64,000 nucleotides of DNA from Lactiplantibacillus pingfangensis. GTDB lineage: Bacteria > Bacillota > Bacilli > Lactobacillales > Lactobacillaceae. Below, one piece after another: positions 1-64,000 of this stretch. The translations under genes and the position numbers were made by a program. The notes beneath the pieces are model-generated. The model saw nothing but the letters and a program-made list of their open reading frames with translations, had not been told where the DNA came from and searched no databases. How positions within the stretch are numbered: position 1 is the stretch's first letter; each line of letters starts with the position of its first letter. The stretch spans positions 1 to 64,000 of the forward strand of contig NZ_BJDG01000015.1 of NCBI RefSeq assembly GCF_005404945.1, read 5' to 3'.

Positions 1-6
1 ACAGAA

Positions 7-35
7 AGCGCCCAGCCACGGGGCGGCTGGGCGCT
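7..35. other. GC-rich hairpin at the window edge
   Basis: An 11-bp perfect stem (AGCGCCCAGCC with GGCTGGGCGCT) closes a 7-nt loop. No proper T-run follows it on either strand, so it may be a terminator belonging to a gene left of the window or just a palindrome. Function uncertain. Confidence 0.4.
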
Positions 36-86
36 AATGATAGCTGATTACCAACAACAGTTGACAAAGAGCCTTTTTTTATTTGA

Positions 87-122
87 CGAAAAAAAGCCGA
101 CCATCAAAAGATGGTCGACTTT
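87..122 (-). terminator. Rho-independent terminator of the LysM-NlpC/P60 gene
   Basis: A 12-bp stem (94-105 with 110-121, one G-U pair) around an AAAA loop. On the minus strand it is followed by seven T residues. It lies about 30 bp after the stop codon of the minus-strand hydrolase gene. Confidence 0.85.
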
Positions 123-150
123 GTCCAACGTCAATGACGTTAGTTTTTGA

Positions 151-1092
151 TTACATATGGATAGCAAAGCTAGGAGTGTAGTATGCAGTACTCTTAACAG
201 ATGCTGGGTCACCATAGGTGTGGGCACCAATATATTGGCCACCGCCTAAGTAAATTGCAACGTGATAAGGTGCACTATCAGAACCCCAGAATACTAAATC
301 GCCAGCTTGTGCTTGGCTAAATGAAACATGGGCGCCAAGCGTCGTTTGTGCGTATGTGGTCCGACCGATTTGACGACCAGCCATCGCAAAGGCTTTTTGT
401 GTAAATGCTGAACAATCTAAGACTTCGTAAGGTGTCCCTACTAAAGTATAAGCAGCTGAGATTGCTGAGCTAGCACTAACGTTAGTTGTTGCAACCCGTG
501 CACTACGAGTATAAGTCGTGTTTGTGGTTGAAGCTTGACTTGCTGAGCTAGTTGAAGCTGGTGAAGTCGAAGCAACAGAGCTTTGGCTAGCTTGGCTAAC
601 AACGTTTGAACCTTGTGAAACAGAAGCAGCGCTTGAAGCTACGCTACTGCTTGCACTAGCAGTTGACGTGCTTGATTGAACTGCGGCACTTGATGAGACG
701 ACACTGCTTGAAGCTGCTTCGCTCATGCTACTTGCACTAGTAACAGATGAGCTGGTAGCAACTGCACTGGTTGCTTGGCTACTTGTTGAAGTAGCAGCAC
801 TCGTTGACTTAACACTGCTTGCACTAGCAGGAGTTGTCGTCTTTGAGTTGTCAGAAGTCTTAACACCAGGGATGTTAATCTTTTGGCCAGCGACGATTAA
901 ATCGGCGCTACCTAATTTATTTTCTTTAACAATTTGATCGATTGAAACGTGATACTTTTGTGAATATGCCCAAACCGTGTCCCCAGATTTGATAGTCATT
1001 GAATCTGCGTTCGCAACTGCTTGGCTGGTTACCATTAAACCGGCTAATGCAGCAGTACCTAACATAACTTGCTTAATATTTACTTTTTTCAT
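151..1092 (-). CDS. Secreted LysM-NlpC/P60 peptidoglycan hydrolase
   Basis: About 313 residues. The start is placed at MKKVNIKQ because it opens a clear signal peptide (cleavage near VANA-DS) and GGAG lies upstream; an upstream in-frame ATG would destroy the signal. Domains in order: signal peptide (1-29), one LysM (about 31-75, SGDTVWAYSQKY), a long Ser/Ala/Thr linker (about 80-200), and an NlpC/P60 domain with catalytic Cys near 226 (DCSAF) and His residues near 277 (YHVAIYLG) and 290. Family members cut gamma-D-Glu-diaminoacid bonds in peptide stems, mainly at the septum. The segment before the Cys is shorter than usual: the common W-G-G stretch is missing (GTPYEVLDCS). The Ser-rich linker is of the kind often O-glycosylated in lactobacilli (inference). 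It is monocistronic with its own terminator; GTTAC half-sites upstream suggest WalR-type control. Confidence 0.88.
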   Translation of the reverse strand: MKKVNIKQVMLGTAALAGLMVTSQAVANADSMTIKSGDTVWAYSQKYHVSIDQIVKENKLGSADLIVAGQKINIPGVKTSDNSKTTTPASASSVKSTSAATSTSSQATSAVATSSSVTSASSMSEAASSSVVSSSAAVQSSTSTASASSSVASSAASVSQGSNVVSQASQSSVASTSPASTSSASQASTTNTTYTRSARVATTNVSASSAISAAYTLVGTPYEVLDCSAFTQKAFAMAGRQIGRTTYAQTTLGAHVSFSQAQAGDLVFWGSDSAPYHVAIYLGGGQYIGAHTYGDPASVKSTAYYTPSFAIHM

Positions 1093-1396
1093 TTTAATGA
1101 TGATCACTCCAAGAAGAATGTCACGCATATGTACTTCAAGCCAATACCTATGATACTCAATAAGTGTTACATGCAAGTACCAACAAAATAACAATATGTT
1201 ACGAAAGTTACAGAACCTTAACAATATACCACAAACGTAACATTGATTTTTTTAAATCCCGGTTTGACGGCATTTTAAAGCCATCAATAATTCAGCACTT
1301 TCGCTATTCTTTCGAAACTTTTTTAAAAAAAGTTTAAAAATACGTATATAAAATAAAAGGAAGCGCTTGATTGAATCTTGCACCTCCCTAATTTGG
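1093..1396. other. Intergenic region with clustered GTTAC half-sites
   Basis: About 300 bp, AT-rich. It holds the promoter and leader of the minus-strand hydrolase gene. TGTTAC/GTAACA-type hexamers occur at 1165-1170, 1197-1202, 1206-1211 and 1237-1242, resembling halves of the WalR (YycF) box TGTWAH-N5-TGTWAH, although no pair is a perfect direct repeat. A symmetric A/T stem lies around 1308-1335. I see no gene. Confidence 0.4.
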
Positions 1397-1729
1397 TTAT
1401 ATTTCTCGATGACGATGATGGGTTCGGGGCAATCCTAGTAACCAGCGGATATCATTACCCGTAAAGTTTAATTTCAAAAATTCAGTCTGACTTGCTTGCG
1501 CATACATCGTTGCGAGCACTTCATTATCAAGTGCGACAACGCGTTTGGCAATCTCTTCATCAAATAAATACATTAGGGTCGCTTCCGAAATTTTACTAAC
1601 CGTAAAAATCTCATTGGCATTTTCAAATAAGGCTTCTTTTGAACGCTGTAACTGAACTTGCTTAAAATTATCGTAGGCCCGATTGAGCACCTGTTCTGCT
1701 TCAGTCATCAATACAGTTGTTTCGGCCAT
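1397..1729 (-). CDS. Small cytoplasmic protein of unknown function (110 aa)
   Basis: A 110-residue protein starting MAETTVLMTEAEQVL, with AAGGGGG eight bases upstream of the ATG. It is predicted mostly alpha-helical and soluble, without a signal peptide or membrane segment. The C-terminus is basic and His/Arg rich (PRTHHRHREI), which could touch nucleic acid or be disordered. It is divergent from the next gene (1845) with about 115 bp between them, and is transcribed toward the hydrolase gene without being obviously part of its operon. I do not recognise the family and assign no function. Codon use and start signals look like those of a real gene. Confidence 0.65.
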   Translation of the reverse strand: MAETTVLMTEAEQVLNRAYDNFKQVQLQRSKEALFENANEIFTVSKISEATLMYLFDEEIAKRVVALDNEVLATMYAQASQTEFLKLNFTGNDIRWLLGLPRTHHRHREI

Positions 1730-1844
1730 AATGGCACCCCCTTGAATAACCTCATTCTAACGGGTAACGTGTCAGATAGCCACAGCTTACCGTCGATTTG
1801 TTCAAAAATTTGTTATACTGGTCACAGTTATGGAGGAAATTAAC

Positions 1845-2216
1845 TTGACGAATTCTGATGAACGCTACTACCAACCAAATGATATTAAAGATGCCCTTCA
1901 AACCATCCAAAAATTGTTCAATTCATACACGAGTGCCCCACTGACACCTGAGCTGTTGGCTTACCACCAGAAATTAGTTCACCAATTAGAAACGAACCTG
2001 CTCCCGCTCGCGCAGCAAGCCCAAGACAAACTGCGTTGTGACCAAATCGACAGCATGATTGCTGTCATGCAAGATTGGACCAAGTTACGCCTAAGCGGTC
2101 AGATTTTTAATGGTAAGATGCAACACTTCAAGTTTGTCAGCAAAAATCAGCCGCAATTTAAACGCCGCGTCCATAAAATTCGTGGTGGGCAGAATCATCG
2201 TGCGAGTCGACATTAG
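1845..2216 (+). CDS. Small basic protein of unknown function (about 123 aa)
   Basis: The start is set at TTG 1845 because GGAGG sits 8 bases upstream at 1832-1836; the in-frame ATG at 1830 overlaps that ribosome site and has none of its own. The product is helical (ALQTIQKLFN, LVHQLETNLLPLAQQAQDKL) and ends in a strongly basic tail (RRVHKIRGGQNHRASRH) that suggests an RNA- or DNA-facing surface. It has no signal peptide, membrane segment or known motif that I can name. It lies directly upstream of a tRNA gene with a separate strong promoter between them. Function unknown. Confidence 0.65.
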   Translation: MTNSDERYYQPNDIKDALQTIQKLFNSYTSAPLTPELLAYHQKLVHQLETNLLPLAQQAQDKLRCDQIDSMIAVMQDWTKLRLSGQIFNGKMQHFKFVSKNQPQFKRRVHKIRGGQNHRASRH

Positions 2217-2224
2217 GTTAAGGC

Positions 2225-2252
2225 TTGCAAGCGCTCAATTTTGCGGTATACT
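2225..2252 (+). promoter_or_regulatory. Promoter of tRNA-Ala
   Basis: TTGCAA (2225-2230), a 16-bp spacer and TATACT (2247-2252), with the tRNA 5' end 14 bases further on. Close to sigma-A consensus, as expected for a tRNA gene. Confidence 0.75.
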
Positions 2253-2265
2253 AATTATTGTACTT

Positions 2266-2338
2266 GGGCCTTTAGCTCAGTTGGGAGAGCGCCTGCTTCG
2301 CATGTAGGAGGTCGTCGGTTCAAATCCGGTAAGGTCCA
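2266..2338 (+). tRNA. tRNA-Ala, anticodon CGC
   Basis: A 73-nt cloverleaf: acceptor GGGCCTT pairs with AAGGTCC, the D-stem is GCTC/GAGC, and the anticodon stem is CCTGC/GTAGG. The loop TTCGCAT places CGC at positions 34-36, reading the alanine codon GCG. The G3-U70 pair, the main identity element for alanyl-tRNA synthetase, is present. The T-stem is weaker, with two G-U pairs. The 3' CCA is not encoded. It stands alone with its own promoter and terminator. Confidence 0.92.
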
Positions 2339-2359
2339 TTAATTATCCAAATGATTGTC

Positions 2360-2386
2360 AGCTGACGAACTCGTCAGCTTTTTTTG
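2360..2386 (+). terminator. Terminator after tRNA-Ala
   Basis: AGCTGACGA / TCGTCAGCT stem directly followed by TTTTTTT, 21 bases after the tRNA. Confidence 0.88.
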
Positions 2387-2401
2387 TATCTTCGCTACTT
2401 G

Positions 2402-2430
2402 TTGTCCCCAGACCTATATAGGCTTATAAT
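2402..2430 (+). promoter_or_regulatory. Sigma-A promoter of the 118-aa gene
   Basis: TTGTCC (2402-2407), a 17-bp spacer and a perfect TATAAT (2425-2430), about 33 bases upstream of the ATG. Confidence 0.78.
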
Positions 2431-2462
2431 TTGTGTATTCAAAAGGGTTAGACAGGGGAATT

Positions 2463-2819
2463 ATGATGACTAAAGAAACTAACGACGAACTCGTTAAAAC
2501 ATTAACGGATCAGCTCAGTGCCGCTTATTCTGCCGCCAAAGCCGCAGATGACGTCGCCATGCAAAAGTTGCTATTAGCGAATGCGACGGATTTAAATAAC
2601 GAGAAGCCTTACTTGGATGTTATTACCAATTTGACACACGACATCTCAACCTATTACGTCCACAATCACCAAGTACCAGAACCGGTCATGGCAATTTATC
2701 GGGAACTACAAGCCGATGTTAAAGCCGGTAAGATCGACGCCGACGAAATGCGCAAGCGTAATATAGCGGCCGGCTTGATCTTCGCACCAATTATGTTTGG
2801 TAACATTGGCGGTCATTAA
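2463..2819 (+). CDS. Small helical protein, possibly bacteriocin-immunity-like (118 aa)
   Basis: The start is put at ATG 2463, preceded by AGGGGA; ATG 2466 is equally possible. The product is a helical, soluble protein. The stretch NEKPYLDVITNLTHDISTYY followed by VPEPVMAIYRELQ has the spacing and character of the four-helix enterocin A immunity family (EntA_Immun), which protects the cell against pediocin-like bacteriocins by acting on the mannose PTS receptor complex. No bacteriocin precursor is nearby, so if the match is right it is an orphan immunity gene. It has a strong promoter and its own terminator. The family call is a tentative impression; the gene itself is well supported. Confidence 0.6.
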   Translation: MMTKETNDELVKTLTDQLSAAYSAAKAADDVAMQKLLLANATDLNNEKPYLDVITNLTHDISTYYVHNHQVPEPVMAIYRELQADVKAGKIDADEMRKRNIAAGLIFAPIMFGNIGGH

Positions 2820-2850
2820 ATCGCTTTCATTTTCAACATAAAAGACACAC

Positions 2851-2884
2851 TGGTCACGATGATTAAAGCCACCGTGACCATTTT
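2851..2884 (+). terminator. Terminator-like hairpin after the 118-aa gene
   Basis: TGGTCACG (2851-2858) pairs with CGTGACCA (2873-2880), followed by TTTT. The loop is large (14 nt) and the T-run short, so strength is moderate. Confidence 0.65.
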
Positions 2885-2954
2885 AGATTGTCGCCAACTT
2901 TAGTGGTACTATTTTGATAAAGCAGCGTAATTAAACTGACGAGGAGACAAAATT

Positions 2955-3677
2955 ATGGCAAACCGCTATTTACATAACGTCCAGGGATTATTTGACACGA
3001 TTGCCCCCAACTATGATCGCATGAACAATATTATTAGTTTGGGTACCCATCGGCACTGGCGAAAACAAACGATGGCTCAGATTCAGCTCGCACCGAACGC
3101 CCAGGCGCTTGATCTATGTTGTGGCACTGGCGATTGGACAATTGCAATTGCACAAGAACTTGATCACACGGGGGAAGTCATTGGTTTCGATTTTTCTGCA
3201 CCAATGCTAAAAATCGCACAACAGAAAGTTAGTCAGGCAAAACTGGCTGATCGCGTTTGGCTCAGACGGGGCAACGCCATGCACTTGCCTTTCAAAGATA
3301 ACAGTTTTGATCTGGTCACGATTGGCTTCGGCTTACGTAATTTACCGGATAAGCCACGAGCTTTGGCTGAAATTTATCGCGTCTTAAAACCTGGTGCCCA
3401 ACTGGTTTGTTTAGAGACGTCACAACCCGACCAACCACTAATTAAGCCAGTTTGGCAATGGTATTTCACTAAAGTGGTGCCACTATTCGGCCGACTTTTC
3501 GCTCATCAATATCAAGAGTATTCCTATTTGCAAGAAACCACGCGCCACTTTGTCAGCTATCGTCAACTAGTTGGGTTATTTGAACAAGCTGGCTTTAAAA
3601 GCGTTCACTATACACGCTTCAATTTTGGTGCAGCCGCGGCCCATTTTGGCACGAAACCGGATGCCGCCAATGACTAA
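2955..3677 (+). CDS. menG: Demethylmenaquinone methyltransferase
   Basis: 240 residues, the normal length for UbiE/MenG. It transfers a methyl group from S-adenosylmethionine to demethylmenaquinone, the last step of menaquinone synthesis. Visible signatures: NIISLGTHRHWRK near residue 24, SAM motif I ALDLCCGTGDW near 50, the acidic loop VIGFDFSAPML, and the family block FDLVTIGFGLRNLPD near 120. GAGGAG precedes the ATG. No other menaquinone-synthesis gene is in the window; many lactobacilli keep only late steps and depend on outside quinone (general knowledge). The 3' end overlaps the next gene by 8 bp (ATGACTAA), implying translational coupling. Confidence 0.93.
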   Translation: MANRYLHNVQGLFDTIAPNYDRMNNIISLGTHRHWRKQTMAQIQLAPNAQALDLCCGTGDWTIAIAQELDHTGEVIGFDFSAPMLKIAQQKVSQAKLADRVWLRRGNAMHLPFKDNSFDLVTIGFGLRNLPDKPRALAEIYRVLKPGAQLVCLETSQPDQPLIKPVWQWYFTKVVPLFGRLFAHQYQEYSYLQETTRHFVSYRQLVGLFEQAGFKSVHYTRFNFGAAAAHFGTKPDAAND

Positions 3678-4368
3678 ACTAGCTGATCTGAATACTTGCT
3701 TAGCCTGGTTAACCCAACCAGCTGCACCGTTATCACCTGTCGATGGCCTAGTCTTATGTGGCAACAGCCTGCCGCTGACCGCACAACTGGCGGCGCGACT
3801 AGCTAACGAACAAGCACTTGCAACAATCATCATTGCTGGCGGCATTGGTCACGCAACCAAGTATTTGCGTGAAAATATGGGCATCATTAGCACGCTCAGT
3901 GAAGCAGAATTAATGACCGACTTAGTACGACAAGCTGGCTATCAAGGCGAAATTCTGCAAGACCAGACTTCCACCAACACTGGCGAAAATGCTGCCAATG
4001 CTTTAGCGTTAGCACCAACTAGCTGGCATCACGTGATGATTGTTCAAGACCCGCTATTGGCATTACGTAGCCAGCTAACCTTTGAAAAAGTATGGGGCGC
4101 CGCATATCAATTCACACGCATACTACCGCCTGCATTTCAATTGACGCAACTTGATCCGGTCGAATTCGGGTTGAACCGGGCTTTCCACAACGCTTGGTCA
4201 ACCACCTATTTTACTGAATTATTACTCGGTGAAGTTCAACGATTACAAGATAACGTCCAAGGCTATGGTCCACATGGCACTGGCTTTATCCGTCATGTAA
4301 CTATTCCTGCACCGGTACTGACTGCCTATCAACACTTATTGGCACAAGGCTTAACCCGTAAACGTTAA
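3670..4368 (+). CDS. DUF218 / YdcF-like protein
   Basis: About 232 residues if started at ATG 3670, which overlaps the menG stop; ATG 3661 is an alternative. Longer upstream extensions lie wholly inside menG. The Rossmann-like DUF218 core is clear: VDGLVLCGNSLPL (first strand and loop), TIIIAGGIGHAT, the segment LQDQTSTNTGENAANAL with the family T-N-T-x-E-N signature, and MIVQDPLLALRS. E. coli YdcF of this family was crystallised with S-adenosylmethionine; other members (ElyC, SanA) act in envelope biology. No membrane anchor is seen, so it is cytoplasmic. Translational coupling to a SAM-dependent methyltransferase makes a SAM-linked role attractive but unproven. Confidence 0.8.
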   Translation: MTKLADLNTCLAWLTQPAAPLSPVDGLVLCGNSLPLTAQLAARLANEQALATIIIAGGIGHATKYLRENMGIISTLSEAELMTDLVRQAGYQGEILQDQTSTNTGENAANALALAPTSWHHVMIVQDPLLALRSQLTFEKVWGAAYQFTRILPPAFQLTQLDPVEFGLNRAFHNAWSTTYFTELLLGEVQRLQDNVQGYGPHGTGFIRHVTIPAPVLTAYQHLLAQGLTRKR

Positions 4369-4372
4369 CTTA

Positions 4373-4426
4373 AATAAAGAAGGAATCATAACAGCAATTT
4401 AGCCTGGTTATGATTCCTTCTTTATT
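4373..4426. terminator. Bidirectional terminator between the DUF218 and SGNH genes
   Basis: A 20-bp perfect stem (4373-4392 with 4407-4426, GGAATCATAAC at its apex) with a 14-nt loop; A/T-rich flanks give a T-run on both strands. It serves the convergent genes on either side. Confidence 0.88.
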
Positions 4427-4431
4427 AGTCC

Positions 4432-5397
4432 TTAAAATATTTCTGGATATAATTTTTCAAGCACTTCCGCCAATTGCCGCCCCGCTACTTGTGAGCCAGC
4501 CAAATCCAAATGAACGCCATCCGTCGTACTTGGTTCCCAATCGGCCGTCTCAATTAATTGAACGGTCATAAATTCTGGCACGACTGTCCGAATAACACGA
4601 TCAAATCGTTGATTAAACGGCACCATCACTGCAATGCGACTGTTCGGGTACAAGCGCTGAACTTGATTAATGAACTGTTTTAACAACGCCGTGAAACTGG
4701 TTGCGGATTCCAAGCCATCATTCGTCCCAACATTAAGTACCACAACATCCGTGGCCGCTGGTTGCCAGGCAGTTTGGCGATCAATCGCCGTGAGCACATT
4801 GGGTAACGGTGGTACCCCACCTCGGCCCGGCTTATTAATGCCCACCGCACTGTAAGCGATGCGAACATTTCGGGCATTCAATAACTCACTGGCAATCGCC
4901 GCATAATTAGCTTCGCCACGATAATCTCTGGCGGGACTTTTACCAGCCACCCAGCAACCAGCTGTAATCGAGTCACCAATAAAAGTCAGGCTGTGTTTTC
5001 CTGGCTTAACGGCTTGTAAGCTGCCATCCGTTTGAAGCGCCTCGACTGCAAAACCACTGGTCCCATCCCAAACCGGATCTAAATCCGTGTTGCCACTCAT
5101 GACCACTCGAATCACATGTGGTCGCCCATCTAAGGTTAACCGAAATGGCATTGTCTTGACTGGCACACGCTGATACGGTAAACCATCAATTTGAATCGCG
5201 ACCCAGGCACTTGCCGTCGCGGCCAAATCTAACAAGCTGATCATGACATAGCTTGCCTGTTTAACTTGAAACCAAAATTCAGCGCCTAAATTGGTACTAA
5301 ACATGACAGGGGTATTTTTAAGCGTTTTTTGCGCCCAACGCCCCTGAAAATAAGCCGGCATAATCGCATTATTTGCCGCTGTTACTTGATAGTTCAT
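4432..5397 (-). CDS. SGNH/GDSL-family esterase or lipase
   Basis: 321 residues. The N-terminal half (1-130) is beta-rich (DGLPYQRVPVKTMPFRLTLD), resembling the jelly-roll domain of carbohydrate esterase family 2-type enzymes. The C-terminal SGNH hydrolase shows block I FIGDSITAG (Ser nucleophile near 143), block III VLNVGTNDG and block V DGVHLD with the Asp/His pair. There is no signal peptide, so it is intracellular. Such enzymes commonly remove acetyl groups from sugars or oligosaccharides; the true substrate is unknown. GGAGTG lies 6 bases before the ATG. It is monocistronic and divergent from the P-type ATPase gene. Confidence 0.85.
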   Translation of the reverse strand: MNYQVTAANNAIMPAYFQGRWAQKTLKNTPVMFSTNLGAEFWFQVKQASYVMISLLDLAATASAWVAIQIDGLPYQRVPVKTMPFRLTLDGRPHVIRVVMSGNTDLDPVWDGTSGFAVEALQTDGSLQAVKPGKHSLTFIGDSITAGCWVAGKSPARDYRGEANYAAIASELLNARNVRIAYSAVGINKPGRGGVPPLPNVLTAIDRQTAWQPAATDVVVLNVGTNDGLESATSFTALLKQFINQVQRLYPNSRIAVMVPFNQRFDRVIRTVVPEFMTVQLIETADWEPSTTDGVHLDLAGSQVAGRQLAEVLEKLYPEIF

Positions 5398-5435
5398 TCA
5401 ATCACTCCATTAAATTTCAATCTAATGCCATAAAC

Positions 5436-5477
5436 TTGATACCGATCAATTTCTAATCAAGGACTAGCCTATATACT
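5436..5477 (+). promoter_or_regulatory. FNR-type box plus -10 of the P-type ATPase promoter
   Basis: TTGATACCGATCAA (5436-5449) is a perfect match to the FNR consensus TTGAT-N4-ATCAA. Exactly 22 bp later comes TATACT (5472-5477), which puts the box centre near -41.5, the class II activator position. There is no good -35 element, as expected for an activator-dependent promoter. Confidence 0.8.
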
Positions 5478-5509
5478 AAACTCATCAAATCAAATAAGGA
5501 GTCCTTAAA

Positions 5510-7423
5510 ATGAAATTGCAACAATTCTTAACAAAACATACGAACCAAATTACCTTAATCACTGGTATTCTCATTGCACTCGGTTTTCTCAGCAAATACG
5601 CGCTTGATTATACCCTCGGCTATCAAGTTATCCTAGCTGTGGCTTCCATCATCGCGGTCGTGCCAATTGCCGTCCGTGCTTGGAGCGCGCTGATCAACAA
5701 AGTTTTCAGTATTGAACTCTTAGTTAGCATCGCAGTCATCGGTGCTTTCATTATTGGTGAATTCAACGAATCTGCCATCGTCACTTTCCTATTCTTGTTC
5801 GGCTCATACCTCGAAAGCAAAACGTTACAAAAGACTCGGAATGCGATCAAAGGGTTAACGGACTTATCCCCAACCACTGCGACCTTGGTCACTGATAGTG
5901 GCACAGAAGAAGTCGACGTCGATGATGTTGACGAAGGCGATGTGGTCTTAGTCAAAACGGGTAGCCAAGTCCCTGTCGATGGGACGGTTGTTGAAGGTAA
6001 TGGCTACATTAACGAAGCGTCCATCACTGGGGAATCCCGTCAAATCAACAAGAATCTCGATGACCAAGTTTTCTCAGGTACCATCGTTGAAAACGGCTAT
6101 TTGAAAATTAAAGCGACTCAAGTTGGTGACGACACCACTTTTGCCAAAATTATCGAACTAGTTGAAGAAGCCCAAGACACGAAGTCGAAGGCTGAAAAAT
6201 TCATTGATCGTTTCGCGCAATATTATACGCCTGCAGTCCTCGTTTTAGCAGCTTTAGTGTTCGTCTTCTCCCGTGACTTCCGATTAGCCATCACCGTCCT
6301 AGTGCTTGGTTGCCCTGGTGCTTTGGTAATCGGCGCGCCAGTATCAAACGTGGCCGGTATTGGGAATGGTGCCAAGCGCGGCATTCTCATCAAAGGTGGC
6401 GAAGTGATTGATACCTTTGCCAAAGTCGATACCTTAGTTTTCGATAAGACTGGGACTTTAACAGAAGGTAACACGGCCGTCTCCAGTTTCAAAGCCTACA
6501 CTGACAATCAAGATCAACTATTGAATTTAGCTGCCACCGTGGAAGGTGTTTCAGACCATCCACTCGGTAAAGCCATCATCGACTACGCTGGTAGCCACGC
6601 TAAAGCCAGCGCAACGCTTAATTTGGACAATACCGAAACCGTTAAGGGCCAAGGCATCTGTGCTGAAGTCAACCAATCTCAGATCGTCATTGGTAACCAA
6701 AAAATGTTGACGGCTCATGATATTAGCCTCTCAACAGACCAAACGCATGATTTAAATGACATGCAACAAGCTGGTAAATCAACCGTTATCATGGCAATCG
6801 ACGGCGTTGTTCAACTCATTTTCGGTATCTCTGACACGGTTCGTCCAAATGTCAAAGACTCACTTGCTGCGCTAAAAGCCCAAGGAATCAAGCGACTAGT
6901 CATGTTAACTGGTGATAACGAATTGACTGCGGACGCCGTTGCCCGTGAACTCAACATTGATGAAGTTCACGCCAACCTGTTGCCAGAAGAAAAGGTCGAT
7001 TACGTTAAACAGCTCAAAGCTGACGGCAATACGGTTGCCTTCATCGGCGATGGTATCAACGATAGTCCCTCAATCGCCAACGCCGACATTGGGATTGCCA
7101 TGGGCAGCGGCACTGACGTTGCCATCGACACCTCCGATGTGGTCTTGATGCAATCTAGTTTCCCAGCTCTAGTTCACGCCCACGGCTTGGCTAAGAAGAC
7201 TGTTTTGAACACACGTGAAAACATCTTCATCGCCATTGCGACCGTTGCTTTCTTACTGATTGGCTTAATCTTCGGTTACATCTACATGGCCAGCGGTATG
7301 TTCGTCCATGAAGCTAGCATCTTAGTTGTCATCTTCAACGCGATGCGCTTAATCAACTTCCGGACTAAATTTGATAAGACCCGTCAAGAACCCGTTCAAC
7401 ATACTGCCACCACAACTGCTTAA
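5510..7423 (+). CDS. Heavy-metal-translocating P1B-type ATPase
   Basis: 637 residues, exports a transition-metal ion using ATP. Visible: TGES actuator loop (173-176), a transmembrane metal motif reading GCPGALVIGAP (CPG at 268-270), phosphorylation site DKTGT (Asp 312), the HP dipeptide SDHPLG, MLTGDN, GDGINDSPS and a last helix with HEASILVVIFNAMRL. It has no N-terminal HMA metal-binding domain. The H-E pair in the last helix resembles the P1B-4 group (Co/Fe/Zn efflux, usual motif SPC), while the CPG motif fits neither CPC nor SPC classes, so the metal cannot be named. It stands alone, driven by an FNR-box promoter shared with the two CopZ-like genes at 10.4-10.9 kb, which may supply the missing metal-delivery domain. 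AAGGAG precedes the ATG. Confidence 0.9.
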   Translation: MKLQQFLTKHTNQITLITGILIALGFLSKYALDYTLGYQVILAVASIIAVVPIAVRAWSALINKVFSIELLVSIAVIGAFIIGEFNESAIVTFLFLFGSYLESKTLQKTRNAIKGLTDLSPTTATLVTDSGTEEVDVDDVDEGDVVLVKTGSQVPVDGTVVEGNGYINEASITGESRQINKNLDDQVFSGTIVENGYLKIKATQVGDDTTFAKIIELVEEAQDTKSKAEKFIDRFAQYYTPAVLVLAALVFVFSRDFRLAITVLVLGCPGALVIGAPVSNVAGIGNGAKRGILIKGGEVIDTFAKVDTLVFDKTGTLTEGNTAVSSFKAYTDNQDQLLNLAATVEGVSDHPLGKAIIDYAGSHAKASATLNLDNTETVKGQGICAEVNQSQIVIGNQKMLTAHDISLSTDQTHDLNDMQQAGKSTVIMAIDGVVQLIFGISDTVRPNVKDSLAALKAQGIKRLVMLTGDNELTADAVARELNIDEVHANLLPEEKVDYVKQLKADGNTVAFIGDGINDSPSIANADIGIAMGSGTDVAIDTSDVVLMQSSFPALVHAHGLAKKTVLNTRENIFIAIATVAFLLIGLIFGYIYMASGMFVHEASILVVIFNAMRLINFRTKFDKTRQEPVQHTATTTA

Positions 7424-7439
7424 CTTAATCAGTCATACG

Positions 7440-7474
7440 AAATGGCCGCCCTCAAAATTGAGAGCGGTCATTTT
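7440..7474. terminator. Bidirectional terminator
   Basis: AAATGGCCGCCCTC / GAGAGCGGTCATTT imperfect stem with TTTT on the plus side and a flanking A-run for the minus side, between the convergent ATPase and XRE genes. Confidence 0.75.
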
Positions 7475-7476
7475 GG

Positions 7477-7785
7477 TTATGCTTTTATCAATTCAATCAC
7501 TCGTGGATCCTTTTCAATCATTTCCAACAACCGACTCGCACTACGATTGGGACTTGCCTTACCACTTTCCCAAGCCTCTACGGTTCGAAAAGAAATTGAT
7601 AAGTAGCTTGCCAGAACCCGCTGCGTCATATGATTAGTCTCGCGAATTCTTTTAATATCGACGGCATTAAATCTGGGCGCAGGCTTAACAGTTACAGTAT
7701 GTGAGGTAACCATTGACTCATCACCATCAAGGTACGCCTTAGCCTGCGCGATACTTTGTGCCAATTCATTTGTTTCTCTTTCCAT
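7477..7785 (-). CDS. XRE-family regulator, antitoxin-like
   Basis: About 102 residues from MERETNEL. An earlier ATG seven codons upstream has no ribosome site, and the candidate SD AAAGGA is about 13 bases from the chosen start, so the start is uncertain. The C-terminal half is a helix-turn-helix (IKRIRETNHMTQRVLASYLS, then RTVEAWESGKASP) of the HigA/NadS antitoxin type. The N-terminal half is acidic and flexible, as in antitoxins that wrap a toxin. No toxin-sized gene is adjacent: upstream is 265 bp of non-coding DNA and downstream the terminator. It may be an orphan antitoxin or a solitary repressor. Confidence 0.75.
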   Translation of the reverse strand: MERETNELAQSIAQAKAYLDGDESMVTSHTVTVKPAPRFNAVDIKRIRETNHMTQRVLASYLSISFRTVEAWESGKASPNRSASRLLEMIEKDPRVIELIKA

Positions 7786-7993
7786 GATGATCACTTTTCC
7801 TTTCAAATGCTAAGATCAAAGCCTTGATCAATCCTTTTTCCCGATTAGAAAGTGTTGCTCGCTTATTTTTGGGATAAACCTTTCACGGCCTAAATTTATA
7901 CGATTAGACCGTAGTTGTCAATTAATAAAGTTTCAACTTATTGACGCTAATAAACTCACTCGCATTGTCGGCACGAACAAAATAGTTGCTTCT

Positions 7994-8013
7994 ATATACC
8001 TAGGGGGGTATAT
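7994..8013. promoter_or_regulatory. CsoR/CstR-type operator
   Basis: ATATACCTAGGGGGGTATAT is an inverted repeat (ATATACC...GGTATAT) around a six-G tract. It fits operators of the DUF156 family of copper or persulfide sensors. It lies about 40 bp upstream of the thioredoxin gene, whose operon encodes such a repressor, so autoregulation is likely. Confidence 0.75.
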
Positions 8014-8050
8014 TAATAACAGTTAATCAAGCTAACTTGGAGGGAATATT

Positions 8051-8371
8051 ATGATTAAAGAAATTCATGATCAAGATTTTGCTAAGGAAACGGATACTGG
8101 AATTGCAGTTGTCGACTTTCGTGCCGACTGGTGTCCGCCATGTAAGATGATGGACCCTATTTTACAATCACTGTCAGAGGACCCTGCCTACAAGGATAAA
8201 GTTAACTTTGTTTCATTAAATGTCGACAATGACCAAGAAGTTGCGAGTCAGTTCCAAGTTCAAGGGATTCCAACCTTTTTGATCAAGAAGGACGGTCAAG
8301 TGATCAGTCATATGGTTGGTGCTCGGCCAAAGTCTAACTTCGAAATTGAACTTAAGAAAGCTGTGGACTAA
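8051..8371 (+). CDS. Thioredoxin-like protein with a CPPC active site
   Basis: 106 residues, full thioredoxin fold. The active site reads ADWCPPCKMM (Cys 28 and Cys 31); ordinary thioredoxins have WCGPC, and a Pro in place of Gly shifts the redox potential. The cis-Pro loop is QGIPTFL near residue 76. No signal peptide, so it is cytoplasmic. GGAGGG precedes the ATG. It is the first gene of a two-gene operon with a CstR-like repressor one base downstream, behind a DUF156 operator. This pairing suggests thiol or persulfide reduction, or response to metal-thiol stress, rather than the general thioredoxin role. Confidence 0.88.
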   Translation: MIKEIHDQDFAKETDTGIAVVDFRADWCPPCKMMDPILQSLSEDPAYKDKVNFVSLNVDNDQEVASQFQVQGIPTFLIKKDGQVISHMVGARPKSNFEIELKKAVD

Positions 8372-8372
8372 G

Positions 8373-8645
8373 ATGGCTGCCGGTGAACCGCACTACGTCA
8401 CCAGTAAACAAATTACCACGCGTCTCAAGCGTTCGGCTGGTCAATTAGATGGGGTCTTACGGATGATGGACGAAGATCGTCCATGTAACGACGTCCTCGT
8501 TCAGTTATCCGCTGTCAAATCGAGTATCGACAAGGCCATGAAACTAGTTATCGCTCGCAATATTAGTAATTGTGTCGATAACATGGCGGACGTAGATGTC
8601 GAAAACTTAGAACAGTCGTTAGATTTATTGTTAAAAACGAAATAA
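8373..8645 (+). CDS. DUF156 (CsoR/CstR-family) metal- or persulfide-sensing repressor
   Basis: 90 residues, all-helical. In CsoR copper sensors the ligands are Cys, His and Cys with spacing C-x24-H-x3-C. Here Cys 38 and Cys 67 are kept but the His position is Asn 63 (ARNISNC). Loss of that His is characteristic of CstR, which senses sulfane sulfur by forming Cys-Cys polysulfide links. That makes a persulfide or thiol sensor more likely than copper. The start ATG 8373 is one base after the thioredoxin stop; longer in-frame upstream starts lie inside the thioredoxin gene. It should bind the G-tract operator at 7994-8013. Confidence 0.87.
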   Translation: MAAGEPHYVTSKQITTRLKRSAGQLDGVLRMMDEDRPCNDVLVQLSAVKSSIDKAMKLVIARNISNCVDNMADVDVENLEQSLDLLLKTK

Positions 8646-8682
8646 ATACAAAATCGACTGTAACATCAGTCGCTAAATTATC

Positions 8683-8718
8683 GCTGGCTATGGAAATTCG
8701 TTTCCATGGCCAGCTTTT
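8683..8718 (+). terminator. Terminator of the thioredoxin-repressor operon
   Basis: GCTGGCTATGGAAA / TTTCCATGGCCAGC stem with a TTCG tetraloop, followed by TTTT. Confidence 0.88.
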
Positions 8719-8821
8719 GAGTTAACAATGACTAATTCTAACTATTTTTGCACGATAATATATCTACCTAACTTAGTCTGACCAAATTTCAACTAATTGA
8801 CTGGCTGTCCACGCTTTAAAA

Positions 8822-8850
8822 TTGAATCCGCTTTCTAAACTAGTTATAAT
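8822..8850 (+). promoter_or_regulatory. Strong promoter upstream of the broken small membrane protein gene
   Basis: TTGAAT (8822-8827), exactly 17 bp, then TATAAT (8845-8850). The ribosome site AGAGGTGA follows at 8866-8873. Confidence 0.75.
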
Positions 8851-8878
8851 TCGGCCAACAAGATTAGAGGTGAGTCTC

Positions 8879-9367
8879 ATGTAAAAGGGCAGATTACTCG
8901 GAGATTATTTAACGTGCCTGCCATTTTATTTGATTGTCTTTTACATGACAACCGCAGCCCCGTCTGGCGTATTTCACTTAAAATGGCACTTTTTCAATAT
9001 ATTACTGACCGTTTCTTATTTAGTTTACCCATTAACCTTGCAACTATTACCAATACTACGAAAGCCTTTCCTCCTGATGACTTCTTTATCGACTCGTGCA
9101 ACCCAAAAATCTCAGTTAAAAAGTTGGTCGTTTAATAATTGGCAAAACAATTGGGATCGGGACAGCTTTATTAAACAAAATGCTGAATTTCACGCTGCCC
9201 AACGAGATAATATTATGAATGTCTTTTTGCTCGGTATCGAAAGTGGACTCATCATGCTATTTTCCATTCCGATTATTCTCATCGCTAGTATTATTTTAAA
9301 ATTAAGAAAACATAAAAGTGATGCTAATCAGCAGCGGTGGTCATCACTTCGATTGATAAGCATCTAA
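8879..9367 (+). pseudogene. Small membrane protein gene with a stop at codon 2
   Basis: A good promoter (8822-8850) and ribosome site (AGAGGTGA) lead to ATG 8879, but the next codon is TAA. The frame then stays open for about 160 codons to 9367: KGRLLGDYLTCLPFYLIVFY reads as a natural N-terminus. It is followed by a membrane helix (LLTVSYLVYPLTLQLLPIL), a Trp/Asn/Asp segment (WSFNNWQNNWDRDSF) and a second helix (GLIMLFSIPIILIASIIL). A TTG at 8930 or ATG at 8945 could restart translation, but neither has a ribosome site. It looks like a recent nonsense mutation; a sequencing error or use of a weak internal start is possible. The W-x2-D-x-D-S segment echoes the neighbouring 67-aa protein. Confidence 0.6.
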
Positions 9368-9378
9368 TTTTTTACACT

Positions 9379-9428
9379 AAAATAGCCGACGTGTGACCAT
9401 CAAAAAAATGGTCACACATCGGCTGTTT
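9379..9428. terminator. Bidirectional terminator
   Basis: AAAATAGCCGACGTGTGACCAT pairs almost perfectly with ATGGTCACACATCGGCTGTTTT around an A-rich loop; T-runs on both strands. It lies between the convergent small membrane protein genes. Confidence 0.87.
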
Positions 9429-9489
9429 TGCATAAAACAACATTTTAAAAATTAAATAGTCTTACTCAGCACGATACGAAAAGCCAAGC

Positions 9490-9693
9490 TTATTTATCGT
9501 CCCAATTACCTTTTTTCCAATCATCATGGGCCCAACTGTCCTGATCCCAATCATCTTCTTTAGATTTGGTTTTAGGCGTCTCAGTCGGATGCTGCTTTGC
9601 TCGGCGTAGCAAAACTGCCGTTGAAATTATGGTAACAAACCCCGTTGCCAGGATGAAGACGACCGTCCAAATAATGATATCGCTAATTGACAT
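9490..9693 (-). CDS. Small single-pass membrane protein with a Trp/Asp-rich tail
   Basis: 67 residues. Residues 4-30 form one membrane helix (IIIWTVVFILATGFVTIIS), followed by a short basic stretch (LLRRAKQH) that should stay in the cytoplasm. The C-terminal tail is very unusual: WDQDSW, HDDW, KKGNW and DDK repeat Trp next to acidic residues. I recognise no family. GGGGGA precedes the ATG and a good promoter is at 9723-9751. Small membrane proteins of this kind often modulate a transporter or sensor; here the neighbours are metal and redox genes, but function is unknown. Confidence 0.65.
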   Translation of the reverse strand: MSISDIIIWTVVFILATGFVTIISTAVLLRRAKQHPTETPKTKSKEDDWDQDSWAHDDWKKGNWDDK

Positions 9694-9722
9694 TGTTGTT
9701 TTCCCCCAGTTTTGTTAGCGCT

Positions 9723-9751
9723 AGTATAGCGCAACTCGTTTGCAAAACCAA
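9723..9751 (-). promoter_or_regulatory. Promoter of the 67-aa membrane protein gene
   Basis: On the minus strand TTGGTT, 17 bp, TATACT. The -10 is followed by a short GCGCTA/TAGCGC palindrome. Confidence 0.6.
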
Positions 9752-9770
9752 CTTTTGTCCAGTAATCATC

Positions 9771-9814
9771 AAAAAGCGACCTGAGATTAGCTCACTGGCC
9801 GCTCTCAAGTCGCT
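9771..9814 (-). terminator. Terminator of the HMA-Dps operon
   Basis: On the minus strand AGCGACTTGAGA pairs with TCTCAGGTCGCT (one G-U) across a 16-nt loop, followed by TTTTT; 21 bases after the dps-like stop. Confidence 0.8.
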
Positions 9815-9834
9815 GATTTTAAAACTAGTCATGA

Positions 9835-10389
9835 TTAATCTTCATCGTCATCGTCTTCTTCATCCAAGCCAGTCCGAGCCTCATTGCCCAAGAAAGCTTG
9901 TAAGTGTCGAATATTACGATTATTGCTGCCCTGGTAGCCCACTAACCAGGCAGCCAATGCTGGGCGTTCTTCTTTTTCGGCCAACTTGATGGCGCGATCA
10001 ACGAATAAGTTTTCCGTATCGAAATCCTTGATTGTCGCTGTAACCATTGTGTCGGCATCGTTGTACTTGAAAGCACCGTTCTCTTCCAACATTGAATACT
10101 TCGTTAATTCGGCCGTCGTCGAAGAGGGTTTCTGGGCCTCATCCAACAATAGGTCTGCTAAATCGGCAAAATTCCGCGTATTCAAAGTAATTAACCGATC
10201 GTATTCGGTCCGTAACCCAAACGAATTGGCACCTTTAACGTACCATTTAGCTTGATTCAATTTGACGTATTCAACCATCAAGTTTGATAAAATATGGTTC
10301 GTCATTGCCCCGGCAGTTGGGGTGTGATGGTCGATATCACTTTGCTTTAATTCTGCTGCATATTGATCTTCAATTGTTAATTCACTCAT
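9835..10389 (-). CDS. Dps-like protein with altered ferroxidase site
   Basis: 184 residues of ferritin-like four-helix type. The segment LNQAKWYVKGANSFGLRTEYDRL aligns by eye with the Dps helix that normally reads (Y/H)HWxVKGxxFxxLHExxE. Dps binds DNA and oxidises Fe(II) at inter-subunit sites built from His, His, Asp and Glu. Here the usual His of HWxxxG is Lys 48 and the LHE His is Arg 60, so ferroxidase activity looks lost or relocated. The C-terminus is a run of Asp/Glu (DEEDDDDED) that could bind metal or prevent DNA binding. It follows the first HMA gene by 12 bp in one operon driven by an FNR-box promoter. A metal-buffering or stress role fits better than classic DNA protection. Confidence 0.78.
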   Translation of the reverse strand: MSELTIEDQYAAELKQSDIDHHTPTAGAMTNHILSNLMVEYVKLNQAKWYVKGANSFGLRTEYDRLITLNTRNFADLADLLLDEAQKPSSTTAELTKYSMLEENGAFKYNDADTMVTATIKDFDTENLFVDRAIKLAEKEERPALAAWLVGYQGSNNRNIRHLQAFLGNEARTGLDEEDDDDED

Positions 10390-10401
10390 TAGGGTCCTCC
10401 T

Positions 10402-10623
10402 CTATTTGACCTTGACGCTTTGAACGTCGTAGCCCAAACCAGTCACAACAGCCGTTAATTTATCCGCGTCGGTGACGCCTTCGTCAAAATTCGTCTTAAC
10501 TTTGCTAGCGTTAAATAAGACTTTGACGTTTTCCACGCCGCTCTGATTCTCCAACGCTTTTTCAATTTTCGTCATACATGATGGGCAGGTTAAGGTTCCT
10601 AATTGCATTGTTGCTTTTGCCAT
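10402..10623 (-). CDS. CopZ-like heavy-metal-associated (HMA) domain protein
   Basis: 73 residues, one complete HMA domain. The metal site is LTCPSCMTKIEKAL (Cys 14 and Cys 17), the classical CxxC loop that holds Cu(I) or another soft metal for delivery to an ATPase. The usual Met before the first Cys (MxCxxC) is replaced by Leu-Thr. No signal peptide. It is first in an operon with the Dps-like gene. Upstream is an FNR-type box with correct class II spacing. It is about 75% identical by eye to the next HMA gene, a tandem duplication. Likely partner: the HMA-less P1B ATPase at 5510. Confidence 0.88.
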   Translation of the reverse strand: MAKATMQLGTLTCPSCMTKIEKALENQSGVENVKVLFNASKVKTNFDEGVTDADKLTAVVTGLGYDVQSVKVK

Positions 10624-10665
10624 AATAATTACCTCCGCTTAATTTAAATCTGATTGATTGACACT

Positions 10666-10707
10666 AGTTTACTTGGAAAAACCTGACTTGAACTTGACCG
10701 CCATCAA
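10666..10707 (-). promoter_or_regulatory. FNR-type box plus -10 for the HMA-Dps operon
   Basis: On the minus strand TTGATGGCGGTCAA (10694-10707, one mismatch to TTGAT-N4-ATCAA), then 22 bp, then TAAACT (10666-10671). The box overlaps the TGA stop of the upstream HMA gene. Confidence 0.72.
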
Positions 10708-10946
10708 GAAATGGCAACTTTTTCAGCTTTAACTTTAATTTGTTTAACTGCATAGCCTAATTCGGTTACGACCCCAGCTAACGTCTCGGCAGTGGTCGCC
10801 GCATCATCAAAATCAACTTTAACCTTGCTAGCATTGAACAAAACTTTAACCGTCTGCACACCAGGCTGCTTTTCCAATGCTTTTTGAATCTTAGTCATGC
10901 ATGATGGGCAAGTCAACGTATCTAATTGCATAATCGCTTTAGTCAT
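10704..10946 (-). CDS. Second CopZ-like HMA domain protein
   Basis: 80 residues, paralogous to the HMA protein just downstream (LTCPSCMTKIQKALEKQPGV against LTCPSCMTKIEKALENQSGV). It has the same CxxC metal loop (Cys 14, Cys 17) and the same Leu-Thr in place of the usual Met-x. A seven-residue extension (AEKVAIS) ends the protein and its stop codon lies inside the next FNR box. It has its own FNR-type promoter with identical geometry. No terminator separates it from the next HMA gene, so read-through into HMA-dps is likely. Two near-identical metallochaperones under one regulator suggest dosage or distinct partners. Confidence 0.88.
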   Translation of the reverse strand: MTKAIMQLDTLTCPSCMTKIQKALEKQPGVQTVKVLFNASKVKVDFDDAATTAETLAGVVTELGYAVKQIKVKAEKVAIS

Positions 10947-10987
10947 TTTAATTACCTCCGTTAGTCGATTACTTATTTGATGGGTCT

Positions 10988-11029
10988 ATCATAACGGGAA
11001 TTTATTGATAAGAACTTGATCGCCGTCAA
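10988..11029 (-). promoter_or_regulatory. FNR-type box plus -10 for the upstream HMA gene
   Basis: On the minus strand TTGACGGCGATCAA (11016-11029, one mismatch), then exactly 22 bp, then TATGAT (10988-10993). Same architecture as the other two FNR-box promoters. Confidence 0.75.
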
Positions 11030-11094
11030 GAAATAAAAGCTTTTTTCGTTATATGATAATGATGTTCAAAAGAGTTAGTGTATTGCCGCCTTCC

Positions 11095-11234
11095 GGGTGG
11101 GCCAGATGATGCTGGAACGCGGCGGGCACGTTTGTGAGCCAAAATGCGGTCTCACAAGCGGCCTTTGACTAGGTCGCCGAAAAACCACCGCCGACCAAGT
11201 CAAATTTCGCCACTGAGCATCATCTGGCCCGCCC
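11095..11234. repeat. Cloverleaf-like palindromic intergenic element 1
   Basis: The outer arms GGGTGGGCCAGATGATGCT (11095-11113) and 11216-11234 are complementary over 19 bp. Inside are two further hairpins: TTGTGAG...CTCACAA, and TTTGACTaGGTCG...CGACCaAGTCAAA. The whole is GC-rich compared with its AT-rich flanks and has no plausible coding frame. It fills the gap between the HMA promoter and the Crp/FNR gene. It could be a structured RNA, a small non-autonomous repeat or a bidirectional transcription barrier. Confidence 0.6.
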
Positions 11235-11461
11235 TCACGGCTATATAGTGCATTTATTTTTCCTATATACGGTTTGATTGTCCAGTAATGTGTCACGAAT
11301 CAGCACTCATGCTAACTTTGCTGAATTTAAGCTGATCACTGGCAGTCCGACTATCGTGTCAGTGACCACAATTAAAATAGCAGTCATATAGGTAAGCATT
11401 TAAACCCAACTAACTCAAAATTCTGATATAGTTATGTTGAAATATAAGGGAGGTTATTGCC

Positions 11462-12136
11462 ATGGCAACACATGCGACTCATGAATGCGTTCAGCTAGTA
11501 CCCATTTTTCAAGAACTCGCCGCTGATCAACTTGATACCATCGAATCCATTGTGCAACATCATCACTATCAACCGGGGGAAACGTTGTTTAACGCGGATG
11601 ATCCACTGGATACGTTAATGATTGTTTCAGGCGGACAAGCAAAAGTTTATCAATTAGCAGCTAATGGTCGGGAGCAATTATTATATTTATTACAAACTGG
11701 GGATATTGATGGCGAAGCGGCTCTCTTTGAAAACAAGCGACGGACGTCCTATGGGGAAGCACTCGTACCGACGGATGTTTGCAGCATTCGTCGCGAAGAT
11801 TTTCAAAAATTAATGCAAAAATATCCAAGTATTAGCATTAATGTGCTCAACGTCTTCGGGAAACGACTGACACAGTTGGAACGGCAGACAACTAGCACTG
11901 CAACCGAATCCGTTGAAGCCCGCTTAGCTAATTACCTCACCGAAACGGCGGCATCACTCAACGTTACCGCTTTTAAATTACCTTTAAAGAAAAAAGACCT
12001 CGCTACCTTTTTAGGCACGACGCCAGAAACGATTAGTCGCAAATTGACCCGTTTTGAACAGGCCGGGTTGATTACACAAAAAGCTGGTAAGGTTATTCAA
12101 ATCAACGACGCTGATCAACTCTTACTCGTCGAATGA
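11462..12136 (+). CDS. Crp/FNR-family transcriptional regulator
   Basis: 224 residues. The N-terminal effector domain is a cNMP-binding-type beta roll (FQELAADQL, GETLFNADDPLDTLMIVSGG, GDIDGEAALFE). The C-terminal winged helix has KKDLATFLGTTPETISRKLTRF. The recognition helix keeps Glu 189, Ser 192 and Arg 193 in ETISRKLTRF, the same residues by which E. coli FNR (ETISRLLGRF) reads TTGAT. Unlike E. coli FNR there is no four-Cys iron-sulfur motif: only Cys 9 (in HATHEC) and Cys 107. It may therefore sense redox or metal through Cys 9 and nearby His. Three matching FNR boxes lie within 6 kb upstream (ATPase, two HMA genes). Its own promoter has no such box. GGGAGG precedes the ATG. Confidence 0.9.
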   Translation: MATHATHECVQLVPIFQELAADQLDTIESIVQHHHYQPGETLFNADDPLDTLMIVSGGQAKVYQLAANGREQLLYLLQTGDIDGEAALFENKRRTSYGEALVPTDVCSIRREDFQKLMQKYPSISINVLNVFGKRLTQLERQTTSTATESVEARLANYLTETAASLNVTAFKLPLKKKDLATFLGTTPETISRKLTRFEQAGLITQKAGKVIQINDADQLLLVE

Positions 12137-12146
12137 TTTTCATGTT

Positions 12147-12173
12147 GGCCGGGCGAAACCTCGGCCTTTTTTT
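12147..12173 (+). terminator. Terminator of the Crp/FNR gene
   Basis: GGCCGGGCGAAACCTCGGCC hairpin followed by seven T. Confidence 0.88.
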
Positions 12174-12240
12174 GCGCGCTCAATTTTAATCTACGTTATA
12201 ATTAAGACTGTATTAGAAAATTAATCGAGGAGTGGATTTA

Positions 12241-14157
12241 ATGGCAACAATCAATCAAGCAGCAGTTAAAAAAGATCTCTATGACGCCGTCAACGGTGAC
12301 TGGCTCAAGACCGCCGAAATCCCTGACGATCATGCATCAACCGGTGGCTTTATGGACTTAGTTGATGCGATTGAAAAAACGTTAATGCACGATTTTGATG
12401 CCATGGCTGCGGGAGAAACCGAACCAAGCGACCCACAGCTAGCCGAATTCATTAAATTTTACCAACTAACCAAAGATTTTAAGCAACGCGATGCCGCCGG
12501 TGCCAAACCGATTTTGCCTTGTTTGAAACAAATTGACAGCCTGAGTGACTTTGCTGATTTGCAGCAACGGATGCCCGACTGGATCTACGATGGCTTACCA
12601 CTGCCATTCAGCTTAGACGTTGACGCCGACATGAAGAATACTAAAGTCAACGCCCTTTTTGCTCAGGCACCCGGAACCATTTTGCCGGACAAAACGTACT
12701 ATGACGAAGGCAACGAAGCTGGGCCAAAGCTCTTAGCGGTCTACGGTCAAATGATGACGCAATTGTTGCAAAAAACTGGTTATAGCGAAGCTGAGGCGCA
12801 ACAAATTGTTGATGATACACTGAAATTTGACCGCTTGATTGTGCCTTGGGTCAAGAGTGCCGAAGAAGCGGCCGATTACAGTAAAATGTATAATCCACGC
12901 GACTTCAAGGACTTTGCCAATGACAGCAAGTACCTCGATTTAGCTGCCATTACTTACTCCGTTATCAATGGCAATCCAGAAATTGTTATTTTACCAGAAC
13001 CAGCTTTCTTTGATCACTTCAATGAAGTCATTAATCCCGAAAACTTTGACATGATGAAAAATTGGATGAAGGCTAAACTCGTTCAACGGTTGAGTGGCTA
13101 TTTGAGTGATGACATGCGCACCCTTGGCACCACCTATTCACGGACGTTATCTGGGCAAAAAGAACCGCGCAATCAAGCTAAAAGTGCTTACTATTTAGCC
13201 AGCGGCACCTTTGATCAAGTTGTTGGTCTTTATTACGGCCACAAGTATTTTGGTGAAGCAGCTAAGGCCGATGTTCATCAAATGGTCGAAAAGATGATTG
13301 GCGTTTATAAGCGTCGTCTGGAAGCTAACACTTGGCTTAGCGCGGATACTCGTGCCAAAGCGATCACCAAATTGAATAACCTTGGCATCCAAGTCGGTTA
13401 CCCTGACAAGTTGGAAGCCGTTTACACGAAGTTCCATACCCTATCCGCTGCCGATGGCGGGAGTGTTTTGAGCAACGCACTGGCCTTTGGGCGCATTGCG
13501 CGTAAAGACATGTTTGCTAAGTGGGATCAGCCAACCGACCGGACCCGTTGGGAAATGAGCGCTGACACGGTCAATGCTTATTACCACCCATTTATGAATA
13601 TCATCGTATTCCCGGCCGCCATTTTACAAGCACCATTTTATAGTTTGGAACAGTCTTCCAGCGCGAACTACGGTGGGATTGGCGCAGTTATTGCGCATGA
13701 AATCTCGCACGCGTTCGATAACAATGGGGCCTTGTTTGATGAATTTGGGAACTTGCATAACTGGTGGACCGAAGCCGATTCTGCCCACTTCAAGGAACTC
13801 GCCAAATCAATGATTACTGAATTTGACGGACTTGACTTTGCTGGCGCCAAAGTTAACGGGACCTTAACCGTCTCTGAAAACATTGCCGACGCTGGTGGCT
13901 TAAGCTGTGCTGAAGAAGCGGCCAAAAGTGAACCTGATGTTGATTTGAGTGCGTTCTTCACCAACTGGGCCATGGTTTGGCGGATGAAAGCCACGAAACA
14001 ATACATGCAGTTGCTCCTCTCAATTGACGTTCATGCACCAGCCAAGTTACGTGCCAACGTTCAACCAAAGAATTTAGATGATTTCTATACTACCTTTGAC
14101 ATTACCGCGGCAGATCCAATGTATCTCGCACCGGATCAACGCGTTAAAATCTGGTAG
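12241..14157 (+). CDS. pepO: M13-family zinc endopeptidase PepO
   Basis: 638 residues from ATG 12241 (GAGGAG 8 bases upstream; an in-frame GTG three codons earlier is less likely). This is a neprilysin-type oligopeptidase that cleaves peptides of moderate length inside the cell. The zinc site is HEISHAFDNNG near residue 486 (two His and Glu), with the third ligand in ENIADAGG near 545. The N-terminal M13 domain (DLYDAVNGDWL) is also typical. No signal peptide. The usual family C-terminus ends CxxW; here it ends RVKIW without Cys, as in cytoplasmic lactobacillar PepO. Monocistronic with its own terminator. Supports casein or peptide use in amino-acid-dependent bacteria. Confidence 0.94.
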   Translation: MATINQAAVKKDLYDAVNGDWLKTAEIPDDHASTGGFMDLVDAIEKTLMHDFDAMAAGETEPSDPQLAEFIKFYQLTKDFKQRDAAGAKPILPCLKQIDSLSDFADLQQRMPDWIYDGLPLPFSLDVDADMKNTKVNALFAQAPGTILPDKTYYDEGNEAGPKLLAVYGQMMTQLLQKTGYSEAEAQQIVDDTLKFDRLIVPWVKSAEEAADYSKMYNPRDFKDFANDSKYLDLAAITYSVINGNPEIVILPEPAFFDHFNEVINPENFDMMKNWMKAKLVQRLSGYLSDDMRTLGTTYSRTLSGQKEPRNQAKSAYYLASGTFDQVVGLYYGHKYFGEAAKADVHQMVEKMIGVYKRRLEANTWLSADTRAKAITKLNNLGIQVGYPDKLEAVYTKFHTLSAADGGSVLSNALAFGRIARKDMFAKWDQPTDRTRWEMSADTVNAYYHPFMNIIVFPAAILQAPFYSLEQSSSANYGGIGAVIAHEISHAFDNNGALFDEFGNLHNWWTEADSAHFKELAKSMITEFDGLDFAGAKVNGTLTVSENIADAGGLSCAEEAAKSEPDVDLSAFFTNWAMVWRMKATKQYMQLLLSIDVHAPAKLRANVQPKNLDDFYTTFDITAADPMYLAPDQRVKIW

Positions 14158-14177
14158 TTAAAAACTGATTACCGAGG

Positions 14178-14203
14178 CGTCTGGTATTTGCCAGACGTTT
14201 TTT
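14178..14203 (+). terminator. Terminator of pepO
   Basis: CGTCTGG / CCAGACG stem, six T follow. Confidence 0.85.
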
Positions 14204-14232
14204 AGTTGAAACAGGAAAAAGGAAGGAGAAGC

Positions 14233-14712
14233 ATGCCAAAACTAGAAAAGTATCATCCAATCCTGACACCACATTACACGTTTGACTGGCTAACAAAATC
14301 ACGGGTTAAAGACGTTTTTACGTTGACGGAACAAACCCAGCCGACCGCGCAACCAACAATCTTAAGTACCGCCGACGAAATCAACCAAACCATGCGCGAC
14401 ATTTTCCACGATAAAAAATTGATCTGGGGTATCACTGACCGCAAAACCGATCAGTTGATTGGTCGCGCTGGCTTTGAACTGCTCGACTTTGTCAATCACA
14501 CGGCAACCCTAACTGTGACGCTCCTGCCAGCACAGCTGCAACTTACCATCTTAACTGAAATCTATGAACGCTTAGTCGCTTTTGGGCGCCATGAATTGGC
14601 ACTCACGACTTTAACGGTCGCTTTACCACAGGCTTATCCGCAACTGACCGACCTGTTAACAACGCTAAAGTTCACCAAAGTGACCACGACCACATTCACA
14701 TTAAACGCCTGA
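14233..14712 (+). CDS. GNAT-family N-acetyltransferase
   Basis: About 159 residues from MPKLEKYHP, chosen because GGAAGGAG lies just upstream. The pattern (short N-terminal DWLTKSRVKDVFTLTEQTQP, then WGITDRKTDQLIGRAGFELLDFVNHTATLTVTLLPAQ) follows RimJ/RimL-type acetyltransferases, in which beta strands 3 and 4 carry the acceptor site. The Q/R-x-x-G-x-A acetyl-CoA loop is poorly kept (PAQLQLTILTEIYERLVAFG), so activity is uncertain. It may acetylate a ribosomal or other protein N-terminus, or a small molecule. It stands between two terminators and has no functional partner nearby. Confidence 0.7.
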   Translation: MPKLEKYHPILTPHYTFDWLTKSRVKDVFTLTEQTQPTAQPTILSTADEINQTMRDIFHDKKLIWGITDRKTDQLIGRAGFELLDFVNHTATLTVTLLPAQLQLTILTEIYERLVAFGRHELALTTLTVALPQAYPQLTDLLTTLKFTKVTTTTFTLNA

Positions 14713-14728
14713 TTTCGTTTCAATTAGA

Positions 14729-14759
14729 CTCACTTTCACAAGGAAGTGAGCCTTTTTTT
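14729..14759 (+). terminator. Terminator of the GNAT gene
   Basis: CTCACTT / AAGTGAG stem with an 8-nt loop, then CC and seven T. Confidence 0.82.
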
Positions 14760-14767
14760 GTTAATGA

Positions 14768-14796
14768 TTGCGCTTTCAGCGAGCAACCTTTATAAT
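14768..14796 (+). promoter_or_regulatory. Upstream promoter P1 of the NADH oxidase gene
   Basis: TTGCGC (14768-14773), 17 bp, TATAAT (14791-14796). It would start transcription about 220 bases before the ATG and give a long leader that contains an AACTATTTT / AAAATAGTT hairpin. Confidence 0.65.
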
Positions 14797-14925
14797 GAAT
14801 CTATGACATGCCATCAACTATTTTTATAAGAAAACATCAAAATAGTTAACCGTAGCTATTGCTGGTAAATCAGCGTTTAGTTATCAAATGATTAATGAAT
14901 GAAATCACTTTTAATGTTTTTTTGG

Positions 14926-14953
14926 TTGCGTTTTCTTTTTAATTTAGTACAAT
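14926..14953 (+). promoter_or_regulatory. Proximal promoter P2 of the NADH oxidase gene
   Basis: TTGCGT (14926-14931), 16 bp, TACAAT (14948-14953), about 73 bases upstream of the start codon. Confidence 0.6.
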
Positions 14954-15026
14954 TAAGTTGTTATCAAATTCATTTCAAACAATCTCATTTGTGAAAAACC
15001 GTACATTAATTAAGGAGTGTTTTAAG

Positions 15027-16379
15027 ATGAAAGTTATCGTTATTGGATGTACCCATGCCGGCACCGCTGCGGTGAATCAAATTTTTGCGTCAAACCCTGA
15101 CACTGAGGTCACAATCTACGAAAGAAATGACAATGTTTCCTTTCTTTCCTGTGGGATTGCACTCTATTTAGGCGGGCAAGTTGCCGATCCTCAAGGCCTT
15201 TTCTACTCAAGTCCAGAAAAATTGGCTGAACTAGGCGCCACGGTTCAGATGGAACATGATGTCACTAATATTGATACCGACCAACATACCGTTACCGTTA
15301 AAGATTTAGCTAGTGGCGAAGTTAAAACCGATCATTACGATAAATTAATTATGACGACCGGTTCATGGCCAGTGATTCCACCAATTGACGGTATCGACAA
15401 TCCTAACGTTTACCTTTGCAAAAATTGGGGCCATGCTCAAAAATTATGGACCGACGCTAAGGATGCGAAACGAGTTATCGTCATCGGCGGTGGTTATATC
15501 GGGACTGAATTAGTGGAAGCCTACCAACGTCAAGGCAAGGAAGTCACTTTAATTGATGGCTTACCACGCATTTTAAACAAATATTTAGATCAAAATTACA
15601 CCGATCGAATCGAAAAAGATTTTACTAGCCATGGCATTAAAATGGCCCTTGGTCAGATGGTCAAAGGCTTCAGCGGCGATGGTGATGAAGTCACTGTCAC
15701 TACCGACAAAGGCAGCTATACTGCAGATATGGCGATTCTATGCGTTGGCTTCCGTCCTAACACTGGCTTGCTAAAAGGCAAAGTTGAGATGAATGCGAAT
15801 GGGTCAATCAAGACCAACGACTACATGCAGACTTCTGACCCCGATATTTATGGTGCCGGTGATTCAGTTGCGGTTCACTATAACCCAACCCATAAAGATG
15901 CTTATATTCCGTTAGCAACTAATGCGGTTCGCCAAGGAACCTTGGTCGGCATGAATATTTTCAAGCCAACTCGGAAATACATGGGAACCCAATCGACATC
16001 CGGTTTAATGTTATTTGGTAAAACCATTGTTTCTTCTGGGATGACCTTGGAACATGCTAAAGCTGAAGGCGTTCCAGCAGCATCTGTAACCGTTGAAGAC
16101 AATTATCGGCCAGAATTCATGCCAACAACGACCCCTGTCTTGATGCAATTAGTTTACAATCCAGAAACACGCGTCATTTTAGGTGCCCAATTCATGAGTG
16201 ACTACGATGTTTCGCAATCAGCCAACACCATTTCTGTGCTGATTCAAAACAACAATACGATTGATGATTTAGGCTTCGTCGACATGTTCTTCCAACCAAT
16301 CTATGATCGCCCATTCAACTACTTGAACATTCTCGGCCAAGCCGCAATTGCGCAAGAAGCTAACAAGGTCACTGAATAA
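15027..16379 (+). CDS. nox: NADH oxidase (H2O-forming type)
   Basis: 450 residues from MKVIVIGCTHAGT, with AAGGAGTG upstream; a longer in-frame upstream start covers only non-coding leader. This is a pyridine nucleotide-disulfide oxidoreductase of the Nox/CoA-disulfide reductase group. The FAD-binding GxGxxG variant is IGCTHAGTAA, the single redox-active Cys is Cys 42 in NVSFLSCGIALYLGG (sulfenate type), the NAD domain is VIVIGGGYIGTELVEAY near 152, and the second FAD block is DIYGAGDSVAV near 275. It oxidises NADH with O2 to water, regenerating NAD+ and removing oxygen. The GCTHAG start is typical of four-electron Nox, but a CoA-disulfide reductase role cannot be fully excluded. Two promoters precede it. 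Confidence 0.88.
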   Translation: MKVIVIGCTHAGTAAVNQIFASNPDTEVTIYERNDNVSFLSCGIALYLGGQVADPQGLFYSSPEKLAELGATVQMEHDVTNIDTDQHTVTVKDLASGEVKTDHYDKLIMTTGSWPVIPPIDGIDNPNVYLCKNWGHAQKLWTDAKDAKRVIVIGGGYIGTELVEAYQRQGKEVTLIDGLPRILNKYLDQNYTDRIEKDFTSHGIKMALGQMVKGFSGDGDEVTVTTDKGSYTADMAILCVGFRPNTGLLKGKVEMNANGSIKTNDYMQTSDPDIYGAGDSVAVHYNPTHKDAYIPLATNAVRQGTLVGMNIFKPTRKYMGTQSTSGLMLFGKTIVSSGMTLEHAKAEGVPAASVTVEDNYRPEFMPTTTPVLMQLVYNPETRVILGAQFMSDYDVSQSANTISVLIQNNNTIDDLGFVDMFFQPIYDRPFNYLNILGQAAIAQEANKVTE

Positions 16380-16401
16380 TTAGAAATCGTTTCAAAAAAA
16401 T

Positions 16402-16439
16402 AAAGCCACCCATCAGTAAATGCTGAAGGGTGGCTTTTT
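16402..16439 (+). terminator. Terminator of nox
   Basis: AAGCCACCC...CAG / CTG...GGGTGGCTT stem followed by TTTTT. Confidence 0.88.
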
Positions 16440-16530
16440 GATGACGCTAACTTAAAAGGTTACAAGTACCAAAAGGAGCATGACAACTAATACGGTCGCA
16501 ACTGTCTCCACGCAAAACTTAATCGCTGCA

Positions 16531-16701
16531 GGTTGGGGCTGATCACATCGGTCGTGATGGTGGCGTTACATCGGCTGGTTTTTGGCCGACGTTACCCCAC
16601 GGACGGTCTGGGACACTTTCGCTTTTGAAAGGGTTCCGGGCGAGGGCCAAGACGTCCCTGGCTTGGACCGGTCCCACGACCGCATGTGATCAGCCCCAAC
16701 C
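16531..16701. repeat. Multi-arm palindromic intergenic element 2
   Basis: Outer arms are GGTTGGGGCTGATCACAT (16531-16548) then CGGTCGTG, matched by CACGACCG then CATGTGATCAGCCCCAACC (ending 16701): 26 of 27 positions pair. Inside are smaller hairpins such as CTTTC...GAAAG, CCAAG...CTTGG and GTTACaTCGGC...GCCGAcGTTAC (imperfect). It is about 170 bp, GC-rich, and lies between the nox terminator and the end of the csc operon. The 376-bp gap 16380-16755 contains nothing else that I can call a gene. Confidence 0.6.
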
Positions 16702-16755
16702 GGAAGTAAGAACTGTTATGAACATAAGTCATCGTTAATCCCAATATCAACGATG

Positions 16756-18903
16756 CTAACTTGGGGCATTCGAGAGCGTCCAAGTAATCTTCCCAGAATA
16801 TGCCCCAGGTGTTGCAGCGGCATTTGTTTCAAATAACAAACCTGTGTCTTTGGTCCATTTTCCCATCACGTCGTACTCATCCGTATCACTGGTACTCTTG
16901 TGACTATCAATCACCGTACCAGACCCATTGATAACGGTCGCTTGGTCGCCGTTTTTGTAAACGACTTGGCCGGGTAACTTACGGCCATCTTCATTCGTAA
17001 AGGCGCCGGCACTCGCTTGTAACTGCCAACTGGAATCTTTGCCCCGTTCATCCGTAACGACTAAGGCCCAGTCATCTTCACGCGCAGCCGTCTGTGCTTG
17101 ACCATCTAACGTAATGGCTGAAAACTTACTGGTGGCGGCAACCGTCTTGAAGCCTAGTGCGCCACTCGTGACATGAATCGTCACCGTCGTCGTTGTTGAC
17201 GTATTTTCATCTTCATCCATCACATAAACTTCAAGCGTATTGTCGCCAACTTTTAGTTGATCAGCTTTCAGTTTTAAGCTCAGTACACCAGACTCATCGT
17301 CATCGCTCATTTTAAAAGGTTCAAGATCCGACCCGTTCAATTTAGAATAAACCGTGATCCAACTATTGGATAGTTGTTCAGAACCTTCGCCTAAAACGAG
17401 CCCGTTGATTTGAAGGTCTTGTCCCTTATCAATCGTGTAATTAGTTTTCGGAATGTATAACGTGATCTTTTGATCAACTGTCACGAGATAATCCGGCGCG
17501 GTGGTCTTCGCCTCGTATTTTTCATTGCCAAACACGGCCTCAGTTGCGGTTGTTTGCGTATTAATCTTGACCGCGTCTGCTTGACCCGTTAGTTTAATCG
17601 TTGCCGTTGGATTGCTAGCAAATAACGGATAAGCGAGTGAATACTCGACGCTTTCGGCGCCAGCTTCAGGCGCTTGCAGGATCTGTGTTTTACCGTCCGC
17701 GTAGGTGATGCTAGCCTCACTAAACGTGACTGCCTTTGGCAAATCAAGTTTCGCCGTAATGCGGTCCCAGTCAATATGACCATCAAGATAATTGACGTTA
17801 TAAGTGTATTCCAACTCATCTTTCGCTTTGACCTTACTGCCAGTCGTCACGTCACGATTTTTGGTTTTATCGTAAACTTTCACGTCGGCAGCCACGTCGA
17901 TATTCAGCTGCGAAATTTTCTCGAAAACAACTAAACTGTTCCCAGCGTTACTCCCATTGGTCCCGACAAAGCCCCAACGAACCAAGCCGTCAGCACTATG
18001 AAATTGAGACGTATCAATCACTTCGCTCCGGGTAATTGGATTAGCGTTGGCCGACCCATCAGGATTAACGTCATTCAACGTATAAGTCATCGTTTGGCTG
18101 GCAGCATCCCATTTCAACACTAAATGGTGCCAAGTCGCATCCGTTAAACTCAGACTTGGGACTGGATTCGTGTGGGCTTGCGTAAAAAGATAGCGATCAG
18201 CCCATAATAATTGGGTGACTTTTTTATTGATATACGTATCCGCTAAGCCCGGGTAACCGGTCGCCATATGTTGCCCCTTGATCCCAACGTCAAAGGCGCT
18301 CCCGCTGCCGGCATCACTATACGAGCTGGACGTATTTGAATACGTATCAAATTCTAAGGCCCAACTATTCTGAATCGCTGTTGCGGCAATCTCACCAGAA
18401 TCCGTTCGTGATTTATCATCATCAACGCCCCAGACGCCCATCGTTTCACCAATAATGTTCTGATTAGTAAAACTAGACGCTGCCGCGGTGCCATTCGGAT
18501 CATTTTGCATCACAAAGGCTAAGCCGTCCCCAGCCTTACTTTTGGAATCCCCGAAATATAACCACATTGATAACGTGGTATCTTTATTTAAATCAATACG
18601 GTTATCATCGCTCGACCAAACGCCACCCATTTGACGCTTGGCACTATTAATCTGAACTGCTTCCGTATTCGGCGACGACGGATTGGTCACCGTTTGAATC
18701 GAAGCGGCATTGGTCACACCGTCGGCAAATGTGCCGGGCAAGGTAAATAATTTGTCTAATTGATCGAGTCCACTCGGCGCAGTGGTAATTGGCGCCGCCG
18801 CTAACGGATCGGTATCTGCGGCTTGGACACGCATCACGGTAGCCGCTAAGCCCACCATAATCATTAATCCGGCTAATAATCCTGTTGTTAGTCGCTTGCG
18901 CAT
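16756..18903 (-). CDS. WxL-domain surface protein with an L-type lectin domain
   Basis: 715 residues. Signal peptide 1-28 (ends VQAADT). Residues about 45-330 form an L-type (legume-like) lectin fold, visible in LFTLPGTFADGVTNAASIQT, AGDGLAFVMQNDPNG, GEIAATAIQNSWALEFDTY and ATWHHLVLKWD, so it probably binds glycans. The middle (about 330-580) has Ig-like or Big repeats (DVKVYDKTKNRDVTTGSKV; NYTIDKGQDLQINGLVLG). The C-terminal WxL domain (about 590-715) holds both Trp motifs, SSWQLQ and ITWTLSNAPS, which bind peptidoglycan non-covalently. It is the last and largest gene of the csc operon, 19 bp after the DUF916 gene. Such complexes are thought to capture plant polysaccharides or host glycans. 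Confidence 0.9.
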   Translation of the reverse strand: MRKRLTTGLLAGLMIMVGLAATVMRVQAADTDPLAAAPITTAPSGLDQLDKLFTLPGTFADGVTNAASIQTVTNPSSPNTEAVQINSAKRQMGGVWSSDDNRIDLNKDTTLSMWLYFGDSKSKAGDGLAFVMQNDPNGTAAASSFTNQNIIGETMGVWGVDDDKSRTDSGEIAATAIQNSWALEFDTYSNTSSSYSDAGSGSAFDVGIKGQHMATGYPGLADTYINKKVTQLLWADRYLFTQAHTNPVPSLSLTDATWHHLVLKWDAASQTMTYTLNDVNPDGSANANPITRSEVIDTSQFHSADGLVRWGFVGTNGSNAGNSLVVFEKISQLNIDVAADVKVYDKTKNRDVTTGSKVKAKDELEYTYNVNYLDGHIDWDRITAKLDLPKAVTFSEASITYADGKTQILQAPEAGAESVEYSLAYPLFASNPTATIKLTGQADAVKINTQTTATEAVFGNEKYEAKTTAPDYLVTVDQKITLYIPKTNYTIDKGQDLQINGLVLGEGSEQLSNSWITVYSKLNGSDLEPFKMSDDDESGVLSLKLKADQLKVGDNTLEVYVMDEDENTSTTTTVTIHVTSGALGFKTVAATSKFSAITLDGQAQTAAREDDWALVVTDERGKDSSWQLQASAGAFTNEDGRKLPGQVVYKNGDQATVINGSGTVIDSHKSTSDTDEYDVMGKWTKDTGLLFETNAAATPGAYSGKITWTLSNAPS

Positions 18904-18922
18904 CGCAATCCGCTCCTCTCGG

Positions 18923-19954
18923 TTATTTATCGTTGTCGTGACGGCGATTCTTGAGTAATAGCCAGATAACTAGCCCTAGCAAGGCGACAATGATGACACC
19001 TAAGCCAACAAACCACCAGAAGTAATTTGTCTGTTTCTCTTGACCAACCGCGGTATTGTTCAATTGTTTAGCTTTTTGGGCGCTAATCGTAAAGTTACGC
19101 GTAAAGGCCCATTTGTACTTGCCTTTTTCGGCCGTCGCGGTCAAATGTAGGGTATATTTTCCCGCCTTTAACGGCTTCTTCCCATCGCCAATCGCAAAAT
19201 TAAAGTTACTATTCGGCGCCATGGCTAAGTTTTCTTTATCAGTCGTGACAAGTTTTTTGTTTGACCCCACGTTGGTCACATAGCTTTTAATCTTGAGCCC
19301 ATGCATAATTACCGGTTGCGTATTTTGCAAATTGGCGGTGACATAGTTCCGATAATTGAGTTGCTTCGCTTTCACGCCTAATAACTTCATCTTCGGTTTG
19401 GCCGTAACGTTGTCTTCTTCTTGTAATTGCAAGCCAATCACGTAAGCATATTGATTTTCAATCGTCATCCCGCTCGACTTTTCCTTGCTGGCGGTCGTTT
19501 CTTGAACCACATTAATGCCGCCTAAAGCCACCCCGCTAAAACTTTTTTGGGGGACTTTCAATTTAAAAGTCACGGCCTTTGTCGTTTTCGCCGGCACTTC
19601 GACCGTTTGTGATTTCGACAAGGCGGACTTAATATCAAATTTCAGCGACTGATCGGCCTTAGCTTTACTCTTGCTATAATCAATCACCCCATTGTCATTG
19701 GTCGTCGCACGATTGGGGGTAACCACATATTTATGCGCCGAACTATCACTATTCTTAATTTGAATCGTCAAGTCTTGGGTCTGCCCAGGCGTCACCTTCA
19801 AATCAAAATAGGAAACTTTCGAGTTGCGCTGATTTTCCGGTAAGTCGGCTGAAACGGTGTAATTTAAATTTTCCGCATGTGCCACGATCATCAAACCGCT
19901 GAATAGGACACTAATCATCATTGTTAACGCGAGCATTATTTTTTTCATCGTCAT
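18923..19954 (-). CDS. DUF916/DUF3324 membrane-anchored WxL partner protein (CscA-like)
   Basis: 343 residues. Signal peptide (residues 1-27, ends AHAEN), DUF916 (about 30-150; NYTVSADLPENQ and FDLKVTPGQTQDLTIQIKN), DUF3324 (about 160-295; YAYVIGLQLQEED), a C-terminal membrane helix (313-337; FWWFVGLGVIIVALLGLVIW) and a basic stop-transfer tail. The ectodomain acts as peptidoglycan- and WxL-binding scaffold. ATG 19954 and ATG 19948 are both possible starts; GGGAAGGG lies just ahead. It lies 3' of palindromic element 3 within the operon, so its level may be set separately from the upstream WxL genes. Confidence 0.92.
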   Translation of the reverse strand: MTMKKIMLALTMMISVLFSGLMIVAHAENLNYTVSADLPENQRNSKVSYFDLKVTPGQTQDLTIQIKNSDSSAHKYVVTPNRATTNDNGVIDYSKSKAKADQSLKFDIKSALSKSQTVEVPAKTTKAVTFKLKVPQKSFSGVALGGINVVQETTASKEKSSGMTIENQYAYVIGLQLQEEDNVTAKPKMKLLGVKAKQLNYRNYVTANLQNTQPVIMHGLKIKSYVTNVGSNKKLVTTDKENLAMAPNSNFNFAIGDGKKPLKAGKYTLHLTATAEKGKYKWAFTRNFTISAQKAKQLNNTAVGQEKQTNYFWWFVGLGVIIVALLGLVIWLLLKNRRHDNDK

Positions 19955-19994
19955 TACCCTTCCCTTTTTTCAATGGTAATTCTATGTAGCGCGC

Positions 19995-20102
19995 AACCCG
20001 TGACTGGCAGGATGGTCAATGAGCGGCGCCTAATTAACGGAACAATCTCAAGTCACGATTGCGGCGCTAATTAGACGTCCCTCACACCTGCTGGCACGGG
20101 TT
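19995..20102. repeat. Palindromic element 3 inside the csc operon
   Basis: Outer arms AACCCGTG (19995-20002) and CACGGGTT (20095-20102), extended imperfectly by CTGGCAGG / CCTGCTGG. Inside is an imperfect stem GGCGCCTAATTA / TAATTAGACGTCC, and the block GCGGCGC(C)TAATTA occurs twice as a direct repeat. It separates a WxL gene from the DUF916 gene in what is otherwise one operon. It may be an attenuator or RNA processing or stability element. Confidence 0.5.
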
Positions 20103-20114
20103 ACAGCATAAAAC

Positions 20115-20798
20115 TTAACTTGGCGCGTTGGTAAGTGACCAAGTTAAGGTGCCGGTATACTTGCCGGCTGAAAATCTAGACTCATTCAGATGCAGTGTGG
20201 TTGGCTGTGAGCCACGATTCATCAGTAATAACCATGTTCCTAAACCAGCTTGCTGATCAGCCTTTAACACGTTATTTACCGAGCCAACCGTCAAATGCCC
20301 CGCATTAATGAGTTGCGGCGGCGCACTCACATTAGTTGTCGCCGGTTTAATTTCAACTGATCCTAAGTCAATTGTTGCTGCCAAGGTCTGCCGATTGTTG
20401 GCTGGCGCAGTTGGCAACACTTGTAAAGTCCAGCCACTACCAGTCGAGCGCCGATCCGAAATTTGAACCATGGCCTTTTGATTTTTGGCGGTTGTCGTTA
20501 CCGGGCCACCAGTGGTTGTAATCTCGTTAAAAGCCAAGTTACTTAAATAATCAATCGTCAAGAACCCTCGAGAGCCGGTCCCAGTCACGTTACCAGGATC
20601 TGCTTCATCACCCGGATAAGGCTGCGATGGGTCGTCTGGATCAACCGGTTTGACCGCACTATCATCTTCATTGGGCGTAATCTTAACTTCAATCTGCGAC
20701 TGAGTCGTTTGCGTGGCAGCTTGGCTAGCCACTGGTCTCACTACCCAGCTGCCAATTAAAATTCCACTTAAAACTAACCACCAAATCAACGGCCGCAT
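20115..20798 (-). CDS. WxL-domain surface protein
   Basis: About 227 residues from ATG 20798 (GAGGTG ahead; a GTG three codons earlier is less likely). Signal peptide with a Trp-rich core ends ASQAAT. A short Pro/Asp-rich linker (VDPDDPSQPYPGDEADP) follows, then one WxL domain (about 80-227) with motif one GSGWTLQVLP and motif two LTWSLTNAPS at the C-terminus. It should be exported and attached to peptidoglycan through the WxL domain, with the DUF916 protein as membrane partner. The Pro-Asp linker is a usual feature of short WxL proteins. Operon position: third of five. Confidence 0.9.
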   Translation of the reverse strand: MRPLIWWLVLSGILIGSWVVRPVASQAATQTTQSQIEVKITPNEDDSAVKPVDPDDPSQPYPGDEADPGNVTGTGSRGFLTIDYLSNLAFNEITTTGGPVTTTAKNQKAMVQISDRRSTGSGWTLQVLPTAPANNRQTLAATIDLGSVEIKPATTNVSAPPQLINAGHLTVGSVNNVLKADQQAGLGTWLLLMNRGSQPTTLHLNESRFSAGKYTGTLTWSLTNAPS

Positions 20799-20841
20799 TA
20801 GTGACACCTCACTTCTATCAGTGCAGCACTAACCGATTCGC

Positions 20842-21432
20842 CTATTCAATGCCAGATGGTGCGTTATTTAAGGTCCAAGTTAAGGTCGAGCTGTAAGCAC
20901 CGGCTGAATTACCGGCTGGCACAAGTAGGCTCACCTGATCAGTCGTATGAGAAAGGTCGAATACCCCGATCCCTTCTTCTTCATCGGCAGATAAGATTGG
21001 TTGTGAATCCGTATTGAGGGTCACACCAGTCGTGGCCGGTGCCTTTGACGCATTGTTATTATCAACAGCTGCGACTGTCCCTTTTTCAAAGGTTAAGGCC
21101 GCGCCGCGTAAAGTGCTACTGTTTGTTCCCGTTTGGAAGGCAGTTGCACTAACGCCCACATGCCAACCAGAAGTATTCCCCGGGTTTTTAACTTCAACTA
21201 AATCTGTCACGGTTTCTGCCTTGTAGGTTGCTGAGGCAATGTCATTCGTGTGTTCCCCTAAATTAATGGTTGGGGCTTTTTCTAAGGTAATTTCCTTAGC
21301 GTTGTCATCTTGCAATAAATTAATCTCAGCAGTGGTGTCTTTTTGGGTACTTGTGTCAGCAGCTTGGGCAGCTAAGGGTAAAACGGCGAAAAGTGACACC
21401 CCTGCGATCAGTGTTCCAATTGTCTTCTTCAT
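20842..21432 (-). CDS. WxL-domain surface protein
   Basis: About 196 residues from MKKTIGTL (AAAGGAG ahead; a longer upstream start overlaps the preceding gene). Signal peptide ends AAQAADT. The rest is essentially one WxL domain: first motif SGWHVGVSA, second motif LTWTLNNAPSG near the C-terminus, with the usual acidic loop DEEEGIGVFDL. It lacks the Pro-rich linker of its neighbour. Its ATG overlaps the stop of the preceding gene by one base (TAATG), so the two are translationally coupled. Second of five genes in the csc operon. Confidence 0.92.
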   Translation of the reverse strand: MKKTIGTLIAGVSLFAVLPLAAQAADTSTQKDTTAEINLLQDDNAKEITLEKAPTINLGEHTNDIASATYKAETVTDLVEVKNPGNTSGWHVGVSATAFQTGTNSSTLRGAALTFEKGTVAAVDNNNASKAPATTGVTLNTDSQPILSADEEEGIGVFDLSHTTDQVSLLVPAGNSAGAYSSTLTWTLNNAPSGIE

Positions 21433-21713
21433 TACGATTGCTCCTTTATTTGTTGACGGCTTTGCCACCAGAGTTTGATCAGTAATCCTAATAAACTAAT
21501 TATCAGTAGCCCGATGCCCAACAGCACCCATTGTTGGATTTCATTCATTTGCGGCAGCAAATCTGCCAATGGGCCTTGATTCGAGTCGGTTACCGGCGAC
21601 TTAACGGGATTGATCGTGACATTGTATGTGCCTTGTTGGACATCCGCGCTCGCGATGAGTGGGCGGCCACTCATGAGAATTGTTAACCCTGTGAAGCCAA
21701 TTTTCCAATGCAC
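21432..21713 (-). CDS. Small surface protein with an LPQMNE sortase-like tail (CscD-like)
   Basis: About 93 residues from GTG 21713 (AAAGGATG about 9 bases ahead), which gives a signal peptide MHWKIGFTGLTILMSG...IASA-D. After a short ectodomain comes LPQMNE, then a membrane helix (WVLLGIGLLIISLLGLLIKL) and a basic tail. In csc clusters the small fourth protein is an LPxTG sortase substrate, and in Lactiplantibacillus the sorting motif is LPQTxE. Here the Thr, the residue that sortase joins to the wall, is Met. The protein is therefore probably retained as a membrane protein, or the motif is a relic. It is the first gene of the operon. Confidence 0.8.
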   Translation of the reverse strand: MHWKIGFTGLTILMSGRPLIASADVQQGTYNVTINPVKSPVTDSNQGPLADLLPQMNEIQQWVLLGIGLLIISLLGLLIKLWWQSRQQIKEQS

Positions 21714-22383
21714 GTCATCACATCCTTTACTCGCTTTTACAATTAGTGAATTAACAAAACTAAACATAATCGCTAACAGTTATTTTTGTGATTTTCCCTA
21801 TCAGCACGCAAAATATAGCATGCTGTTGTAATCGCTGTCAATTAATAAGGGGACTTAACCAATCCGCCAAAACGCCTTTCTAACGGAGCTATGAGGGCTT
21901 TCTCATTTTTATCGAAATACAATAATAATTATACAAACTGTTCAAATCAGTTTATTACCAAGGGGTTACAGAATTTATAACTTTCGTGTTTTCGACGAAT
22001 AGATGACCCCTTTAACTAAATTAGCCGTTAACATTATTTTTTGATGATATCAGAATGAGAAGATTTATTAGTCTTTTGCACCGATAACCATAGCTAATAA
22101 ATAATGATATAAAAAGAGAATAATTTGCCGATAACCGCGGTCCTAGTAGCATTAATCCCGATTGAGAATGATTAGCTTTTGTTAATTCAGTTGCCATTTT
22201 ATAAATATATTTATTGTGACTAAGTTGGTACCGATTAAAACTTGCTGTATAAACAAAAAAAATTATATAGAAGAATCAAATTTTAGGTGACGAGCAACAA
22301 CGACCGACTAACAGCTTAAAACCGGTGATTTTCCTATGGTATACTTAGAAAACAAGTTATTTTATCGAAGGGAATGAAAAAAT
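21714..22383. other. 670-bp AT-rich intergenic region
   Basis: Contains the csc promoter at its left end and the start region of the TetR-family gene at its right end (TATACT at 22340). The middle (about 21850-22330) is AT-rich; it shows a weak ATGAG/CTCAT hairpin near 21890 but no frame, tRNA or RNA family that I can recognise. Confidence 0.4.
21812..21841 (-). promoter_or_regulatory. Promoter of the csc operon
   Basis: On the minus strand TTGACA (21836-21841), 18 bp, TATATT (21812-21817), about 100 bases upstream of the GTG start of the first csc gene. Confidence 0.7.
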
Positions 22384-22968
22384 TTGCCAGCTAAAAAGAC
22401 CTTTAGTGATGAACAAGTGATTAACCAAATTATGTTGTTATTCTGGCAAAATGGCTACTACCATACCTCTATGGACGAAATCGTCGCAACTAGCGGCGTC
22501 AAAAAGCAAAGCCTATACAATGCTTTAGGCGATAAGCACACGCTCTATCTTAAAAGTTTGCAACACTACCATCAGCAAACACTCGCAGCTTGTGCCCAAG
22601 CGATGCAACAATTAGAGCAGGCCGGTGAGTCACCATTGGCCGTACTAATGATGCTATATCGTCGCGATTTGACGGACAGTCATCACCCAGCCGGCGACTT
22701 AATGGCTAATGCCATCGCAGAATTTGGGACGAGTGATTCAGAAGTCAAACAAGCAACTGATCATTTTTACGAAGATTATTTGACCTTGATGGGCGCGGCC
22801 ATTTTAAAAGGACAAGCCAACCAACTGATCATCACGACTACCACAAGTATGGCCTTGGCCCAGAGCTTGTTGGAAGCACGCATCGGTTTACAAACTCGGC
22901 TCCGCCAAGGTATTCAACCTAATATCGACCAACGCGAACAGGCTTGGCGCAAATTTTTACAAGCCTAA
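22384..22968 (+). CDS. TetR/AcrR-family transcriptional regulator
   Basis: 194 residues starting at TTG 22384. GAAGGG lies about 10 bases upstream, and the ATG ten bases earlier is out of frame. The N-terminal HTH is typical (SDEQVINQIMLLFWQNGYYHTSMDEIVATSGVKKQSLYNALGDKHTLY). The C-terminal ligand domain is helical, with the common FEDYLTLMGAAI-like segment. It is most like the small Rut/AcrR-type repressors of quaternary-ammonium or fatty-acid-type responses, but the ligand is unknown. No transporter lies next to it. Its nearest upstream neighbour is the csc operon 670 bp away in the opposite direction, so the target could be itself or distant. Confidence 0.85.
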   Translation: MPAKKTFSDEQVINQIMLLFWQNGYYHTSMDEIVATSGVKKQSLYNALGDKHTLYLKSLQHYHQQTLAACAQAMQQLEQAGESPLAVLMMLYRRDLTDSHHPAGDLMANAIAEFGTSDSEVKQATDHFYEDYLTLMGAAILKGQANQLIITTTTSMALAQSLLEARIGLQTRLRQGIQPNIDQREQAWRKFLQA

Positions 22969-23013
22969 AAAGAAGACCTGCAACCAGATCAATCGGTTGT
23001 GAGTCTTCTTTTA
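22967..23013. terminator. Terminator between the TetR and 99-aa genes
   Basis: AAAAGAAGAC...CAACC / GGTTG...GTCTTCTTTT, usable in both directions. Confidence 0.82.
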
Positions 23014-23036
23014 GACTATCGTGATAACTTAATTTG

Positions 23037-23336
23037 TTAAATGTAAGGTAGGACCAACCAGCGTTGTGCGGCTGTACTAAGCTGGCTACCAAAATAGCGT
23101 TGCACGGCCTGAACACCGGCATAATTATCAAACTTAAATCGCCCGGTGACAGTGCCAGTTGCTTGTAAGGCGATCGCAAACTGAAGATCCTCAGGTTGGA
23201 TCATTCGGCGAAACGGCTGGGTTTCCTCACCAATTATCGGTAGCCATTGTCCTTTAAGAACTGCCAATGCACGTTGATATCGCCAGTCATGGGTCAACAT
23301 CGATTGCATGTCGGTTGGATTTAATTGTTCAGTCAC
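23037..23336 (-). CDS. Small protein of unknown function, coupled to the VWA gene
   Basis: 99 residues starting GTG 23336, whose first 8 bases (GTGACTGA) contain the stop of the VWA gene; GGAG is just upstream. It is a soluble protein with aromatic-rich patches (THDWRYQRALAVLKGQWLPII, TGRFKFDNYAGVQAVQRYFG). I recognise no family. Tight overlap with the MoxR/VWA pair implies that it works with them, for example as an adaptor or substrate. It ends the three-gene operon, with the terminator at 22967-23013. Confidence 0.6.
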   Translation of the reverse strand: MTEQLNPTDMQSMLTHDWRYQRALAVLKGQWLPIIGEETQPFRRMIQPEDLQFAIALQATGTVTGRFKFDNYAGVQAVQRYFGSQLSTAAQRWLVLPYI

Positions 23337-24672
23337 TGGCAGTATCTCCTTTTCGTAAGGTCACAACTTGACCAATCACCGGTTGTACCGATAATCGGTC
23401 TGTCGGCTGCGCCAACAACCAGATAACATTCGTGAAACCATGCGTTGCAACTTTCTGTTCACCGCGTCCATCCGTGAGAATTAAGGCTAATGTCGTCCGA
23501 TTTGTTCGATGCCATTTGGCCAAATCATCAAAAACAGCTTGATACACAGTGCCACCACCACCGTGACGTACAAACTTAATTTGCTGCGGTAGGCTTACCT
23601 CGTAAACTTGACCAGGTTGCACAATCGCATCAAACGCTTTGACCGTAATCGTTGCGGTCACCGCTTGTGTTAATGTCGCGACTTGGCTCAACAAATATTG
23701 TAACGTCTCATCGCTGATAGAACCAGAATGATCTACATAGACTTGAATATCTAACCGGGTCTCACTAATTTGACCGGGCAGTTCTAGCCGCGTTGGTTGC
23801 CGGCGATTAAACCGGGCACGCGATGGCTTTTTACCACTAGGAAGTTGACCAATACCGCGAACAATTAGCCGTCGCCAGTCCAAAGCGGCCGGCTGATGTG
23901 TCAATTTCAAACTCGCAACAACTTTTCCGGCAACTAAACCTCGTCCCGCTTCCATGGTCTGTGTCCAAGCGTCATGTGTCAGCTGTTGAATTCTTGAAGC
24001 GGCAAGATTTGGATTACTCAGCTGACCAGCATTAGTTTGCCAGCTACTAGGATCGTCAATTAGTCGCGGTGCTGGCCGCTGACCAGTGCTTGGTTGATCG
24101 CGATTTTTCGCGTGGTCAGTCGGCGCTGGCGGCCCCGGCTTTGACGGGTTTGTCGCTGTGCTAGCTTGTTGCAGCAACTTCAAATAGATCGCGGAGTCTG
24201 CCTTGATTGGCAACGGTTCGGACACCATTGACTGAACCGTTGCTAATCCCGTCATCCCAGCTGGTAGGCCATCGACATACTGATTGACCGCTAAATCCGT
24301 GGCTAAGGTCACTAATTTCTTCTGCTGAACGATTTGTTGCCGATACCGTAATGGATGTTGCCAAATAACATGCAAGGCAACGTGTTTCAACCCAGCTTGC
24401 AAGCTGTCAAACCGTGGAAAAGTTTGGGCAATCGCCAGTGGCGAATAGTGTAAGACTAGCCGATTAGCTTGCCAGGTTAGGGCAAAAGCGCTTGTTAACG
24501 CAACGCTTTTTCGCGGCAGCCGGGTTAAGACTTCCCCATAAAATTGATCAGTCGCTAATAACTCAATTACCGCACGATCGACCATCGTCTGTCCGGCGGC
24601 AATCAATTGTGTTGTTGATTGCTGATTCAGTGCGCGTTGCCACTGCGCATATTCCACCGCATTATTTAACAT
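23329..24672 (-). CDS. VWA-like domain protein of a MoxR/VWA pair
   Basis: About 447 residues from ATG 24672. The N-terminal part (about 1-180) matches the putative metallopeptidase domain of this family. Its expected HExxH reads HVALH (His 97, Val 98, His 101, with His 106), so the catalytic Glu is lost. A Pro/Lys-rich linker near 180-215 follows. The C-terminal VWA-like domain has the MIDAS signature VYVDHSGSIS near 300 and LTDGRGE near 400. In other bacteria such proteins work with MoxR AAA+ ATPases to load metals or remodel complexes. It lies 15 bp after the ATPase gene. The lost Glu suggests a scaffold or recognition role rather than proteolysis. Confidence 0.78.
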   Translation of the reverse strand: MLNNAVEYAQWQRALNQQSTTQLIAAGQTMVDRAVIELLATDQFYGEVLTRLPRKSVALTSAFALTWQANRLVLHYSPLAIAQTFPRFDSLQAGLKHVALHVIWQHPLRYRQQIVQQKKLVTLATDLAVNQYVDGLPAGMTGLATVQSMVSEPLPIKADSAIYLKLLQQASTATNPSKPGPPAPTDHAKNRDQPSTGQRPAPRLIDDPSSWQTNAGQLSNPNLAASRIQQLTHDAWTQTMEAGRGLVAGKVVASLKLTHQPAALDWRRLIVRGIGQLPSGKKPSRARFNRRQPTRLELPGQISETRLDIQVYVDHSGSISDETLQYLLSQVATLTQAVTATITVKAFDAIVQPGQVYEVSLPQQIKFVRHGGGGTVYQAVFDDLAKWHRTNRTTLALILTDGRGEQKVATHGFTNVIWLLAQPTDRLSVQPVIGQVVTLRKGDTASD

Positions 24673-24687
24673 GCGACCCACTCATTT

Positions 24688-25881
24688 CTATTGATTTGAC
24701 CAACTTGCCACTTGCTGAAAATACTGATACAGCGCCGTCACATACGGTTTTGTTTGGGCCACATTCGCCGTATAGAGCTGTTTTAACAACTCACGATTTT
24801 GCCCAACTTGCTGAACCAACGAGAATTGACCATCTTGGCTGACCAGCTGTAAGAGTTGCAAAAAGCGGCCCGCATTTGACTCATCAACTAGTGGATACTG
24901 GCTTGTCACCCTTAAGCAACTCAATAAAATGGCAGCTTTTTGTGGCTCGCTCATCGCTTGAAACTGTGCTTGTTGTGCGGTTGGCACGCTTGGCCCAGCC
25001 GGCTGTGCGTCGTAGATCATTGCTGGGGTGAGATGAGTCGCGTGCTGTTCGAGATATTGTTCGAAAACACTGCCTAACGTTTGGCCAACATCACCTTGAA
25101 AGATGTCCAAGGCAACTTGTTCACGCGCCGCTAAAGACAGTTTTTCAAGTTCAAACAAATTTGCTGATACTCGTGCCCAGGCTCGAGGGGTGGCAACCAA
25201 GTCAGCTTGTTCATCTGTCTGATTCAATCGCGTGACATCTTCACCAATAAATTGTTGAACTAAGGGGTGAATATTCGGTCGCTGTGTGACCGAATTCAGC
25301 GTTGCCGCCCACTTTAGCCAATCCCCCGCATCCGCTCGCATCACGAGCCGAACCGTTCGATCTTTAATTGCCGCGTCACCCGCAACGACGCCATATGTGC
25401 TCATCTCAAACCCACTCATGCTTGCATCTGGATTCTCGGCCAAAATTAATTGCACTTGTGGCGGTAATTTTAAGGTATTAATCGTTCGCTGTAAAACCAA
25501 ATTCATTAATTCGCTCTGTACCGCCTGCGTGCCACGATTAAATTCATCCAAAAGCCACAGAATTGGTTGCTCTGGATGAGCCTCGGCCGTCTGAATGATT
25601 TCGATCAAAGTATGCATATAGCCAAATTGAACGTCAGCTAATTGGCCATATGCTTTAGTTTGAATAAAAGACTCACTGGTCAGTGGCGGTACCGGGATGG
25701 CTAAATCACCCTTTTCCGACAAACTGACGACCGTTGTAAATAACTTGGCGTGCAACTTTTGCGCCACTTCACTCACCAACGCTGATTTGCCAATACCGGC
25801 TTCACCAACAATATTGGGAACATTACCTGCTTTTAAAATAACCGGCACTGCCGTCAATAAGCCTTGATATGATAATGCCAT
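24688..25881 (-). CDS. MoxR-type AAA+ ATPase
   Basis: 397 residues. Walker A is VGEAGIGKSAL (residues about 25-35), Walker B ILWLLDEFNRGT (about 107-118), sensor 1 LILAENPD and an arginine finger region near RAWAR. The insertion between Walker A and B (LTSESFIQTKAYGQLADVQFG) is typical of the MoxR/RavA group. It is a cytoplasmic hexameric ATPase, partner of the VWA protein encoded next. GGGGG lies upstream of the ATG. The 40-bp gap to sbcC contains parS. The system's target is not apparent from the neighbours. Confidence 0.87.
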   Translation of the reverse strand: MALSYQGLLTAVPVILKAGNVPNIVGEAGIGKSALVSEVAQKLHAKLFTTVVSLSEKGDLAIPVPPLTSESFIQTKAYGQLADVQFGYMHTLIEIIQTAEAHPEQPILWLLDEFNRGTQAVQSELMNLVLQRTINTLKLPPQVQLILAENPDASMSGFEMSTYGVVAGDAAIKDRTVRLVMRADAGDWLKWAATLNSVTQRPNIHPLVQQFIGEDVTRLNQTDEQADLVATPRAWARVSANLFELEKLSLAAREQVALDIFQGDVGQTLGSVFEQYLEQHATHLTPAMIYDAQPAGPSVPTAQQAQFQAMSEPQKAAILLSCLRVTSQYPLVDESNAGRFLQLLQLVSQDGQFSLVQQVGQNRELLKQLYTANVAQTKPYVTALYQYFQQVASWSNQ

Positions 25882-25904
25882 TGCTTAACCCCCATTTTCA
25901 TCAT

Positions 25905-25920
25905 TGTTTCACGTGAAACG
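25905..25920. promoter_or_regulatory. parS centromere site (ParB binding)
   Basis: TGTTTCACGTGAAACG matches the bacterial parS consensus TGTTNCACGTGAAACA at 15 of 16 positions. It is one nearly perfect 16-bp palindrome in the 40-bp gap between sbcC and the MoxR gene. ParB (Spo0J) nucleates here and spreads; such sites cluster near the replication origin. Confidence 0.85.
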
Positions 25921-25921
25921 G

Positions 25922-28900
25922 CTAACTAAAAGCCAACTGATAAGTCACGCGGCTTTCACCATTGCCCTCTGGAATCACTTGTAACTGGGCTGGCAGCTGA
26001 CTCTCCAATTCTGTCACATGGCTAATAATCCCAATCATCCGCGATTGCCCTTCAACCTGTTGCAAGGTTTCCATCGCCATTTCCAAAGCTTCTTCATCTA
26101 AAGATCCGAAACCTTCATCAATAAATAACGCATCAATTTTGATACCACCAGCTTGTTCTTGAATGACCGATGCCAATGCCAACGCTAGAGACAAGGCCGC
26201 CACAAAGCTTTCACCACCGGATAACGTGTGAACACTGCGGACTTTACCCGCGTTATCATCATAAATATTAATTTCCAAACCAGTCCCATTTCGATAAGTG
26301 CCATAAGCAGTATCCAGTTTGAATTGATAACGACCACGCGTTAATTGTTGCAGTCGCTGGTTACCCCGCTGCAAGACCTTTTTCAAATAAGTCTGGAGGA
26401 CAAAGCGCTCTAGGCTCAGTTTCTGTGACCCGTTCCCATTTGCGACTTGTGATAACTGCGATATTTCGGCCAGTTGCGTCTGCTGCGCTTGCACTGCCGC
26501 CAGGGTAGTTTGCATCTTTTTAACCAACGTTTGGTTGGCACGTAGTTGTCGATCCAATTCATAGTAACGTTGTTCCACAACTTGCTCTGCGGCTTGCGTT
26601 GTTTGCACCTGCTCAGCCAAGTCCGACAAATTAGGTGCCGGTTGGGTATTAATGGCCTGTTTTACCGTCGTTAATTGACCTTCTAATGTTGAACGCTGCT
26701 GGTCGTAGTCACTGATTGCCTGTCGTAACCTTGTCAGCTCCGGCAACTCAGCCAATAACTGGGCCAACCGGCCAAAGTCAGCTGCGCCCCAAACTGTCGT
26801 CATCGCTGCGGTTAACTTCGCCGTTGTTGCAGTCACGTTCGTTTGAGCAGCAGTCAAATGTTGGGCCGTAGTTGCGAGCTGGGCAGTCACCGCCGACAAT
26901 TGATCATTTAACTGATCCATCACTTGGTCTGCCTGTTTAACCGCTGTTTCATAATCAACTTGGACTGCTTTTAACTGTTCAAGATACGCATCCAACGCCG
27001 CTAAAGTTGGGTAATCTGACGATAGTTGCTTTTGCCGATCCGCCAACTGTGTTTGGACCTGTAAAACCGCATTACTGGCGGTCGTAACCGCCTCAGCCTG
27101 CTGCTGTTGTTGACTATTAACTGTCACCAATTGTTCTTTAAGTTGTTGCAAGCGTTGCTGCGCTTGTTTAGCTTGGCTAGTTTGTGTTAGATTAGCTTGG
27201 ACTTGCAAGGCAACTGCCTGTTGGGCTTGTTGCAACGCGGTTTCAATGACGACCAACGTCGGTTGTCCAGCGACCAATTCCTGGACTGCCGCTTGTAACG
27301 CCGTCAGCAAGGTTGCAAACTGTTCTTGTGCCACCGTCAGCGTCTTTTGCAAATTATCACATTGACTTTGGGCCGCGGCGAGTTGTTTGTTGGCTTTGAC
27401 ACTCAATGCTTGCGCGCTTTTTAGATCGGCTTCGGTGATCGTAATCGTATCCGTTGGCGCTGGGTTTGGATGAGTCCTTGCCCCACAAACTGGACAAGGT
27501 TGGTTTGGTAATAACCGTTGACTCAGCAACGCAATCTGTTCGCTGGCCCAAGCACTGTCCAGTCTTTGATAAGCTTGTTCCTTTTCAGTGACCACTGCTT
27601 GTTGCGTCGTCACGAGTTGTTTTTGTTGTGCTAGTGCTTGCTGTGCTTGGTCGACAACCCGTTGTTGTTGCTTAACCGCCAGCAATTGTTGTTGCTGGTC
27701 GGCTAAATCTCGTTGTTGTGTCGTCAGCGTTGCCGCTTGCGACATTAATTCCGTTAATTGTGCCCCAATTGGTTCTAATTTCGTTTGTTCCGTCGTTAAC
27801 TTTTCAAGCGTTGCTGCTGTTGTTTGTTTTGCTTGCTGCGCCAACGTTTGTGTCTGTTCAGCCTGACTTAAGGCCTGCACCATTTGTGAGACCTGTTCAT
27901 AAAGCACCCGTTGGCTAATCAGTGTTGTAATCTTGGCTTGTCGCTGTTTGGCCGCAGGTTGTTCAGTGGCCAGCTTGGCAACCAATGCTGTCGCGGCTGT
28001 TTGCTTTGTCTTTAATGCCAGCTGCCGCTGATTTAATTGGCCTTGCTCAGCGGTTTCGGTCTTGACCTGAGTTTCAGCGCTTTTCAGTTGCTGTGCGGCT
28101 GTCGCAAGACTTTGACCCCATTCTAGTGTTTTAACCTTTTCACGTTGTGCTTTCATGGTTGGGGCTTGTTTCGTCAGTTCGGCTTGTGCGACCAGTAATT
28201 TCGCCAACTGATCATGATTTTGCTGTAACACCTGACCAGCTTGTTGCGCGGCGCGGGCTTGCGCCAAATCAGCTTTGGCAGCATCTAGCGTCGTTTTCAA
28301 GGCTGTTCGCTGGACCTTTTGAGCCGCTTGTTCGATCAATTGTTGCTCGACGGCGGCTTGTGGGGCTAATTTTTCAACCTCTTCCGTAGCTTGCTCATCC
28401 CAGGTCAGCTGTTGTTGATACGTTTGCAGCGTTTGTGTAGCTTGCGCATTCGCTTGTTGTTGCTGTTTCAATTGGCGCCGCAACTCATCGGCCCAATTTC
28501 GGTATAGACTAGTGCCAAAAATATCACGAAGCACTTTTTCCTTATCATCACTATTCGCCATCAAAAATTGCCGAAATTGGCCTTGGGGTAACAGCACAAT
28601 TTGCGAAAATTGTTCACGTGTTAATTGTAGCAACTCGTGAATATATGATTGAACGGCGTTTACTTTTGTCAGTTCGGAGACTTCTTGACCAGTTGAATCG
28701 AAGACCGTCAATGTCACTGCCGCGGTTTGAAGATGCGTCCCGCTACCACGCTTTTTAGCAACTTCTTGTTCTGGTGAGCGGACAATTCGCACAGTTTGAC
28801 CTTGATGCTCAAACTTAAACGTCACCTCGGTCTCATCATCGACCGTCGCGAAGTCAGAGCGCATTTGCTTCACCTGGCGATCACCACCCGAGGTGCCACC

Positions 28901-29056
28901 AAATAGTGCAAAACACATCGCGTCAAAAATGGTTGTTTTACCCGCACCAGTTTTCCCACTAATCAGGAAGACCGGAAAGTCATTAAACTTTGTAAAATCA
29001 ATCGTCTGATGACGAAATGGGCCAAAAAAATTAAGCGTTATCGTTAATGGTCGCAT
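25922..29056 (-). CDS. sbcC: SbcC nuclease subunit (Rad50-like SMC ATPase)
   Basis: 1044 residues, full length. Walker A ISGKTGAGKTTIFDA near residue 33, the ABC signature LSGGESF near 950 and Walker B ALFIDEGFGSLD near 985. Between them is a long Gln/Ala-rich coiled coil with the zinc hook CPVCGARTHP near 520. With SbcD it forms the SbcCD/Mre11-Rad50 complex that opens hairpins and trims protein-blocked DNA ends. ATG 29056 is preceded by GGAGG, 5 bp after the sbcD stop. Regulated with sbcD by the SOS box upstream. Coiled-coil low complexity makes many spurious antisense ORFs here. Confidence 0.96.
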   Translation of the reverse strand: MRPLTITLNFFGPFRHQTIDFTKFNDFPVFLISGKTGAGKTTIFDAMCFALFGGTSGGDRQVKQMRSDFATVDDETEVTFKFEHQGQTVRIVRSPEQEVAKKRGSGTHLQTAAVTLTVFDSTGQEVSELTKVNAVQSYIHELLQLTREQFSQIVLLPQGQFRQFLMANSDDKEKVLRDIFGTSLYRNWADELRRQLKQQQQANAQATQTLQTYQQQLTWDEQATEEVEKLAPQAAVEQQLIEQAAQKVQRTALKTTLDAAKADLAQARAAQQAGQVLQQNHDQLAKLLVAQAELTKQAPTMKAQREKVKTLEWGQSLATAAQQLKSAETQVKTETAEQGQLNQRQLALKTKQTAATALVAKLATEQPAAKQRQAKITTLISQRVLYEQVSQMVQALSQAEQTQTLAQQAKQTTAATLEKLTTEQTKLEPIGAQLTELMSQAATLTTQQRDLADQQQQLLAVKQQQRVVDQAQQALAQQKQLVTTQQAVVTEKEQAYQRLDSAWASEQIALLSQRLLPNQPCPVCGARTHPNPAPTDTITITEADLKSAQALSVKANKQLAAAQSQCDNLQKTLTVAQEQFATLLTALQAAVQELVAGQPTLVVIETALQQAQQAVALQVQANLTQTSQAKQAQQRLQQLKEQLVTVNSQQQQQAEAVTTASNAVLQVQTQLADRQKQLSSDYPTLAALDAYLEQLKAVQVDYETAVKQADQVMDQLNDQLSAVTAQLATTAQHLTAAQTNVTATTAKLTAAMTTVWGAADFGRLAQLLAELPELTRLRQAISDYDQQRSTLEGQLTTVKQAINTQPAPNLSDLAEQVQTTQAAEQVVEQRYYELDRQLRANQTLVKKMQTTLAAVQAQQTQLAEISQLSQVANGNGSQKLSLERFVLQTYLKKVLQRGNQRLQQLTRGRYQFKLDTAYGTYRNGTGLEINIYDDNAGKVRSVHTLSGGESFVAALSLALALASVIQEQAGGIKIDALFIDEGFGSLDEEALEMAMETLQQVEGQSRMIGIISHVTELESQLPAQLQVIPEGNGESRVTYQLAFS

Positions 29057-29061
29057 GTGGG

Positions 29062-30180
29062 CTACGCCTCCTTATTGGCCGTAGTGAGTGTCTGTTCCGC
29101 CCAGGCTTGTTGCTGGGGAGTCATCTCACTATCGGTGGTTTGTTCAAAGAATTTTGTCATCAACGTCATTGGGTCAAGGGTTGGATCAATCTGTGCCACC
29201 GCCCCATCAGTCTCGACAGGACCATCAGCCCGTTCCAGCTCGATAATATTCGGATAGATTTCTCGCAAGGCCTGCATCACATTCGGGATGACGCGCTTGT
29301 CGGTCAAACGAATCGCCAAATAATCATCTTGTTGTTGTTGACTGTAAAATTCTGGCGCCGTCAAAGTGGCAAAATCAGCCTTGAGCACCCGCACATCTCG
29401 TTGCGGTGTCAAGGGTTTAAACGTCAGCTTAAACGGCTCAGTGTCGACAATCCAAACGCCTTTTTGCTGGGTCGCCTCTGAAACTGAGAATTTAACCGGC
29501 GAGCCACTGTATCGGACACGGGCAGCATGTAACGCATCCTTCCCATGTAAATGCCCGAGTGCCACGTAATCAAAGGGCACCAGTAAATCAACCGGAATCG
29601 CATTCAATCCGCCAACTGTAACCTGTGTTTCTGAATCAACATGTTCACTACCCGCAGCAAAAAAGTGCGCCACTAAGACATGCTTCTTCGCAGGATCAAA
29701 CTTTTCCTGCATCGCCGCGACCAATTTAATCATGCCCGCCTCGGCAGTTCGAATACTGTCATCCTCAAAATATTGACGGGCTTCAAATGGTTCAAAATAA
29801 GGTAGTAAGAAAAATTGTGTGTCATCGAATTCAATCGGCGTCAATGCCTGACTTAATTTTGTATTTAAATAGTAGTTGGTTGCTTGAAACCAGCGACTTC
29901 CCGTCCGTAACCGGGTGGCACTATCATGATTACCACTAATTGCCAAAATGGGAAAATGTTGCTTTAAATTCAAATCAATCAACATATCATCTAATTGGGT
30001 GACAGATTTTTCGGTCGGAATGGCGCGATCGTATAAATCCCCGGCGATCACGACTGCATCAACCTTTTCATCAATCGCTAACTGACGAATCTGTTCATAG
30101 GCGAAATCCTGTTCCGCAGTTAAATCAAAACCGTGTAATTTTTTACCAATATGCCAATCGGCAGTATGTAAAAAGCGCAT
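29062..30180 (-). CDS. sbcD: SbcD nuclease subunit (Mre11-like)
   Basis: 372 residues from MRFLHTADWHIGKKL (AGGAGG 8 bases ahead; an upstream start at 30201 is unlikely). Metallophosphoesterase motifs are in order: I HTADWHIG (residues 4-11), II GDLYDRA near 48, III GNHDSATR near 83, IV HFFAAGSEH near 180, and V GHLHGKD near 220. It supplies the Mn-dependent 3'-5' exonuclease and endonuclease of the SbcCD complex. First gene of sbcDC. The SOS box and -35 element lie about 100 bp upstream. Confidence 0.95.
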   Translation of the reverse strand: MRFLHTADWHIGKKLHGFDLTAEQDFAYEQIRQLAIDEKVDAVVIAGDLYDRAIPTEKSVTQLDDMLIDLNLKQHFPILAISGNHDSATRLRTGSRWFQATNYYLNTKLSQALTPIEFDDTQFFLLPYFEPFEARQYFEDDSIRTAEAGMIKLVAAMQEKFDPAKKHVLVAHFFAAGSEHVDSETQVTVGGLNAIPVDLLVPFDYVALGHLHGKDALHAARVRYSGSPVKFSVSEATQQKGVWIVDTEPFKLTFKPLTPQRDVRVLKADFATLTAPEFYSQQQQDDYLAIRLTDKRVIPNVMQALREIYPNIIELERADGPVETDGAVAQIDPTLDPMTLMTKFFEQTTDSEMTPQQQAWAEQTLTTANKEA

Positions 30181-30254
30181 CTTAGCCCTCCTAAAAGTCA
30201 CTAATTATGACGTTAAATTATCCTTATCATGGCACGGATTAATGGCCATGTCTA

Positions 30255-30292
30255 ATGATATCACAGCCACAAAAATAAGGGAACATATGTTC
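30255..30292 (-). promoter_or_regulatory. LexA (SOS) box overlapping the sbcDC promoter
   Basis: GAACATATGTTC (30281-30292) is the Gram-positive SOS box (consensus CGAACATATGTTCG with 12 core matches). On the minus strand TTCCCT (30278-30283) is a -35, 17 bp, then TATCAT (30255-30260); LexA bound to the box would block the -35. Confidence 0.78.
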
Positions 30293-30575
30293 TAATTTTA
30301 ATTGAGTAGTCTTTGTTAGTTCAACAAACACTAACTGCAACCAGCCGCTAGCATCCCGATATAAAATAATTTATTCTCAGATTTCGGAACACTTTTAAGA
30401 TTACGACGTTTTCCCATTTCAGCGACAAAGTAACCGATTACAATCGTAATGATTATTTTGTATTCAGACTACCAAAAATCGTCATATTCCAAAGCTCACG
30501 CGAGCGACTCGCAAAGAAATATTGTAAAATAAGAGCAAGTTAGCAATTATTTTAAAAAAGGGAGCGTGACTTTTC
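30293..30575. other. Non-coding region upstream of the MIP channel gene
   Basis: About 280 bp, AT-rich. A Fur-family-like sequence TCGTAAT-G-ATTATTT lies at 30444-30458 (left half equals a Zur half site, right half weak). The region also has a CGCGAGCGACTCGC near-palindrome at 30499. No gene seen. A simple -10 (TAAAAT) is near 30525. Confidence 0.35.
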
Positions 30576-31226
30576 ATGCGCAAATATTTAGCCGAATTTT
30601 TCGGCACATTCATGTTGGTCTTTCTCGGGACTGGTGCAGTTGTGGTTGCGAAAGGCGACACTTTAACGATTGGTTTGGCTTTTGGGCTTGCCATTACCGT
30701 TTCAGCTTATGCTTTCGGGGGCATTTCTGGAGGACATTTTAACCCTGCAGTGACGACCGCCATGTTAATTAACCGTCGAATCGACGCGATGGACGCCTTA
30801 TGGTACATCGTGAGTCAAATCTTGGGTGCTATCGTGGCTTCAGCGGCCATTCGGAGTTTTGTTAGTGCACTAGGCTTGTCCACTGGGGCATTAGGTCAAA
30901 CTGACTTCACCAAAATCAATGCTGGGATGGCTTTCTTTGTTGAAGCCCTCATTACATTCTTATTCTTGATGGTTATCTTAAACGTCACCAGTGCCGAACA
31001 TGGCAACGGCGACTTTGCAGGTATCACTATCGGGGTCACATTAGCTTTCTTGATTATTGTTGCCTTGAACTTAACCGGTGGGTCATTGAACCCAGCCCGT
31101 TCAATCGGACCAGCAATTTTTGCCGGTGGCACCGCCCTATCACACTTATGGGTCTACATTTTGGCCCCAGAAGTAGGCGCCATTTTAGCCGCCTACTGTG
31201 CCCGTGTTATGGGTAGTGAAGACTAG
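30576..31226 (+). CDS. MIP-family channel (aquaporin / glycerol facilitator)
   Basis: 216 residues, six membrane helices. The two hallmark NPA boxes are GGHFNPAVT (residues about 54-62) and GGSLNPARS (about 170-178). The second NPA is followed by Arg-Ser (NPARSIGP) rather than Arg-Asp, which is closer to aquaporins than to classical glycerol facilitators. In lactobacilli such channels (GlpF group) pass water, glycerol, dihydroxyacetone, urea or lactic acid. GGGAGCG precedes the ATG. Monocistronic with a strong terminator. Confidence 0.9.
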   Translation: MRKYLAEFFGTFMLVFLGTGAVVVAKGDTLTIGLAFGLAITVSAYAFGGISGGHFNPAVTTAMLINRRIDAMDALWYIVSQILGAIVASAAIRSFVSALGLSTGALGQTDFTKINAGMAFFVEALITFLFLMVILNVTSAEHGNGDFAGITIGVTLAFLIIVALNLTGGSLNPARSIGPAIFAGGTALSHLWVYILAPEVGAILAAYCARVMGSED

Positions 31227-31242
31227 TTTAGACACTAAACTC

Positions 31243-31287
31243 AAATCGGATCATCAAGCCAGCTTGGCCTTGATGATCCGATTTTTT
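31243..31287. terminator. Terminator between MIP and UbiB-like genes
   Basis: AAATCGGATCATCAAG / CTTGATGATCCGATTT perfect stem of 16 bp with TTTTTT after. Confidence 0.92.
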
Positions 31288-31295
31288 GCTTGTGG

Positions 31296-33026
31296 CTATT
31301 TTTGTCGCCAATGTCGATACCAAGAATGTAGCGTGCCAATCACCAAACCGATGATCACGACCACCGCGGTGACGTACCCGAATATCCCAATATAAGTAAT
31401 CCAATTGTTATCTGAATGGCTTTGAACTAATAATGATGATCCCACAATTAACGCCGCCAAGATAACGGCCAAGACGACCTTATTAACCATGGTATCAATC
31501 CGATCAATAAACATCTTGCGGTGTGAAAAGACGATGTTGACCCGTGTCTGACCGTTTTCAAAAGTATCTAGCGCTGACAATAATCGCGAGGGTAACTTCG
31601 GCGCATCTCGTAAACTCTGAGCCGTAGCCAATAGCCCATCTTCAAGTTCATTACGCAAGTTTAAATGTTCACGCATATATTGCCGTGCGAACGGCCGCGC
31701 CACATCCATCATGGATAAATTTGGATCAAGGGTTTCTACGATTCCCTCAATCGTCCCAAAGGCTTTGCCAAGCAAAGTCACTTCTGGATTGACTTGAATA
31801 TTATTGCTACGACAAACCTTGACCATTTCAAAGACGAGGCCCTGAAAGTCGATTTCACCTAATCCCGAATTATAATACTGGCCTAAGAATGGCGCCAGTT
31901 CACTAAAGAATGCCTCTTCGTCAACTTCACCCGTTCGATTCGAAATTGCTAAAATGGCCTTTCCGACTTGCCGCGTATTCTCAGTCGTGACCGCAATGAC
32001 GACATTCGCAATCCCATCCATTAAGTTGGGACTAATTGATCCCATCATACCGAAGTCTAAATAGACCAAACGATATGGTGGTAATTGCCGTTTACCAATG
32101 ATTCGGCCAGATTTCGCTACGGAATCGTTATACCCAATATCACCCTTTTTCAGTTCTCGTAACAAAATATTGCCCGGATGTGGATCAGCGTGGAAGAAGC
32201 CATCTTCAAAAACTTGTTTTAAGAAGTTGGTGACCAGCACGTGTGCCAAATACTGACGTTCTTCATCGTACTGATGATCATTCAGTTCGTCGGCCTTGGC
32301 GATTTTCGCCATAAAATGTTGAATACTCGTGCCGGCCATATACTGATTAACCAAAACTTTTTGCGTGCTGTATTTCGCATACACCCGCGGTACCCGGATA
32401 ATATCAGCTTGATTATTCAGCTCATAAAACCGAGTCCCATTACGAACCTCAATACTCGTATCGAGTTCGTTAAATAGCGATTGCTTAATTTCCGCAACCA
32501 TTTCCCGGAGATCAATGACGGATGAGTCCGGAATATACCGAAGGAGCGGTAAGGCGCGTTCAAATAATGAAATATCTAAAGCAACCTCCGCGTCAATGCC
32601 TGGATGCTGAACTTTAACCACGACTTTTTGCCCATTTAACAAGGTCGCATGATGCGTCTGCCCCATAGATGCTGACGCAAATGGCGTCTCATCAAAGCTC
32701 GCAAACATAGCACTCATTTGCTTACCAGTCTGCGTTTCGATCGTCTTCTTGACAATCGAAAAGTCATCCGAATGAACATTATCTTGCAGTTTCTTGAATT
32801 CATTGGCAAACTCGGGCTTAACAATATCCGTTCGTGAAGATAAGATCTGACCAACTTTAATAAAGGTCGGGCCCAGCTCTTCAAAGGCTGCTCGCACTTG
32901 TCCGGGATGCTTTTGACGTGTCAAGTTACTCAGCACATTATATTTACGTAAAACGGCAACAATCGTTCGAAAACGCGTATGGCGATTTTGATTGGCTTGC
33001 CACTTAGGAATTGGTTCCTCAGTCAT
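31296..33026 (-). CDS. UbiB/ABC1/AarF-family atypical kinase
   Basis: About 576 residues from ATG 33026 (AAGGAGG ahead; the TTG two codons upstream is less likely). Family motifs: KxGQ box FIKVGQILSSR (about residues 55-65), VVVKVQHPG (Lys), HADPHPGNILL (about 277-287) and YLDFGMMG with the metal-binding Asp. Two C-terminal membrane helices (MVNKVVLAVILAALIVG and YIGIFGYVTAVVVIIGLVIG) anchor it. UbiB proteins assist quinone or other isoprenoid lipid metabolism. A lactobacillus with menG but no full menaquinone pathway gives it an unclear role, possibly handling acquired quinone or membrane lipids. Confidence 0.88.
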   Translation of the reverse strand: MTEEPIPKWQANQNRHTRFRTIVAVLRKYNVLSNLTRQKHPGQVRAAFEELGPTFIKVGQILSSRTDIVKPEFANEFKKLQDNVHSDDFSIVKKTIETQTGKQMSAMFASFDETPFASASMGQTHHATLLNGQKVVVKVQHPGIDAEVALDISLFERALPLLRYIPDSSVIDLREMVAEIKQSLFNELDTSIEVRNGTRFYELNNQADIIRVPRVYAKYSTQKVLVNQYMAGTSIQHFMAKIAKADELNDHQYDEERQYLAHVLVTNFLKQVFEDGFFHADPHPGNILLRELKKGDIGYNDSVAKSGRIIGKRQLPPYRLVYLDFGMMGSISPNLMDGIANVVIAVTTENTRQVGKAILAISNRTGEVDEEAFFSELAPFLGQYYNSGLGEIDFQGLVFEMVKVCRSNNIQVNPEVTLLGKAFGTIEGIVETLDPNLSMMDVARPFARQYMREHLNLRNELEDGLLATAQSLRDAPKLPSRLLSALDTFENGQTRVNIVFSHRKMFIDRIDTMVNKVVLAVILAALIVGSSLLVQSHSDNNWITYIGIFGYVTAVVVIIGLVIGTLHSWYRHWRQK

Positions 33027-33117
33027 TTGCACCCCTCCTTCACTAATCTAATTTAACTCTATTATCCATCTTTCGCGCCCAATTCGCACTAACTGAATGA
33101 CCTTTTTCAGAAAAAGG

Positions 33118-33146
33118 TTGACAGTGACTCAAAACGGTTGTAAATT
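33118..33146 (+). promoter_or_regulatory. Promoter of the brnQ T-box leader
   Basis: TTGACA (33118-33123), exactly 17 bp, TAAATT (33141-33146). Confidence 0.7.
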
Positions 33147-33152
33147 ATAGGC

Positions 33153-33463
33153 ACATTAAAAAACGGTTAACAAACGCGTTGAAAAACACAGTACGTGATT
33201 ACCGCAGTTCTTAGAGAGTGCCGGTTTGGTGAAATGGCACAACCGCGTAATCACCGAAAATCAGTTTTGAGCGGCAGTGACGATGGGATATTACCTAGTT
33301 GCTGTTGGGTGCTCCCATTATCGAGCCTAGGTATCGCAGGTGACCGGTCACTTGCCGTACCTTTGAAGGTGATGGTAGTAATACTATCGCAAAACTAAGG
33401 TGGTAACGCGTTTTAAACGTCCTTGTTTCTGAGAGTTTTCTCAGACAGCAAGGACGTTTTTTG
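33153..33463 (+). promoter_or_regulatory. T-box leader, isoleucine type, controlling brnQ
   Basis: Contains the invariant T-box AAGGTGGTAACGCG (33397-33410), a Stem I distal region AGAGAGTGCCGGTTTGGTG, and a specifier region reading GAAA-ATC-AGTTTTGAG, where ATC (33260-33262) is an isoleucine codon. It is followed by the terminator AAACGTCCTTG / CAAGGACGTTTTTT (33415-33463) that alternates with the antiterminator. Uncharged tRNA-Ile should allow transcription of brnQ. Confidence 0.88.
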
Positions 33464-33493
33464 TTTAACCGACAAAAATTAAGGAGTCTTTTT

Positions 33494-34879
33494 ATGCTAA
33501 ATAAAATCCAAAAACGAAACTTAACCAAACGTGACTACCTGACCCTTAGTTCAATGATTTTTGCACTTTTCTTCGGCGCCGGCAACCTCATTTTCCCGTT
33601 ACATCTCGGGCAACTAGCTGGTAGCCATTGGGGTGTGGCTGCTTTAGGATTCCTAGTAACTGCCGTTTTGCTGCCATTACTTTCTGTTTTAGCCGTCTGT
33701 GTCACTAAATCCAAAGGGGTCTACGATATTGGTAAGCCGCTGGGCGCAACATTTGCAATTGTTTTCATGGTCCTGATCCACTTTACTATCGGACCGTTCT
33801 TCGGCACCCCACGGACTGCGACGGTTTCATTTACCGTTGGGCTTGCGCCTTTCTTTTCCGCACGATATCAAACCTTAGCCTTATTAGTTTTTTCCGCGGC
33901 TTTCTTCGGCTTAGCCTATTATCTCTCGTTGGAACAACACAAGATCATGGCTCGCGTTGGGAAACTTTTAAACCCCTTATTTCTGCTACTATTGGTCGTG
34001 ATTTTCTTTGTTGCGTTCAGTAGTCCCTTAGCTAGCGCCGGCAACACTGCTGCGACCGCGGCTTACCAAACTGCTGGCTTTACCAACGGCTTCCTACAAG
34101 GCTACAACACGATGGACGCCTTAGCTGGCCTGGCTTTAGGGGTCACCATCGTGACTGCCGTCAACTTTATGGGACAGACCGATCCTAACAAAGCTGCTTG
34201 GGTAACCGCCCGTGCCGGCCTATTTTCCATGAGCTTTGAAGGCGTCATCTATGTCCTACTCATCCTGCTAGGTTCCCAATCATTAGGCCTATTCAAGCTG
34301 TCTGACAACGGCGGGGTCGCCTTCAACCAAATTGTTAATCACTACATGGGCGCTTTCGGTCAGGCTGTCTTGGCTGTGTTAATCATTACGACTTGTTTGA
34401 CGACTGCGATTGGCCTAGTTGCGGCTTTTGCGCAAGATTTCCATAAACATTTTAGCTTTTTAAGTTATAAAGGCTGGTTGCGGCTCACCTGTTTGGCGTC
34501 ATTTTTGACGGCGAATGTTGGCTTAAACCAGATCATTGCTTGGTCAACCCCAGTTCTCATGTTTCTCTACCCATTAGCCATGGCGTTGATCTTCTTATCA
34601 ATCTTGTCGCCGTTATTCCACAAAGCAGCCGTCGTTTACCGTTGGGTCGTTGTTTTCACGGTTGTCCCGGCGCTATTCGATATGATGGCAGCCTTCCCAG
34701 CAGCCGTCAGCCAAAGTGCCTTAGGCCGGGCAATGGCCCACGTGCAATCGTTTATGCCTTTGGCTGCAAGTGGCATGGATTGGCTCGTGCCAGCGCTAGT
34801 TGGTGCGGTGTTTGGGACGTTGCATTATCTCATGTTGCAACACAGCAAGCCGACCGTCAGCGCGAGTGAACATAACTAG
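33494..34879 (+). CDS. brnQ: Branched-chain amino acid:cation symporter BrnQ
   Basis: 461 residues from MLNKIQKRNL (AAGGAG 9 bases ahead; the ORF could begin upstream at 33461 but that lies in the T-box terminator). Twelve hydrophobic helices; family segment LIFPLHLGQLAGSH near the N-terminus and FGTPRTATVSFTVGLAPF. BrnQ imports leucine, isoleucine and valine with Na+ or H+. Lactobacilli need these amino acids because the synthetic genes are usually lost. The isoleucine T-box makes it an Ile-starvation-induced transporter. A terminator is shared with galR on the other side. Confidence 0.94.
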   Translation: MLNKIQKRNLTKRDYLTLSSMIFALFFGAGNLIFPLHLGQLAGSHWGVAALGFLVTAVLLPLLSVLAVCVTKSKGVYDIGKPLGATFAIVFMVLIHFTIGPFFGTPRTATVSFTVGLAPFFSARYQTLALLVFSAAFFGLAYYLSLEQHKIMARVGKLLNPLFLLLLVVIFFVAFSSPLASAGNTAATAAYQTAGFTNGFLQGYNTMDALAGLALGVTIVTAVNFMGQTDPNKAAWVTARAGLFSMSFEGVIYVLLILLGSQSLGLFKLSDNGGVAFNQIVNHYMGAFGQAVLAVLIITTCLTTAIGLVAAFAQDFHKHFSFLSYKGWLRLTCLASFLTANVGLNQIIAWSTPVLMFLYPLAMALIFLSILSPLFHKAAVVYRWVVVFTVVPALFDMMAAFPAAVSQSALGRAMAHVQSFMPLAASGMDWLVPALVGAVFGTLHYLMLQHSKPTVSASEHN

Positions 34880-34938
34880 GCTGTGAGCGACCTTAATTTC
34901 CGTATTCTGTTGCCTGATCAGCTTAAATTTAATGAGTC

Positions 34939-34971
34939 AAAAAAACTACCTTCAAACTCAAGGTAGTTTTT
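34939..34971. terminator. Bidirectional terminator between brnQ and galR
   Basis: AAAAACTACCTT / AAGGTAGTTTTT perfect stem with flanking A and T runs on both strands. Confidence 0.88.
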
Positions 34972-34972
34972 G

Positions 34973-35989
<1,017 letters not shown>

Positions 35990-36037
35990 TCATCACGCCC
36001 AATGACGCAACGTTTTAAACCAATTCACGATTCTCTC

Positions 36038-37504
36038 TTAAACCGCTTTAACTGCCGTGACAAAGCGATCAAACGCTGCCTCGCCAGCTGCATCCCATTT
36101 AAACACGCCAGCATCCGCGAGCACGCGAGCAAAGACTTGACCAACTTCACGGTCAATAATCTCGGTGACGTTACTTTCATTAAAGTCATACTTGGCCTTC
36201 AACGCGTCTGCCCATGGTTGATGCATGGCTACCATCTGATTATGACGACCTAAAACATAATTTGCAACCTCATGTAGCTCGGGTTTCAGCCGAGCTGGCA
36301 AAATTGCGCGGCCCATCACTTCAATCAACCCAATATTTTCTTTCTTAATATGTTGAACGTCCTGATGCGGATGAAAAATGCCGTCTGGATATTGCGCGGA
36401 AGTCTGATTATCTCGCAAGACTAAATCCATCACAAACTGATCGCCGACCTTGCGCACAATCGGAGTCGTCGTGTGATGCCGAACATCATCGGTATAGGCC
36501 CGAACGTCAACTTGTTCATCAGAATAATGCATCCAGCATTGATGAATTTTAGTTGCCGCCGCGATTAACGCGTCAGTGTCCGAACTCAGCAAGCGAATCG
36601 TGGACATCGGCCATTTAACGATCCCGGCTTCGACCCCAGCAATGCCTAAGTCAATCTGACGGTCAATCGGTGCTTTCATCATTGGAAAGACATGCCGACC
36701 ACCTTGATAGTGTTCGTGGGTCAACATGGAGCCGCCAACAATCGGCAAATCAGCGTTACTCCCAACAAAATAATGTGGAAATTGGGTCACAATTTCAATC
36801 AAATTACTAAAAGTCTGGCGATTAATCACCATTGGCCGATGCACTTTGTCTAAGAAAATCGAGTGCTCATTAAAATACGCATATGGTGAATATTGAAAGC
36901 CCCAAGTTTCGCCGCCGACAGTCAACCGAATGACGCGATGATTGCTGCGCGCCGGATAACCTAAGCGACCTAAATAGCCTTCATTTTCAAGGCAAAGTTG
37001 ACACAGCGGGTAGCCATTTTCTGGGGCATCCTTGGCTGCGGCAATGGCCTTAGGGTCTTTTTCCGGTTTCGATAAATTAATCGTAATTTCCAAATCGCCA
37101 AAATCAGTTTTGGCTGGGAAGACCACGTTTTTCGCAATCGCGCGCGTCTTAATGTAGTCATTCGCTTGACTCAACTGATAAAAATAAGCCGTTGCAGTTT
37201 GCGGACTCGTTTGATATTTGTTCCAAAAAGTTTGATTTACGGCTGACGGTAATGGTGTCACTAAATCCATTAATTGATCCGCTAAAATTTCCTCATCAGA
37301 TTGCGTTCGGTCAATTTTGCCGCTCTGCGTCGCCGTTTTAACTAGCGCATCCGTCAGACTAGTCAATTGATCATCCGGCGCTTCAACCGGATCAGCCTCG
37401 CCAACGAGTGCCAAGATCCGATTGTGGACATAAATTTGATCTAATTCGGTATATGGTGATGGTGACGCAATGACAGCCGCCACAAATCGATCAACCGTTG
37501 TCAT
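36038..37504 (-). CDS. galT: Galactose-1-phosphate uridylyltransferase (GalT, Firmicutes class II)
   Basis: 488 residues, length of the large Gram-positive GalT rather than the 350-residue E. coli type. Transfers UMP from UDP-glucose to galactose-1-phosphate. Visible family blocks: HNRILALVG near the N-terminus, ENGYPLCQLCLENEGYLGR near 165, SIFLDKVHRPMVI, and the active-site loop THEHYQGGRHVFPM near 275 (H-E-H-Y-Q-G-G). Its ATG overlaps the galE stop by one base, so the two are coupled. Confidence 0.94.
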   Translation of the reverse strand: MTTVDRFVAAVIASPSPYTELDQIYVHNRILALVGEADPVEAPDDQLTSLTDALVKTATQSGKIDRTQSDEEILADQLMDLVTPLPSAVNQTFWNKYQTSPQTATAYFYQLSQANDYIKTRAIAKNVVFPAKTDFGDLEITINLSKPEKDPKAIAAAKDAPENGYPLCQLCLENEGYLGRLGYPARSNHRVIRLTVGGETWGFQYSPYAYFNEHSIFLDKVHRPMVINRQTFSNLIEIVTQFPHYFVGSNADLPIVGGSMLTHEHYQGGRHVFPMMKAPIDRQIDLGIAGVEAGIVKWPMSTIRLLSSDTDALIAAATKIHQCWMHYSDEQVDVRAYTDDVRHHTTTPIVRKVGDQFVMDLVLRDNQTSAQYPDGIFHPHQDVQHIKKENIGLIEVMGRAILPARLKPELHEVANYVLGRHNQMVAMHQPWADALKAKYDFNESNVTEIIDREVGQVFARVLADAGVFKWDAAGEAAFDRFVTAVKAV

Positions 37505-38508
37505 TAAGCTTGGCCTCCTCGATCATCATAGCCGGCGGGATGCTGCTGTTTCCAGTTCCAGGCCGTCTTAATAATTTCTTTGACATCGTCATATTGTGGC
37601 TGCCAGCCCAAAATGTGCCGCGCTTTATCGCTAGCGGCAATCAATGTGCTAGGATCACCCGCCCGGCGTGGTGCCATCACTGCTGGAATCGGCTTGCCAG
37701 TGACTACTCGGGCGGCATCCAACATTTGCTTATTTGAAAAACCCGTTGAAGAACCAAGATTAAAGGCATTGCTATCATGACCTTGCTGCAAATATTCTAG
37801 GGCCAAGATGTGGGCATCTGCCAAATCAACGACATGGACATAGTCGCGAACATTGGTACCATCAGGCGTTGGATAATCACCGCCAAAAATTTGTAATTGC
37901 TCACGTTCACCAGCAGCCACTTGTAAAATAATTGGGACCAAATGCGTCTCGGGATGGTGATCTTCACCAATACTCCCATCAGGTTTCGCGCCCGCCACGT
38001 TAAAGTAGCGTAGCGCCACAAACTTAATGCCGTATGCGACATCTGACCAGTGCATGATTTTTTCCATGGCTAATTTACTTTCACCATAAGGATTCGTCGG
38101 CACTTGTGGATCAGTTTCCTTAATCGGCACTTGTTTTGGCTCACCATAAGTTGCCGCTGTTGAAGAAAAAACAATCCGCTTAACATCATGTTTTTGCATG
38201 ACTTCGAGTAATTTGACCATGCCAGTCGTATTATTATCAAAATATTTGAGTGGCTTTTCCATTGATTCTGGCACCACCGAAAAGGCCGCAAAATGCATGA
38301 CGCCGTCGACGGTTTCTTGGTCAAAAACACCGTTCATAAAGTCGGTATCGCGCACATCACCTTCATAAAACCGTGCCCGTGAGTTAACCGCTGCACGATG
38401 TCCTGTAATCAAGTTATCAACCACCGCAACGTCAACCCCTTTGGCAATCAACCGATCAACCGCATGGGAACCAATATAACCAGCCCCACCTAAAACTAAA
38501 ACTGCCAT
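37504..38508 (-). CDS. galE: UDP-glucose 4-epimerase
   Basis: 334 residues from [17 protein letters not shown] is 8 bases ahead of this ATG and only 2 ahead of the earlier one. Short-chain dehydrogenase fold with NAD loop GGAGYIGSH, catalytic Tyr in [10 protein letters not shown] (the SDR YxxxK) and the Ser-Thr pair SSTAATYG. It interconverts UDP-galactose and UDP-glucose, closing the Leloir cycle. Second gene of the operon, between galK and galT. Confidence 0.95.
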
Positions 38509-38533
38509 GTTCATAACCTCCTAGTGTTAATCC

Positions 38534-39712
38534 TTACGCCTCAACCAATGGTAATTCTTGGGGTCCATCGGCGATTTCAGCAATATAAAAGGCTGCATCA
38601 TGGCCGATCTTTTCGCGATAAACTTTACCCACATTTTGCTTGAAATTCTCAACTTCATCTTTAGCAACAATCGCAATTGCACAACCGCCAAAGCCGGCCC
38701 CAGTCATCCGGGCACCCAAAACGCCAGGCTGTTGCCAAGCCGTTTCGGCTAACGTATCTAGTTCCTGACCCGTGACTTCATAATCAAAGTGTAGCGACAC
38801 ATGTGAGGCCGTCACTAATTGACCAAAAGTTGTTAAATCATCATCCGCTAACGCTTTCGTCGCCCGAATCGTCCGCTGATTTTCAAAGACCGCGTGACGT
38901 GCGCGTTTAATCAGCGTTTCATCATTGATGAGGTAGGCCGCTTCATCGAATTCGGCTTCGTTTAAGTCACCTAAGGACTTGATGTCTAACTTAGTTTGTA
39001 ACCGCCGTAGTGCTTCTTCACATTCTGACCGCCGCTCATTATATTTGGAATCTGCTAATTCACGCCGTTTATTAGTATTCATAATCACAATGACATGCTC
39101 GCCCAACTTTACAGGGGCATAAGAATAAGCCATTGTGTTAGTATCTAGTAAAATTGCTTGATCTTTTTTACCCATGCCAACCGCAAACTGGTCCATAATT
39201 CCTGAATTGACGCCAATGTAGTCATTTTCAACCTGCTGTCCCAATTTTACTAATTCCAGTTCACTAACCGACAACTTGAAGGCAGCTTTTAGAATTGTCC
39301 CCATCAATAATTCAATTGACGCAGATGAAGATAGACCCGCCCCATCCGGCAAATTACCATGAACGAATAAGTCAAAACCATGATCAAAGGTGACACCCGT
39401 TTTGGCAAGCATCGCAAGCATGCCTTTTGGATAGTTAGTCCAACCAGCAGCCTTTTGATAGGCTAAGTCGTTAATATCAAAGCTCACGATTCCTTGATCA
39501 GGAATATTTGCAGAGTACATCCGCACGGTAGTGTCTGTGCGAGCAGCATACACGCCGTAGGTTCCAAGACTAATTGCACATGGAAAGACATGCCCACCAT
39601 TATAATCGGTATGTTCACCAATCAAATTGATTCGACCAGGTGAGAAGAAAACGCGTTCTGGTTGACTGTTATACACAGCTTGGAATTCTTGTTGTAAGTT
39701 AGTGATTGCCAT
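38534..39712 (-). CDS. galK: Galactokinase
   Basis: 392 residues from MAITNLQQEF; GGAGG lies upstream, while an earlier in-frame start at 39829 runs back through the promoter. GHMP kinase fold: PGRINLIGEHTDYNGG signature (residues about 25-40), GAGLSSSASIELL phosphate loop (about 125) and the C-terminal GARMTGAGFGGCAI. Phosphorylates alpha-galactose at C1. First gene of galKETR. It has a good sigma-A promoter with a TTTACTAAA double repeat just downstream. Confidence 0.96.
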   Translation of the reverse strand: MAITNLQQEFQAVYNSQPERVFFSPGRINLIGEHTDYNGGHVFPCAISLGTYGVYAARTDTTVRMYSANIPDQGIVSFDINDLAYQKAAGWTNYPKGMLAMLAKTGVTFDHGFDLFVHGNLPDGAGLSSSASIELLMGTILKAAFKLSVSELELVKLGQQVENDYIGVNSGIMDQFAVGMGKKDQAILLDTNTMAYSYAPVKLGEHVIVIMNTNKRRELADSKYNERRSECEEALRRLQTKLDIKSLGDLNEAEFDEAAYLINDETLIKRARHAVFENQRTIRATKALADDDLTTFGQLVTASHVSLHFDYEVTGQELDTLAETAWQQPGVLGARMTGAGFGGCAIAIVAKDEVENFKQNVGKVYREKIGHDAAFYIAEIADGPQELPLVEA

Positions 39713-39734
39713 AATTGGAACCTCCGTAGTTTGC

Positions 39735-39786
39735 TTTACTAAAATTTTACTAAACTTAATGTAAGCCTTTTCAGATAGTTTGTCAA
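39735..39786 (-). promoter_or_regulatory. galK promoter and candidate GalR operator
   Basis: On the minus strand TTGACA (39781-39786), 17 bp, TACATT (39758-39763). Just downstream the repeat TTTAGTAAA occurs twice (39746-39754 and 39735-39743 in minus sense), a plausible LacI-family operator overlapping the transcription start. Confidence 0.6.
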
Positions 39787-39893
39787 TTGTCTTTAACTGT
39801 TTTCTGGTTATGCCGCGTTTCCGGTTCAAAATGGGCGAAAATCGGTCTATTAGTTCGATAATGTGCTATTATGAATATAATTATTAGGTACAG

Positions 39894-39925
39894 TAAGGGT
39901 CGCATCTTTCGGTGCGGCCCTTATT
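39894..39925 (-). terminator. Weak terminator after galM
   Basis: TAAGGGTCGCA / TGCGGCCCTTA stem with an 8-nt loop. No strong T-run on either strand, so partial read-through from galM into galK is possible. Confidence 0.5.
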
Positions 39926-39929
39926 CTAA

Positions 39930-40961
39930 CTATTTTGTTAATCGTTCATATTGGTAGCTAATGGTCGTCGTGACTGGTTTCCCAGGGCGAAGTATCGTGT
40001 CACCAAAATTAGGATGATTAATCGCATCTGGCAAAGTTTGTGCTTCAGTTGCCAATGCATTGTATTGGTGCGCGGTCTGTTGATCAGCATCAAACGGATT
40101 GGCCGTGAAAATAATTAGGCCATTCCGATCTGAATACAGTTTTATTTGTCGGTGGCCCTCAGTATCGCCCAATGCCGCAATTGGCTCAGTAGCACTTGGC
40201 GTGACTTCGTAGGCATCATCAAACTCCACCCCATCACTTTCAACTTTAAGCTGCTTTAATGATTCCGCCACGGGTTGTGGATAATTAAAATCATATGCAG
40301 TATTTTTAACGTCAAGCTTGCGACCAGTCGGGACTTTTTCCGCATCAAATTCTAGATGCTTAGCACTATGAATCTGTAACCAATGATGTGACAAACTAGT
40401 CCGGTCATCCGCAACATTCCAATAAACATGGTTGGTCGGATTGAACAAAGTTGCCGCATCCGTATCACCAGAAAAGGCAATTGAAACCCGATCCCGATTA
40501 TCCAATGTAAACTTAATTTTCACGTCCAAATTGCCTGGATAGTGATCATCAGTCGCATTAATATGGTGCGTCAATGTCACACTGACACTGTCATCAGTTT
40601 GCGTAAACTCACCGGCAAAATTCAACGTATTAAAACCGTGGTAGCCACCATGCAAGGAATGTGTCTGCTCATTCATATCAACTTGATACGTTTTTCCATC
40701 TATCTTAAATTTGGCAGCACCAATTCGACCCGCAACTCGTCCAATTGATTGGCACAAACAAAAGCCAACACGCTGATAATCGGCCATACTGTCAAGGCCC
40801 CAAATTAATGGGCGCTCAACACCATTTTCATTAACAACGAATTCCTGCCAGGTACCACCATAACTCAAAACAGAAATCCGCGTTTGTTGATCATTAATTA
40901 GGGTATATCGCATCACATCTTGACCGGCTAATTGATCAAAAATCGATTTTTTTGTTTCCAC
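39930..40961 (-). CDS. galM: Aldose 1-epimerase (galactose mutarotase)
   Basis: 343 residues starting GTG 40961 (GGAGGTG with 8-base spacing). Beta-sandwich mutarotase with NPTNHVYWNVADD (substrate-binding His) and ATEAQTLPDAINHPNFG (C-terminal catalytic Glu region). Converts beta- to alpha-galactose for GalK. It is transcribed ahead of galKETR in the same direction. A cre site (40984-40997) and a TTTAGTAAA GalR-like half-site (41028-41036) lie upstream. Confidence 0.92.
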   Translation of the reverse strand: METKKSIFDQLAGQDVMRYTLINDQQTRISVLSYGGTWQEFVVNENGVERPLIWGLDSMADYQRVGFCLCQSIGRVAGRIGAAKFKIDGKTYQVDMNEQTHSLHGGYHGFNTLNFAGEFTQTDDSVSVTLTHHINATDDHYPGNLDVKIKFTLDNRDRVSIAFSGDTDAATLFNPTNHVYWNVADDRTSLSHHWLQIHSAKHLEFDAEKVPTGRKLDVKNTAYDFNYPQPVAESLKQLKVESDGVEFDDAYEVTPSATEPIAALGDTEGHRQIKLYSDRNGLIIFTANPFDADQQTAHQYNALATEAQTLPDAINHPNFGDTILRPGKPVTTTISYQYERLTK

Positions 40962-40983
40962 TTGCTTTGCACCTCCATATTTT

Positions 40984-40997
40984 ATAAACCGTTTTCA
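40984..40997 (-). promoter_or_regulatory. Candidate cre (CcpA) site upstream of galM
   Basis: On the minus strand TGAAAACGGTTTAT, 12 of 14 matches to TGNAANCGNTNWCA. Sits just before the galM ribosome site, where CcpA could block transcription in glucose. Confidence 0.5.
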
Positions 40998-41027
40998 TTA
41001 ATCATTATAGCAGAATCGGCCTGACAC

Positions 41028-41036
41028 TTTAGTAAA
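41028..41036. promoter_or_regulatory. TTTAGTAAA motif upstream of galM
   Basis: The same 9-mer that is doubled at the galK promoter. Single half-site; candidate GalR contact. Inference. Confidence 0.35.
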
Positions 41037-41075
41037 TTTTTTAACTAGACCACTTTGTGTTCTAAACCCTTGCTA

Positions 41076-41104
41076 TTGACAGCTTTTGTTAAAATTGCTA
41101 AGCT
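41076..41104 (+). promoter_or_regulatory. Promoter of the 73-aa gene
   Basis: TTGACA (41076-41081), 17 bp, TAAGCT. A partial cre-like TAGAAAGCGCTTAATA (41107-41122) follows directly; it has three mismatches to consensus. Confidence 0.55.
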
Positions 41105-41162
41105 TTTAGAAAGCGCTTAATATTTAACGCTACCGCGCCAACACTCTAGGAGGATTTCAGTT

Positions 41163-41384
41163 ATGATTTTTGTAAACTCACCATTAATGCAAGATAAGAT
41201 TATTGACCTGTTAAACAACTATAACGAAGACAACGTAACTTTTGAATTCGTTGACAAACAAGGCATGAAGCTACGTTTTAAGACTAGTTCTGACGATCCT
41301 GAAGCTGCCGCTAAACTCGCCAAGTCCGCTATCAAAGCGCAAGACTGGGGCACTGTACTTTTCTTCCAGGCTGCTGCAGAATAG
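41163..41384 (+). CDS. Small conserved-looking protein of unknown function (73 aa)
   Basis: 73 residues, acidic N-terminal half (LLNNYNEDNVTFEFVDKQGMKLRFKT) that reads as alternating beta strands, then an Ala-rich helix (DDPEAAAKLAKSAIKAQD) and a C-terminal strand (TVLFFQ). Ends FFQAAAE. Soluble, no membrane segment or signal. AGGAGG precedes the ATG. Own promoter, likely carbon-catabolite controlled, and own terminator. It lies between galactose and hydroaromatic genes but is divergent from galM. I do not recognise the family. Confidence 0.65.
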   Translation: MIFVNSPLMQDKIIDLLNNYNEDNVTFEFVDKQGMKLRFKTSSDDPEAAAKLAKSAIKAQDWGTVLFFQAAAE

Positions 41385-41401
41385 ACTAAATGCCACTTTA
41401 A

Positions 41402-41429
41402 AGGGCTGTGATAATTCACGGCTCTTTTT
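41402..41429 (+). terminator. Terminator of the 73-aa gene
   Basis: AGGGCTGTGA / TCACGGCTCT stem (two G-U) followed by TTTT. Confidence 0.72.
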
Positions 41430-41475
41430 GCGTCCCATCGTTATAATCAACACCAGCGATGAAGTTACATCAGAC

Positions 41476-41517
41476 CAAAAAATCACCTAATACCCTTTGA
41501 CACAGGATTAGGTGATT
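41476..41517 (-). terminator. Terminator of the hydroaromatic operon
   Basis: AATCACCTAAT / ATTAGGTGATT stem; on the minus strand six T follow. About 65 bp after the reductase stop. Confidence 0.78.
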
Positions 41518-41580
41518 ACTTGGCCATCAACTCATGGCGGTGGCGCTATTTAAACCTATCATTCGCAAAATCTTAGTCTC

Positions 41581-43872
41581 TTAAGCTAAAGCTTTACTTT
41601 TCAATTCCAAGCTATCTAAAAAATGACCAAAACATTGTTTCAAGAAATGTTCACTGCCATCATCATTCAATTGCCCGAATTCATCGAACTTTGCGCCGGC
41701 TTGTGGCAACATGAATTCATTTCCCGGCAACACTTGCGCATCAACACCTGGCGCATCCAAAATTTGCCGTAAATTCATTTGAGCCCTTACCGTCCCTTGG
41801 ATGCCTAGCGAAGTTCCAACGATCATGACTGGTTTATCCTTGAAGGGATGTTCCGCACAGGATAACCATTCGATGGCACTCTTCAACGCGGCCGGCACCG
41901 CATGATCATATTCGGGTACCCCAATCACAACCCCATCGGCAGCCGCAATTTTGGCACCGAGTGCTTTAACATTGGCCGGTTCATTGTCCAAGTCATCTTC
42001 ATTAAACAAAGGCAACTCGGAAATTTCACAAATATCAAAATTAACTTGGGCGTCAAACAATTCCTTCATCGCATAGAGTAACTTACGATTGTATGACTTT
42101 GACGCGTTGGTACCGACAATCGCCACAATGTTCGCCTCGTTATCGCCTGCAGTTGCTTGGCGTTGCGCATTTGCACTCGCCGCCGCACCAGCCACATAGC
42201 CGGACGAAATACCCCAAGTATTCATCATACTTGGCATCGAATCATGGCCGTTCGCGCCGCCGATGACTTCACCAGCACCAAAGTAATTCGCAACGGGCGT
42301 ATTCTTTGAGGTTAATAATTGTAGATCATGACCATCTGCCGCATAACCACCTAAGGTTGTGGCAAAACGGTCCCGTTGCTCAATCACATAATACTTGTCA
42401 CCAACAAATTGGTGCAGAAACTTTGGATCCCGACCGAATTCACGATCATGACCTTCTGTGACATAACCTTGGTAGTCAGCCACCGTTTTGGCCAATTGCT
42501 GCCCATCAATTCCGGCGGCCGCTGCGACCGTCTGTAAATCACCTTTCGCGAAGATTGGCCGTTTGTCAGGGTCAGCAAAGAAGCCTTGAATTTCTTGGGG
42601 CGTGAAATCATGGAGAATCAATAAATCGTAAACCTTTTTCCACGTCCGTTCATCCATCAATAAGTAAGCAACCTTGTCATCCTGTTTCAAGATGGCATTC
42701 CGAAATGCCGTATAAACGTTAGATTCGTTGACGATTCGTTGACCTTTAGAGTTAACATAAATTGACCCCATGTCCGTCGCTTGTTTCGACGCGTAAGTCG
42801 TTAGCTTAGCCACACCTGGTGCGACTTCAACCCCGTGTGGATAGATCTTATACCAGCCGAGATCATGGGTCTGTAAATCGAGCGCATCATTAAAGTTGTA
42901 AGCATCACCCGTGGAAGTCATTGGTCCATAATAATCGATACCATCACTTTCCGCACCACGCATTTTTTGATTAGCACCATGGCCCCCAGTTGCCAAAACC
43001 ACTGAATGTGCCTTGATTTTGACGGTTTGATCATGTTGCTTACCAATAATCCCAATCACTTGTTGTTGGCGATTTAACATTAAGTTTTCAACTCGCGTGT
43101 CGAGCAGAATCTTCCCACCTGCAGCGGTAAAAGCCTTAGAGACTTTTTGAATAAACTCAAAACTAGACGCCGATGGCAATTCAATCTGTCGATTAATGGA
43201 ATGTTCTGGCGTTTGGGTTTGCGCCTTTTGATAATGCAAATTAGCAAATTGACTAATAAAATCAATAGCTGGCCCAATGTGGTCGACCATTAAATCCGTT
43301 AAAGCTGGATAGTTCGACTCCAAGCTTTCACGGGCCACATCTTGCGCTAACATTTCTGGCGTATCATGGTTATTATCAAAGATTTGTGCTGCCACATCAG
43401 AACCGGTGCCAACCACGTTGGAACCGTTTAAAATAGTTGCACCACCTAAGTAACCATTCTTTTCAACCAAAATCACTTGCTGACCTTCAGCTAAAGCCCG
43501 ACAGCCAGCAACCAATCCAGCCTCACCACCGCCGATGATTAAGACATCTGTTTGATAATGTTGAATCGCGCTAGCTTTAGCCTTTTTAGGTACTGGTGTG
43601 ACAGTAATGCCTTCCTTAGCTACCGCTTGATCCGCTGATTTTAGTAAGGCCTGGGTCATTACCGTGGCACCACTGATGGTATCCACGTTAAATGATTGTT
43701 CCTCAATAATATTATGTTTTAATTTATCAATGACTTGATTAAAAATACCAGACGTTTCGGAATGCTTCAAAATTTTCAAATCTTCAATTTTGTTATCCTG
43801 AATATCTACTTCATAATTAATAATGCCATTGTGGCCCATTGCTTGGCCTTGAATTTGTTGGTTTTTAGTCAA
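41581..43872 (-). CDS. Three-domain flavin reductase (FMN_bind - FAD - NAD(P)H:FMN reductase), putative hydroaromatic/acrylate-type C=C reductase
   Basis: 763 residues from TTG 43872, which has GGAGTG 7 bases ahead and overlaps the apbE stop by 8 bp (TTGACTAA); an upstream ATG lies inside apbE. Domains: FMN_bind (1-90) with the covalent-FMN motif DTISGATVMTQAL (Thr 70); FAD-binding fumarate-reductase-like domain (about 108-560; IIGGGEAGLVAG at 112-122); NAD(P)H-dependent FMN reductase (581-763; VGTNASKSYN). It is a self-contained cytoplasmic enzyme: NAD(P)H to FMN to FAD to an alpha,beta-unsaturated carboxylate. In fumarate reductases the substrate Arg lies in HGxNRLGG; here this stretch reads NGHDSMPS, so fumarate is unlikely. 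Related enzymes reduce acrylate, urocanate or hydroxycinnamate. Its place in a dehydroquinate/shikimate operon suggests shikimate or dehydroshikimate as acceptor (inference). Confidence 0.85.
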   Translation of the reverse strand: MTKNQQIQGQAMGHNGIINYEVDIQDNKIEDLKILKHSETSGIFNQVIDKLKHNIIEEQSFNVDTISGATVMTQALLKSADQAVAKEGITVTPVPKKAKASAIQHYQTDVLIIGGGEAGLVAGCRALAEGQQVILVEKNGYLGGATILNGSNVVGTGSDVAAQIFDNNHDTPEMLAQDVARESLESNYPALTDLMVDHIGPAIDFISQFANLHYQKAQTQTPEHSINRQIELPSASSFEFIQKVSKAFTAAGGKILLDTRVENLMLNRQQQVIGIIGKQHDQTVKIKAHSVVLATGGHGANQKMRGAESDGIDYYGPMTSTGDAYNFNDALDLQTHDLGWYKIYPHGVEVAPGVAKLTTYASKQATDMGSIYVNSKGQRIVNESNVYTAFRNAILKQDDKVAYLLMDERTWKKVYDLLILHDFTPQEIQGFFADPDKRPIFAKGDLQTVAAAAGIDGQQLAKTVADYQGYVTEGHDREFGRDPKFLHQFVGDKYYVIEQRDRFATTLGGYAADGHDLQLLTSKNTPVANYFGAGEVIGGANGHDSMPSMMNTWGISSGYVAGAAASANAQRQATAGDNEANIVAIVGTNASKSYNRKLLYAMKELFDAQVNFDICEISELPLFNEDDLDNEPANVKALGAKIAAADGVVIGVPEYDHAVPAALKSAIEWLSCAEHPFKDKPVMIVGTSLGIQGTVRAQMNLRQILDAPGVDAQVLPGNEFMLPQAGAKFDEFGQLNDDGSEHFLKQCFGHFLDSLELKSKALA

Positions 43873-44815
43873 TTGAATACACTCCTTCGTGTCGCGGCTG
43901 CAAGCCACTGGTGACAAAAATCTGTTGTTGATGATCAATAAAGACGGCTTCCGTTTTTGGATACTGTTCAATTAAAGCAGCGCCAGCTTGGGGTCCTTTA
44001 AAGTAACAAACGGTGGCAAGCACTTCGGCCAATTCTGACTGTTCGGTAATAATCGTGACTTGATCCACTTGATTTTGTACTGGAAACCCAGTTTGCGGAT
44101 CTAAAATATGATGATACATCTGAGTACCGACCTTAAAGTACCGTTCAAAAATACCCGAAGTGACTACCGTCCGTGCTGGCATTTGAACTTGTAAGACTGG
44201 AATACCGCGGATTGCTTGGGGTGCCTGTACACCAACTTCCCAGCGGCCATCGGTGGTCAATGGGTTTGGCCCCAGCAACTTGACGTTACCGCCCAAATTA
44301 ACGATCGCACTAGTCACCCCAGCTTGTTGAAACTGTTGAATCAACTGATCGGCAAAATATCCTTTGGCAATGGCGCCTAAGTCTAGCTGCATCCCGACTT
44401 GTTTCAAGTAAACCGTTTGGGTCGGCGCATCTAAGACGACTTGTGAGTAATCCATCAAGCGTAAGCGGCGCTGAATTTCCGCCGACGATGGCACTTGATC
44501 ACCACCAAAGCCAATCCGCCACAGTTTTACAAGCGGCCCAATGAGGACATTGAAACTGTCACGATGACGTTTGGAATAGTGAAGCGCATCTTGAATCAAG
44601 GAAAACGCGGTCGCACTCACTTGCACTGGTCGAATACCCGCCTGCTGATTGATCGCCATCAATTCCGAATCGGATCGATTCATAGAAAACACTTGATCCA
44701 TCCGCTGCAAATAGTCATAACTCGCTTCAACGAGTGGCTGATTTGGTTCAAACAGGGTTATTGAAATGACGGTGCCCATCATTTGAAACTTAGACACATA
44801 TTTTTTCTGTGACAT
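43865..44815 (-). CDS. FAD:protein FMN transferase (ApbE family)
   Basis: 316 residues. Attaches FMN covalently to Thr or Ser in SGAT-type motifs, consuming FAD. Family signatures: SKFQMMGTVISITLF N-terminus, LDLGAIAKGYFADQLI near 165, VNLGGNVKLLG, TSGIFERYF and HHILDPQTGFPV near 245. There is no signal peptide or lipobox, so unlike the secreted ApbE it acts in the cytoplasm, the same place as the SGAT-bearing reductase encoded next. Overlap of 8 bp with that gene supports this pairing. It is the fourth gene of the five-gene operon. Confidence 0.92.
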   Translation of the reverse strand: MSQKKYVSKFQMMGTVISITLFEPNQPLVEASYDYLQRMDQVFSMNRSDSELMAINQQAGIRPVQVSATAFSLIQDALHYSKRHRDSFNVLIGPLVKLWRIGFGGDQVPSSAEIQRRLRLMDYSQVVLDAPTQTVYLKQVGMQLDLGAIAKGYFADQLIQQFQQAGVTSAIVNLGGNVKLLGPNPLTTDGRWEVGVQAPQAIRGIPVLQVQMPARTVVTSGIFERYFKVGTQMYHHILDPQTGFPVQNQVDQVTIITEQSELAEVLATVCYFKGPQAGAALIEQYPKTEAVFIDHQQQIFVTSGLQPRHEGVYSID

Positions 44816-44840
44816 CGATGGTCACCACCCTTTCATTAAA

Positions 44841-45599
44841 TTAGTCGAGTTTTAAATCTTGTAATTCTGGTCGTAAGTGATCCAAGGCAATTTGGCCGGG
44901 TGCTGATGCCGCGCCAACTGTCGCGAAGGACAAGCAGGAACCAAATACTTCACCAGCAAGCCGGGAAACTTTTCCCAAATCACCCATCGACATCGTAATG
45001 ACCGGTTGGGCTAATTGCTGACGCGCCGTGTTGGTCGCAGTCAGTAAAGTTAAAACATCGTCAACCGATTGCGGCATCACCGCCATCTTGGCAATGTCGG
45101 CGCCAAAGGCCGCCATACTCGTCAAACGGGCAACAATGTCAGCAGCGGCTGGCGTTTTATCGAAATCATGATTACTCATAATGACGACAGCTTTTGCTTG
45201 ATGCGCCGCGGCAACCAGTTGTTTAACAGCAGTTTCATCGTGATAGCGTTCGACATCCAAGGCATCCGTAAAATGACCAGCTAAGACTGCGTCACAAACT
45301 TGGAAGTATGCCGGATCACTCAACACGAGTTCGCCACCCTCACCCTTAGTCCGGAAAGTTGTGAGCAAGGCGATTTCGCCTAGTGCCGCTCGCAATTGTT
45401 GGCCGGTAGCTTGCAACGCAGCTGCATCAGTGACGCCGTCAAAGAAATCAATCCGCCATTCAACTAAATCCGGTTGTGCGGCTTTAATTGGTGCCACGGC
45501 AGCTAAAATCTCAGCCGTTGTTTTCCCGGTAATTGGGACGGCAATTTTGGGCCGTCCGGTTCCTAAATTAAGATTGCGACATTTAACGACTGTTGGCAT
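44841..45599 (-). CDS. aroD: Type I 3-dehydroquinate dehydratase
   Basis: 252 residues from MPTVVKC (AAAGGGG ahead), overlapping the permease stop by 17 bp. Active-site residues visible: Glu 47 and Arg 49 (LVEWRIDFF), Arg 83 (TFRTKGEGG), His 144 (SNHDFDKTP) and Schiff-base Lys 171 (IAKMAVMPQS). Dehydrates 3-dehydroquinate to 3-dehydroshikimate. No other chorismate-pathway genes are beside it, so it looks catabolic (quinate/shikimate use) rather than biosynthetic. It adds to the permease, dehydrogenase and reductase of the same operon. Confidence 0.93.
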   Translation of the reverse strand: MPTVVKCRNLNLGTGRPKIAVPITGKTTAEILAAVAPIKAAQPDLVEWRIDFFDGVTDAAALQATGQQLRAALGEIALLTTFRTKGEGGELVLSDPAYFQVCDAVLAGHFTDALDVERYHDETAVKQLVAAAHQAKAVVIMSNHDFDKTPAAADIVARLTSMAAFGADIAKMAVMPQSVDDVLTLLTATNTARQQLAQPVITMSMGDLGKVSRLAGEVFGSCLSFATVGAASAPGQIALDHLRPELQDLKLD

Positions 45600-46806
45600 G
45601 TTCAACGGCCCCTTTCTGTTTGTTTTGACCAAATAATTGATAATACCGAATCGTAATTAAAACAGCTAATACAAAGCCGATTAAGGCAATAATGACATCG
45701 AATAAGAAGATATTGGCTAAATTACTAGCCATGGTCCCCGTGACCAATGGAATCGTGAACGACGCAATCGAGCCGGCTGTATAAAAGGCGCCGGTAATCG
45801 TCCCTTTACCTTGTGGGAAGAAGGTCGACATCACCGTTAAGCCGAGTTGCATCACGCCACCAGCTGCGGAAAATCCCACAACAAAGGCCATGATTGAACA
45901 AACCAAAGCGGTTGGGAACAAGTACATCAATAGTAACGATAAGAACGAAATCAACGTGTAGACACCTAAAAATTGAATTTCTTTAACCGCCCGTTTCGCT
46001 AATGCGGCTGTCACTAAGACACAGACAATGGAACCAACACTGTAATAACTAATCAATGCTCGTGAACTGGCATCACCCATGCCGGCCACTTTTGTCCCGT
46101 ACTGGCTGAGCCATTGGCTAACCAAATAAAATGTGGCTTGGGAAACGTAGCCATAAAGAATAAACAAGGTCCCATCGAACCATAAATTACCTTTTGACTT
46201 TGGCGCAACTGCTTTTGGTTCATCTGCTTTAGGGGCTGCTTGGTTAGCAACTGGGAATTTGCCAGCAGCTAGCATGAAAATCAAGTTCGCAACTAAAACG
46301 ACAATACATAAGATAAATGACCAACCATACCAATAGTTACCCGCAACTAGAAAACTAACTAACAACGGTAAGCCAAATTGGCCAACAGAAATGAATGCTT
46401 TAATAATGACATTGGCAGTCCCTTTAGATTGTGGAAACATTTCCATTAAAGCGGGATAAGTGCCAGAATCTAAGAATGAGTTGGCAATTCCCGCCAAAAT
46501 TCCAAAAATGTAAGCAACCGCAATCGACGGACTTAAGATAATCCCGCCGAAGAAGAGTAGGTAAGTAATTGTCCCAAGTACGACGAACGGCTTACGGCCA
46601 AACTTGTCCGACAGCCAACCGGAAACCAATAAGACAATCAACCGGCCAATTCCCAATGACGAAATCACAACCGCCACACCACCAGTATTGGTGTGCCACT
46701 GATTTGCCAGTGCATCCATGTTTTGCGCCAAGATAATAACGCCCATCCCATGAATAAAGTAATTTAAATATAAACTAATGGCAGTTGGCATATATTTATT
46801 TTTCAT
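45583..46806 (-). CDS. MFS transporter, likely quinate/shikimate-type permease
   Basis: 407 residues, 12 predicted helices. MFS motif A is GWLSDKFGRKPFVVLG between helices 2 and 3. Helix 5 region LDSGTYPALMEMFPQSKG and helix 10-11 region AAGGVMQLGLTVMSTFFPQGKG are shared almost word for word with the second permease at 48864. GGAGGG precedes the ATG. Lies second in the operon, between the dehydrogenase and dehydratase genes, and overlaps aroD. The substrate is inferred from context: a hydroaromatic acid. Confidence 0.88.
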   Translation of the reverse strand: MKNKYMPTAISLYLNYFIHGMGVIILAQNMDALANQWHTNTGGVAVVISSLGIGRLIVLLVSGWLSDKFGRKPFVVLGTITYLLFFGGIILSPSIAVAYIFGILAGIANSFLDSGTYPALMEMFPQSKGTANVIIKAFISVGQFGLPLLVSFLVAGNYWYGWSFILCIVVLVANLIFMLAAGKFPVANQAAPKADEPKAVAPKSKGNLWFDGTLFILYGYVSQATFYLVSQWLSQYGTKVAGMGDASSRALISYYSVGSIVCVLVTAALAKRAVKEIQFLGVYTLISFLSLLLMYLFPTALVCSIMAFVVGFSAAGGVMQLGLTVMSTFFPQGKGTITGAFYTAGSIASFTIPLVTGTMASNLANIFLFDVIIALIGFVLAVLITIRYYQLFGQNKQKGAVEHANSR

Positions 46807-46832
46807 TGCTGCCCTCCTATGGCTGTCGCTAA

Positions 46833-47717
46833 TTATTTAGCATCTTCATCAAATAAAATGTGGCGAATATAGTCAACCGGCATGTCTTCACCAGTCCAAA
46901 GTTTGAAAGCGGCCGCACCTTGTTCTAGCATCATGCCAAGCCCGTTGAAAACATGTTCCACACCGGCTGCTTTAGCAACTGACATGAGTTTAGTCGTCCG
47001 TGGGGCATAAACCGTGTCAAACACAATCAAATCCTTGCGGAACCAAGTTGGATCATCTACCAAGGTTTCATTTTCCAATGGTTTCATCCCAACACCGGTT
47101 GAATCCGTATAGATGTATGAATCTTGAATTTCAGCTTTGAAATCGTCACGATCTTCTAAGGCATGGAGTGTTGCATGGCAATTAGTCCGTTCATTAATGA
47201 GTTTGACGTTACGTTCAGCATTTTCCCATTCAGCATCGTGTAAGTTAAAGATTGATAAGTCGCTAACACCATCTAAAGCTGCCTGAACCGCAATCGCTGT
47301 GCCAGCACCACCGGCACCTGCCAAAGTCATCTTGTGGCCGCGAATATCTAGTCCTTCGTCAGCTAAAGATTTCATGAAGCCAATCCCATCGGTGGTATAA
47401 CCCGTTAAGACGCCGTCATCATTGACGATCGTGTTCACCGCACCGACCATCTCAGCGGCAGGATCTAATTTATCTAATAGTGGGATGACCTTTTGCTTGT
47501 TAGGCATCGAAATATTTGAGCCCCGCATGTCCAAGGTGCGAATCGATTGAATCGCGGCTGGTAATTTATCGTTACCGACTTCAAACGCTAAGTAAGCGTA
47601 ATTCAACCCTAATTTAGCAAACGCATTGTTATGCATTGTTGGCGACATGGAATGCCGAATCGGATAAGCCATCAAGCCAATTAGTAAAGTATGTCCATCA
47701 ATTCGTTCTGTCATCAT
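46833..47717 (-). CDS. Quinate/shikimate dehydrogenase (YdiB-like AroE family)
   Basis: 294 residues. N-terminal substrate domain LIGLMAYPIRHSMSPTMHNNA. The catalytic Lys 74 is in NISMPNKQKV (the S-M-P-N-K form seen in YdiB, not the N-x-T-x-P-x-K of biosynthetic AroE). Asp 110 is in GYTTDGIGF, with Thr in place of the usual Asn. Rossmann loop TLAGAGGAGTA. It most likely oxidises quinate or shikimate (or reduces the dehydro forms) with NAD(H). First gene of the five-gene operon; AGGAG precedes it. The YdiB-like features support a catabolic role. Confidence 0.9.
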   Translation of the reverse strand: MMTERIDGHTLLIGLMAYPIRHSMSPTMHNNAFAKLGLNYAYLAFEVGNDKLPAAIQSIRTLDMRGSNISMPNKQKVIPLLDKLDPAAEMVGAVNTIVNDDGVLTGYTTDGIGFMKSLADEGLDIRGHKMTLAGAGGAGTAIAVQAALDGVSDLSIFNLHDAEWENAERNVKLINERTNCHATLHALEDRDDFKAEIQDSYIYTDSTGVGMKPLENETLVDDPTWFRKDLIVFDTVYAPRTTKLMSVAKAAGVEHVFNGLGMMLEQGAAAFKLWTGEDMPVDYIRHILFDEDAK

Positions 47718-47859
47718 AATCCACTCCTAAAAAGTTATTTTATTTTTGATTTTGTTACTCAATTCACTTGTCATGTTAGCAAATTGGTTTAATATAATAA
47801 ATAAAGAGTTTTCAATTAATTGATTTAATTATTCTATCAATGGAAGGGGTTACATTAAG

Positions 47860-48789
47860 ATGAACCTACGACACCTAGAATTTTTTAAAGAATTAGCCCG
47901 AACGCAGCACATGGCTAAAGCCGCTGAAAACCTTGGTATCTCGCAACCAACACTCAGCTATGCCATTAAAAAGTTAGAAACTGAACTCGGCGTGCCATTG
48001 TTCGAAGCGGATGGCCGAAATATCAAATTAACTGAGATTGGCGCGGTCTATTTAAAGTATATTACGGCTAGTTTAAATGATTTATCACAAGGTAACGAAC
48101 TGGTTCAAGAACTTATGAATCCTGACACTGGTCATGTCAAATTAGGGTTCACTTACACTTTAGGCCAACAATTGGTTCCTGAGCTGATTGCCAACTTCCA
48201 AGCAAACGCGACTAACCGGGCCATCACTTTTCAACTGGGTCAGGGCAACTCTGCGGATTTAATCCAAGGTTTAGCCGATGATCGGTATGACCTTGTCATG
48301 GCCTCTAATATTGATAAGCTTGGTGACTATGCGACTGAAAACTTGTTTGATTTCATTCCACTAGTGCAACAATCAATTATGGCAGCGGTCTCTAGCCAAC
48401 ATCCGTTAGCCGCTAAACCCAAGCTACATGTCGCAGACTTAGCACCCTATCCCATGATCATGTTCTCACACAATAGTGGGCTACGACCATTGATTGATCA
48501 AATTTTAGCACGGGCCAAGGTCACCCCTCAGATTGCCTACGAAGTCGAGGAAGACTACACGATGGCCGGATTTGTGAGCTACAATTTTGGCGTCGCCCTG
48601 ATGCCCTATTTACCATTGTTAAAACAAAGTAATATCTTATTAAAACCGCTAATTGACCAACCTTTACAGCATCAACTCTACCTGATCGTGAAAAGCAATC
48701 ATTTCACCACACCGTCCGTCCAGCGGTTTCAAGAATTTAGTCGTAGTTACTGTTGGCAGCATTACACCACTCAGGATCGGTTGATCTAA
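47860..48789 (+). CDS. LysR-family regulator of the hydroaromatic operon
   Basis: 309 residues. N-terminal winged HTH MNLRHLEFFKELARTQHMAKAAENLGISQPTLSYAIKKLE (positions 1-40), then a LysR substrate-binding domain (about 88-300) with GHVKLGFTYTLGQQLVPELI. Divergent from the aroE-like gene with 142 bp between start codons, the classic arrangement in which LysR activates its neighbour on binding an intermediate. The intergenic gap is AT-rich with TTTAAT/ATTAAA-type T-N11-A candidates. GGAAGGGG precedes the ATG. Confidence 0.9.
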   Translation: MNLRHLEFFKELARTQHMAKAAENLGISQPTLSYAIKKLETELGVPLFEADGRNIKLTEIGAVYLKYITASLNDLSQGNELVQELMNPDTGHVKLGFTYTLGQQLVPELIANFQANATNRAITFQLGQGNSADLIQGLADDRYDLVMASNIDKLGDYATENLFDFIPLVQQSIMAAVSSQHPLAAKPKLHVADLAPYPMIMFSHNSGLRPLIDQILARAKVTPQIAYEVEEDYTMAGFVSYNFGVALMPYLPLLKQSNILLKPLIDQPLQHQLYLIVKSNHFTTPSVQRFQEFSRSYCWQHYTTQDRLI

Positions 48790-48813
48790 AATCATAACTA
48801 TTTGACATGCTTA

Positions 48814-48845
48814 AAAGGGGCGATGACCTAGGTCATCGCCCCTTT
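48814..48845. terminator. Perfect palindromic bidirectional terminator
   Basis: AAAGGGGCGATGACC / GGTCATCGCCCCTTT is a perfect palindrome centred on CCTAGG, between convergent genes. T-runs are short on both sides. Confidence 0.8.
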
Positions 48846-48863
48846 AGTACGCCTAAAACTCGT

Positions 48864-50087
48864 TCAAACGTGATCGAGTTTACTCGACCGCTTCGCTGTG
48901 TGTGCGGGAACACGTGATAAATTTAGCACAATCAAACTGCATAAGACGCCAACCGCCGCAATGCCGACGTCGAACCACATAATATTTTGAATACTCTCAA
49001 TGGAGATCCAAGCCGTCACAATTGGAATGGTAAACGACGCTAAGCCACTGGCCGTATAATAAATCCCAGTAATTCGACCTTTTGCATGTGGAAAAACGTC
49101 ACTCATCACAGTCAGCCCAAGCTGCATCACGCCACCTGCAGCGGTACAACCAATGACAAATGAACTAATCAAAGCCGCTGACCAAGTTGGGAGTAACACT
49201 AAAACTAACAGTGCCACTAATGATAAAACGGTATCAACTAACATAAACCAGACCGGCTTTAAGACGCGTTCAACTAACAAAGCAGTCACAATGACTCCTA
49301 AAATTGACCCCACGCTATATACGCTTACTAATAGCCGCGCATGAACTAAATCTAATTTAATCACGTCACTCCCATATTTGGTCAGCCATTGACTCACTAG
49401 GTAAAAAGTCGCCATTGAAATATAGCCAAAAAGTGTTAAAACAACGCCCATGATTAACTGTTTAGACGTTAATTTTACCTTTGAAGTCGCCTGTATCGTT
49501 GTCGTTTTAGCTGCCGTTTGCGTGGACAAAGCAGGAAATTGACGCGCTCGCAACAAAATAAAGTTCAAAACCAATAAGACCACGCAACCGATAAAGGACC
49601 AGCCGTACCACCAGTTTAGGTGATCTAGGCCAGCGACTAGTAGTGGCAATAATAGCTCACCAATCGAGGCAAATGCCTTAATCATAATATTGGCAGTGGC
49701 TTGTCGTTGTGGATAGAGTTCCATCAATGCCGGATAAGTCCCGGAATCTAGGAAAGAATTCGCCATTCCTGCTAAAATTCCGGCACCATAAGCAACCACC
49801 ATATTTGGTGATAAGACAATCCCCACAAAAAACAAGGTATAGGTCAAAATACCCAATTGCACAAATACTTTACGCCCCAACCGATCCGAAAGTGATCCCG
49901 CCAAATACAACACTAATAGGCGGCCAATGCCTAGTGAAGAAATCACCAAAGCAACGCCCGCATCGCTAACTCGCCATTGACGGCTCAAGACCGTCATGTT
50001 CTGTGCTAAAATCACGATTGCCATCCCATGCACTAAATAGTTGAGATAAAGGCAAATCGTCGTCTTAATCCGTTCAGTCTGTGTCAT
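48864..50087 (-). CDS. MFS transporter, paralogue of the operon permease
   Basis: 407 residues from MTQTERIKTTICLYLNYLVHGM (ATG 50087), same length as the permease at 45583 and similar throughout: LYLNYxxHGMxIxILAQNM, ISSLGIGRL, SFLDSGTYPALMEL, AAGGVMQLGLTVMSD. MFS motif A is GSLSDRLGRKVFVQLG. It is probably a duplicated permease for a related hydroaromatic compound. Monocistronic; a near-consensus cre site (50164-50177) lies upstream, so unlike the operon permease it is probably glucose-repressed. AGG lies only weakly upstream of the ATG. Confidence 0.86.
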   Translation of the reverse strand: MTQTERIKTTICLYLNYLVHGMAIVILAQNMTVLSRQWRVSDAGVALVISSLGIGRLLVLYLAGSLSDRLGRKVFVQLGILTYTLFFVGIVLSPNMVVAYGAGILAGMANSFLDSGTYPALMELYPQRQATANIMIKAFASIGELLLPLLVAGLDHLNWWYGWSFIGCVVLLVLNFILLRARQFPALSTQTAAKTTTIQATSKVKLTSKQLIMGVVLTLFGYISMATFYLVSQWLTKYGSDVIKLDLVHARLLVSVYSVGSILGVIVTALLVERVLKPVWFMLVDTVLSLVALLVLVLLPTWSAALISSFVIGCTAAGGVMQLGLTVMSDVFPHAKGRITGIYYTASGLASFTIPIVTAWISIESIQNIMWFDVGIAAVGVLCSLIVLNLSRVPAHTAKRSSKLDHV

Positions 50088-50163
50088 TTGAGGATACCTG
50101 TGCCTTGTTAGATTTGAATTGAGTAACAAAACACTTTGCTCACCTATTAACTAACTATTTAAA

Positions 50164-50177
50164 CGGAAACGGTTTCA
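50164..50177 (-). promoter_or_regulatory. cre site upstream of the second MFS gene
   Basis: On the minus strand TGAAACCGTTTCCG, 13 of 14 matches to the CcpA consensus TGAAANCGNTTNCA. Confidence 0.72.
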
Positions 50178-50208
50178 TTTGTCAAGCATCACTAAATTTT
50201 CCTTTAAA

Positions 50209-50240
50209 GAAAAATAGCGCCCAGCAATATGCTGGACACT
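50209..50240 (-). terminator. Terminator of the GH1 gene
   Basis: AGTGTCCAGCA / TGCTGGGCGCT stem (two G-U), then ATTTTT on the minus strand. Confidence 0.7.
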
Positions 50241-50252
50241 ACTTATAATCTG

Positions 50253-51764
<1,512 letters not shown>

Positions 51765-51834
51765 CTATTTCATGGGCATGTTAGCCCTTACATTATCAGT
51801 ATAAGCAATCTTAGTCGGTAAATTCAACCTTAAA

Positions 51835-51848
51835 TGTAAGCGAATTAC
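51835..51848. promoter_or_regulatory. Candidate cre between the RpiR and GH1 genes
   Basis: TGTAAGCGAATTAC, 12 of 14 matches to the cre consensus, about 95 bp upstream of the GH1 start. Moderate match only. Confidence 0.4.
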
Positions 51849-51860
51849 TAAACGTTAACT

Positions 51861-51888
51861 AAAAATCGCAGCTGTAGCAGCCGCGATT
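51861..51888 (-). terminator. Terminator of the RpiR gene (mng-type operon)
   Basis: AATCGCGGCTG / CAGCTGCGATT stem on the minus strand followed by TTT. Confidence 0.72.
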
Positions 51889-51892
51889 ATGT

Positions 51893-52696
51893 TTACCGCT
51901 TTAAAACATCTTCAGAACGCAACCATTTACTAATATCATCACGGTGTTGGCGCATATATTTTGAATAAACAATATCCAACTGAATTAAAATTGGAATTTG
52001 TGGCGAAACATTTCCCAATTCTTCATCCGCAGAAAAATTGGCAGCAAAAATCGTTTCTTCACAATAATCAATCAGTGGTGAGTCTTCATTCGCCGTAATC
52101 AACAAAAATTTCGCACCATTGGCTTTACCTGCTTGAACGGCGGCCAACATATCTGGATCTAGCCCGCGAACCGATGCCACCACGACTAAATCACCCGGTT
52201 GCAATGAAATCGCAGACAATCGAAGTGAGTGTTGATCACTAAAAACTTGGATGATTTTCCCAAAGCGAGCAAATTTGAAATCAAAATCATGACCAGCAAA
52301 AGAATTAAACCCTAATCCCCAAAACATGATCAACCGCGTCTCAGCAATCAAATCACAAAAATTTTGAACGGCCTGACTACGATAAGCCGCATCACTACGG
52401 GTCGCTAATGCATGGTAACTCGCAGTCACTCGGGTTGAAATCAGGCTAGCATCTGTCGTCTGATCACTCAACGACATGCTATATAAAAAATTTAATTCCT
52501 TAAAATTATTTAGTCCCAACTTTTTACAAAATCGCGTAATTGAAGGTGGTGATACACAAATTGTTTGTGCTAATTGACTGATACTCCGTGCTGGTTGCTT
52601 ACTAATAAAATAGTCCGCAATACTTTGCTCAACGGCAGTAAAGGTATTACGCCGCGACTCAATTAACAAAAACAGATCATCTAAATTACGCCCCAT
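51893..52696 (-). CDS. RpiR-family regulator with SIS domain
   Basis: 267 residues. N-terminal HTH SISQLAQTICVSPPSITRFCKKLGLNNFKEL (about residues 37-67), then an SIS sugar-phosphate domain (about 105-240; VVASVRGLDPDMLAAVQAGKANG). Such proteins sense a phosphosugar and control uptake genes. Its stop is followed by a terminator. Three bases after the GH38 stop, so it is the last gene of the operon EIIBC-EIIA-GH38-RpiR and most likely its regulator, with a mannose phosphate as possible ligand. Confidence 0.87.
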   Translation of the reverse strand: MGRNLDDLFLLIESRRNTFTAVEQSIADYFISKQPARSISQLAQTICVSPPSITRFCKKLGLNNFKELNFLYSMSLSDQTTDASLISTRVTASYHALATRSDAAYRSQAVQNFCDLIAETRLIMFWGLGFNSFAGHDFDFKFARFGKIIQVFSDQHSLRLSAISLQPGDLVVVASVRGLDPDMLAAVQAGKANGAKFLLITANEDSPLIDYCEETIFAANFSADEELGNVSPQIPILIQLDIVYSKYMRQHRDDISKWLRSEDVLKR

Positions 52697-52699
52697 AAC

Positions 52700-55327
52700 T
52701 TATTCCCTCTTATTGATCTTAAAAGTTTTTATTTCTCCTGGTCGAAATGTTTCACATGAAACTTGGGTCACGGTCCCTAACTCATGTTGCAGATGACCAA
52801 CTAAATCAGTTTCACTTACAAAAGCCGGCTGGGCTAAATCGAAAAGCGCTTCGCCTGTACAAGCCTGCTTACTAGGATTATAAACCCTAAGTAGCCAGCC
52901 CGACGCGTCTCGACTCTCCGTTAAACTGCTGAACACTAAACTTTCAGTTGTGAGCGCAATTAGTGGTTGACTGCTTACTGGTTTAGGCAATGGCTGCATC
53001 ACAAAATACTTTAACGTCGTCGTAAATAGATTGATCTGCTGATTCTGATAATACGGCTGACTAATCGCATAATGTTGGAAAGCGCGCATCGTGTCCGCTG
53101 GATTAAATGTCGTTCCTAGTAACAAAGCAAATTTGAAATGTAGCTTTTGCTGTAACTGGCTGTCTGGCGTGGGAATATATCTAAATTGATTTCCAGAGGC
53201 CACCCCTGGCCGTCTAATTAAATCCGGTCGTCCTAAAAAACCGACTGACCGAAAAAGCGTTAATGCAATCTGCTGATAATTTGGGCCGATTAACTGATAT
53301 TCTTTGATTCCTTTAGCCATCACGGTCCAGCTGGACGTTTGATCGTGACTGTTCACATAATGTAGCATCGGATAGATGGCCGTTGGTTCTTCTTTCCAAC
53401 CAAGCTGCTGCCAATCATGCAGATGCGGATCTTCGACACCACGACTCAGATAGCCAAAACTCGTATCAGCATACGACTGCTGGGCCTTAATCTTTGAATT
53501 TAAGACTGCTCGTAACCGATGATCCCGTGCTTGATTATCAATTACTAGATGAATCTGTAAAGGGTCGTCAGCCGTCAAACGTAATTCCAATTCATACGTT
53601 TCCGTAACAGTGGCTTGTTGGCGGGCACGTTCAGCCAAATCTGCAGGTAACTGCCAGTGACCAATCAACCGCATGGCTTGTCCCGTCTGACCAATCTGAC
53701 ACTGTACTCGTGCATCTTCAAATGCTAACTTCAATAACTGATCCTGATACGCAGGCGAATAATCATAAGTATCTCCTTCATCGCCACCATCTTCAAACCA
53801 CAAAAAATCAGAATACGTCTGTTGCTGTTGCTTGTCGGTTAAGACTAACCGGCCATCGGTAAAGGTCACTTTTAACTGCTGATTTTCGATTTGACCAGCG
53901 GTAGTATAAGCGATTGGTGCAACCTCGGTCGAGACTGGTTTAACGTCTAATCGACACCATTGCAACGCTGGTAAACTTAGTCTAGCCTGACACTTAAACT
54001 TGTAATAGTAGTCTTCAGCAGCATATTGTGAGTCATCTCGCTGAATCTGACCATCATACTGCCGTTCGACAGCTAAAACATCAACTGGCACCGCCTGCCC
54101 CTGTGACTTAATCTCAAAATTAGGTGACTTTAAAGACAAATTAAACGTCACCGTTTTCTCAATCGGAAATGGCAGGGTATTAAAGAAAGTTAACTCGTTA
54201 CGCTGCAATTCTGGCTGTGACTCAGCTAACTTACGCGTTAAATAATCGACGGTCGAATAGGATAACTGATCTGCTTCACGTAGTCGTTCTAAAATAATCT
54301 GATTCGTCGCATCACTGTTACAACCGCCGGCACTATCATGGGCCTGATTACGCACAACGAGCTTCCAGATCTTATTTAACAGGGACTTTTTGTATGGCAC
54401 ACCTGCTTGGTCAGCCATCACCATCAATGGTTCCAGTTGATAGATTAAGCGTCGTTCTAATTTGTCATTTAAATATTTTTGATCATAACGAGAAGAATAA
54501 ATAGAACGGTGAATCTTAGAAACTGATGGACTAATAAACTCCCCCGTCACATGATCCAATTCGTCCTGGTGCGCGTTAAGTGCCTTAAATAACGCTGGGT
54601 AGTTACTTTCAACCAACTGTTGATCCGTTTGTTTTAACGCTTGATTATAAAAGGCAATCCGAGCCTTCAAGTTATGATCGACATAACGCTGATCACCACC
54701 GACTGGCAAGGCAATCGCTGTCAGACTCGTCCCGGCGACAATTGTTTTCATTAAATGCTCCGGCTGATCGTCATCAATTAGACCAACCCCAACAAAATAG
54801 CCGTCCTTAATATTTAAAGCCGTCACCTGAGACCCATCCTCTGAGTCCCAAACGAACTCTCGATTTTTAGTCTTATCGGCAGACAGTCCCCGCCAAAAAA
54901 CCGCATCTTTAATCCCCATGCCATTATAAATTTTTGGCATATCAGCGCCCTGACCGAAAGAATCTGGCAAATAGCCAATCGACTGAGTACCGCCTAATTC
55001 AGCAGCCATCGTCATCCCTAAATCCAAGTTACGGATAATCGATTCACCCGTGATAATGAGTTCATCCGTTTGCGTATACCAAGGACCAATAAATAAGCGG
55101 CCATTGAGCACCCATTTAGTTAATTCCTGACGTTTTTCGGGGTAGGCATCCAGATAATCATCTAAAATACTCATCTGTCCATCTAATAAGTAGTAATCAA
55201 CTGTTTGTGCTTGTAACGCCTGAAAGACTTCATCCATATGATACACAAACTGAATCAACGCTTCATTGCGCGTAAAGTACCACTCAAAATCCCAATGAGT
55301 ATGTTGAATGACGTGTACTTGCTTCAT
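52700..55327 (-). CDS. GH38 alpha-mannosidase (MngB-like)
   Basis: 875 residues. N-terminal zinc motif HVIQHTHWDFEW (His and Asp), nucleophile Asp in YLPDSFGQGADMP near 118 and the second His in RNQAHDSAGG near 332, then the alpha-mannosidase middle and C-terminal beta domains. In E. coli, MngA imports 2-O-alpha-mannosyl-D-glycerate by PTS and MngB hydrolyses the phosphorylated product. The same gene set here (EIIBC, EIIA, GH38) suggests uptake of mannosylglycerate or a related alpha-mannoside. A strong hairpin lies between EIIA and this gene (55350-55377). A near-parS sequence lies inside (52748-52763). Confidence 0.92.
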   Translation of the reverse strand: MKQVHVIQHTHWDFEWYFTRNEALIQFVYHMDEVFQALQAQTVDYYLLDGQMSILDDYLDAYPEKRQELTKWVLNGRLFIGPWYTQTDELIITGESIIRNLDLGMTMAAELGGTQSIGYLPDSFGQGADMPKIYNGMGIKDAVFWRGLSADKTKNREFVWDSEDGSQVTALNIKDGYFVGVGLIDDDQPEHLMKTIVAGTSLTAIALPVGGDQRYVDHNLKARIAFYNQALKQTDQQLVESNYPALFKALNAHQDELDHVTGEFISPSVSKIHRSIYSSRYDQKYLNDKLERRLIYQLEPLMVMADQAGVPYKKSLLNKIWKLVVRNQAHDSAGGCNSDATNQIILERLREADQLSYSTVDYLTRKLAESQPELQRNELTFFNTLPFPIEKTVTFNLSLKSPNFEIKSQGQAVPVDVLAVERQYDGQIQRDDSQYAAEDYYYKFKCQARLSLPALQWCRLDVKPVSTEVAPIAYTTAGQIENQQLKVTFTDGRLVLTDKQQQQTYSDFLWFEDGGDEGDTYDYSPAYQDQLLKLAFEDARVQCQIGQTGQAMRLIGHWQLPADLAERARQQATVTETYELELRLTADDPLQIHLVIDNQARDHRLRAVLNSKIKAQQSYADTSFGYLSRGVEDPHLHDWQQLGWKEEPTAIYPMLHYVNSHDQTSSWTVMAKGIKEYQLIGPNYQQIALTLFRSVGFLGRPDLIRRPGVASGNQFRYIPTPDSQLQQKLHFKFALLLGTTFNPADTMRAFQHYAISQPYYQNQQINLFTTTLKYFVMQPLPKPVSSQPLIALTTESLVFSSLTESRDASGWLLRVYNPSKQACTGEALFDLAQPAFVSETDLVGHLQHELGTVTQVSCETFRPGEIKTFKINKRE

Positions 55328-55349
55328 TTTTTTAGTCCTCCTTAAGACA

Positions 55350-55377
55350 AAACGGGGAAGCCGCTGCTTCCCCGTTT
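55350..55377 (-). terminator. Intra-operon hairpin between EIIA and GH38
   Basis: AAACGGGGAAGC / GCTTCCCCGTTT: perfect 12-bp stem with a 4-nt loop and TTTTG on the minus strand. It should reduce expression of GH38 and RpiR relative to the PTS genes, or protect the PTS mRNA 3' end. Confidence 0.75.
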
Positions 55378-55387
55378 GCTGCTGACC

Positions 55388-55834
55388 TTAAATTTCTTCA
55401 ATTGCTTTCGCTAACACGTCGCGATCATCGTTTTCGATCACCGTGCGGCTAAAATCTTCATCCATCAGTTTCCGCGCAATCTTGCTGAGTAATTTCAAAT
55501 GTTTGGTCGCGCCATCCTTAGGAATTGTTAGGAAAAAGCCTAATTTGATCGGCTGTTTATCCAATGCTTGCCACTCAATGCCATGGTTAAATTTCACTAG
55601 AAAGAGCCCGGGTTTAATGACACTAGCATCATTACTGTGAGGAATCGCAATCCCGTTTTTAAAACCGGTGGTCGCCTCAATTTCACGATCTTTGAGCCCT
55701 TGGCAATACTGATCCGCACTTGTCACATAGCCACATTCGGCGACAAACTTAGCCACATTGGCAAAAGCTTCCACTTGCGTCTGACTATCATGATCATAAT
55801 AAATATGGGTGTTATCGAAAATAGCTTTTTCCAT
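55388..55834 (-). CDS. PTS system EIIA component (fructose/mannitol class)
   Basis: 148 residues, one PTS EIIA type-2 domain. The phosphorylated His lies in GIAIPHSND near residue 66. Partner of the EIIBC gene 14 bp upstream, in the operon that ends with GH38 and RpiR. It passes phosphate from HPr to the EIIB Cys. AAAGGAG precedes the ATG. Specificity (alpha-mannoside) is inferred from GH38. Confidence 0.92.
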   Translation of the reverse strand: MEKAIFDNTHIYYDHDSQTQVEAFANVAKFVAECGYVTSADQYCQGLKDREIEATTGFKNGIAIPHSNDASVIKPGLFLVKFNHGIEWQALDKQPIKLGFFLTIPKDGATKHLKLLSKIARKLMDEDFSRTVIENDDRDVLAKAIEEI

Positions 55835-55848
55835 CTTAAAATTCTCCT

Positions 55849-57351
55849 TTAATCATTTCCCAGCTCTGCTTGTTCGGCTGCTTCGATCACGCGATCTGTT
55901 CGTGTGAACCCGATGATTAGTGCAGTAACCGCAATCCCCGCACTGACACAGGCAATCCAAGTGACAAATGGAATTGGTTGCTCGATATACCCAATAAAGG
56001 TCCCTAGTGGTGAGCCAATCCCGCCATAGAATTTACAACCCGTTGCGGCAACTAAACCACCAGCGGTTGCAGAACCAACCACGTTCGCAATAATCATCCG
56101 AATTGGATCTGCTGCTACGAATGGGATGGCTCCTTCAGTGACACCAACTAATCCCATCCCTAGCGCGGCACTGGCAGCGGTTTTTTCATCCTTCGAGAAT
56201 TTCCGTTTCCAAATAACTGAAGCCAGCCAAACACCTAATGGCGCAACTGAGATTGCTGCTTGTGCAGCCGTCCCAGGTACAAAGTTCGCGTGCGTGGGTC
56301 CGTATTTTCTCATCGTGTCAGTAAAGACTGCTGTCCCGAAGATCAAGGCCGTCTTGTTGACTGGGCCACCCAGGTCAAACCCAATCATGGCACCGATTAC
56401 AGCGCCTAAAATGATTGGGGCACTGGCTGAGTTTGCATTAATCCAATTCAGACCAGAATATAAGCCATCCATTCCGGCCGCAATCGGCTGACCAATGACA
56501 TAGAAAACGACCAGCGATATAAATAGAGTGGCGATGAATGGGATAATCATAATTGGCACAATTGGTTGTAAGATTTTTGGCCATTTGATTTTTTTAAGTA
56601 ATTTAACAAAGTAACCAACAATGAAAGCCACTAAAATTGCTGAAATAAAGCCACCGCCAGCCTTAGCGTGTAATAACTCTTGATCGTTAGCAATGTATGC
56701 CCCAATCATGGCCGGTGCAATCGCTGGTTTATCGGCAATTGAATTAGCCACAAACCCGGCAAATAATGGAATCATTAACTTGAAACCCACTTGACCAACT
56801 TGGAATAAGTTGGACATCAACATTCCCATCGGCGTTTTAGTATCAAAGCCCCATTTAACGATCCGACCTAAATCATCTTTTTGAAAAGCATATAAGTTTG
56901 CGATGGTTAAAATCAATCCAGCCGCGATGACCATTGGAATCATGTATGAAATCCCGCTCATCACATGTGTGAAGAAGTTGACCTTCTCTTTGTTGCTACC
57001 AATTTGAATCTTGCCGACCTTACCACCTTTTTTACCGAAGACCGTGGCCTCGGCTTCAGCTTTTTCTAACACCGCCGTACCATCATTAATCGCTGCATTG
57101 GAGTCGGTCGTATATAGTCGCTTACCCGTGAAGCGAATCGGATCAATCTTGATATCCGCCGCAATCACCACTAAGTCAGCGTTTTCAATATCTTCCGCTG
57201 TTAAGATATTTTCTGCCCCAATCGCCCCATCAGTTTCAACTTTAACTTCATACCCTTTCGCTTTGGCAGCCTTTTCAATTGCTTCCGCAGCCATGTAAGT
57301 ATGGGCAATACCAGCCGCACACGCCGTCACCGCGATAATTTTTTTTGTCAT
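55849..57351 (-). CDS. PTS system EIIBC component (fructose family, mannosylglycerate-like)
   Basis: 500 residues. EIIB fructose-type domain (1-100) with phospho-Cys 11 in VTACAAGIAHTYMAAEA; EIIC (about 125-485) with FHxxSGISYMIPMVIAAGLI-type start and about ten membrane helices, including GFDLGGPVNKTALIFG. Imports and phosphorylates a sugar. With GH38 next in operon, mannosyl-glycerate or a similar alpha-mannoside is likely. EIIA is a separate gene, in contrast to E. coli MngA where IIA is fused. A cre site (57410-57423) overlaps the promoter region. Confidence 0.92.
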   Translation of the reverse strand: MTKKIIAVTACAAGIAHTYMAAEAIEKAAKAKGYEVKVETDGAIGAENILTAEDIENADLVVIAADIKIDPIRFTGKRLYTTDSNAAINDGTAVLEKAEAEATVFGKKGGKVGKIQIGSNKEKVNFFTHVMSGISYMIPMVIAAGLILTIANLYAFQKDDLGRIVKWGFDTKTPMGMLMSNLFQVGQVGFKLMIPLFAGFVANSIADKPAIAPAMIGAYIANDQELLHAKAGGGFISAILVAFIVGYFVKLLKKIKWPKILQPIVPIMIIPFIATLFISLVVFYVIGQPIAAGMDGLYSGLNWINANSASAPIILGAVIGAMIGFDLGGPVNKTALIFGTAVFTDTMRKYGPTHANFVPGTAAQAAISVAPLGVWLASVIWKRKFSKDEKTAASAALGMGLVGVTEGAIPFVAADPIRMIIANVVGSATAGGLVAATGCKFYGGIGSPLGTFIGYIEQPIPFVTWIACVSAGIAVTALIIGFTRTDRVIEAAEQAELGND

Positions 57352-57409
57352 TTATTACGCCTCCTCATATCTTTTTTACAATTTTGAGTTTATAGCATAA
57401 CGGCAACAT

Positions 57410-57423
57410 GGTAAACGGTTTCA
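57410..57423 (-). promoter_or_regulatory. cre site at the mng-type operon promoter
   Basis: On the minus strand TGAAACCGTTTACC, 13 of 14 matches to the CcpA consensus, about 60 bp upstream of the start codon and next to a TATAAA -10. Confidence 0.7.
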
Positions 57424-57607
57424 GTAAGAACTGATTCAGTTTTCAGACCCTTTCAGATTATTGAAATAATTTACAGTCAACTCCCGATAATCGTTGGTTG
57501 CCAAGTAGTATATACTAAACGATACGCTGAAAACAGGCACTTATGTTCCATCGAACAAGACGTGTTAAACTTGATTAATACTATTATTTTTCGAAGGGAT
57601 TATTAAC

Positions 57608-58234
57608 ATGACTTATAAAACACTACTATTTGACGTCGATAATACGTTAATCGATTCAGCGACGATTGCTTCTAATGTTCTACATAAAATCACGGCCAAC
57701 TATGGCTTTGATGTTCCGGCCGCAACCGTTCGCAGCTTAGTTGGTATTCCTACTGACAAGATTTTGCAGCGCCTTAATTTAAATCACGTCCAGGAGATCA
57801 CGGCTGATTTCACCCAAGCAATTGGCCAGCATAAGGACGAATTACAATTTTTTGATGGTATCCGCGAGACTTGGAATCAGCTAAAGGCGACCGGTGTTCA
57901 AATTGGTATCGTCACTTCAAGAACCGCTGCCGAGGTAACTAGTGATCTCGGCAATTTCCCAGAAATCACTAGTGCGCCAATCATTGTGACCGCCGATCAA
58001 ACAACCGAGCACAAACCAAGTGGTGCACCATTAGAATATGCGATCCAACAACATCACTTAGTCAAAGCTGAAACGATGTATGTTGGCGATACCATTTACG
58101 ATTTACAATCCGCTTTAAGCGCTGGTATCGATTTCGCCAGTGCCAGTTGGGGAGCTCTGCCGACCACTGACTTTTCAAAAGCGACATATCAACCGCAAGA
58201 ACCAGGGGATTTGTTGAAGCTGGTAACAGCCTAA
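57608..58234 (+). CDS. HAD-superfamily hydrolase, phosphoglycolate phosphatase-like
   Basis: 208 residues, type-1 HAD with helical cap. Motif I FDVDNTLIDSAT (Asp 9 and Asp 11), motif II GIVTSR near 102, motif III Lys in EHKPSGAPLEYA and motif IV MYVGDTIYDLQSALSAG (Asp 158 region). Dephosphorylates a small phosphometabolite; closest common members are beta-phosphoglucomutase-like or phosphoglycolate phosphatases. Divergent from the PTS operon with about 255 bp between. A shared terminator separates it from the transketolase gene. Substrate unknown. Confidence 0.85.
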   Translation: MTYKTLLFDVDNTLIDSATIASNVLHKITANYGFDVPAATVRSLVGIPTDKILQRLNLNHVQEITADFTQAIGQHKDELQFFDGIRETWNQLKATGVQIGIVTSRTAAEVTSDLGNFPEITSAPIIVTADQTTEHKPSGAPLEYAIQQHHLVKAETMYVGDTIYDLQSALSAGIDFASASWGALPTTDFSKATYQPQEPGDLLKLVTA

Positions 58235-58246
58235 GTCCAAATAAAA

Positions 58247-58298
58247 AAACATGCCTCTAAAATTCAGACAATTTAAGTCGAATTTTAGAGGCATGTTT
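58247..58298. terminator. Bidirectional terminator between HAD and transketolase genes
   Basis: AAACATGCCTCTAAAATTC / GAATTTTAGAGGCATGTTT perfect stem of 19 bp with an A-run on the left and T-run on the right. Confidence 0.92.
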
Positions 58299-58351
58299 GA
58301 TTATCTTTCAACATAGAAGCTTTAAGTCAGTTCAAATTAATTGAGCTCAAC

Positions 58352-60349
58352 TTAATTCTGCTGAAATTTTTCAAGATACTTCTTAACAATGTTTTCAGTT
58401 GAAAAGCCATATTCTTTCATCATAATGTTAGCATCACCACTAGCACCGAAATGATTAATACCAATATTAATCCCATCTAACCCAGTATATTGATTCCAGG
58501 CCTGTGTGGAACCCATTTCGATTGATACACGATTTCTAACACTGTCTGGCAAGACACTATCTCGATATTCTTCGGATTGCTGTGCAAACAATTCAAAGCA
58601 TGGCATTGAGACAACTGACACATCAACATTATGTTTACGTAGTTCTGTTTGTGCTGAAAGGGCGAGTGTTACCTCAGAACCAGCTGCCATCAAAATGCCA
58701 TCAGGAACTGCATTCTGACTAGTAGATAATGTATAGCCCCCCTTATGAACACCAGCCGCAACTACAGCTTTATACTCATTCAACGTGGGTAAATTCTGCC
58801 GTGAGAGCGCAAATGTTGCAGGATGAGTCGTCTGATTTAACACATATTTCCAGGCCGCAATTGTCTCTAGCGCATCACCAGGACGAAATACTAGCATTCC
58901 TGGCATCGCGCGTAACCCATCTAATTGCTCAATTGGCTGATGAGTCGGTCCATCTTGACCTAGTGCAATGGAGTCATGGCTGAACAAGAATAGACTTGGA
59001 ATCTGTTGTAAGGCCGCCATGCGCATTGAATTACGCATATAATCTGAAAAAACGAAGAATGTACTGCCAAATGTTCGCGAGCCACCATACAATGTGATAC
59101 CGTTAACTGCTGCACCCTGTGCAAACTCGCGCACACCGTAAAAGATATTACGGTTTTGTGGCGTTTTATCACTGTAACCAGCATCATTTTCAAAATACGT
59201 CTTATTAGAACTCGACAAGTCTGCCGAACCACCCCAAAACTCGATTTCACTGTCCTTAGTGGTTTGCAATAACTTATGCATCGTCACTCTAGTGGCTTCA
59301 CTATTTGTTACATCGATTGCCAAATCCTGGTCTGTAACCTTAGCATCATGATGGAAATTATCTAATAGTTTCTTCGCTAACTTTGGATAGTTCTTCGTAT
59401 AGGCTTTCAACGTATCCAGCCACTGGTTCTCTTGTTCAATACCATTATTACTAATAGATTTAAATGTCTCATAAATTTCTGAAGGGATAATAAATGGTGC
59501 ATCAGGCCAACCTAGAACCGCTTTGGTTTGTTTAACCTCATCAACAGTTAGTGGATTACCATGAACACTATTTTGATTAGCATGTGGTGAAGCATAACCA
59601 AGAGTGGTCTTCACTTCGATTAACGTTGGCCGATTTGATTCGTCATCAGCAACTTGCAGGGCTCCATCTAACTTTTCAAGATCGTTACCATCATTCACCC
59701 GTAAATAATTCCAACCGTATGCTTCAAATCGTTCACCAGCATTGTCACTTAATTCCTTATCAGCACTAGAATCAAGCGTTACACCATTGGAATCGTACAG
59801 TACAACTAGGTTATTTAACTTTAAATGACCCGCCAAACTAGCCGTTTCGTGGCTGATACCTTCCATCAAATCGCCATCACTAACAATCGCATAGACCTTA
59901 TTGTCAATAACAGGAAAACTCTTCCGATTGTACAAAGCAGCCAAATGTTTTTCGGCCATTGCCATACCAACAGCCATACCTAGGCCTTGTCCAAGTGGAC
60001 CGGTTGACGCATCAACACCAGGGGTACCAATCTCAGGATGACCAGGAGTTATACTCCCCAATGTCCGAAATTTTTTTAAATCTGCCATTGAAATGTCATA
60101 ACCCGCTAAGTGTAAAGTTGCATAGAGCATTGAAGAACCATGTCCAGGTGAAAGAATAAACCGATCACGGTTAAACCAAGTTGGATTCTTAGGATTAATT
60201 TTCAAATGCTTTTTAAACAACAAATACATCATTGGCGCGGCATCTAATGGAAAACCTGGATGCCCAGAGTTAGCATGCTGAATCATATCAATACTAAGTG
60301 CACGAATCGCATTTACAGCAGCTTGATCTTTATCATTAAAACTCATCAT
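58352..60349 (-). CDS. tkt: Transketolase
   Basis: 665 residues from ATG 60349 (AAGGGAG ahead; ATG 60346 and TTG 60352 are alternatives). Thiamine-diphosphate enzyme: GHPGFPLDAAPMMYLLFK near the N-terminus, ThDP motif SDGDLMEGISHETAS near 155, the pyrimidine domain GVREFAQGAAVNGITLYGG near 405 and HDSIALGQDGPTHQP. Transfers two-carbon units in the pentose phosphate pathway. Last gene of the operon with EIIA-regulator, EIIB and EIIC; its sequence is rather AT-rich. This suggests that the PTS brings in a pentose or pentitol that enters as a pentose phosphate. Confidence 0.95.
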   Translation of the reverse strand: MMSFNDKDQAAVNAIRALSIDMIQHANSGHPGFPLDAAPMMYLLFKKHLKINPKNPTWFNRDRFILSPGHGSSMLYATLHLAGYDISMADLKKFRTLGSITPGHPEIGTPGVDASTGPLGQGLGMAVGMAMAEKHLAALYNRKSFPVIDNKVYAIVSDGDLMEGISHETASLAGHLKLNNLVVLYDSNGVTLDSSADKELSDNAGERFEAYGWNYLRVNDGNDLEKLDGALQVADDESNRPTLIEVKTTLGYASPHANQNSVHGNPLTVDEVKQTKAVLGWPDAPFIIPSEIYETFKSISNNGIEQENQWLDTLKAYTKNYPKLAKKLLDNFHHDAKVTDQDLAIDVTNSEATRVTMHKLLQTTKDSEIEFWGGSADLSSSNKTYFENDAGYSDKTPQNRNIFYGVREFAQGAAVNGITLYGGSRTFGSTFFVFSDYMRNSMRMAALQQIPSLFLFSHDSIALGQDGPTHQPIEQLDGLRAMPGMLVFRPGDALETIAAWKYVLNQTTHPATFALSRQNLPTLNEYKAVVAAGVHKGGYTLSTSQNAVPDGILMAAGSEVTLALSAQTELRKHNVDVSVVSMPCFELFAQQSEEYRDSVLPDSVRNRVSIEMGSTQAWNQYTGLDGINIGINHFGASGDANIMMKEYGFSTENIVKKYLEKFQQN

Positions 60350-60370
60350 CAACACTTTCTCCCTTCAAAC

Positions 60371-61741
60371 TTATTTTGTCGTCGTGGCAGCTTTGTGATT
60401 TGACCGACGACCAACAAAAACAGAGGCTAAAATAAATAGTACAAAAGCAATAAGAATACCAGCTGTGATTGCAGCAACACCACCAGCATGACCAAGCCAA
60501 CCAACGTATGATCCAACAATCCCAAAGTCTGAGTCTGAGAACATTGCGTTACCTAAGCCAACTTTACCAAGCACTGGAATTAAAGCTAATGGCAAAAAGC
60601 TAATAAAGATACCTTGCACAAATGAACCAATAATAGCACCACGACGACCGCCAACAGCGTTACCAATGACCCCAGAGGTTGCACCACACATAAAGTGAGC
60701 AACGACCCCAGGAATAACAATCACAGTATGCAATCCAATCATTGCAAACATACTCAAGACACCGCCGACAAAACTTGAGAAGAAACCAACAATTACAGCA
60801 TTAGGTGCGTATGGGAAGATAATTGGACAATCCAACGCAGGAACAGCATTTGGTACTAAGCTTTCTGAAATACCTTTAAATGCAGGAATAATTTCGTTAA
60901 GAATTAACCGAACACCTGCCAAAATGACATAAACACCAGCAGCAAAAGTACCCGCTTGGATAATTGCAAAGACAATATAATTAACATCGCCACTCATCTT
61001 ACCAACATAAGCTGGACCAGCAAAAATTGCTAAAATAACATAAATGACAACCATCGTTAGCGTAATTGAAACTGTCGAATCACGTAAGAAAGAGACACTC
61101 TTTGGAATGTTTAAATCTTCAGTAGATTTGGATTTGTCCCCAAAAGTTTTGGCAACAACACCAGAGATAAAGTACCCAAAGTCACCGGTGTGAGCCAAAG
61201 CAACACTGTTCGTCTTAGTTACTTCACGCATGAACGGCTGAAGCAATGCTGGCATCAATGTATCAGCCACACCTAAGATTAACCCGCCAAGTAAAATTAA
61301 TGGCCAAGTAGAGAACCCAGCAACAGACATAATAACAGCTAACATTGCTGACATGTATAACATGACATGTCCTGACAAATAAATGTACTTAAAGTTAGTA
61401 AAGCGAGCTAATAAAACGTTTACAATCATACTTACCAACATAATCAAAGCAGTGGAACTACCATAAGTAACTAAAACTTCAGCAACCACCGCTTCATTAT
61501 TCGGAATAACTCCTTGGACATTGAACGCATGGATAAACATCTTACCCATTGGTGCCAAGGAACCGGAAACAATCCCCGCACCACCGGAAAGTACTAGAAA
61601 ACCAATAAAAGTTTTAATACCACCAGTCATAACATCAGAAAAATTTTTCTTTTGTAAGACCAGACCTAAAACCGCAATTAGTGCAACCAGAATTGCTGGC
61701 GTACGAACAATACTAATAATTAAATCAAGTGTAGCACCCAT
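60371..61741 (-). CDS. PTS EIIC component, ascorbate (UlaA/SgaT) type
   Basis: 456 residues, about ten membrane helices. The N-terminus STPAILVALIAVLGLVLQKKNFSDVMTGGIKTFIGFLVL and the block GSGPLVAP-like GGAGIVSGSLAPMGKMF fit the UlaA/SgaT (ascorbate) family rather than mannose or fructose types. The family also takes pentitols or related compounds. With the EIIB gene 20 bp upstream and transketolase downstream, a pentitol or ascorbate-like substrate is likely. ATG is preceded by GGGGGG. Confidence 0.9.
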   Translation of the reverse strand: MGATLDLIISIVRTPAILVALIAVLGLVLQKKNFSDVMTGGIKTFIGFLVLSGGAGIVSGSLAPMGKMFIHAFNVQGVIPNNEAVVAEVLVTYGSSTALIMLVSMIVNVLLARFTNFKYIYLSGHVMLYMSAMLAVIMSVAGFSTWPLILLGGLILGVADTLMPALLQPFMREVTKTNSVALAHTGDFGYFISGVVAKTFGDKSKSTEDLNIPKSVSFLRDSTVSITLTMVVIYVILAIFAGPAYVGKMSGDVNYIVFAIIQAGTFAAGVYVILAGVRLILNEIIPAFKGISESLVPNAVPALDCPIIFPYAPNAVIVGFFSSFVGGVLSMFAMIGLHTVIVIPGVVAHFMCGATSGVIGNAVGGRRGAIIGSFVQGIFISFLPLALIPVLGKVGLGNAMFSDSDFGIVGSYVGWLGHAGGVAAITAGILIAFVLFILASVFVGRRSNHKAATTTK

Positions 61742-61761
61742 TTTAAATCCCCCCGATCGAC

Positions 61762-62052
61762 TTAGAGTTCGCCGTTATCTTTTAAATATTTTTCAACTTT
61801 AGTCTTTAATTCATCCTTATCAATAATACTGTCCAATACAGTCACATTTTCCTTACCCAAACGATCTTGAGCAGCATCCGCTAAGTCACGACCAACGAAG
61901 AAATGATCGGCCATATCTTTACTTGCACTGCCCATATCCATATGAGTCGTCTCAACATCCGTAACACCGAGTGCTTTTAAAATATCCGTAATGTTCATTT
62001 CAACCATAAAGCTTGAGCCTAAACCTGTACTACATACTGCTGCTAGTTTCAT
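61762..62052 (-). CDS. PTS EIIB component, ascorbate/galactitol type
   Basis: 96 residues from MKLAAVCSTGLGSSF. Phospho-Cys 7 in AVCSTGLGSSFMVEMN is typical of UlaB/SgaB. AAGGAGTG precedes the ATG, which overlaps the 3' end of the regulator gene by 23 bp, so the two are coupled. It forms a PTS with the EIIC gene downstream. The phosphate donor EIIA is not a separate gene here; the regulator upstream carries an EIIA-like domain. Confidence 0.9.
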   Translation of the reverse strand: MKLAAVCSTGLGSSFMVEMNITDILKALGVTDVETTHMDMGSASKDMADHFFVGRDLADAAQDRLGKENVTVLDSIIDKDELKTKVEKYLKDNGEL

Positions 62053-64000
62053 GTTTCTCACTCCTTAGAATTACATTCATAAATTCTTGACTGTTTTCTG
62101 CTACAAATAACTGTTGCAAAGTTGCTTTATTACCAAGTAAACTTGCCAACTCAGATAAAGCCTTTAGGTGGGCTGTTGCATCAACAGCAGCTAGTACAAA
62201 TATCAATTGCACTTTGTGTTTTGAGTCAACAAGATCAATTGGTTGTTTGAGCTTCAACACCGACATACTTAAATGATTGACACCAGTTTCCGGACGCGCA
62301 TGCGCTAGGGCCACCTTGCTACCAATATTGATATATGGGCCATTTTCGTTGACACTGTCGATCATCGCTGTGACATAGGAGTCCTTGATATCCTGATTTT
62401 CTAATAACGGTTTTGCCGCTACTTTAATTGCCGCTTCCCAAGACAAATTCTCAGAATCAGCAAAAGTTATGGTATTGGGTTTAACCAACTCACTAAGCAT
62501 TGGCTGATACCCCCTTTCAAATTTTGATTTAGGATCAATTGAAAAGGTTAGAACCTCTTTTAGCCCAACAATTAAACCACTAATATTCTTGATATCAGCA
62601 TTGTCTGCAATGACATCCAATAATGAATGAATCTGATTTGATTGTCCTTTTGAGTTAACGATGTTATGAATAGATAATTGCTTTTGTAAATAATTCAGAC
62701 CATTTTCATCTAGTATTGGATCAACCTTTATGACATCGCGATTCAACTTTTCTAACGGAATTGTTGAAATAACAATATTATCTTCAATCATCTTCATCGA
62801 CTGATACTGTTTCTTAGAGATCGGTCCTGACAACTTCAAATCTGGAAACGCTTTATTTAATTGCGCCATCAGGAACCTTGAAGTGCCGATACCACTTGAA
62901 CAGACGATCAATGCAGACTTGCTATCTTGACTTTCACGAACAACTTGAGCACCAAAATAAATTGCAATCAACGCAATTTCATTTTCAGTCAACTTTTGAC
63001 GACTTAATTTTTCAAACGGATAAATTGAAATTTTAGTATACGTGTAAATATCTGGATAATCATCACGAATCTTAGTAACCATGCCATCCACATATTGATG
63101 ATGATATTTGACACGATAATAGGTCGAAAGCAAATGAATATATAATTCCCGACTTAATTGCTTTTCATCTTTGAAAGTGACACCTGAAATTTGTTTGAAA
63201 TTTTCAACAACTAAATTAGAAACACTAACAATATCTTTCTTAACATTGTTATGCCCCTGGGTATTCAGTTGACCTTCCAATAAGAGGCTCTCTAAGTAAT
63301 AACACTCATCAGTATGCTCAACCAATTCACTGCCAAACTGAATAATAAATGAGTATGTGAGATTATATTCATTACTCTTTTCCATCTCATGACGATCAGA
63401 ATCATCGGGTAAAAATGTTTTGAACTTCAAAATTCGGTTATTCATCATTCGATGTAGGACTAATGAATAATAACTTTCAAGAAACAAAACCATGTCGTCT
63501 GAATAAGTTTGATTAGTCGTTGCTTCAACGGTCTGTATCCAATCATTCAGCATTAAGCTCAAGCTCACTAACTCGGCAAGTGCTGGAATTGTTTTAGCCT
63601 TGTTTAGGAAAGCACTAAGTAGATGATGGTGTTCACGTAACTTAACTTGCATATAATTTCTGATTGACAGTTCCGATCCGATTAACTGATGACCAGTTTG
63701 ATCCGCAGCAATTACAATGTTATATCGTGTCAACTTGGCTTTCAGCTGAGACAAATCAATTAGAACTGTATTTTTACTGACATCTTCCCAAGTCATCAGC
63801 ATTGATGTTGTAACTTGATCACCTAGGAAAAGCAATAACAAATCGAATATTTGGCGTTCCTGACTAGATAACTTACCAATGTGAGGCACCCTATCTTCAT
63901 CAGATGGGTTGAGCATTTTCAATTGTTCTTTAGTGCTATCCGGTAAAAAATAACCTTGTCGATAGACGTTCCTAGGTGGTTCTATTTTTTGTGCCAGACA
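62030..64000 (-). CDS. PRD-containing transcriptional regulator with EIIB and EIIA domains (5' end missing)
   Basis: The reading frame stays open to the window edge (657 codons seen), with no good start; an in-frame TTG at 63922 is unlikely. Order from the visible part: HTH remnant near the left end, PRD1 and PRD2 (about 170-420, His in LELIHLLS-type segments), an EIIB-galactitol-like domain with Cys in LIVCSSGIGTSR, and a C-terminal EIIA domain (MLSELVKPNTITF) with His in ALAHARPETGVN. BglG/MtlR family regulators are controlled by PTS phosphorylation of these residues. It is the first gene of the operon EIIB, EIIC, tkt. The EIIA domain may supply the missing EIIA for transport, in addition to sensing. 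Confidence 0.88.
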   Translation of the reverse strand, partial: CLAQKIEPPRNVYRQGYFLPDSTKEQLKMLNPSDEDRVPHIGKLSSQERQIFDLLLLFLGDQVTTSMLMTWEDVSKNTVLIDLSQLKAKLTRYNIVIAADQTGHQLIGSELSIRNYMQVKLREHHHLLSAFLNKAKTIPALAELVSLSLMLNDWIQTVEATTNQTYSDDMVLFLESYYSLVLHRMMNNRILKFKTFLPDDSDRHEMEKSNEYNLTYSFIIQFGSELVEHTDECYYLESLLLEGQLNTQGHNNVKKDIVSVSNLVVENFKQISGVTFKDEKQLSRELYIHLLSTYYRVKYHHQYVDGMVTKIRDDYPDIYTYTKISIYPFEKLSRQKLTENEIALIAIYFGAQVVRESQDSKSALIVCSSGIGTSRFLMAQLNKAFPDLKLSGPISKKQYQSMKMIEDNIVISTIPLEKLNRDVIKVDPILDENGLNYLQKQLSIHNIVNSKGQSNQIHSLLDVIADNADIKNISGLIVGLKEVLTFSIDPKSKFERGYQPMLSELVKPNTITFADSENLSWEAAIKVAAKPLLENQDIKDSYVTAMIDSVNENGPYINIGSKVALAHARPETGVNHLSMSVLKLKQPIDLVDSKHKVQLIFVLAAVDATAHLKALSELASLLGNKATLQQLFVAENSQEFMNVILRSEKHETSSSM

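Follow-up and report, generated by a model that had tools for sequence, protein, structure and literature searches.

The flavoenzyme RED of Lactiplantibacillus pingfangensis, mis-annotated as a 'fumarate reductase', is likely to be the missing enzyme of the quinate/shikimate reduction by lactobacilli that was described some fifty years ago. Its gene lies in a window of 64,000 nucleotides, the whole stretch of DNA analyzed here (contig NZ_BJDG01000015.1, positions 1 to 64,000), as part of a LysR-controlled operon that likely imports quinate and shikimate for use as electron acceptors. Data on enzyme activity, reaction products, growth or induction are not available for this system.

All the genes named by a first-pass annotation were found by profile searches at the place and on the strand that it had given, and its order of the minus-strand genes held. 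They encode a YdiB-type quinate/shikimate dehydrogenase (SDH; 46833..47717), a permease proposed to import quinate or shikimate (MFS_A; 45583..46806; Pfam MFS_1, 7.3e-35), a type I 3-dehydroquinate dehydratase (DHQ1; 44841..45599), a cytoplasmic FAD:protein FMN transferase without an evident signal sequence (ApbE; 43865..44815; Pfam ApbE, 2.7e-79) and the 763-amino-acid RED protein (41581..43872), with a divergent LysR-type regulatory gene on the plus strand (47860..48789; Pfam HTH_1 and LysR_substrate). The span assigned to this group of genes, 41581-48789, held only in part, as a second permease gene (MFS_B; 48864..50087, minus strand), whose product is 52% identical to MFS_A and is proposed to belong to the same regulon, lies outside of it. 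Comparison with orthologues placed the start of RED at a TTG codon at 43872 rather than at 43971, a few bases inside the 3' end of the ApbE gene, with which it overlaps; the DHQ1 frame is open to 45632, and its start is likely the ATG at 45599. Because the genes either overlap or stand 25-26 bp apart, the arrangement is operon-like; scans for sigma-70 promoters and terminators yielded matches at chance level only.

A candidate operator (GCTAACATGACAAGTGAATTGAGTAACAA; 47752..47780, minus strand) is located between the LysR and SDH genes; it is conserved and present in a single copy in the genome. With up to three mismatches, the motif AAGTGAATTGAGTAACAA occurs in 23 of 37 such divergent regions, compared with 0.015 expected by chance. 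A second candidate operator (TTGTTACTCAATTCAAAT; 50112..50129, minus strand), matching the first, is found upstream of MFS_B, and with up to four mismatches allowed, 17 of 22 loci have it at this position, against an expectation of 0.1. The conservation of these elements is established; that both transcription units are under common regulation is an inference from the matching sequences.

SDH matches PRK00258.2-1 (8.9e-158), the quinate/shikimate dehydrogenase (YdiB) model (1e-93), NF001313 (above cutoff) and 3tnl (2.4e-108); with its SDH domains and its catalytic Lys and Asp residues (K74 conserved in 61/62, D110 in 62/62 proteins), it meets the sequence criteria for the YdiB type. Its use of both quinate and shikimate with NAD is inferred from sequence alone, and the cofactor motif is not diagnostic. 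DHQ1 matches the type I dehydroquinase family (3.3e-68) and TIGR01093 (aroD; 5.2e-67, 226 bits against a cutoff of 139), and its catalytic His155 and the Schiff-base-forming Lys182 are present in all 61 proteins compared, as required for a type I enzyme.

RED combines an N-terminal FMN_bind domain (43621..43836, minus strand; Pfam, 8.7e-13), a FAD_binding_2 domain with an altered active site (42238..43548, minus strand; Pfam, 5e-29) and a C-terminal FMN_red domain of the flavodoxin-fold NAD(P)H:FMN reductase type (41698..42132, minus strand; 7.4e-37). Residue conservation was assessed in an alignment of 45 members. Thr70 in the motif SGAT (codon 43663-43665, minus strand) is a possible covalent FMN acceptor, and all 45 proteins carry either Thr or Ser at this position (SGA[T/S]). 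RED hence satisfies two features of the HcrB/CRD-like flavinylated, NADH-dependent ene-reductases, namely an FMN_bind domain with a Thr/Ser acceptor together with an ApbE protein (its gene lies no more than 5 kb away at 28 of the 51 loci), and an NAD(P)H-oxidizing FMN_red domain on the same polypeptide chain. Orthologues of about 575 amino acids that lack the FMN_red domain exist; since, in addition, ApbE is near RED in only these 28 loci, electron supply to RED is not uniform. The AlphaFold model of RED (mean pLDDT 84.9) has urocanate reductase and flavocytochrome c3 (Fcc3) as its closest folds in a structure search, and membership in the FAD_binding_2 superfamily is supported by the alignment with 6t86 (Z 39.8, rmsd 2.8, 444 aligned residues).

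RED fails the canonical active-site criterion of the HcrB/CRD-like enzymes. All six catalytic and substrate-binding positions of Fcc3 (H365, E378, R381, R402, H504, R544) are replaced (by Y344, K363, T366, Y387, A504 and a Ser, respectively), and the replacements are kept among RED orthologues; the position of the canonical Arg, R402, is occupied by Tyr in 45/45 proteins. Lys356, Lys363 and Arg228 are invariant. RED shares about 25% identity with paralogues in the source genome; three paralogues there retain R402, H504 and R544, and the HcrB-like paralogue keeps the very Arg/His set that is missing from RED.

The first-pass annotation had suggested a search for the same gene set in other genomes, and it would have regarded a consistent link of the reductase to a different substrate as a refutation. 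The search found the set across genera and gave the opposite of a refutation: in nearly every RED-containing genome the gene is accompanied by those for SDH, DHQ1, LysR and, usually, an MFS permease. A set of 398 Lactobacillaceae genomes gave 51 RED loci; a gene for LysR lay no more than 5 kb from RED in 48 of them, one for SDH in 47, for DHQ1 in 45, for an MFS permease in 39 and for ApbE in the 28 already mentioned. RED is present in 14 of the 40 Lactobacillaceae genera sampled, and the cluster occurs in several gene orders across these genera as well as in Tetragenococcus; in L. salivarius it sits on the megaplasmid pMP118. As gene order, strand and replicon differ between genera, local synteny alone can be ruled out as the cause of this linkage. 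The only relative of RED found outside the Lactobacillales, in a Firmicutes MAG (33% identity), was set aside; it is a lipoprotein that has Phe in place of Tyr387, and neither SDH nor DHQ1 was found near its gene.

Chorismate synthase is missing from 21 of 54 RED-positive genomes; SDH and DHQ1 therefore cannot serve chorismate synthesis there, and a purely biosynthetic role of the two enzymes is rejected for these organisms. According to genome searches, on which all our genome-wide statements rest, the source genome contains chorismate synthase (aroC), along with aroA, tyrA and aroK, and has a single SDH, the one at the RED locus, so that this enzyme may also serve biosynthesis; a double role is not excluded. 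In many RED-less lactobacilli, SDH-DHQ1 lies within an aroC-aroA-tyrA-aroK operon together with a related permease (9/20 loci), and the pair is hence not catabolic everywhere. Relatives of MFS_A adjoin these biosynthetic genes in RED-less lactobacilli and adjoin aroC in the source genome as well.

Strong comparative evidence for the nature of the missing step comes from an unrelated enzyme at the place of RED. In other Lactobacillales and in three Lactobacillaceae, a BaiCD-like Old Yellow Enzyme (OYE; Oxidored_FMN plus Pyr_redox_2 domains; BaiCD model, 7e-143) adjoins LysR-SDH-(MFS)-DHQ1 in 18 of 19 loci. RED was found in none of the 46 OYE-positive genomes tested, but strict exclusion is broken by two Liquorilactobacillus genomes in which RED and OYE stand side by side; the two enzymes are therefore not strictly alternative. 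BaiCD itself is known to reduce 3-oxo-delta4 enones. The OYE has the same neighbors as RED and presumably catalyzes the same step, but is unrelated to it in fold and cofactor arrangement. The replacement itself is shown; by comparison, it points to the reduction of the C=C bond of a hydroaromatic acid as the missing step.

In the pathway that we propose, substrate, direction, transport, regulation and physiology are all inferred. MFS_A, perhaps together with MFS_B, would bring in the acid; SDH would interconvert quinate and 3-dehydroquinate, as well as shikimate and 3-dehydroshikimate, with NAD(P), and DHQ1 would dehydrate 3-dehydroquinate to 3-dehydroshikimate. RED would reduce the ring C=C bond, with electrons passing from NAD(P)H through the FMN_red domain, the ApbE-attached FMN and FAD to the substrate. 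Its direct substrate would most likely be the enone 3-dehydroshikimate and less likely shikimate, a preference deduced from the residue substitutions and from analogy, the activity being untested. A dehydrogenase would then finish the reduction to dihydroshikimate, and where further enzymes exist, the product may be converted to dihydroxycyclohexane carboxylate. Along the route quinate, 3-dehydroquinate, 3-dehydroshikimate, dihydro-ketone, dihydroshikimate, one NADH would be returned and two used, a predicted net yield of one NAD+ per quinate. The initial idea of a hydroaromatic reductase that reoxidizes NADH is thus supported by the linkage, the genomes without chorismate synthase and the OYE replacement, with the electron-sink use remaining an inference in the absence of activity, product or induction data. 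An acceptor resembling acrylate or cinnamate, the chemical argument offered for this idea, is a poor match for an enzyme without the Arg/His set that its HcrB-like paralogue retains; the cyclic enone is the likelier acceptor.

A bolder joint reading, which as a whole we would as readily expect to fail as to hold, regards RED as a new class of enzyme, a flavinylated NADH:3-dehydroshikimate ene-reductase with a redesigned active site. The same step would have been solved twice in the Lactobacillales, by RED and by the BaiCD-like OYE, within one hydroaromatic electron-sink module. Further modules, either a xylose-isomerase-like protein with an SDR or a CoA ligase with an acyl-CoA dehydrogenase and ETF, may in some lineages take the ring acid towards cyclohexane carboxylates.

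Among the rival explanations, a variant of the same pathway in which RED acts on shikimate itself, an alpha,beta-unsaturated carboxylate, remains possible. Shikimate is the acid made by SDH, the three invariant basic residues of RED could bind its carboxylate, and the reduction of acrylate side chains is known from relatives of the HcrB type (PMC10295242). Against this stand the absence from RED of the superfamily's acid catalyst Arg and of the His/Arg residues that bind the carboxylate of alpha,beta-unsaturated acids, and the resemblance of its replacement to an enone reductase. It is unlikely that SDH, DHQ1 and the permease merely feed imported acids into aromatic amino acid synthesis, with RED acting on something else. 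The single SDH of a source genome equipped with biosynthetic genes and the biosynthetic operons of RED-less lactobacilli speak for it, but many RED-positive genomes lack chorismate synthase, exactly this neighborhood is common to RED and an unrelated ene-reductase, and RED lies in the same operon under the same candidate operator.

That RED is a fumarate reductase, the name given to its L. plantarum orthologue in PDB entry 2lfc, would agree with the FAD_binding_2 fold and the nearest structures, but we consider it very unlikely and reject it on the six replaced residues and a TIGR01813 score of 182.4 bits, below the cutoff of 285.45; nor was a link of RED to C4-dicarboxylate genes found. It is also unlikely that RED reduces hydroxycinnamates or the caffeoyl moiety of chlorogenate, with the hydroaromatic genes serving only the quinate part. 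Chlorogenate is an ester of caffeate and quinate (PMC13101492), so both parts arrive together, and HcrB is a related lactobacillar reductase (PMC10295242); yet an HcrAB-like operon is present elsewhere in the source genome, its reductase carries the canonical residues, and RED is without this site.

The system favored here, with RED as a 3-dehydroshikimate reductase, has partial counterparts among known enzymes. HcrAB of L. plantarum (HcrB = lp_1425) is an NADH-dependent, LysR-controlled hydroxycinnamate reductase (PMC10295242) that likewise unites FMN_red-type and flavin-binding domains and acts on plant acids in lactobacilli; RED differs from HcrB by the missing Arg/His set, the C-terminal position of FMN_red and the linkage to SDH/DHQ1 instead of HcrA. 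Flavocytochrome c3 fumarate reductase and urocanate reductase share the FAD_binding_2 fold (VIA Z 36-40), but RED has no haem domain, has its own FMN_red domain and is cytoplasmic. The 3-ketosteroid dehydrogenases and cyclohexanone dehydrogenase also share the superfamily fold (Z 33-34; about 20% identity) and act beside a ring ketone, as is proposed for RED on 3-dehydroshikimate; unlike RED, they desaturate and lack FMN_bind and FMN_red. Aerobic quinate catabolism (Qui/Qsu) likewise employs a quinate/shikimate dehydrogenase and a dehydroquinase, but in that pathway dehydration of 3-dehydroshikimate yields protocatechuate and oxidation follows, whereas a reductase would come next in the locus studied here.

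Whiting and Coggins reportedly observed, between 1971 and 1974, the reduction of quinate and shikimate by L. plantarum and L. pastorianus (their 1971 paper is among the references of PMC8149962). The RED locus is present in Lactiplantibacillus, S. collinoides and S. paracollinoides (synonym L. pastorianus), so both lineages of this old work carry it. The view that the C=C reductase gene is not generally assigned held: in the literature searched, preprints excluded, we found no assignment of a quinate/shikimate C=C reductase gene of lactobacilli, no account of dihydroshikimate formation by these bacteria and none of a 3-dehydroshikimate ene-reductase.

If our interpretation is correct, it would supply the gene missing from quinate/shikimate reduction by lactobacilli and put right the 'fumarate reductase / FAD-dependent oxidoreductase' label that is in wide use, including on the solved structure 2lfc. 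The presence of two unrelated ene-reductases at one position of a conserved gene set makes a direct and cheap test possible. In the honey-bee gut, pollen quinate is depleted by the resident bacteria (PMC5726620), and the RED cluster occurs in Lactobacillus species from the bee gut. Coffee, fruit, cider and pollen are rich in quinate, and the module would therefore bear on food fermentation, on chlorogenate metabolism in the gut and on the honey-bee gut.

The operon is read from the minus strand between 47717 and 41581 and encodes, in this order, a YdiB-type quinate/shikimate dehydrogenase (SDH), the permease MFS_A, a type I dehydroquinase (DHQ1), the FAD:protein FMN transferase ApbE, and a reductase with FMN_bind, FAD_binding_2 and FMN_red domains (RED). 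The LysR gene (47860-48789) is divergently oriented, and this set of five genes plus regulator is the one recognized in the first-pass annotation. Comparison with orthologues moved the RED start to a TTG codon at 43872, which yields a protein of 763 amino acids that therefore just overlaps ApbE. Since neither RED nor ApbE has an evident N-terminal signal sequence, both are expected, on sequence grounds alone, to reside in the cytoplasm. RED carries its own FMN_red domain and a putative flavinylation site (SGAT70), and the ApbE gene lies alongside; these features make it likely that electrons would travel from NAD(P)H via FMN, covalently bound FMN and FAD to the substrate. RED orthologues of about 575 amino acids lack the FMN_red domain and must therefore rely on a separate NAD(P)H:FMN reductase.

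When 398 Lactobacillaceae genomes were searched for RED orthologues (E <= 1e-60), 60 genomes representing 14 of 40 genera passed, some through the FMN_red domain only. Within 5 kb of the 51 intact RED loci we found a LysR gene (48 loci), SDH (47), DHQ1 (45), an MFS gene (39) and ApbE (28); these labels are best BLAST hits, so remote homologues are counted among the LysR and MFS genes. Because two unlinked genes would, by our estimate, lie less than 5 kb apart in far fewer than 1% of genomes this large, the association is not due to chance, even allowing for shared ancestry. Gene order is LysR<>SDH-MFS-DHQ1-ApbE-RED in Lactiplantibacillus, Secundilactobacillus and Levilactobacillus, LysR<>DHQ1-ApbE-RED-SDH-MFS in Lentilactobacillus and Companilactobacillus, RED-SDH-DHQ1 in Ligilactobacillus, Tetragenococcus and bee Lactobacillus, and RED, LysR<>SDH-MFS-DHQ1 in other Lactobacillus; on megaplasmid pMP118 of Ligilactobacillus salivarius the gene set forms a compact unit. 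When 84,980 species genomes were scanned, RED turned up only in Lactobacillaceae, in Tetragenococcus and in a single distant Firmicutes MAG.

Several loci differ in gene content. One congeneric genome retains only SDH and DHQ1 at the corresponding site, which is flanked by galM and a beta-glucosidase gene, with RED, ApbE, MFS and LysR all missing, and its reductive part appears to have been lost. At seven Lactobacillus loci, several from bees and usually also containing SDH-DHQ1, a block encoding an acyl-CoA dehydrogenase, EtfB, EtfA, a CoA ligase and a thioesterase lies directly upstream of RED; this dehydrogenase is related to acryloyl-CoA reductase and cyclohexane-carbonyl-CoA dehydrogenase, and the block might conceivably reduce the ring acid or cinnamates in a CoA-dependent way. 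On pMP118 (locus L203:5289-6981) and at about 10-15 other loci from several genera, RED is flanked by an SDR and by a xylose-isomerase-like TIM-barrel protein that weakly matches the 3-dehydroshikimate dehydratase QuiC (7e-5); these two are tentative candidates for ring-hydroxyl loss and ketone reduction towards dihydroxycyclohexane carboxylate. Four RED loci adjoin a second operon encoding an MFS protein, an SDR and a pair of SDH paralogues that share 45-50% identity with the SDH of the window; these are candidates for the hydroaromatic dehydrogenase that Whiting and Coggins reported in work on lactobacilli cited in PMC8149962.

Most divergent regions with the block AAGTGAATTGAGTAACAA carry it at a distance of about 89-91 bp from the start of LysR, and it is present whether SDH or DHQ1 is the first gene. 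Allowing up to three mismatches, 23 of the 37 loci contain it, against 0.015 expected, and 13 of 37 contain the motif ATAG-N7-CTAT (0.18 expected); T-N11-A, as in this motif, is typical for LysR proteins. The 29-bp window version of the block is a single copy in the genome. At 17 of 22 loci, against an expectation of 0.1, the same core recurs, inverted, just upstream of a second permease gene, MFS_B (48864-50087), and MFS_B therefore belongs to this finding. Expectations derive from mononucleotide shuffles and the loci are related, so the counts demonstrate conservation rather than independent events. Inferred from the conserved motif without binding data, MFS_B is probably part of the LysR regulon, which would extend the gene set first annotated.

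The substrate of RED was assessed by aligning it with ifc3 (1qo8) and urocanate reductase. Where flavocytochrome c3 has H365, S377, E378, R381, R402, H504, H505 and R544, RED has Y, S, K, T, Y, A, T and S, whereas three FAD_binding_2 paralogues of the window genome, including an HcrB-like one, keep R402, H504 and R544. Compared with fumarate/urocanate-type reductases, RED has lost the carboxylate clamp and the acid catalyst and gained an invariant tyrosine (Y387, at the R402 position), which is joined by K363, H346, K356, Y360, R228, H224, D544 and S548 as invariant in 45 RED proteins. Among its structural neighbors are 3-ketosteroid and cyclohexanone dehydrogenases (Z 33-34), and the enzyme that takes its place elsewhere, described below, resembles BaiCD. 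The acrylate-like chemistry initially proposed fits poorly: judged by its residues, RED is not an acrylate- or fumarate-type reductase, and a ring activated by a ketone is probably a better match for the site than a simple unsaturated acid, which makes a ring enone its likely substrate. One such enone, 3-dehydroshikimate, is the product of both SDH and DHQ1, and as good a case can be made for as against it being the substrate, an inference from residues and analogy; shikimate remains possible but ranks lower. PDB 2lfc, an NMR structure of part of an L. plantarum protein with about 73% identity to RED, was deposited as a fumarate reductase flavoprotein subunit, a name that is likely wrong. The window genome also has an HcrAB-like operon with a divergent LysR gene (contig C7, 112700-115780) and, on contig C44, another FMN_red-FAD_binding_2 protein whose active site differs.

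SDH and DHQ1 might alternatively serve chorismate synthesis. They cannot do so in 21 of 54 RED-positive genomes, since chorismate synthase is absent there. The window genome possesses this enzyme, encoded beside ORFs that resemble EPSP synthase, TyrA and AroK and beside an MFS gene related to MFS_A, and has two type I dehydroquinases, yet the operon SDH is the only one found; it may therefore work both ways, in biosynthesis and in the reductive pathway. Close relatives of SDH were examined at 20 loci in RED-less genomes; 9 of these, all from lactobacilli, place SDH-DHQ1 and an MFS_A-related permease within an aroC-aroA-tyrA-aroK operon, an arrangement that perhaps points to import of shikimate-pathway acids in place of full synthesis.

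HcrB and VprA are validated flavin reductases of L. plantarum (PMC10295242), ferulate is reduced via CoA in Weissella (PMC13101492), and bee gut bacteria deplete quinate (PMC5726620). No assignment of RED was found in the open-access literature searched; preprints and most subscription journals lay outside this search, and a prior assignment is possible.

At 3 of the 20 RED-less SDH loci, LysR-SDH-(MFS)-DHQ1 (DHQ1 uncalled in one) is accompanied by an Old Yellow Enzyme (OYE) of about 672 amino acids that is unrelated to RED. It has Oxidored_FMN and Pyr_redox_2 domains and resembles BaiCD (7e-143, yet below the model cutoff). Of 395 Lactobacillales genomes, 44 encode OYE homologues; in 18 of 19 neighborhoods read, these adjoin LysR, SDH and DHQ1, mostly with an MFS gene. 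RED was detected in none of 46 OYE-positive genomes by a search without its own positive control, although the RED queries detect RED in other searches; two Liquorilactobacillus genomes contain both, about 1 kb apart. The proposal that the operon is an electron sink for quinate/shikimate-type compounds, an inference from gene content and linkage, survived its own test, whether RED is always linked to a different substrate elsewhere, as RED lies near SDH and DHQ1 at most loci. Because two unrelated ene-reductases occupy one conserved setting, their common step is likely reduction of a C=C bond in a product of SDH and DHQ1, and, as inferred from gene neighborhood, a second enzyme in related families appears to do RED's job.

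Follow-up and report, generated by a model that had tools for sequence, protein, structure and literature searches.

A reductase with predicted covalent flavinylation in a quinate/shikimate operon of lactobacilli: probably a reducer of shikimate-type acids and not of fumarate

The window analysed here, a stretch of 64,000 nucleotides from Lactiplantibacillus pingfangensis, encodes a flavoprotein with a fumarate-reductase-like domain at the end of an operon in the order aroE-MFS-aroD-apbE-reductase, with a LysR gene divergent from it, which raises the question of what such an enzyme reduces. The dehydrogenase, 3-dehydroquinate dehydratase and transporter together make up a quinate/shikimate utilisation gene set. 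A sequence-only reading of the locus described the pairing of a cytoplasmic ApbE with a fused, misnamed reductase, and that much stands, but it missed the shikimate/quinate operon. The features are as follows.

41581..43872, minus strand: reductase coding sequence, 763 aa, TTG start, domain order FMN_bind - FAD_binding_2 - FMN_red
43865..43872, minus strand: overlap of the apbE stop and the reductase TTG start, 8 bp
43865..44815, minus strand: apbE, predicted cytoplasmic FAD:protein FMN transferase
44841..45632, minus strand: aroD, type I 3-dehydroquinate dehydratase (mechanical ORF start; translation may begin further downstream)
45583..46806, minus strand: MFS transporter, proposed quinate/shikimate importer
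46833..47717, minus strand: aroE-like shikimate/quinate dehydrogenase
47860..48789, plus strand: divergent LysR-type regulator
48864..50129, minus strand: second MFS transporter, 52% identical to the operon MFS (mechanical ORF start)

The end of apbE, TTGACTAA, contains the reductase TTG start (43872), and as apbE ends at 43865 the overlap is exactly the 8 bp first described. A Shine-Dalgarno-like AAGGAG lies inside apbE just 5' of this TTG, the mechanical ORF of the reductase beginning about 33 codons earlier, and the two genes are probably translationally coupled. A start codon giving the identical overlap is present in 14 of the 23 named loci in which an apbE frame adjoins the reductase (start codon ATG in eight, TTG in six); overlaps of 4, 11, 11, 17, and 26 bp occur in five others, an 18-bp gap in three, and a split apbE frame in one (L052). 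The pairing is not universal: at the threshold applied, 13 of 37 reductase loci lacked a nearby apbE. The Pfam ApbE family match spans the whole window product, which has neither a lipobox nor a hydrophobic N-terminus, bearing out the earlier view that it lacks a signal peptide. Two further ApbEs are present in the genome, one with the lipobox LTACG (L074) and one without. A scan for promoters and terminators found no clear excess over shuffles (9 vs. a mean of 13.0; 8 vs. a mean of 6.9).

The three-domain fusion and the attachment motif proposed for the reductase were both recovered:

43621..43836, minus strand: FMN_bind domain, residues 13-84 (Pfam; coordinates converted from residues)
43663..43665, minus strand: codon of Thr70 in SGAT, the predicted site of FMN attachment
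42238..43548, minus strand: FAD_binding_2, fumarate-reductase-like catalytic domain, residues 109-545 (Pfam)
41698..42132, minus strand: NAD(P)H:FMN reductase domain, FMN_red, residues 581-725 (Pfam)

All three matches exceed their cut-offs: PF04205 (FMN_bind) at 49.3 bits against 22, PF00890 (FAD_binding_2) at 102.3 against 20.4, and PF03358 (FMN_red) at 126.8 against 24. SGAT occupies residues 67-70 and fits the [S/T]GA[S/T] motif within the FMN_bind domain; position 70 is Thr in 29 of 30 aligned orthologs and Ser in the other, and FMN is probably attached covalently to Thr70 by ApbE, as judged from the motif. The FMN_red fusion is not universal, as 13 of 37 reductases were scored as lacking it, "fused" and "short" being assigned by ORF length alone (L064 is fused by length only).

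Whether the catalytic domain could still reduce fumarate was judged from an alignment of the window reductase with 29 of 38 named loci. Those omitted were close to others kept (L038, L044, L051, L068), had partial or broken frames (L065, L066, L067), had no reductase (L070), or were left out for no special reason (L056). Two sites within the domain stand out:

42229..42252, minus strand: NGHDSMPS, residues 541-548, replacing HGxNRLGG (alignment)
42712..42714, minus strand: Tyr387 codon, at the position of catalytic Arg402 of flavocytochrome c3 and Arg411 of UrdA (alignment; Tyr in 30/30)

The replacement of the arginine loop by NGHDSMPS had been seen before; the alignment extends it to the rest of the site. 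Tyr387 stands at the Arg402 position in all 30 aligned orthologs, which also uniformly have Lys363 and Thr366 for the Glu378-Arg381 proton relay, Tyr344 for His365, Ala504 for His504, and Lys for Gln363. Arg544 is replaced at position 545 by Ser in 29 of the 30 and by Ala in one, and both histidines of HHTMGG are replaced as well. With Arg402, the relay, His365, the HHTMGG histidines, and the arginine loop all replaced, and the replacements conserved, the case against the name fumarate reductase, as read from the alignment, is stronger than the sequence-only reading supposed. The FAD_binding_2 domain and overall fold are those of a fumarate reductase, and a fragment of the L. plantarum ortholog carries that name in the PDB (2lfc). 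Nevertheless, we reject a true fumarate reductase as very improbable given the loss of binding and proton-relay residues in 30/30 orthologs; moreover, the genome encodes a separate paralog (L073) that keeps the full fumarate site and scores 344.6 against TIGR01813 (cut-off 285.45), compared with 182.5 for the window reductase.

An AlphaFold2 model of the reductase was good overall (mean pLDDT 82.0), but as a guide to the active site it only partly served, with pLDDT below 50 at several site loops (residues 145-149, 298-301, 314-323, and 503-506); an active-site reading from the model was therefore set aside and residue equivalences were taken from the sequence alignment. The FAD domain matches urocanate reductase (Z 36.0, rmsd 3.9 over 442) and flavocytochrome c3 (Z approximately 32). 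Like the window reductase, UrdA of Shewanella (PDB 6t85, 6t86) combines FMN_bind and FAD domains, and its Tyr373 corresponds to Tyr344, both at the His365 position. Its FMN is covalent, and it keeps Arg411, His520, and Arg560 where the window reductase has Tyr, Ala, and Ser (passages of PMC7921117 and PMC10882135). Unlike the window reductase, it has no FMN_red domain and is thought to be fed from the membrane by the respiratory chain (a passage of PMC10882135). The flavocytochrome c3 fumarate reductase of Shewanella shares the FAD-domain fold, whereas it has a heme domain in place of FMN_bind (a passage of PMC8238504) and different site residues.

The gene setting is conserved. In 35 of 37 loci of named genomes an aroE and/or aroD relative lies within 8 kb of the reductase, both do so in 32, and a relative of the LysR-type regulator is found in 35; the two loci with no aro neighbor are both from Tetragenococcus (L060, L067). 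Plasmid pMP118 of Ligilactobacillus salivarius carries the ortholog in a single run with genes for a sugar-phosphate-isomerase-like protein, an SDR, a shikimate dehydrogenase, and AroD. Aro neighbors were found in none of the 18 control stretches, which surround 19 paralogous reductases; this figure is a little generous because the stretches were shorter than the 8-kb ortholog flanks (L072 just 4 kb). In a phylum-wide sample, orthologs at E ≤ 1e-90 were found only in the window's own genome (1/398). Lactobacilli from plant fermentations are among its carriers. The orthologs form one group in a tree, apart from the paralogs, which fall into separate groups (16 of 19 included; L084, L087, and L089 were dropped as their FAD match was too short). 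The paralogs differ in domain order and site motifs: those read below as likely HcrB/Par1 homologs have FMN_red-FAD-FMN_bind instead of FMN_bind-FAD-FMN_red, and NTQGG, by domain order, occurs in 15 of 19 where the window reductase has TTLGG. The window reductase belongs to a clade, within a known kind of flavoprotein, in which the domains are permuted and the active site is remodelled.

These paralogs bear on a second reading, in which the enzyme is a hydroxycinnamate reductase like HcrB or Par1 and the quinate genes are linked to it only because chlorogenic acid yields caffeate along with quinate. HcrB and Par1, like the enzyme proposed here, are NADH-dependent flavin C=C reductases of lactobacilli with a related domain set, and HcrB of L. 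plantarum, from the same organisms, is an NADH-/FMN-dependent hydroxycinnamate reductase (passages of PMC10295242). Against this, no esterase or decarboxylase family was seen in the operon, and the paralogs that are likely HcrB/Par1 homologs, an identity we infer, differ in domain order, site motifs, tree group, and in having no aro neighbors. We consider this reading unlikely.

The host genome, 99.98% complete, points to an external supply of the ring acids. Neither DAHP synthase (no DAHP_synth_1 match) nor 3-dehydroquinate (DHQ) synthase was found in it, so AroD and AroE would use imported quinate or shikimate, and biosynthesis is unlikely to be their main role. A partial aro operon that includes chorismate synthase does occur in the genome, and at its head stands an MFS gene whose product is 42% identical to the MFS of the window operon; because no Shikimate_dh_N gene other than the window aroE was found there, the AroE product may also feed that partial operon. 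By score this AroE resembles the YdiB type (365 bits to Listeria 3tnl, approximately 288 to YdiB), here joined in lactobacilli to a C=C reductase operon. DHQ synthase is present in 8 of 21 genomes of the genus and absent from 13, so the reductase operon does not need its loss.

According to passages of a 2026 paper (PMC13204703) citing Filannino et al. (2015), lactic acid bacteria may convert quinic acid via shikimic to dihydroshikimic acid, and quinic acid can serve them as a hydrogen acceptor; work on quinate and shikimate in lactobacilli by Whiting and Coggins (1971) is cited in PMC8149962. Our search of open-licence literature found no gene for dihydroshikimate formation in these bacteria, and no papers matched presumed lp_ locus tags. 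Older literature likewise records that lactic acid bacteria make dihydroshikimate from quinate.

Given the quinate/shikimate gene setting and the lost fumarate residues, the window enzyme is probably a reducer of shikimate-type plant acids. We favor, with some reserve, an operon serving as a quinate/shikimate electron sink, with the reductase a covalently flavinylated, NAD(P)H-driven C=C reductase of shikimate or 3-dehydroshikimate forming dihydroshikimate. The MFS protein would bring plant quinate and shikimate into the cell, where the AroE-like dehydrogenase and AroD would interconvert quinate, 3-dehydroquinate, 3-dehydroshikimate, and shikimate. ApbE, encoded immediately upstream, would place FMN on Thr70. 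Hydride from NAD(P)H would enter at the C-terminal FMN_red domain and electrons pass to the covalent FMN of the N-terminal domain and on to FAD in the central domain. The reduced FAD would then saturate the ring double bond of shikimate or 3-dehydroshikimate, giving the dihydro form, and NAD(P)+ would be regenerated. Tyr387 may act as proton donor in place of Arg402, perhaps tuned by Lys363, and the carboxylate and ring hydroxyls might be bound by Lys342, Arg391, and His543/Asp544.

The neighborhood fits shikimate, 3-dehydroshikimate, or another ring acid alike. The enzyme might instead reduce another hydroaromatic intermediate of the same pathway, such as a product of the SDR or of the isomerase-like protein encoded in larger clusters. 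In line with this, an SDR gene recurs at 11 of the 38 loci and a gene for an AP_endonuc_2 barrel at five of them, one member of the barrel set matching QuiC (3-dehydroshikimate dehydratase) weakly (26.9 bits, cut-off 1200). This reading is slightly less probable still than a hydroxycinnamate reductase, as aroE, aroD, and transporters adjoin the reductase at most loci, including the window, and their products are 3-dehydroshikimate and shikimate.

The reaction could also run in reverse, with FAD withdrawing hydrogen from a ketone or ring acid, in the direction of protocatechuate, and electrons leaving through the FMN domains to NAD(P)+ or another acceptor. The fold match to cyclohexanone dehydrogenase (PDB 8am3; Z 31.1, rmsd 3.7 over 445), which counts for the favored reading as well, is only somewhat lower than that to urocanate reductase, and together with 3-ketosteroid dehydrogenases the range is Z approximately 29-31, rmsd 3.5-3.9, and approximately 19-20% identity, over the FAD domain only; these enzymes act beside a ring ketone in the oxidative direction. 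The Tyr where the catalytic Arg stood and weak NCBIfam ring-carboxylate dehydrogenase scores, far under cut-off, are consistent with this. However, an FMN_red domain normally accepts electrons from NAD(P)H, and fermenting lactobacilli need electron sinks. The product reported is also the reduced one (a passage of PMC13204703), and we regard a dehydrogenase as improbable, on a par with a hydroxycinnamate reductase.

A probable reducer of shikimate-type acids gives dihydroshikimate formation in lactic acid bacteria one named candidate gene and enzyme, and would correct a misleading name that has reached the PDB. More tentatively, this enzyme could be the one by which lactobacilli form dihydroshikimate, and could open a new substrate class, that of covalently flavinylated reductases of a ring C=C in which a Tyr-Lys pair stands in for the Arg-based proton relay of the fumarate/urocanate reductase group. 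It would then converge on the enone chemistry of ketosteroid and cyclohexanone dehydrogenase-like enzymes and be carried in a compact, partly plasmid-borne electron-sink module. The enzyme would provide a natural example of a fumarate-reductase fold remade with the catalytic arginine gone and would bear on the redox balance of lactobacilli in the fermentation of fruit and vegetables, coffee, cider, and silage.

The gene for the reductase, which lies downstream of apbE on the minus strand, has the arrangement that the sequence-only reading had described, its TTG start falling within TTGACTAA, the 3' end of apbE, and producing an 8-bp overlap. This start is credible on sequence grounds because AAGGAG is found inside apbE just 5' of the TTG and because a start codon (ATG in eight cases) occurs at the identical overlap in 14 of the 23 loci where an apbE frame adjoins the reductase. 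The other nine loci have an overlap of 4-26 bp (five), an 18-bp gap (three) or a split apbE (one). ApbE has neither a lipobox nor a hydrophobic stretch at its N-terminus, in keeping with the proposed lack of a signal peptide. The features are:

43865-44815, minus strand: apbE
41581-43872, minus strand: reductase, 763 aa
Reductase residues 13-84: FMN_bind
Reductase Thr70, in SGAT: predicted FMN attachment site
Reductase residues 109-545: FAD_binding_2
Reductase residues 541-548: NGHDSMPS, at the place of the fumarate Arg signature
Reductase residues 581-725: FMN_red

The three-domain fusion, the attachment motif and the replaced signature were all present as claimed. An inverted repeat 3' of the reductase gene (ATCACCTAAT...ATTAGGTGAT, window 41480-41520), missed by the terminator scan, is a possible terminator.

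Proteins of this class share the order FMN_bind-FAD-FMN_red and form a separate group in a FastTree tree. The order among 19 paralogs is FMN_red-FAD-FMN_bind in 15 and FMN_red-FMN_bind-FAD, with fumarate motifs, in three; one has no FMN_red within its available stretch. Short forms of ~570 aa without FMN_red also occur (L058, L061, L068, L071 and other loci), with no FMN_red gene within 8 kb of them. Orthologs, with at least 51% identity outside FMN_red, were counted among the matches listed in 35 of 301 genomes sampled across the family, three of them (G019, G078, G118) with the ortholog in pieces; in a sample of 398 genomes from across the phylum, the host alone has one at E <= 1e-90.

Active-site positions were taken from two agreeing alignments, one with the Shewanella flavocytochrome c3 fumarate reductase (fcc3) and urocanate reductase (UrdA), the other with the lactobacillar paralogs that keep fumarate motifs (L073, L090, L091). 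In fcc3 numbering, the replacements are:

Gln363: Lys342 in the reductase
His365: Tyr344
Glu378: Lys363
Arg381: Thr366
Arg402: Tyr387
His504: Ala504
Arg544: Ser545

Six of the seven are invariant in 30 aligned orthologs, as are Arg391, His543 and Asp544, and Ser545 is Ser in 29 and Ala in one. Such conservation rules out a decayed fumarate or urocanate reductase, and on sequence grounds the name fumarate reductase, which had been suspected to be wrong, is wrong for this protein. In PMC10882135, which with PMC7921117 supplies the UrdA numbering, Arg411Ala identifies Arg411 as the required proton donor, and flavin oxidation is slowed 55-fold by Arg560Ala and 10-fold by His520Ala. Whereas UrdA has these three residues, the window protein lacks them all, so a function in fumarate or urocanate reduction is unlikely. 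A fold search ranked UrdA first (Z 36.0), with fcc3 at ~32 and cyclohexanone dehydrogenase at 31.1, the last matching with an rmsd of 3.7, lower than that of UrdA. The name fumarate reductase flavoprotein subunit is also borne by PDB 2lfc, an NMR structure of an L. plantarum ortholog fragment matching residues 350-500 of the window reductase at 74% identity. The host's real fumarate reductase is likely the FMN_red-FMN_bind-FAD protein with full fumarate motifs that follows a separate FMN_red gene at locus L073 (contig C7, 108000-118000; both genes at 4698-7780).

Three genes upstream of apbE on the same strand encode AroD (a 3-dehydroquinate dehydratase of type I), a transporter of the MFS family and an AroE-like dehydrogenase; a LysR gene points the other way. 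The best solved relatives of the window AroE are the Listeria protein 3tnl and the quinate/shikimate dehydrogenase YdiB. Galactose genes (galT, galE, galK and galM, called by eye) adjoin the operon on the same strand (36038-40961). Across 38 named loci the reductase is present in 37, with relatives of aroE (35), LysR (35), aroD (32), MFS (28) and apbE (24) nearby; at least one of aroE and aroD occurs in 35, and the two together in 32. No aroE or aroD match was found around any of the 19 paralogs (18 stretches). Further genes in part of the clusters are another aroE pair, an SDR (11 loci) and an AP_endonuc_2 barrel (five). The operon is carried by L. plantarum (L036), S. collinoides (L057) and S. 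paracollinoides (L045). Several genes of the operon have split frames in some loci, among them LysR, MFS and aroD (L045), apbE (L052) and the reductase (L066, L067). The L. salivarius megaplasmid pMP118 (L098, NC_007930.1 68736-90415) has in a single run an isomerase-like gene, an SDR, a short reductase without FMN_red, shikimate dehydrogenase and aroD; all 28 matching plasmid records are from Ligilactobacillus.

Shikimate and 3-dehydroshikimate have a ring C=C conjugated to the carboxylate, and in the latter also to the ketone. AroD and AroE would supply these compounds, and a fused chain from NAD(P)H:FMN through the predicted covalent FMN to FAD would reduce the ring C=C. Because this chain adjoins AroD and AroE, the best reading of the protein is a putative shikimate-family C=C reductase with predicted flavinylation. 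Quinate is reduced by L. plantarum, L. collinoides and L. pastorianus. Quinate and shikimate in lactobacilli are reportedly the subject of a 1971 paper by Whiting and Coggins, cited in PMC8149962. Lactic acid bacteria may convert quinic acid into shikimic and dihydroshikimic acids and can use it as a hydrogen acceptor, according to PMC13204703 (citing Filannino et al. 2015). The hydroxycinnamate reductases HcrB and Par1 of lactobacilli are treated in PMC10295242. In the accessible text of the eLife flavinylation survey (PMC8238504), whose scope is extracytosolic systems, the string 'Lactobacill' was not found.

The host genome (2.9 Mb, 99.98% complete) contains chorismate synthase, two type I dehydroquinases and one Shikimate_dh_N gene, the last located in the window; DHQ synthase and DAHP_synth_1 were not found in it. 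A partial aromatic operon (contig C36, L096 4463-10627) reads, from the first residues of the translated genes, MFS, chorismate synthase, EPSP-synthase-like, prephenate-dehydrogenase-like and shikimate-kinase-like, the last three called by eye rather than by profile. Its leading MFS is related to that of the window operon (42% identity), which shares 52% identity with the window's second MFS. With a partial operon headed by a related transporter, and with neither DAHP synthase nor DHQ synthase in the genome, the simplest reading is that the host imports shikimate or quinate, and the strain looks dependent on this import.
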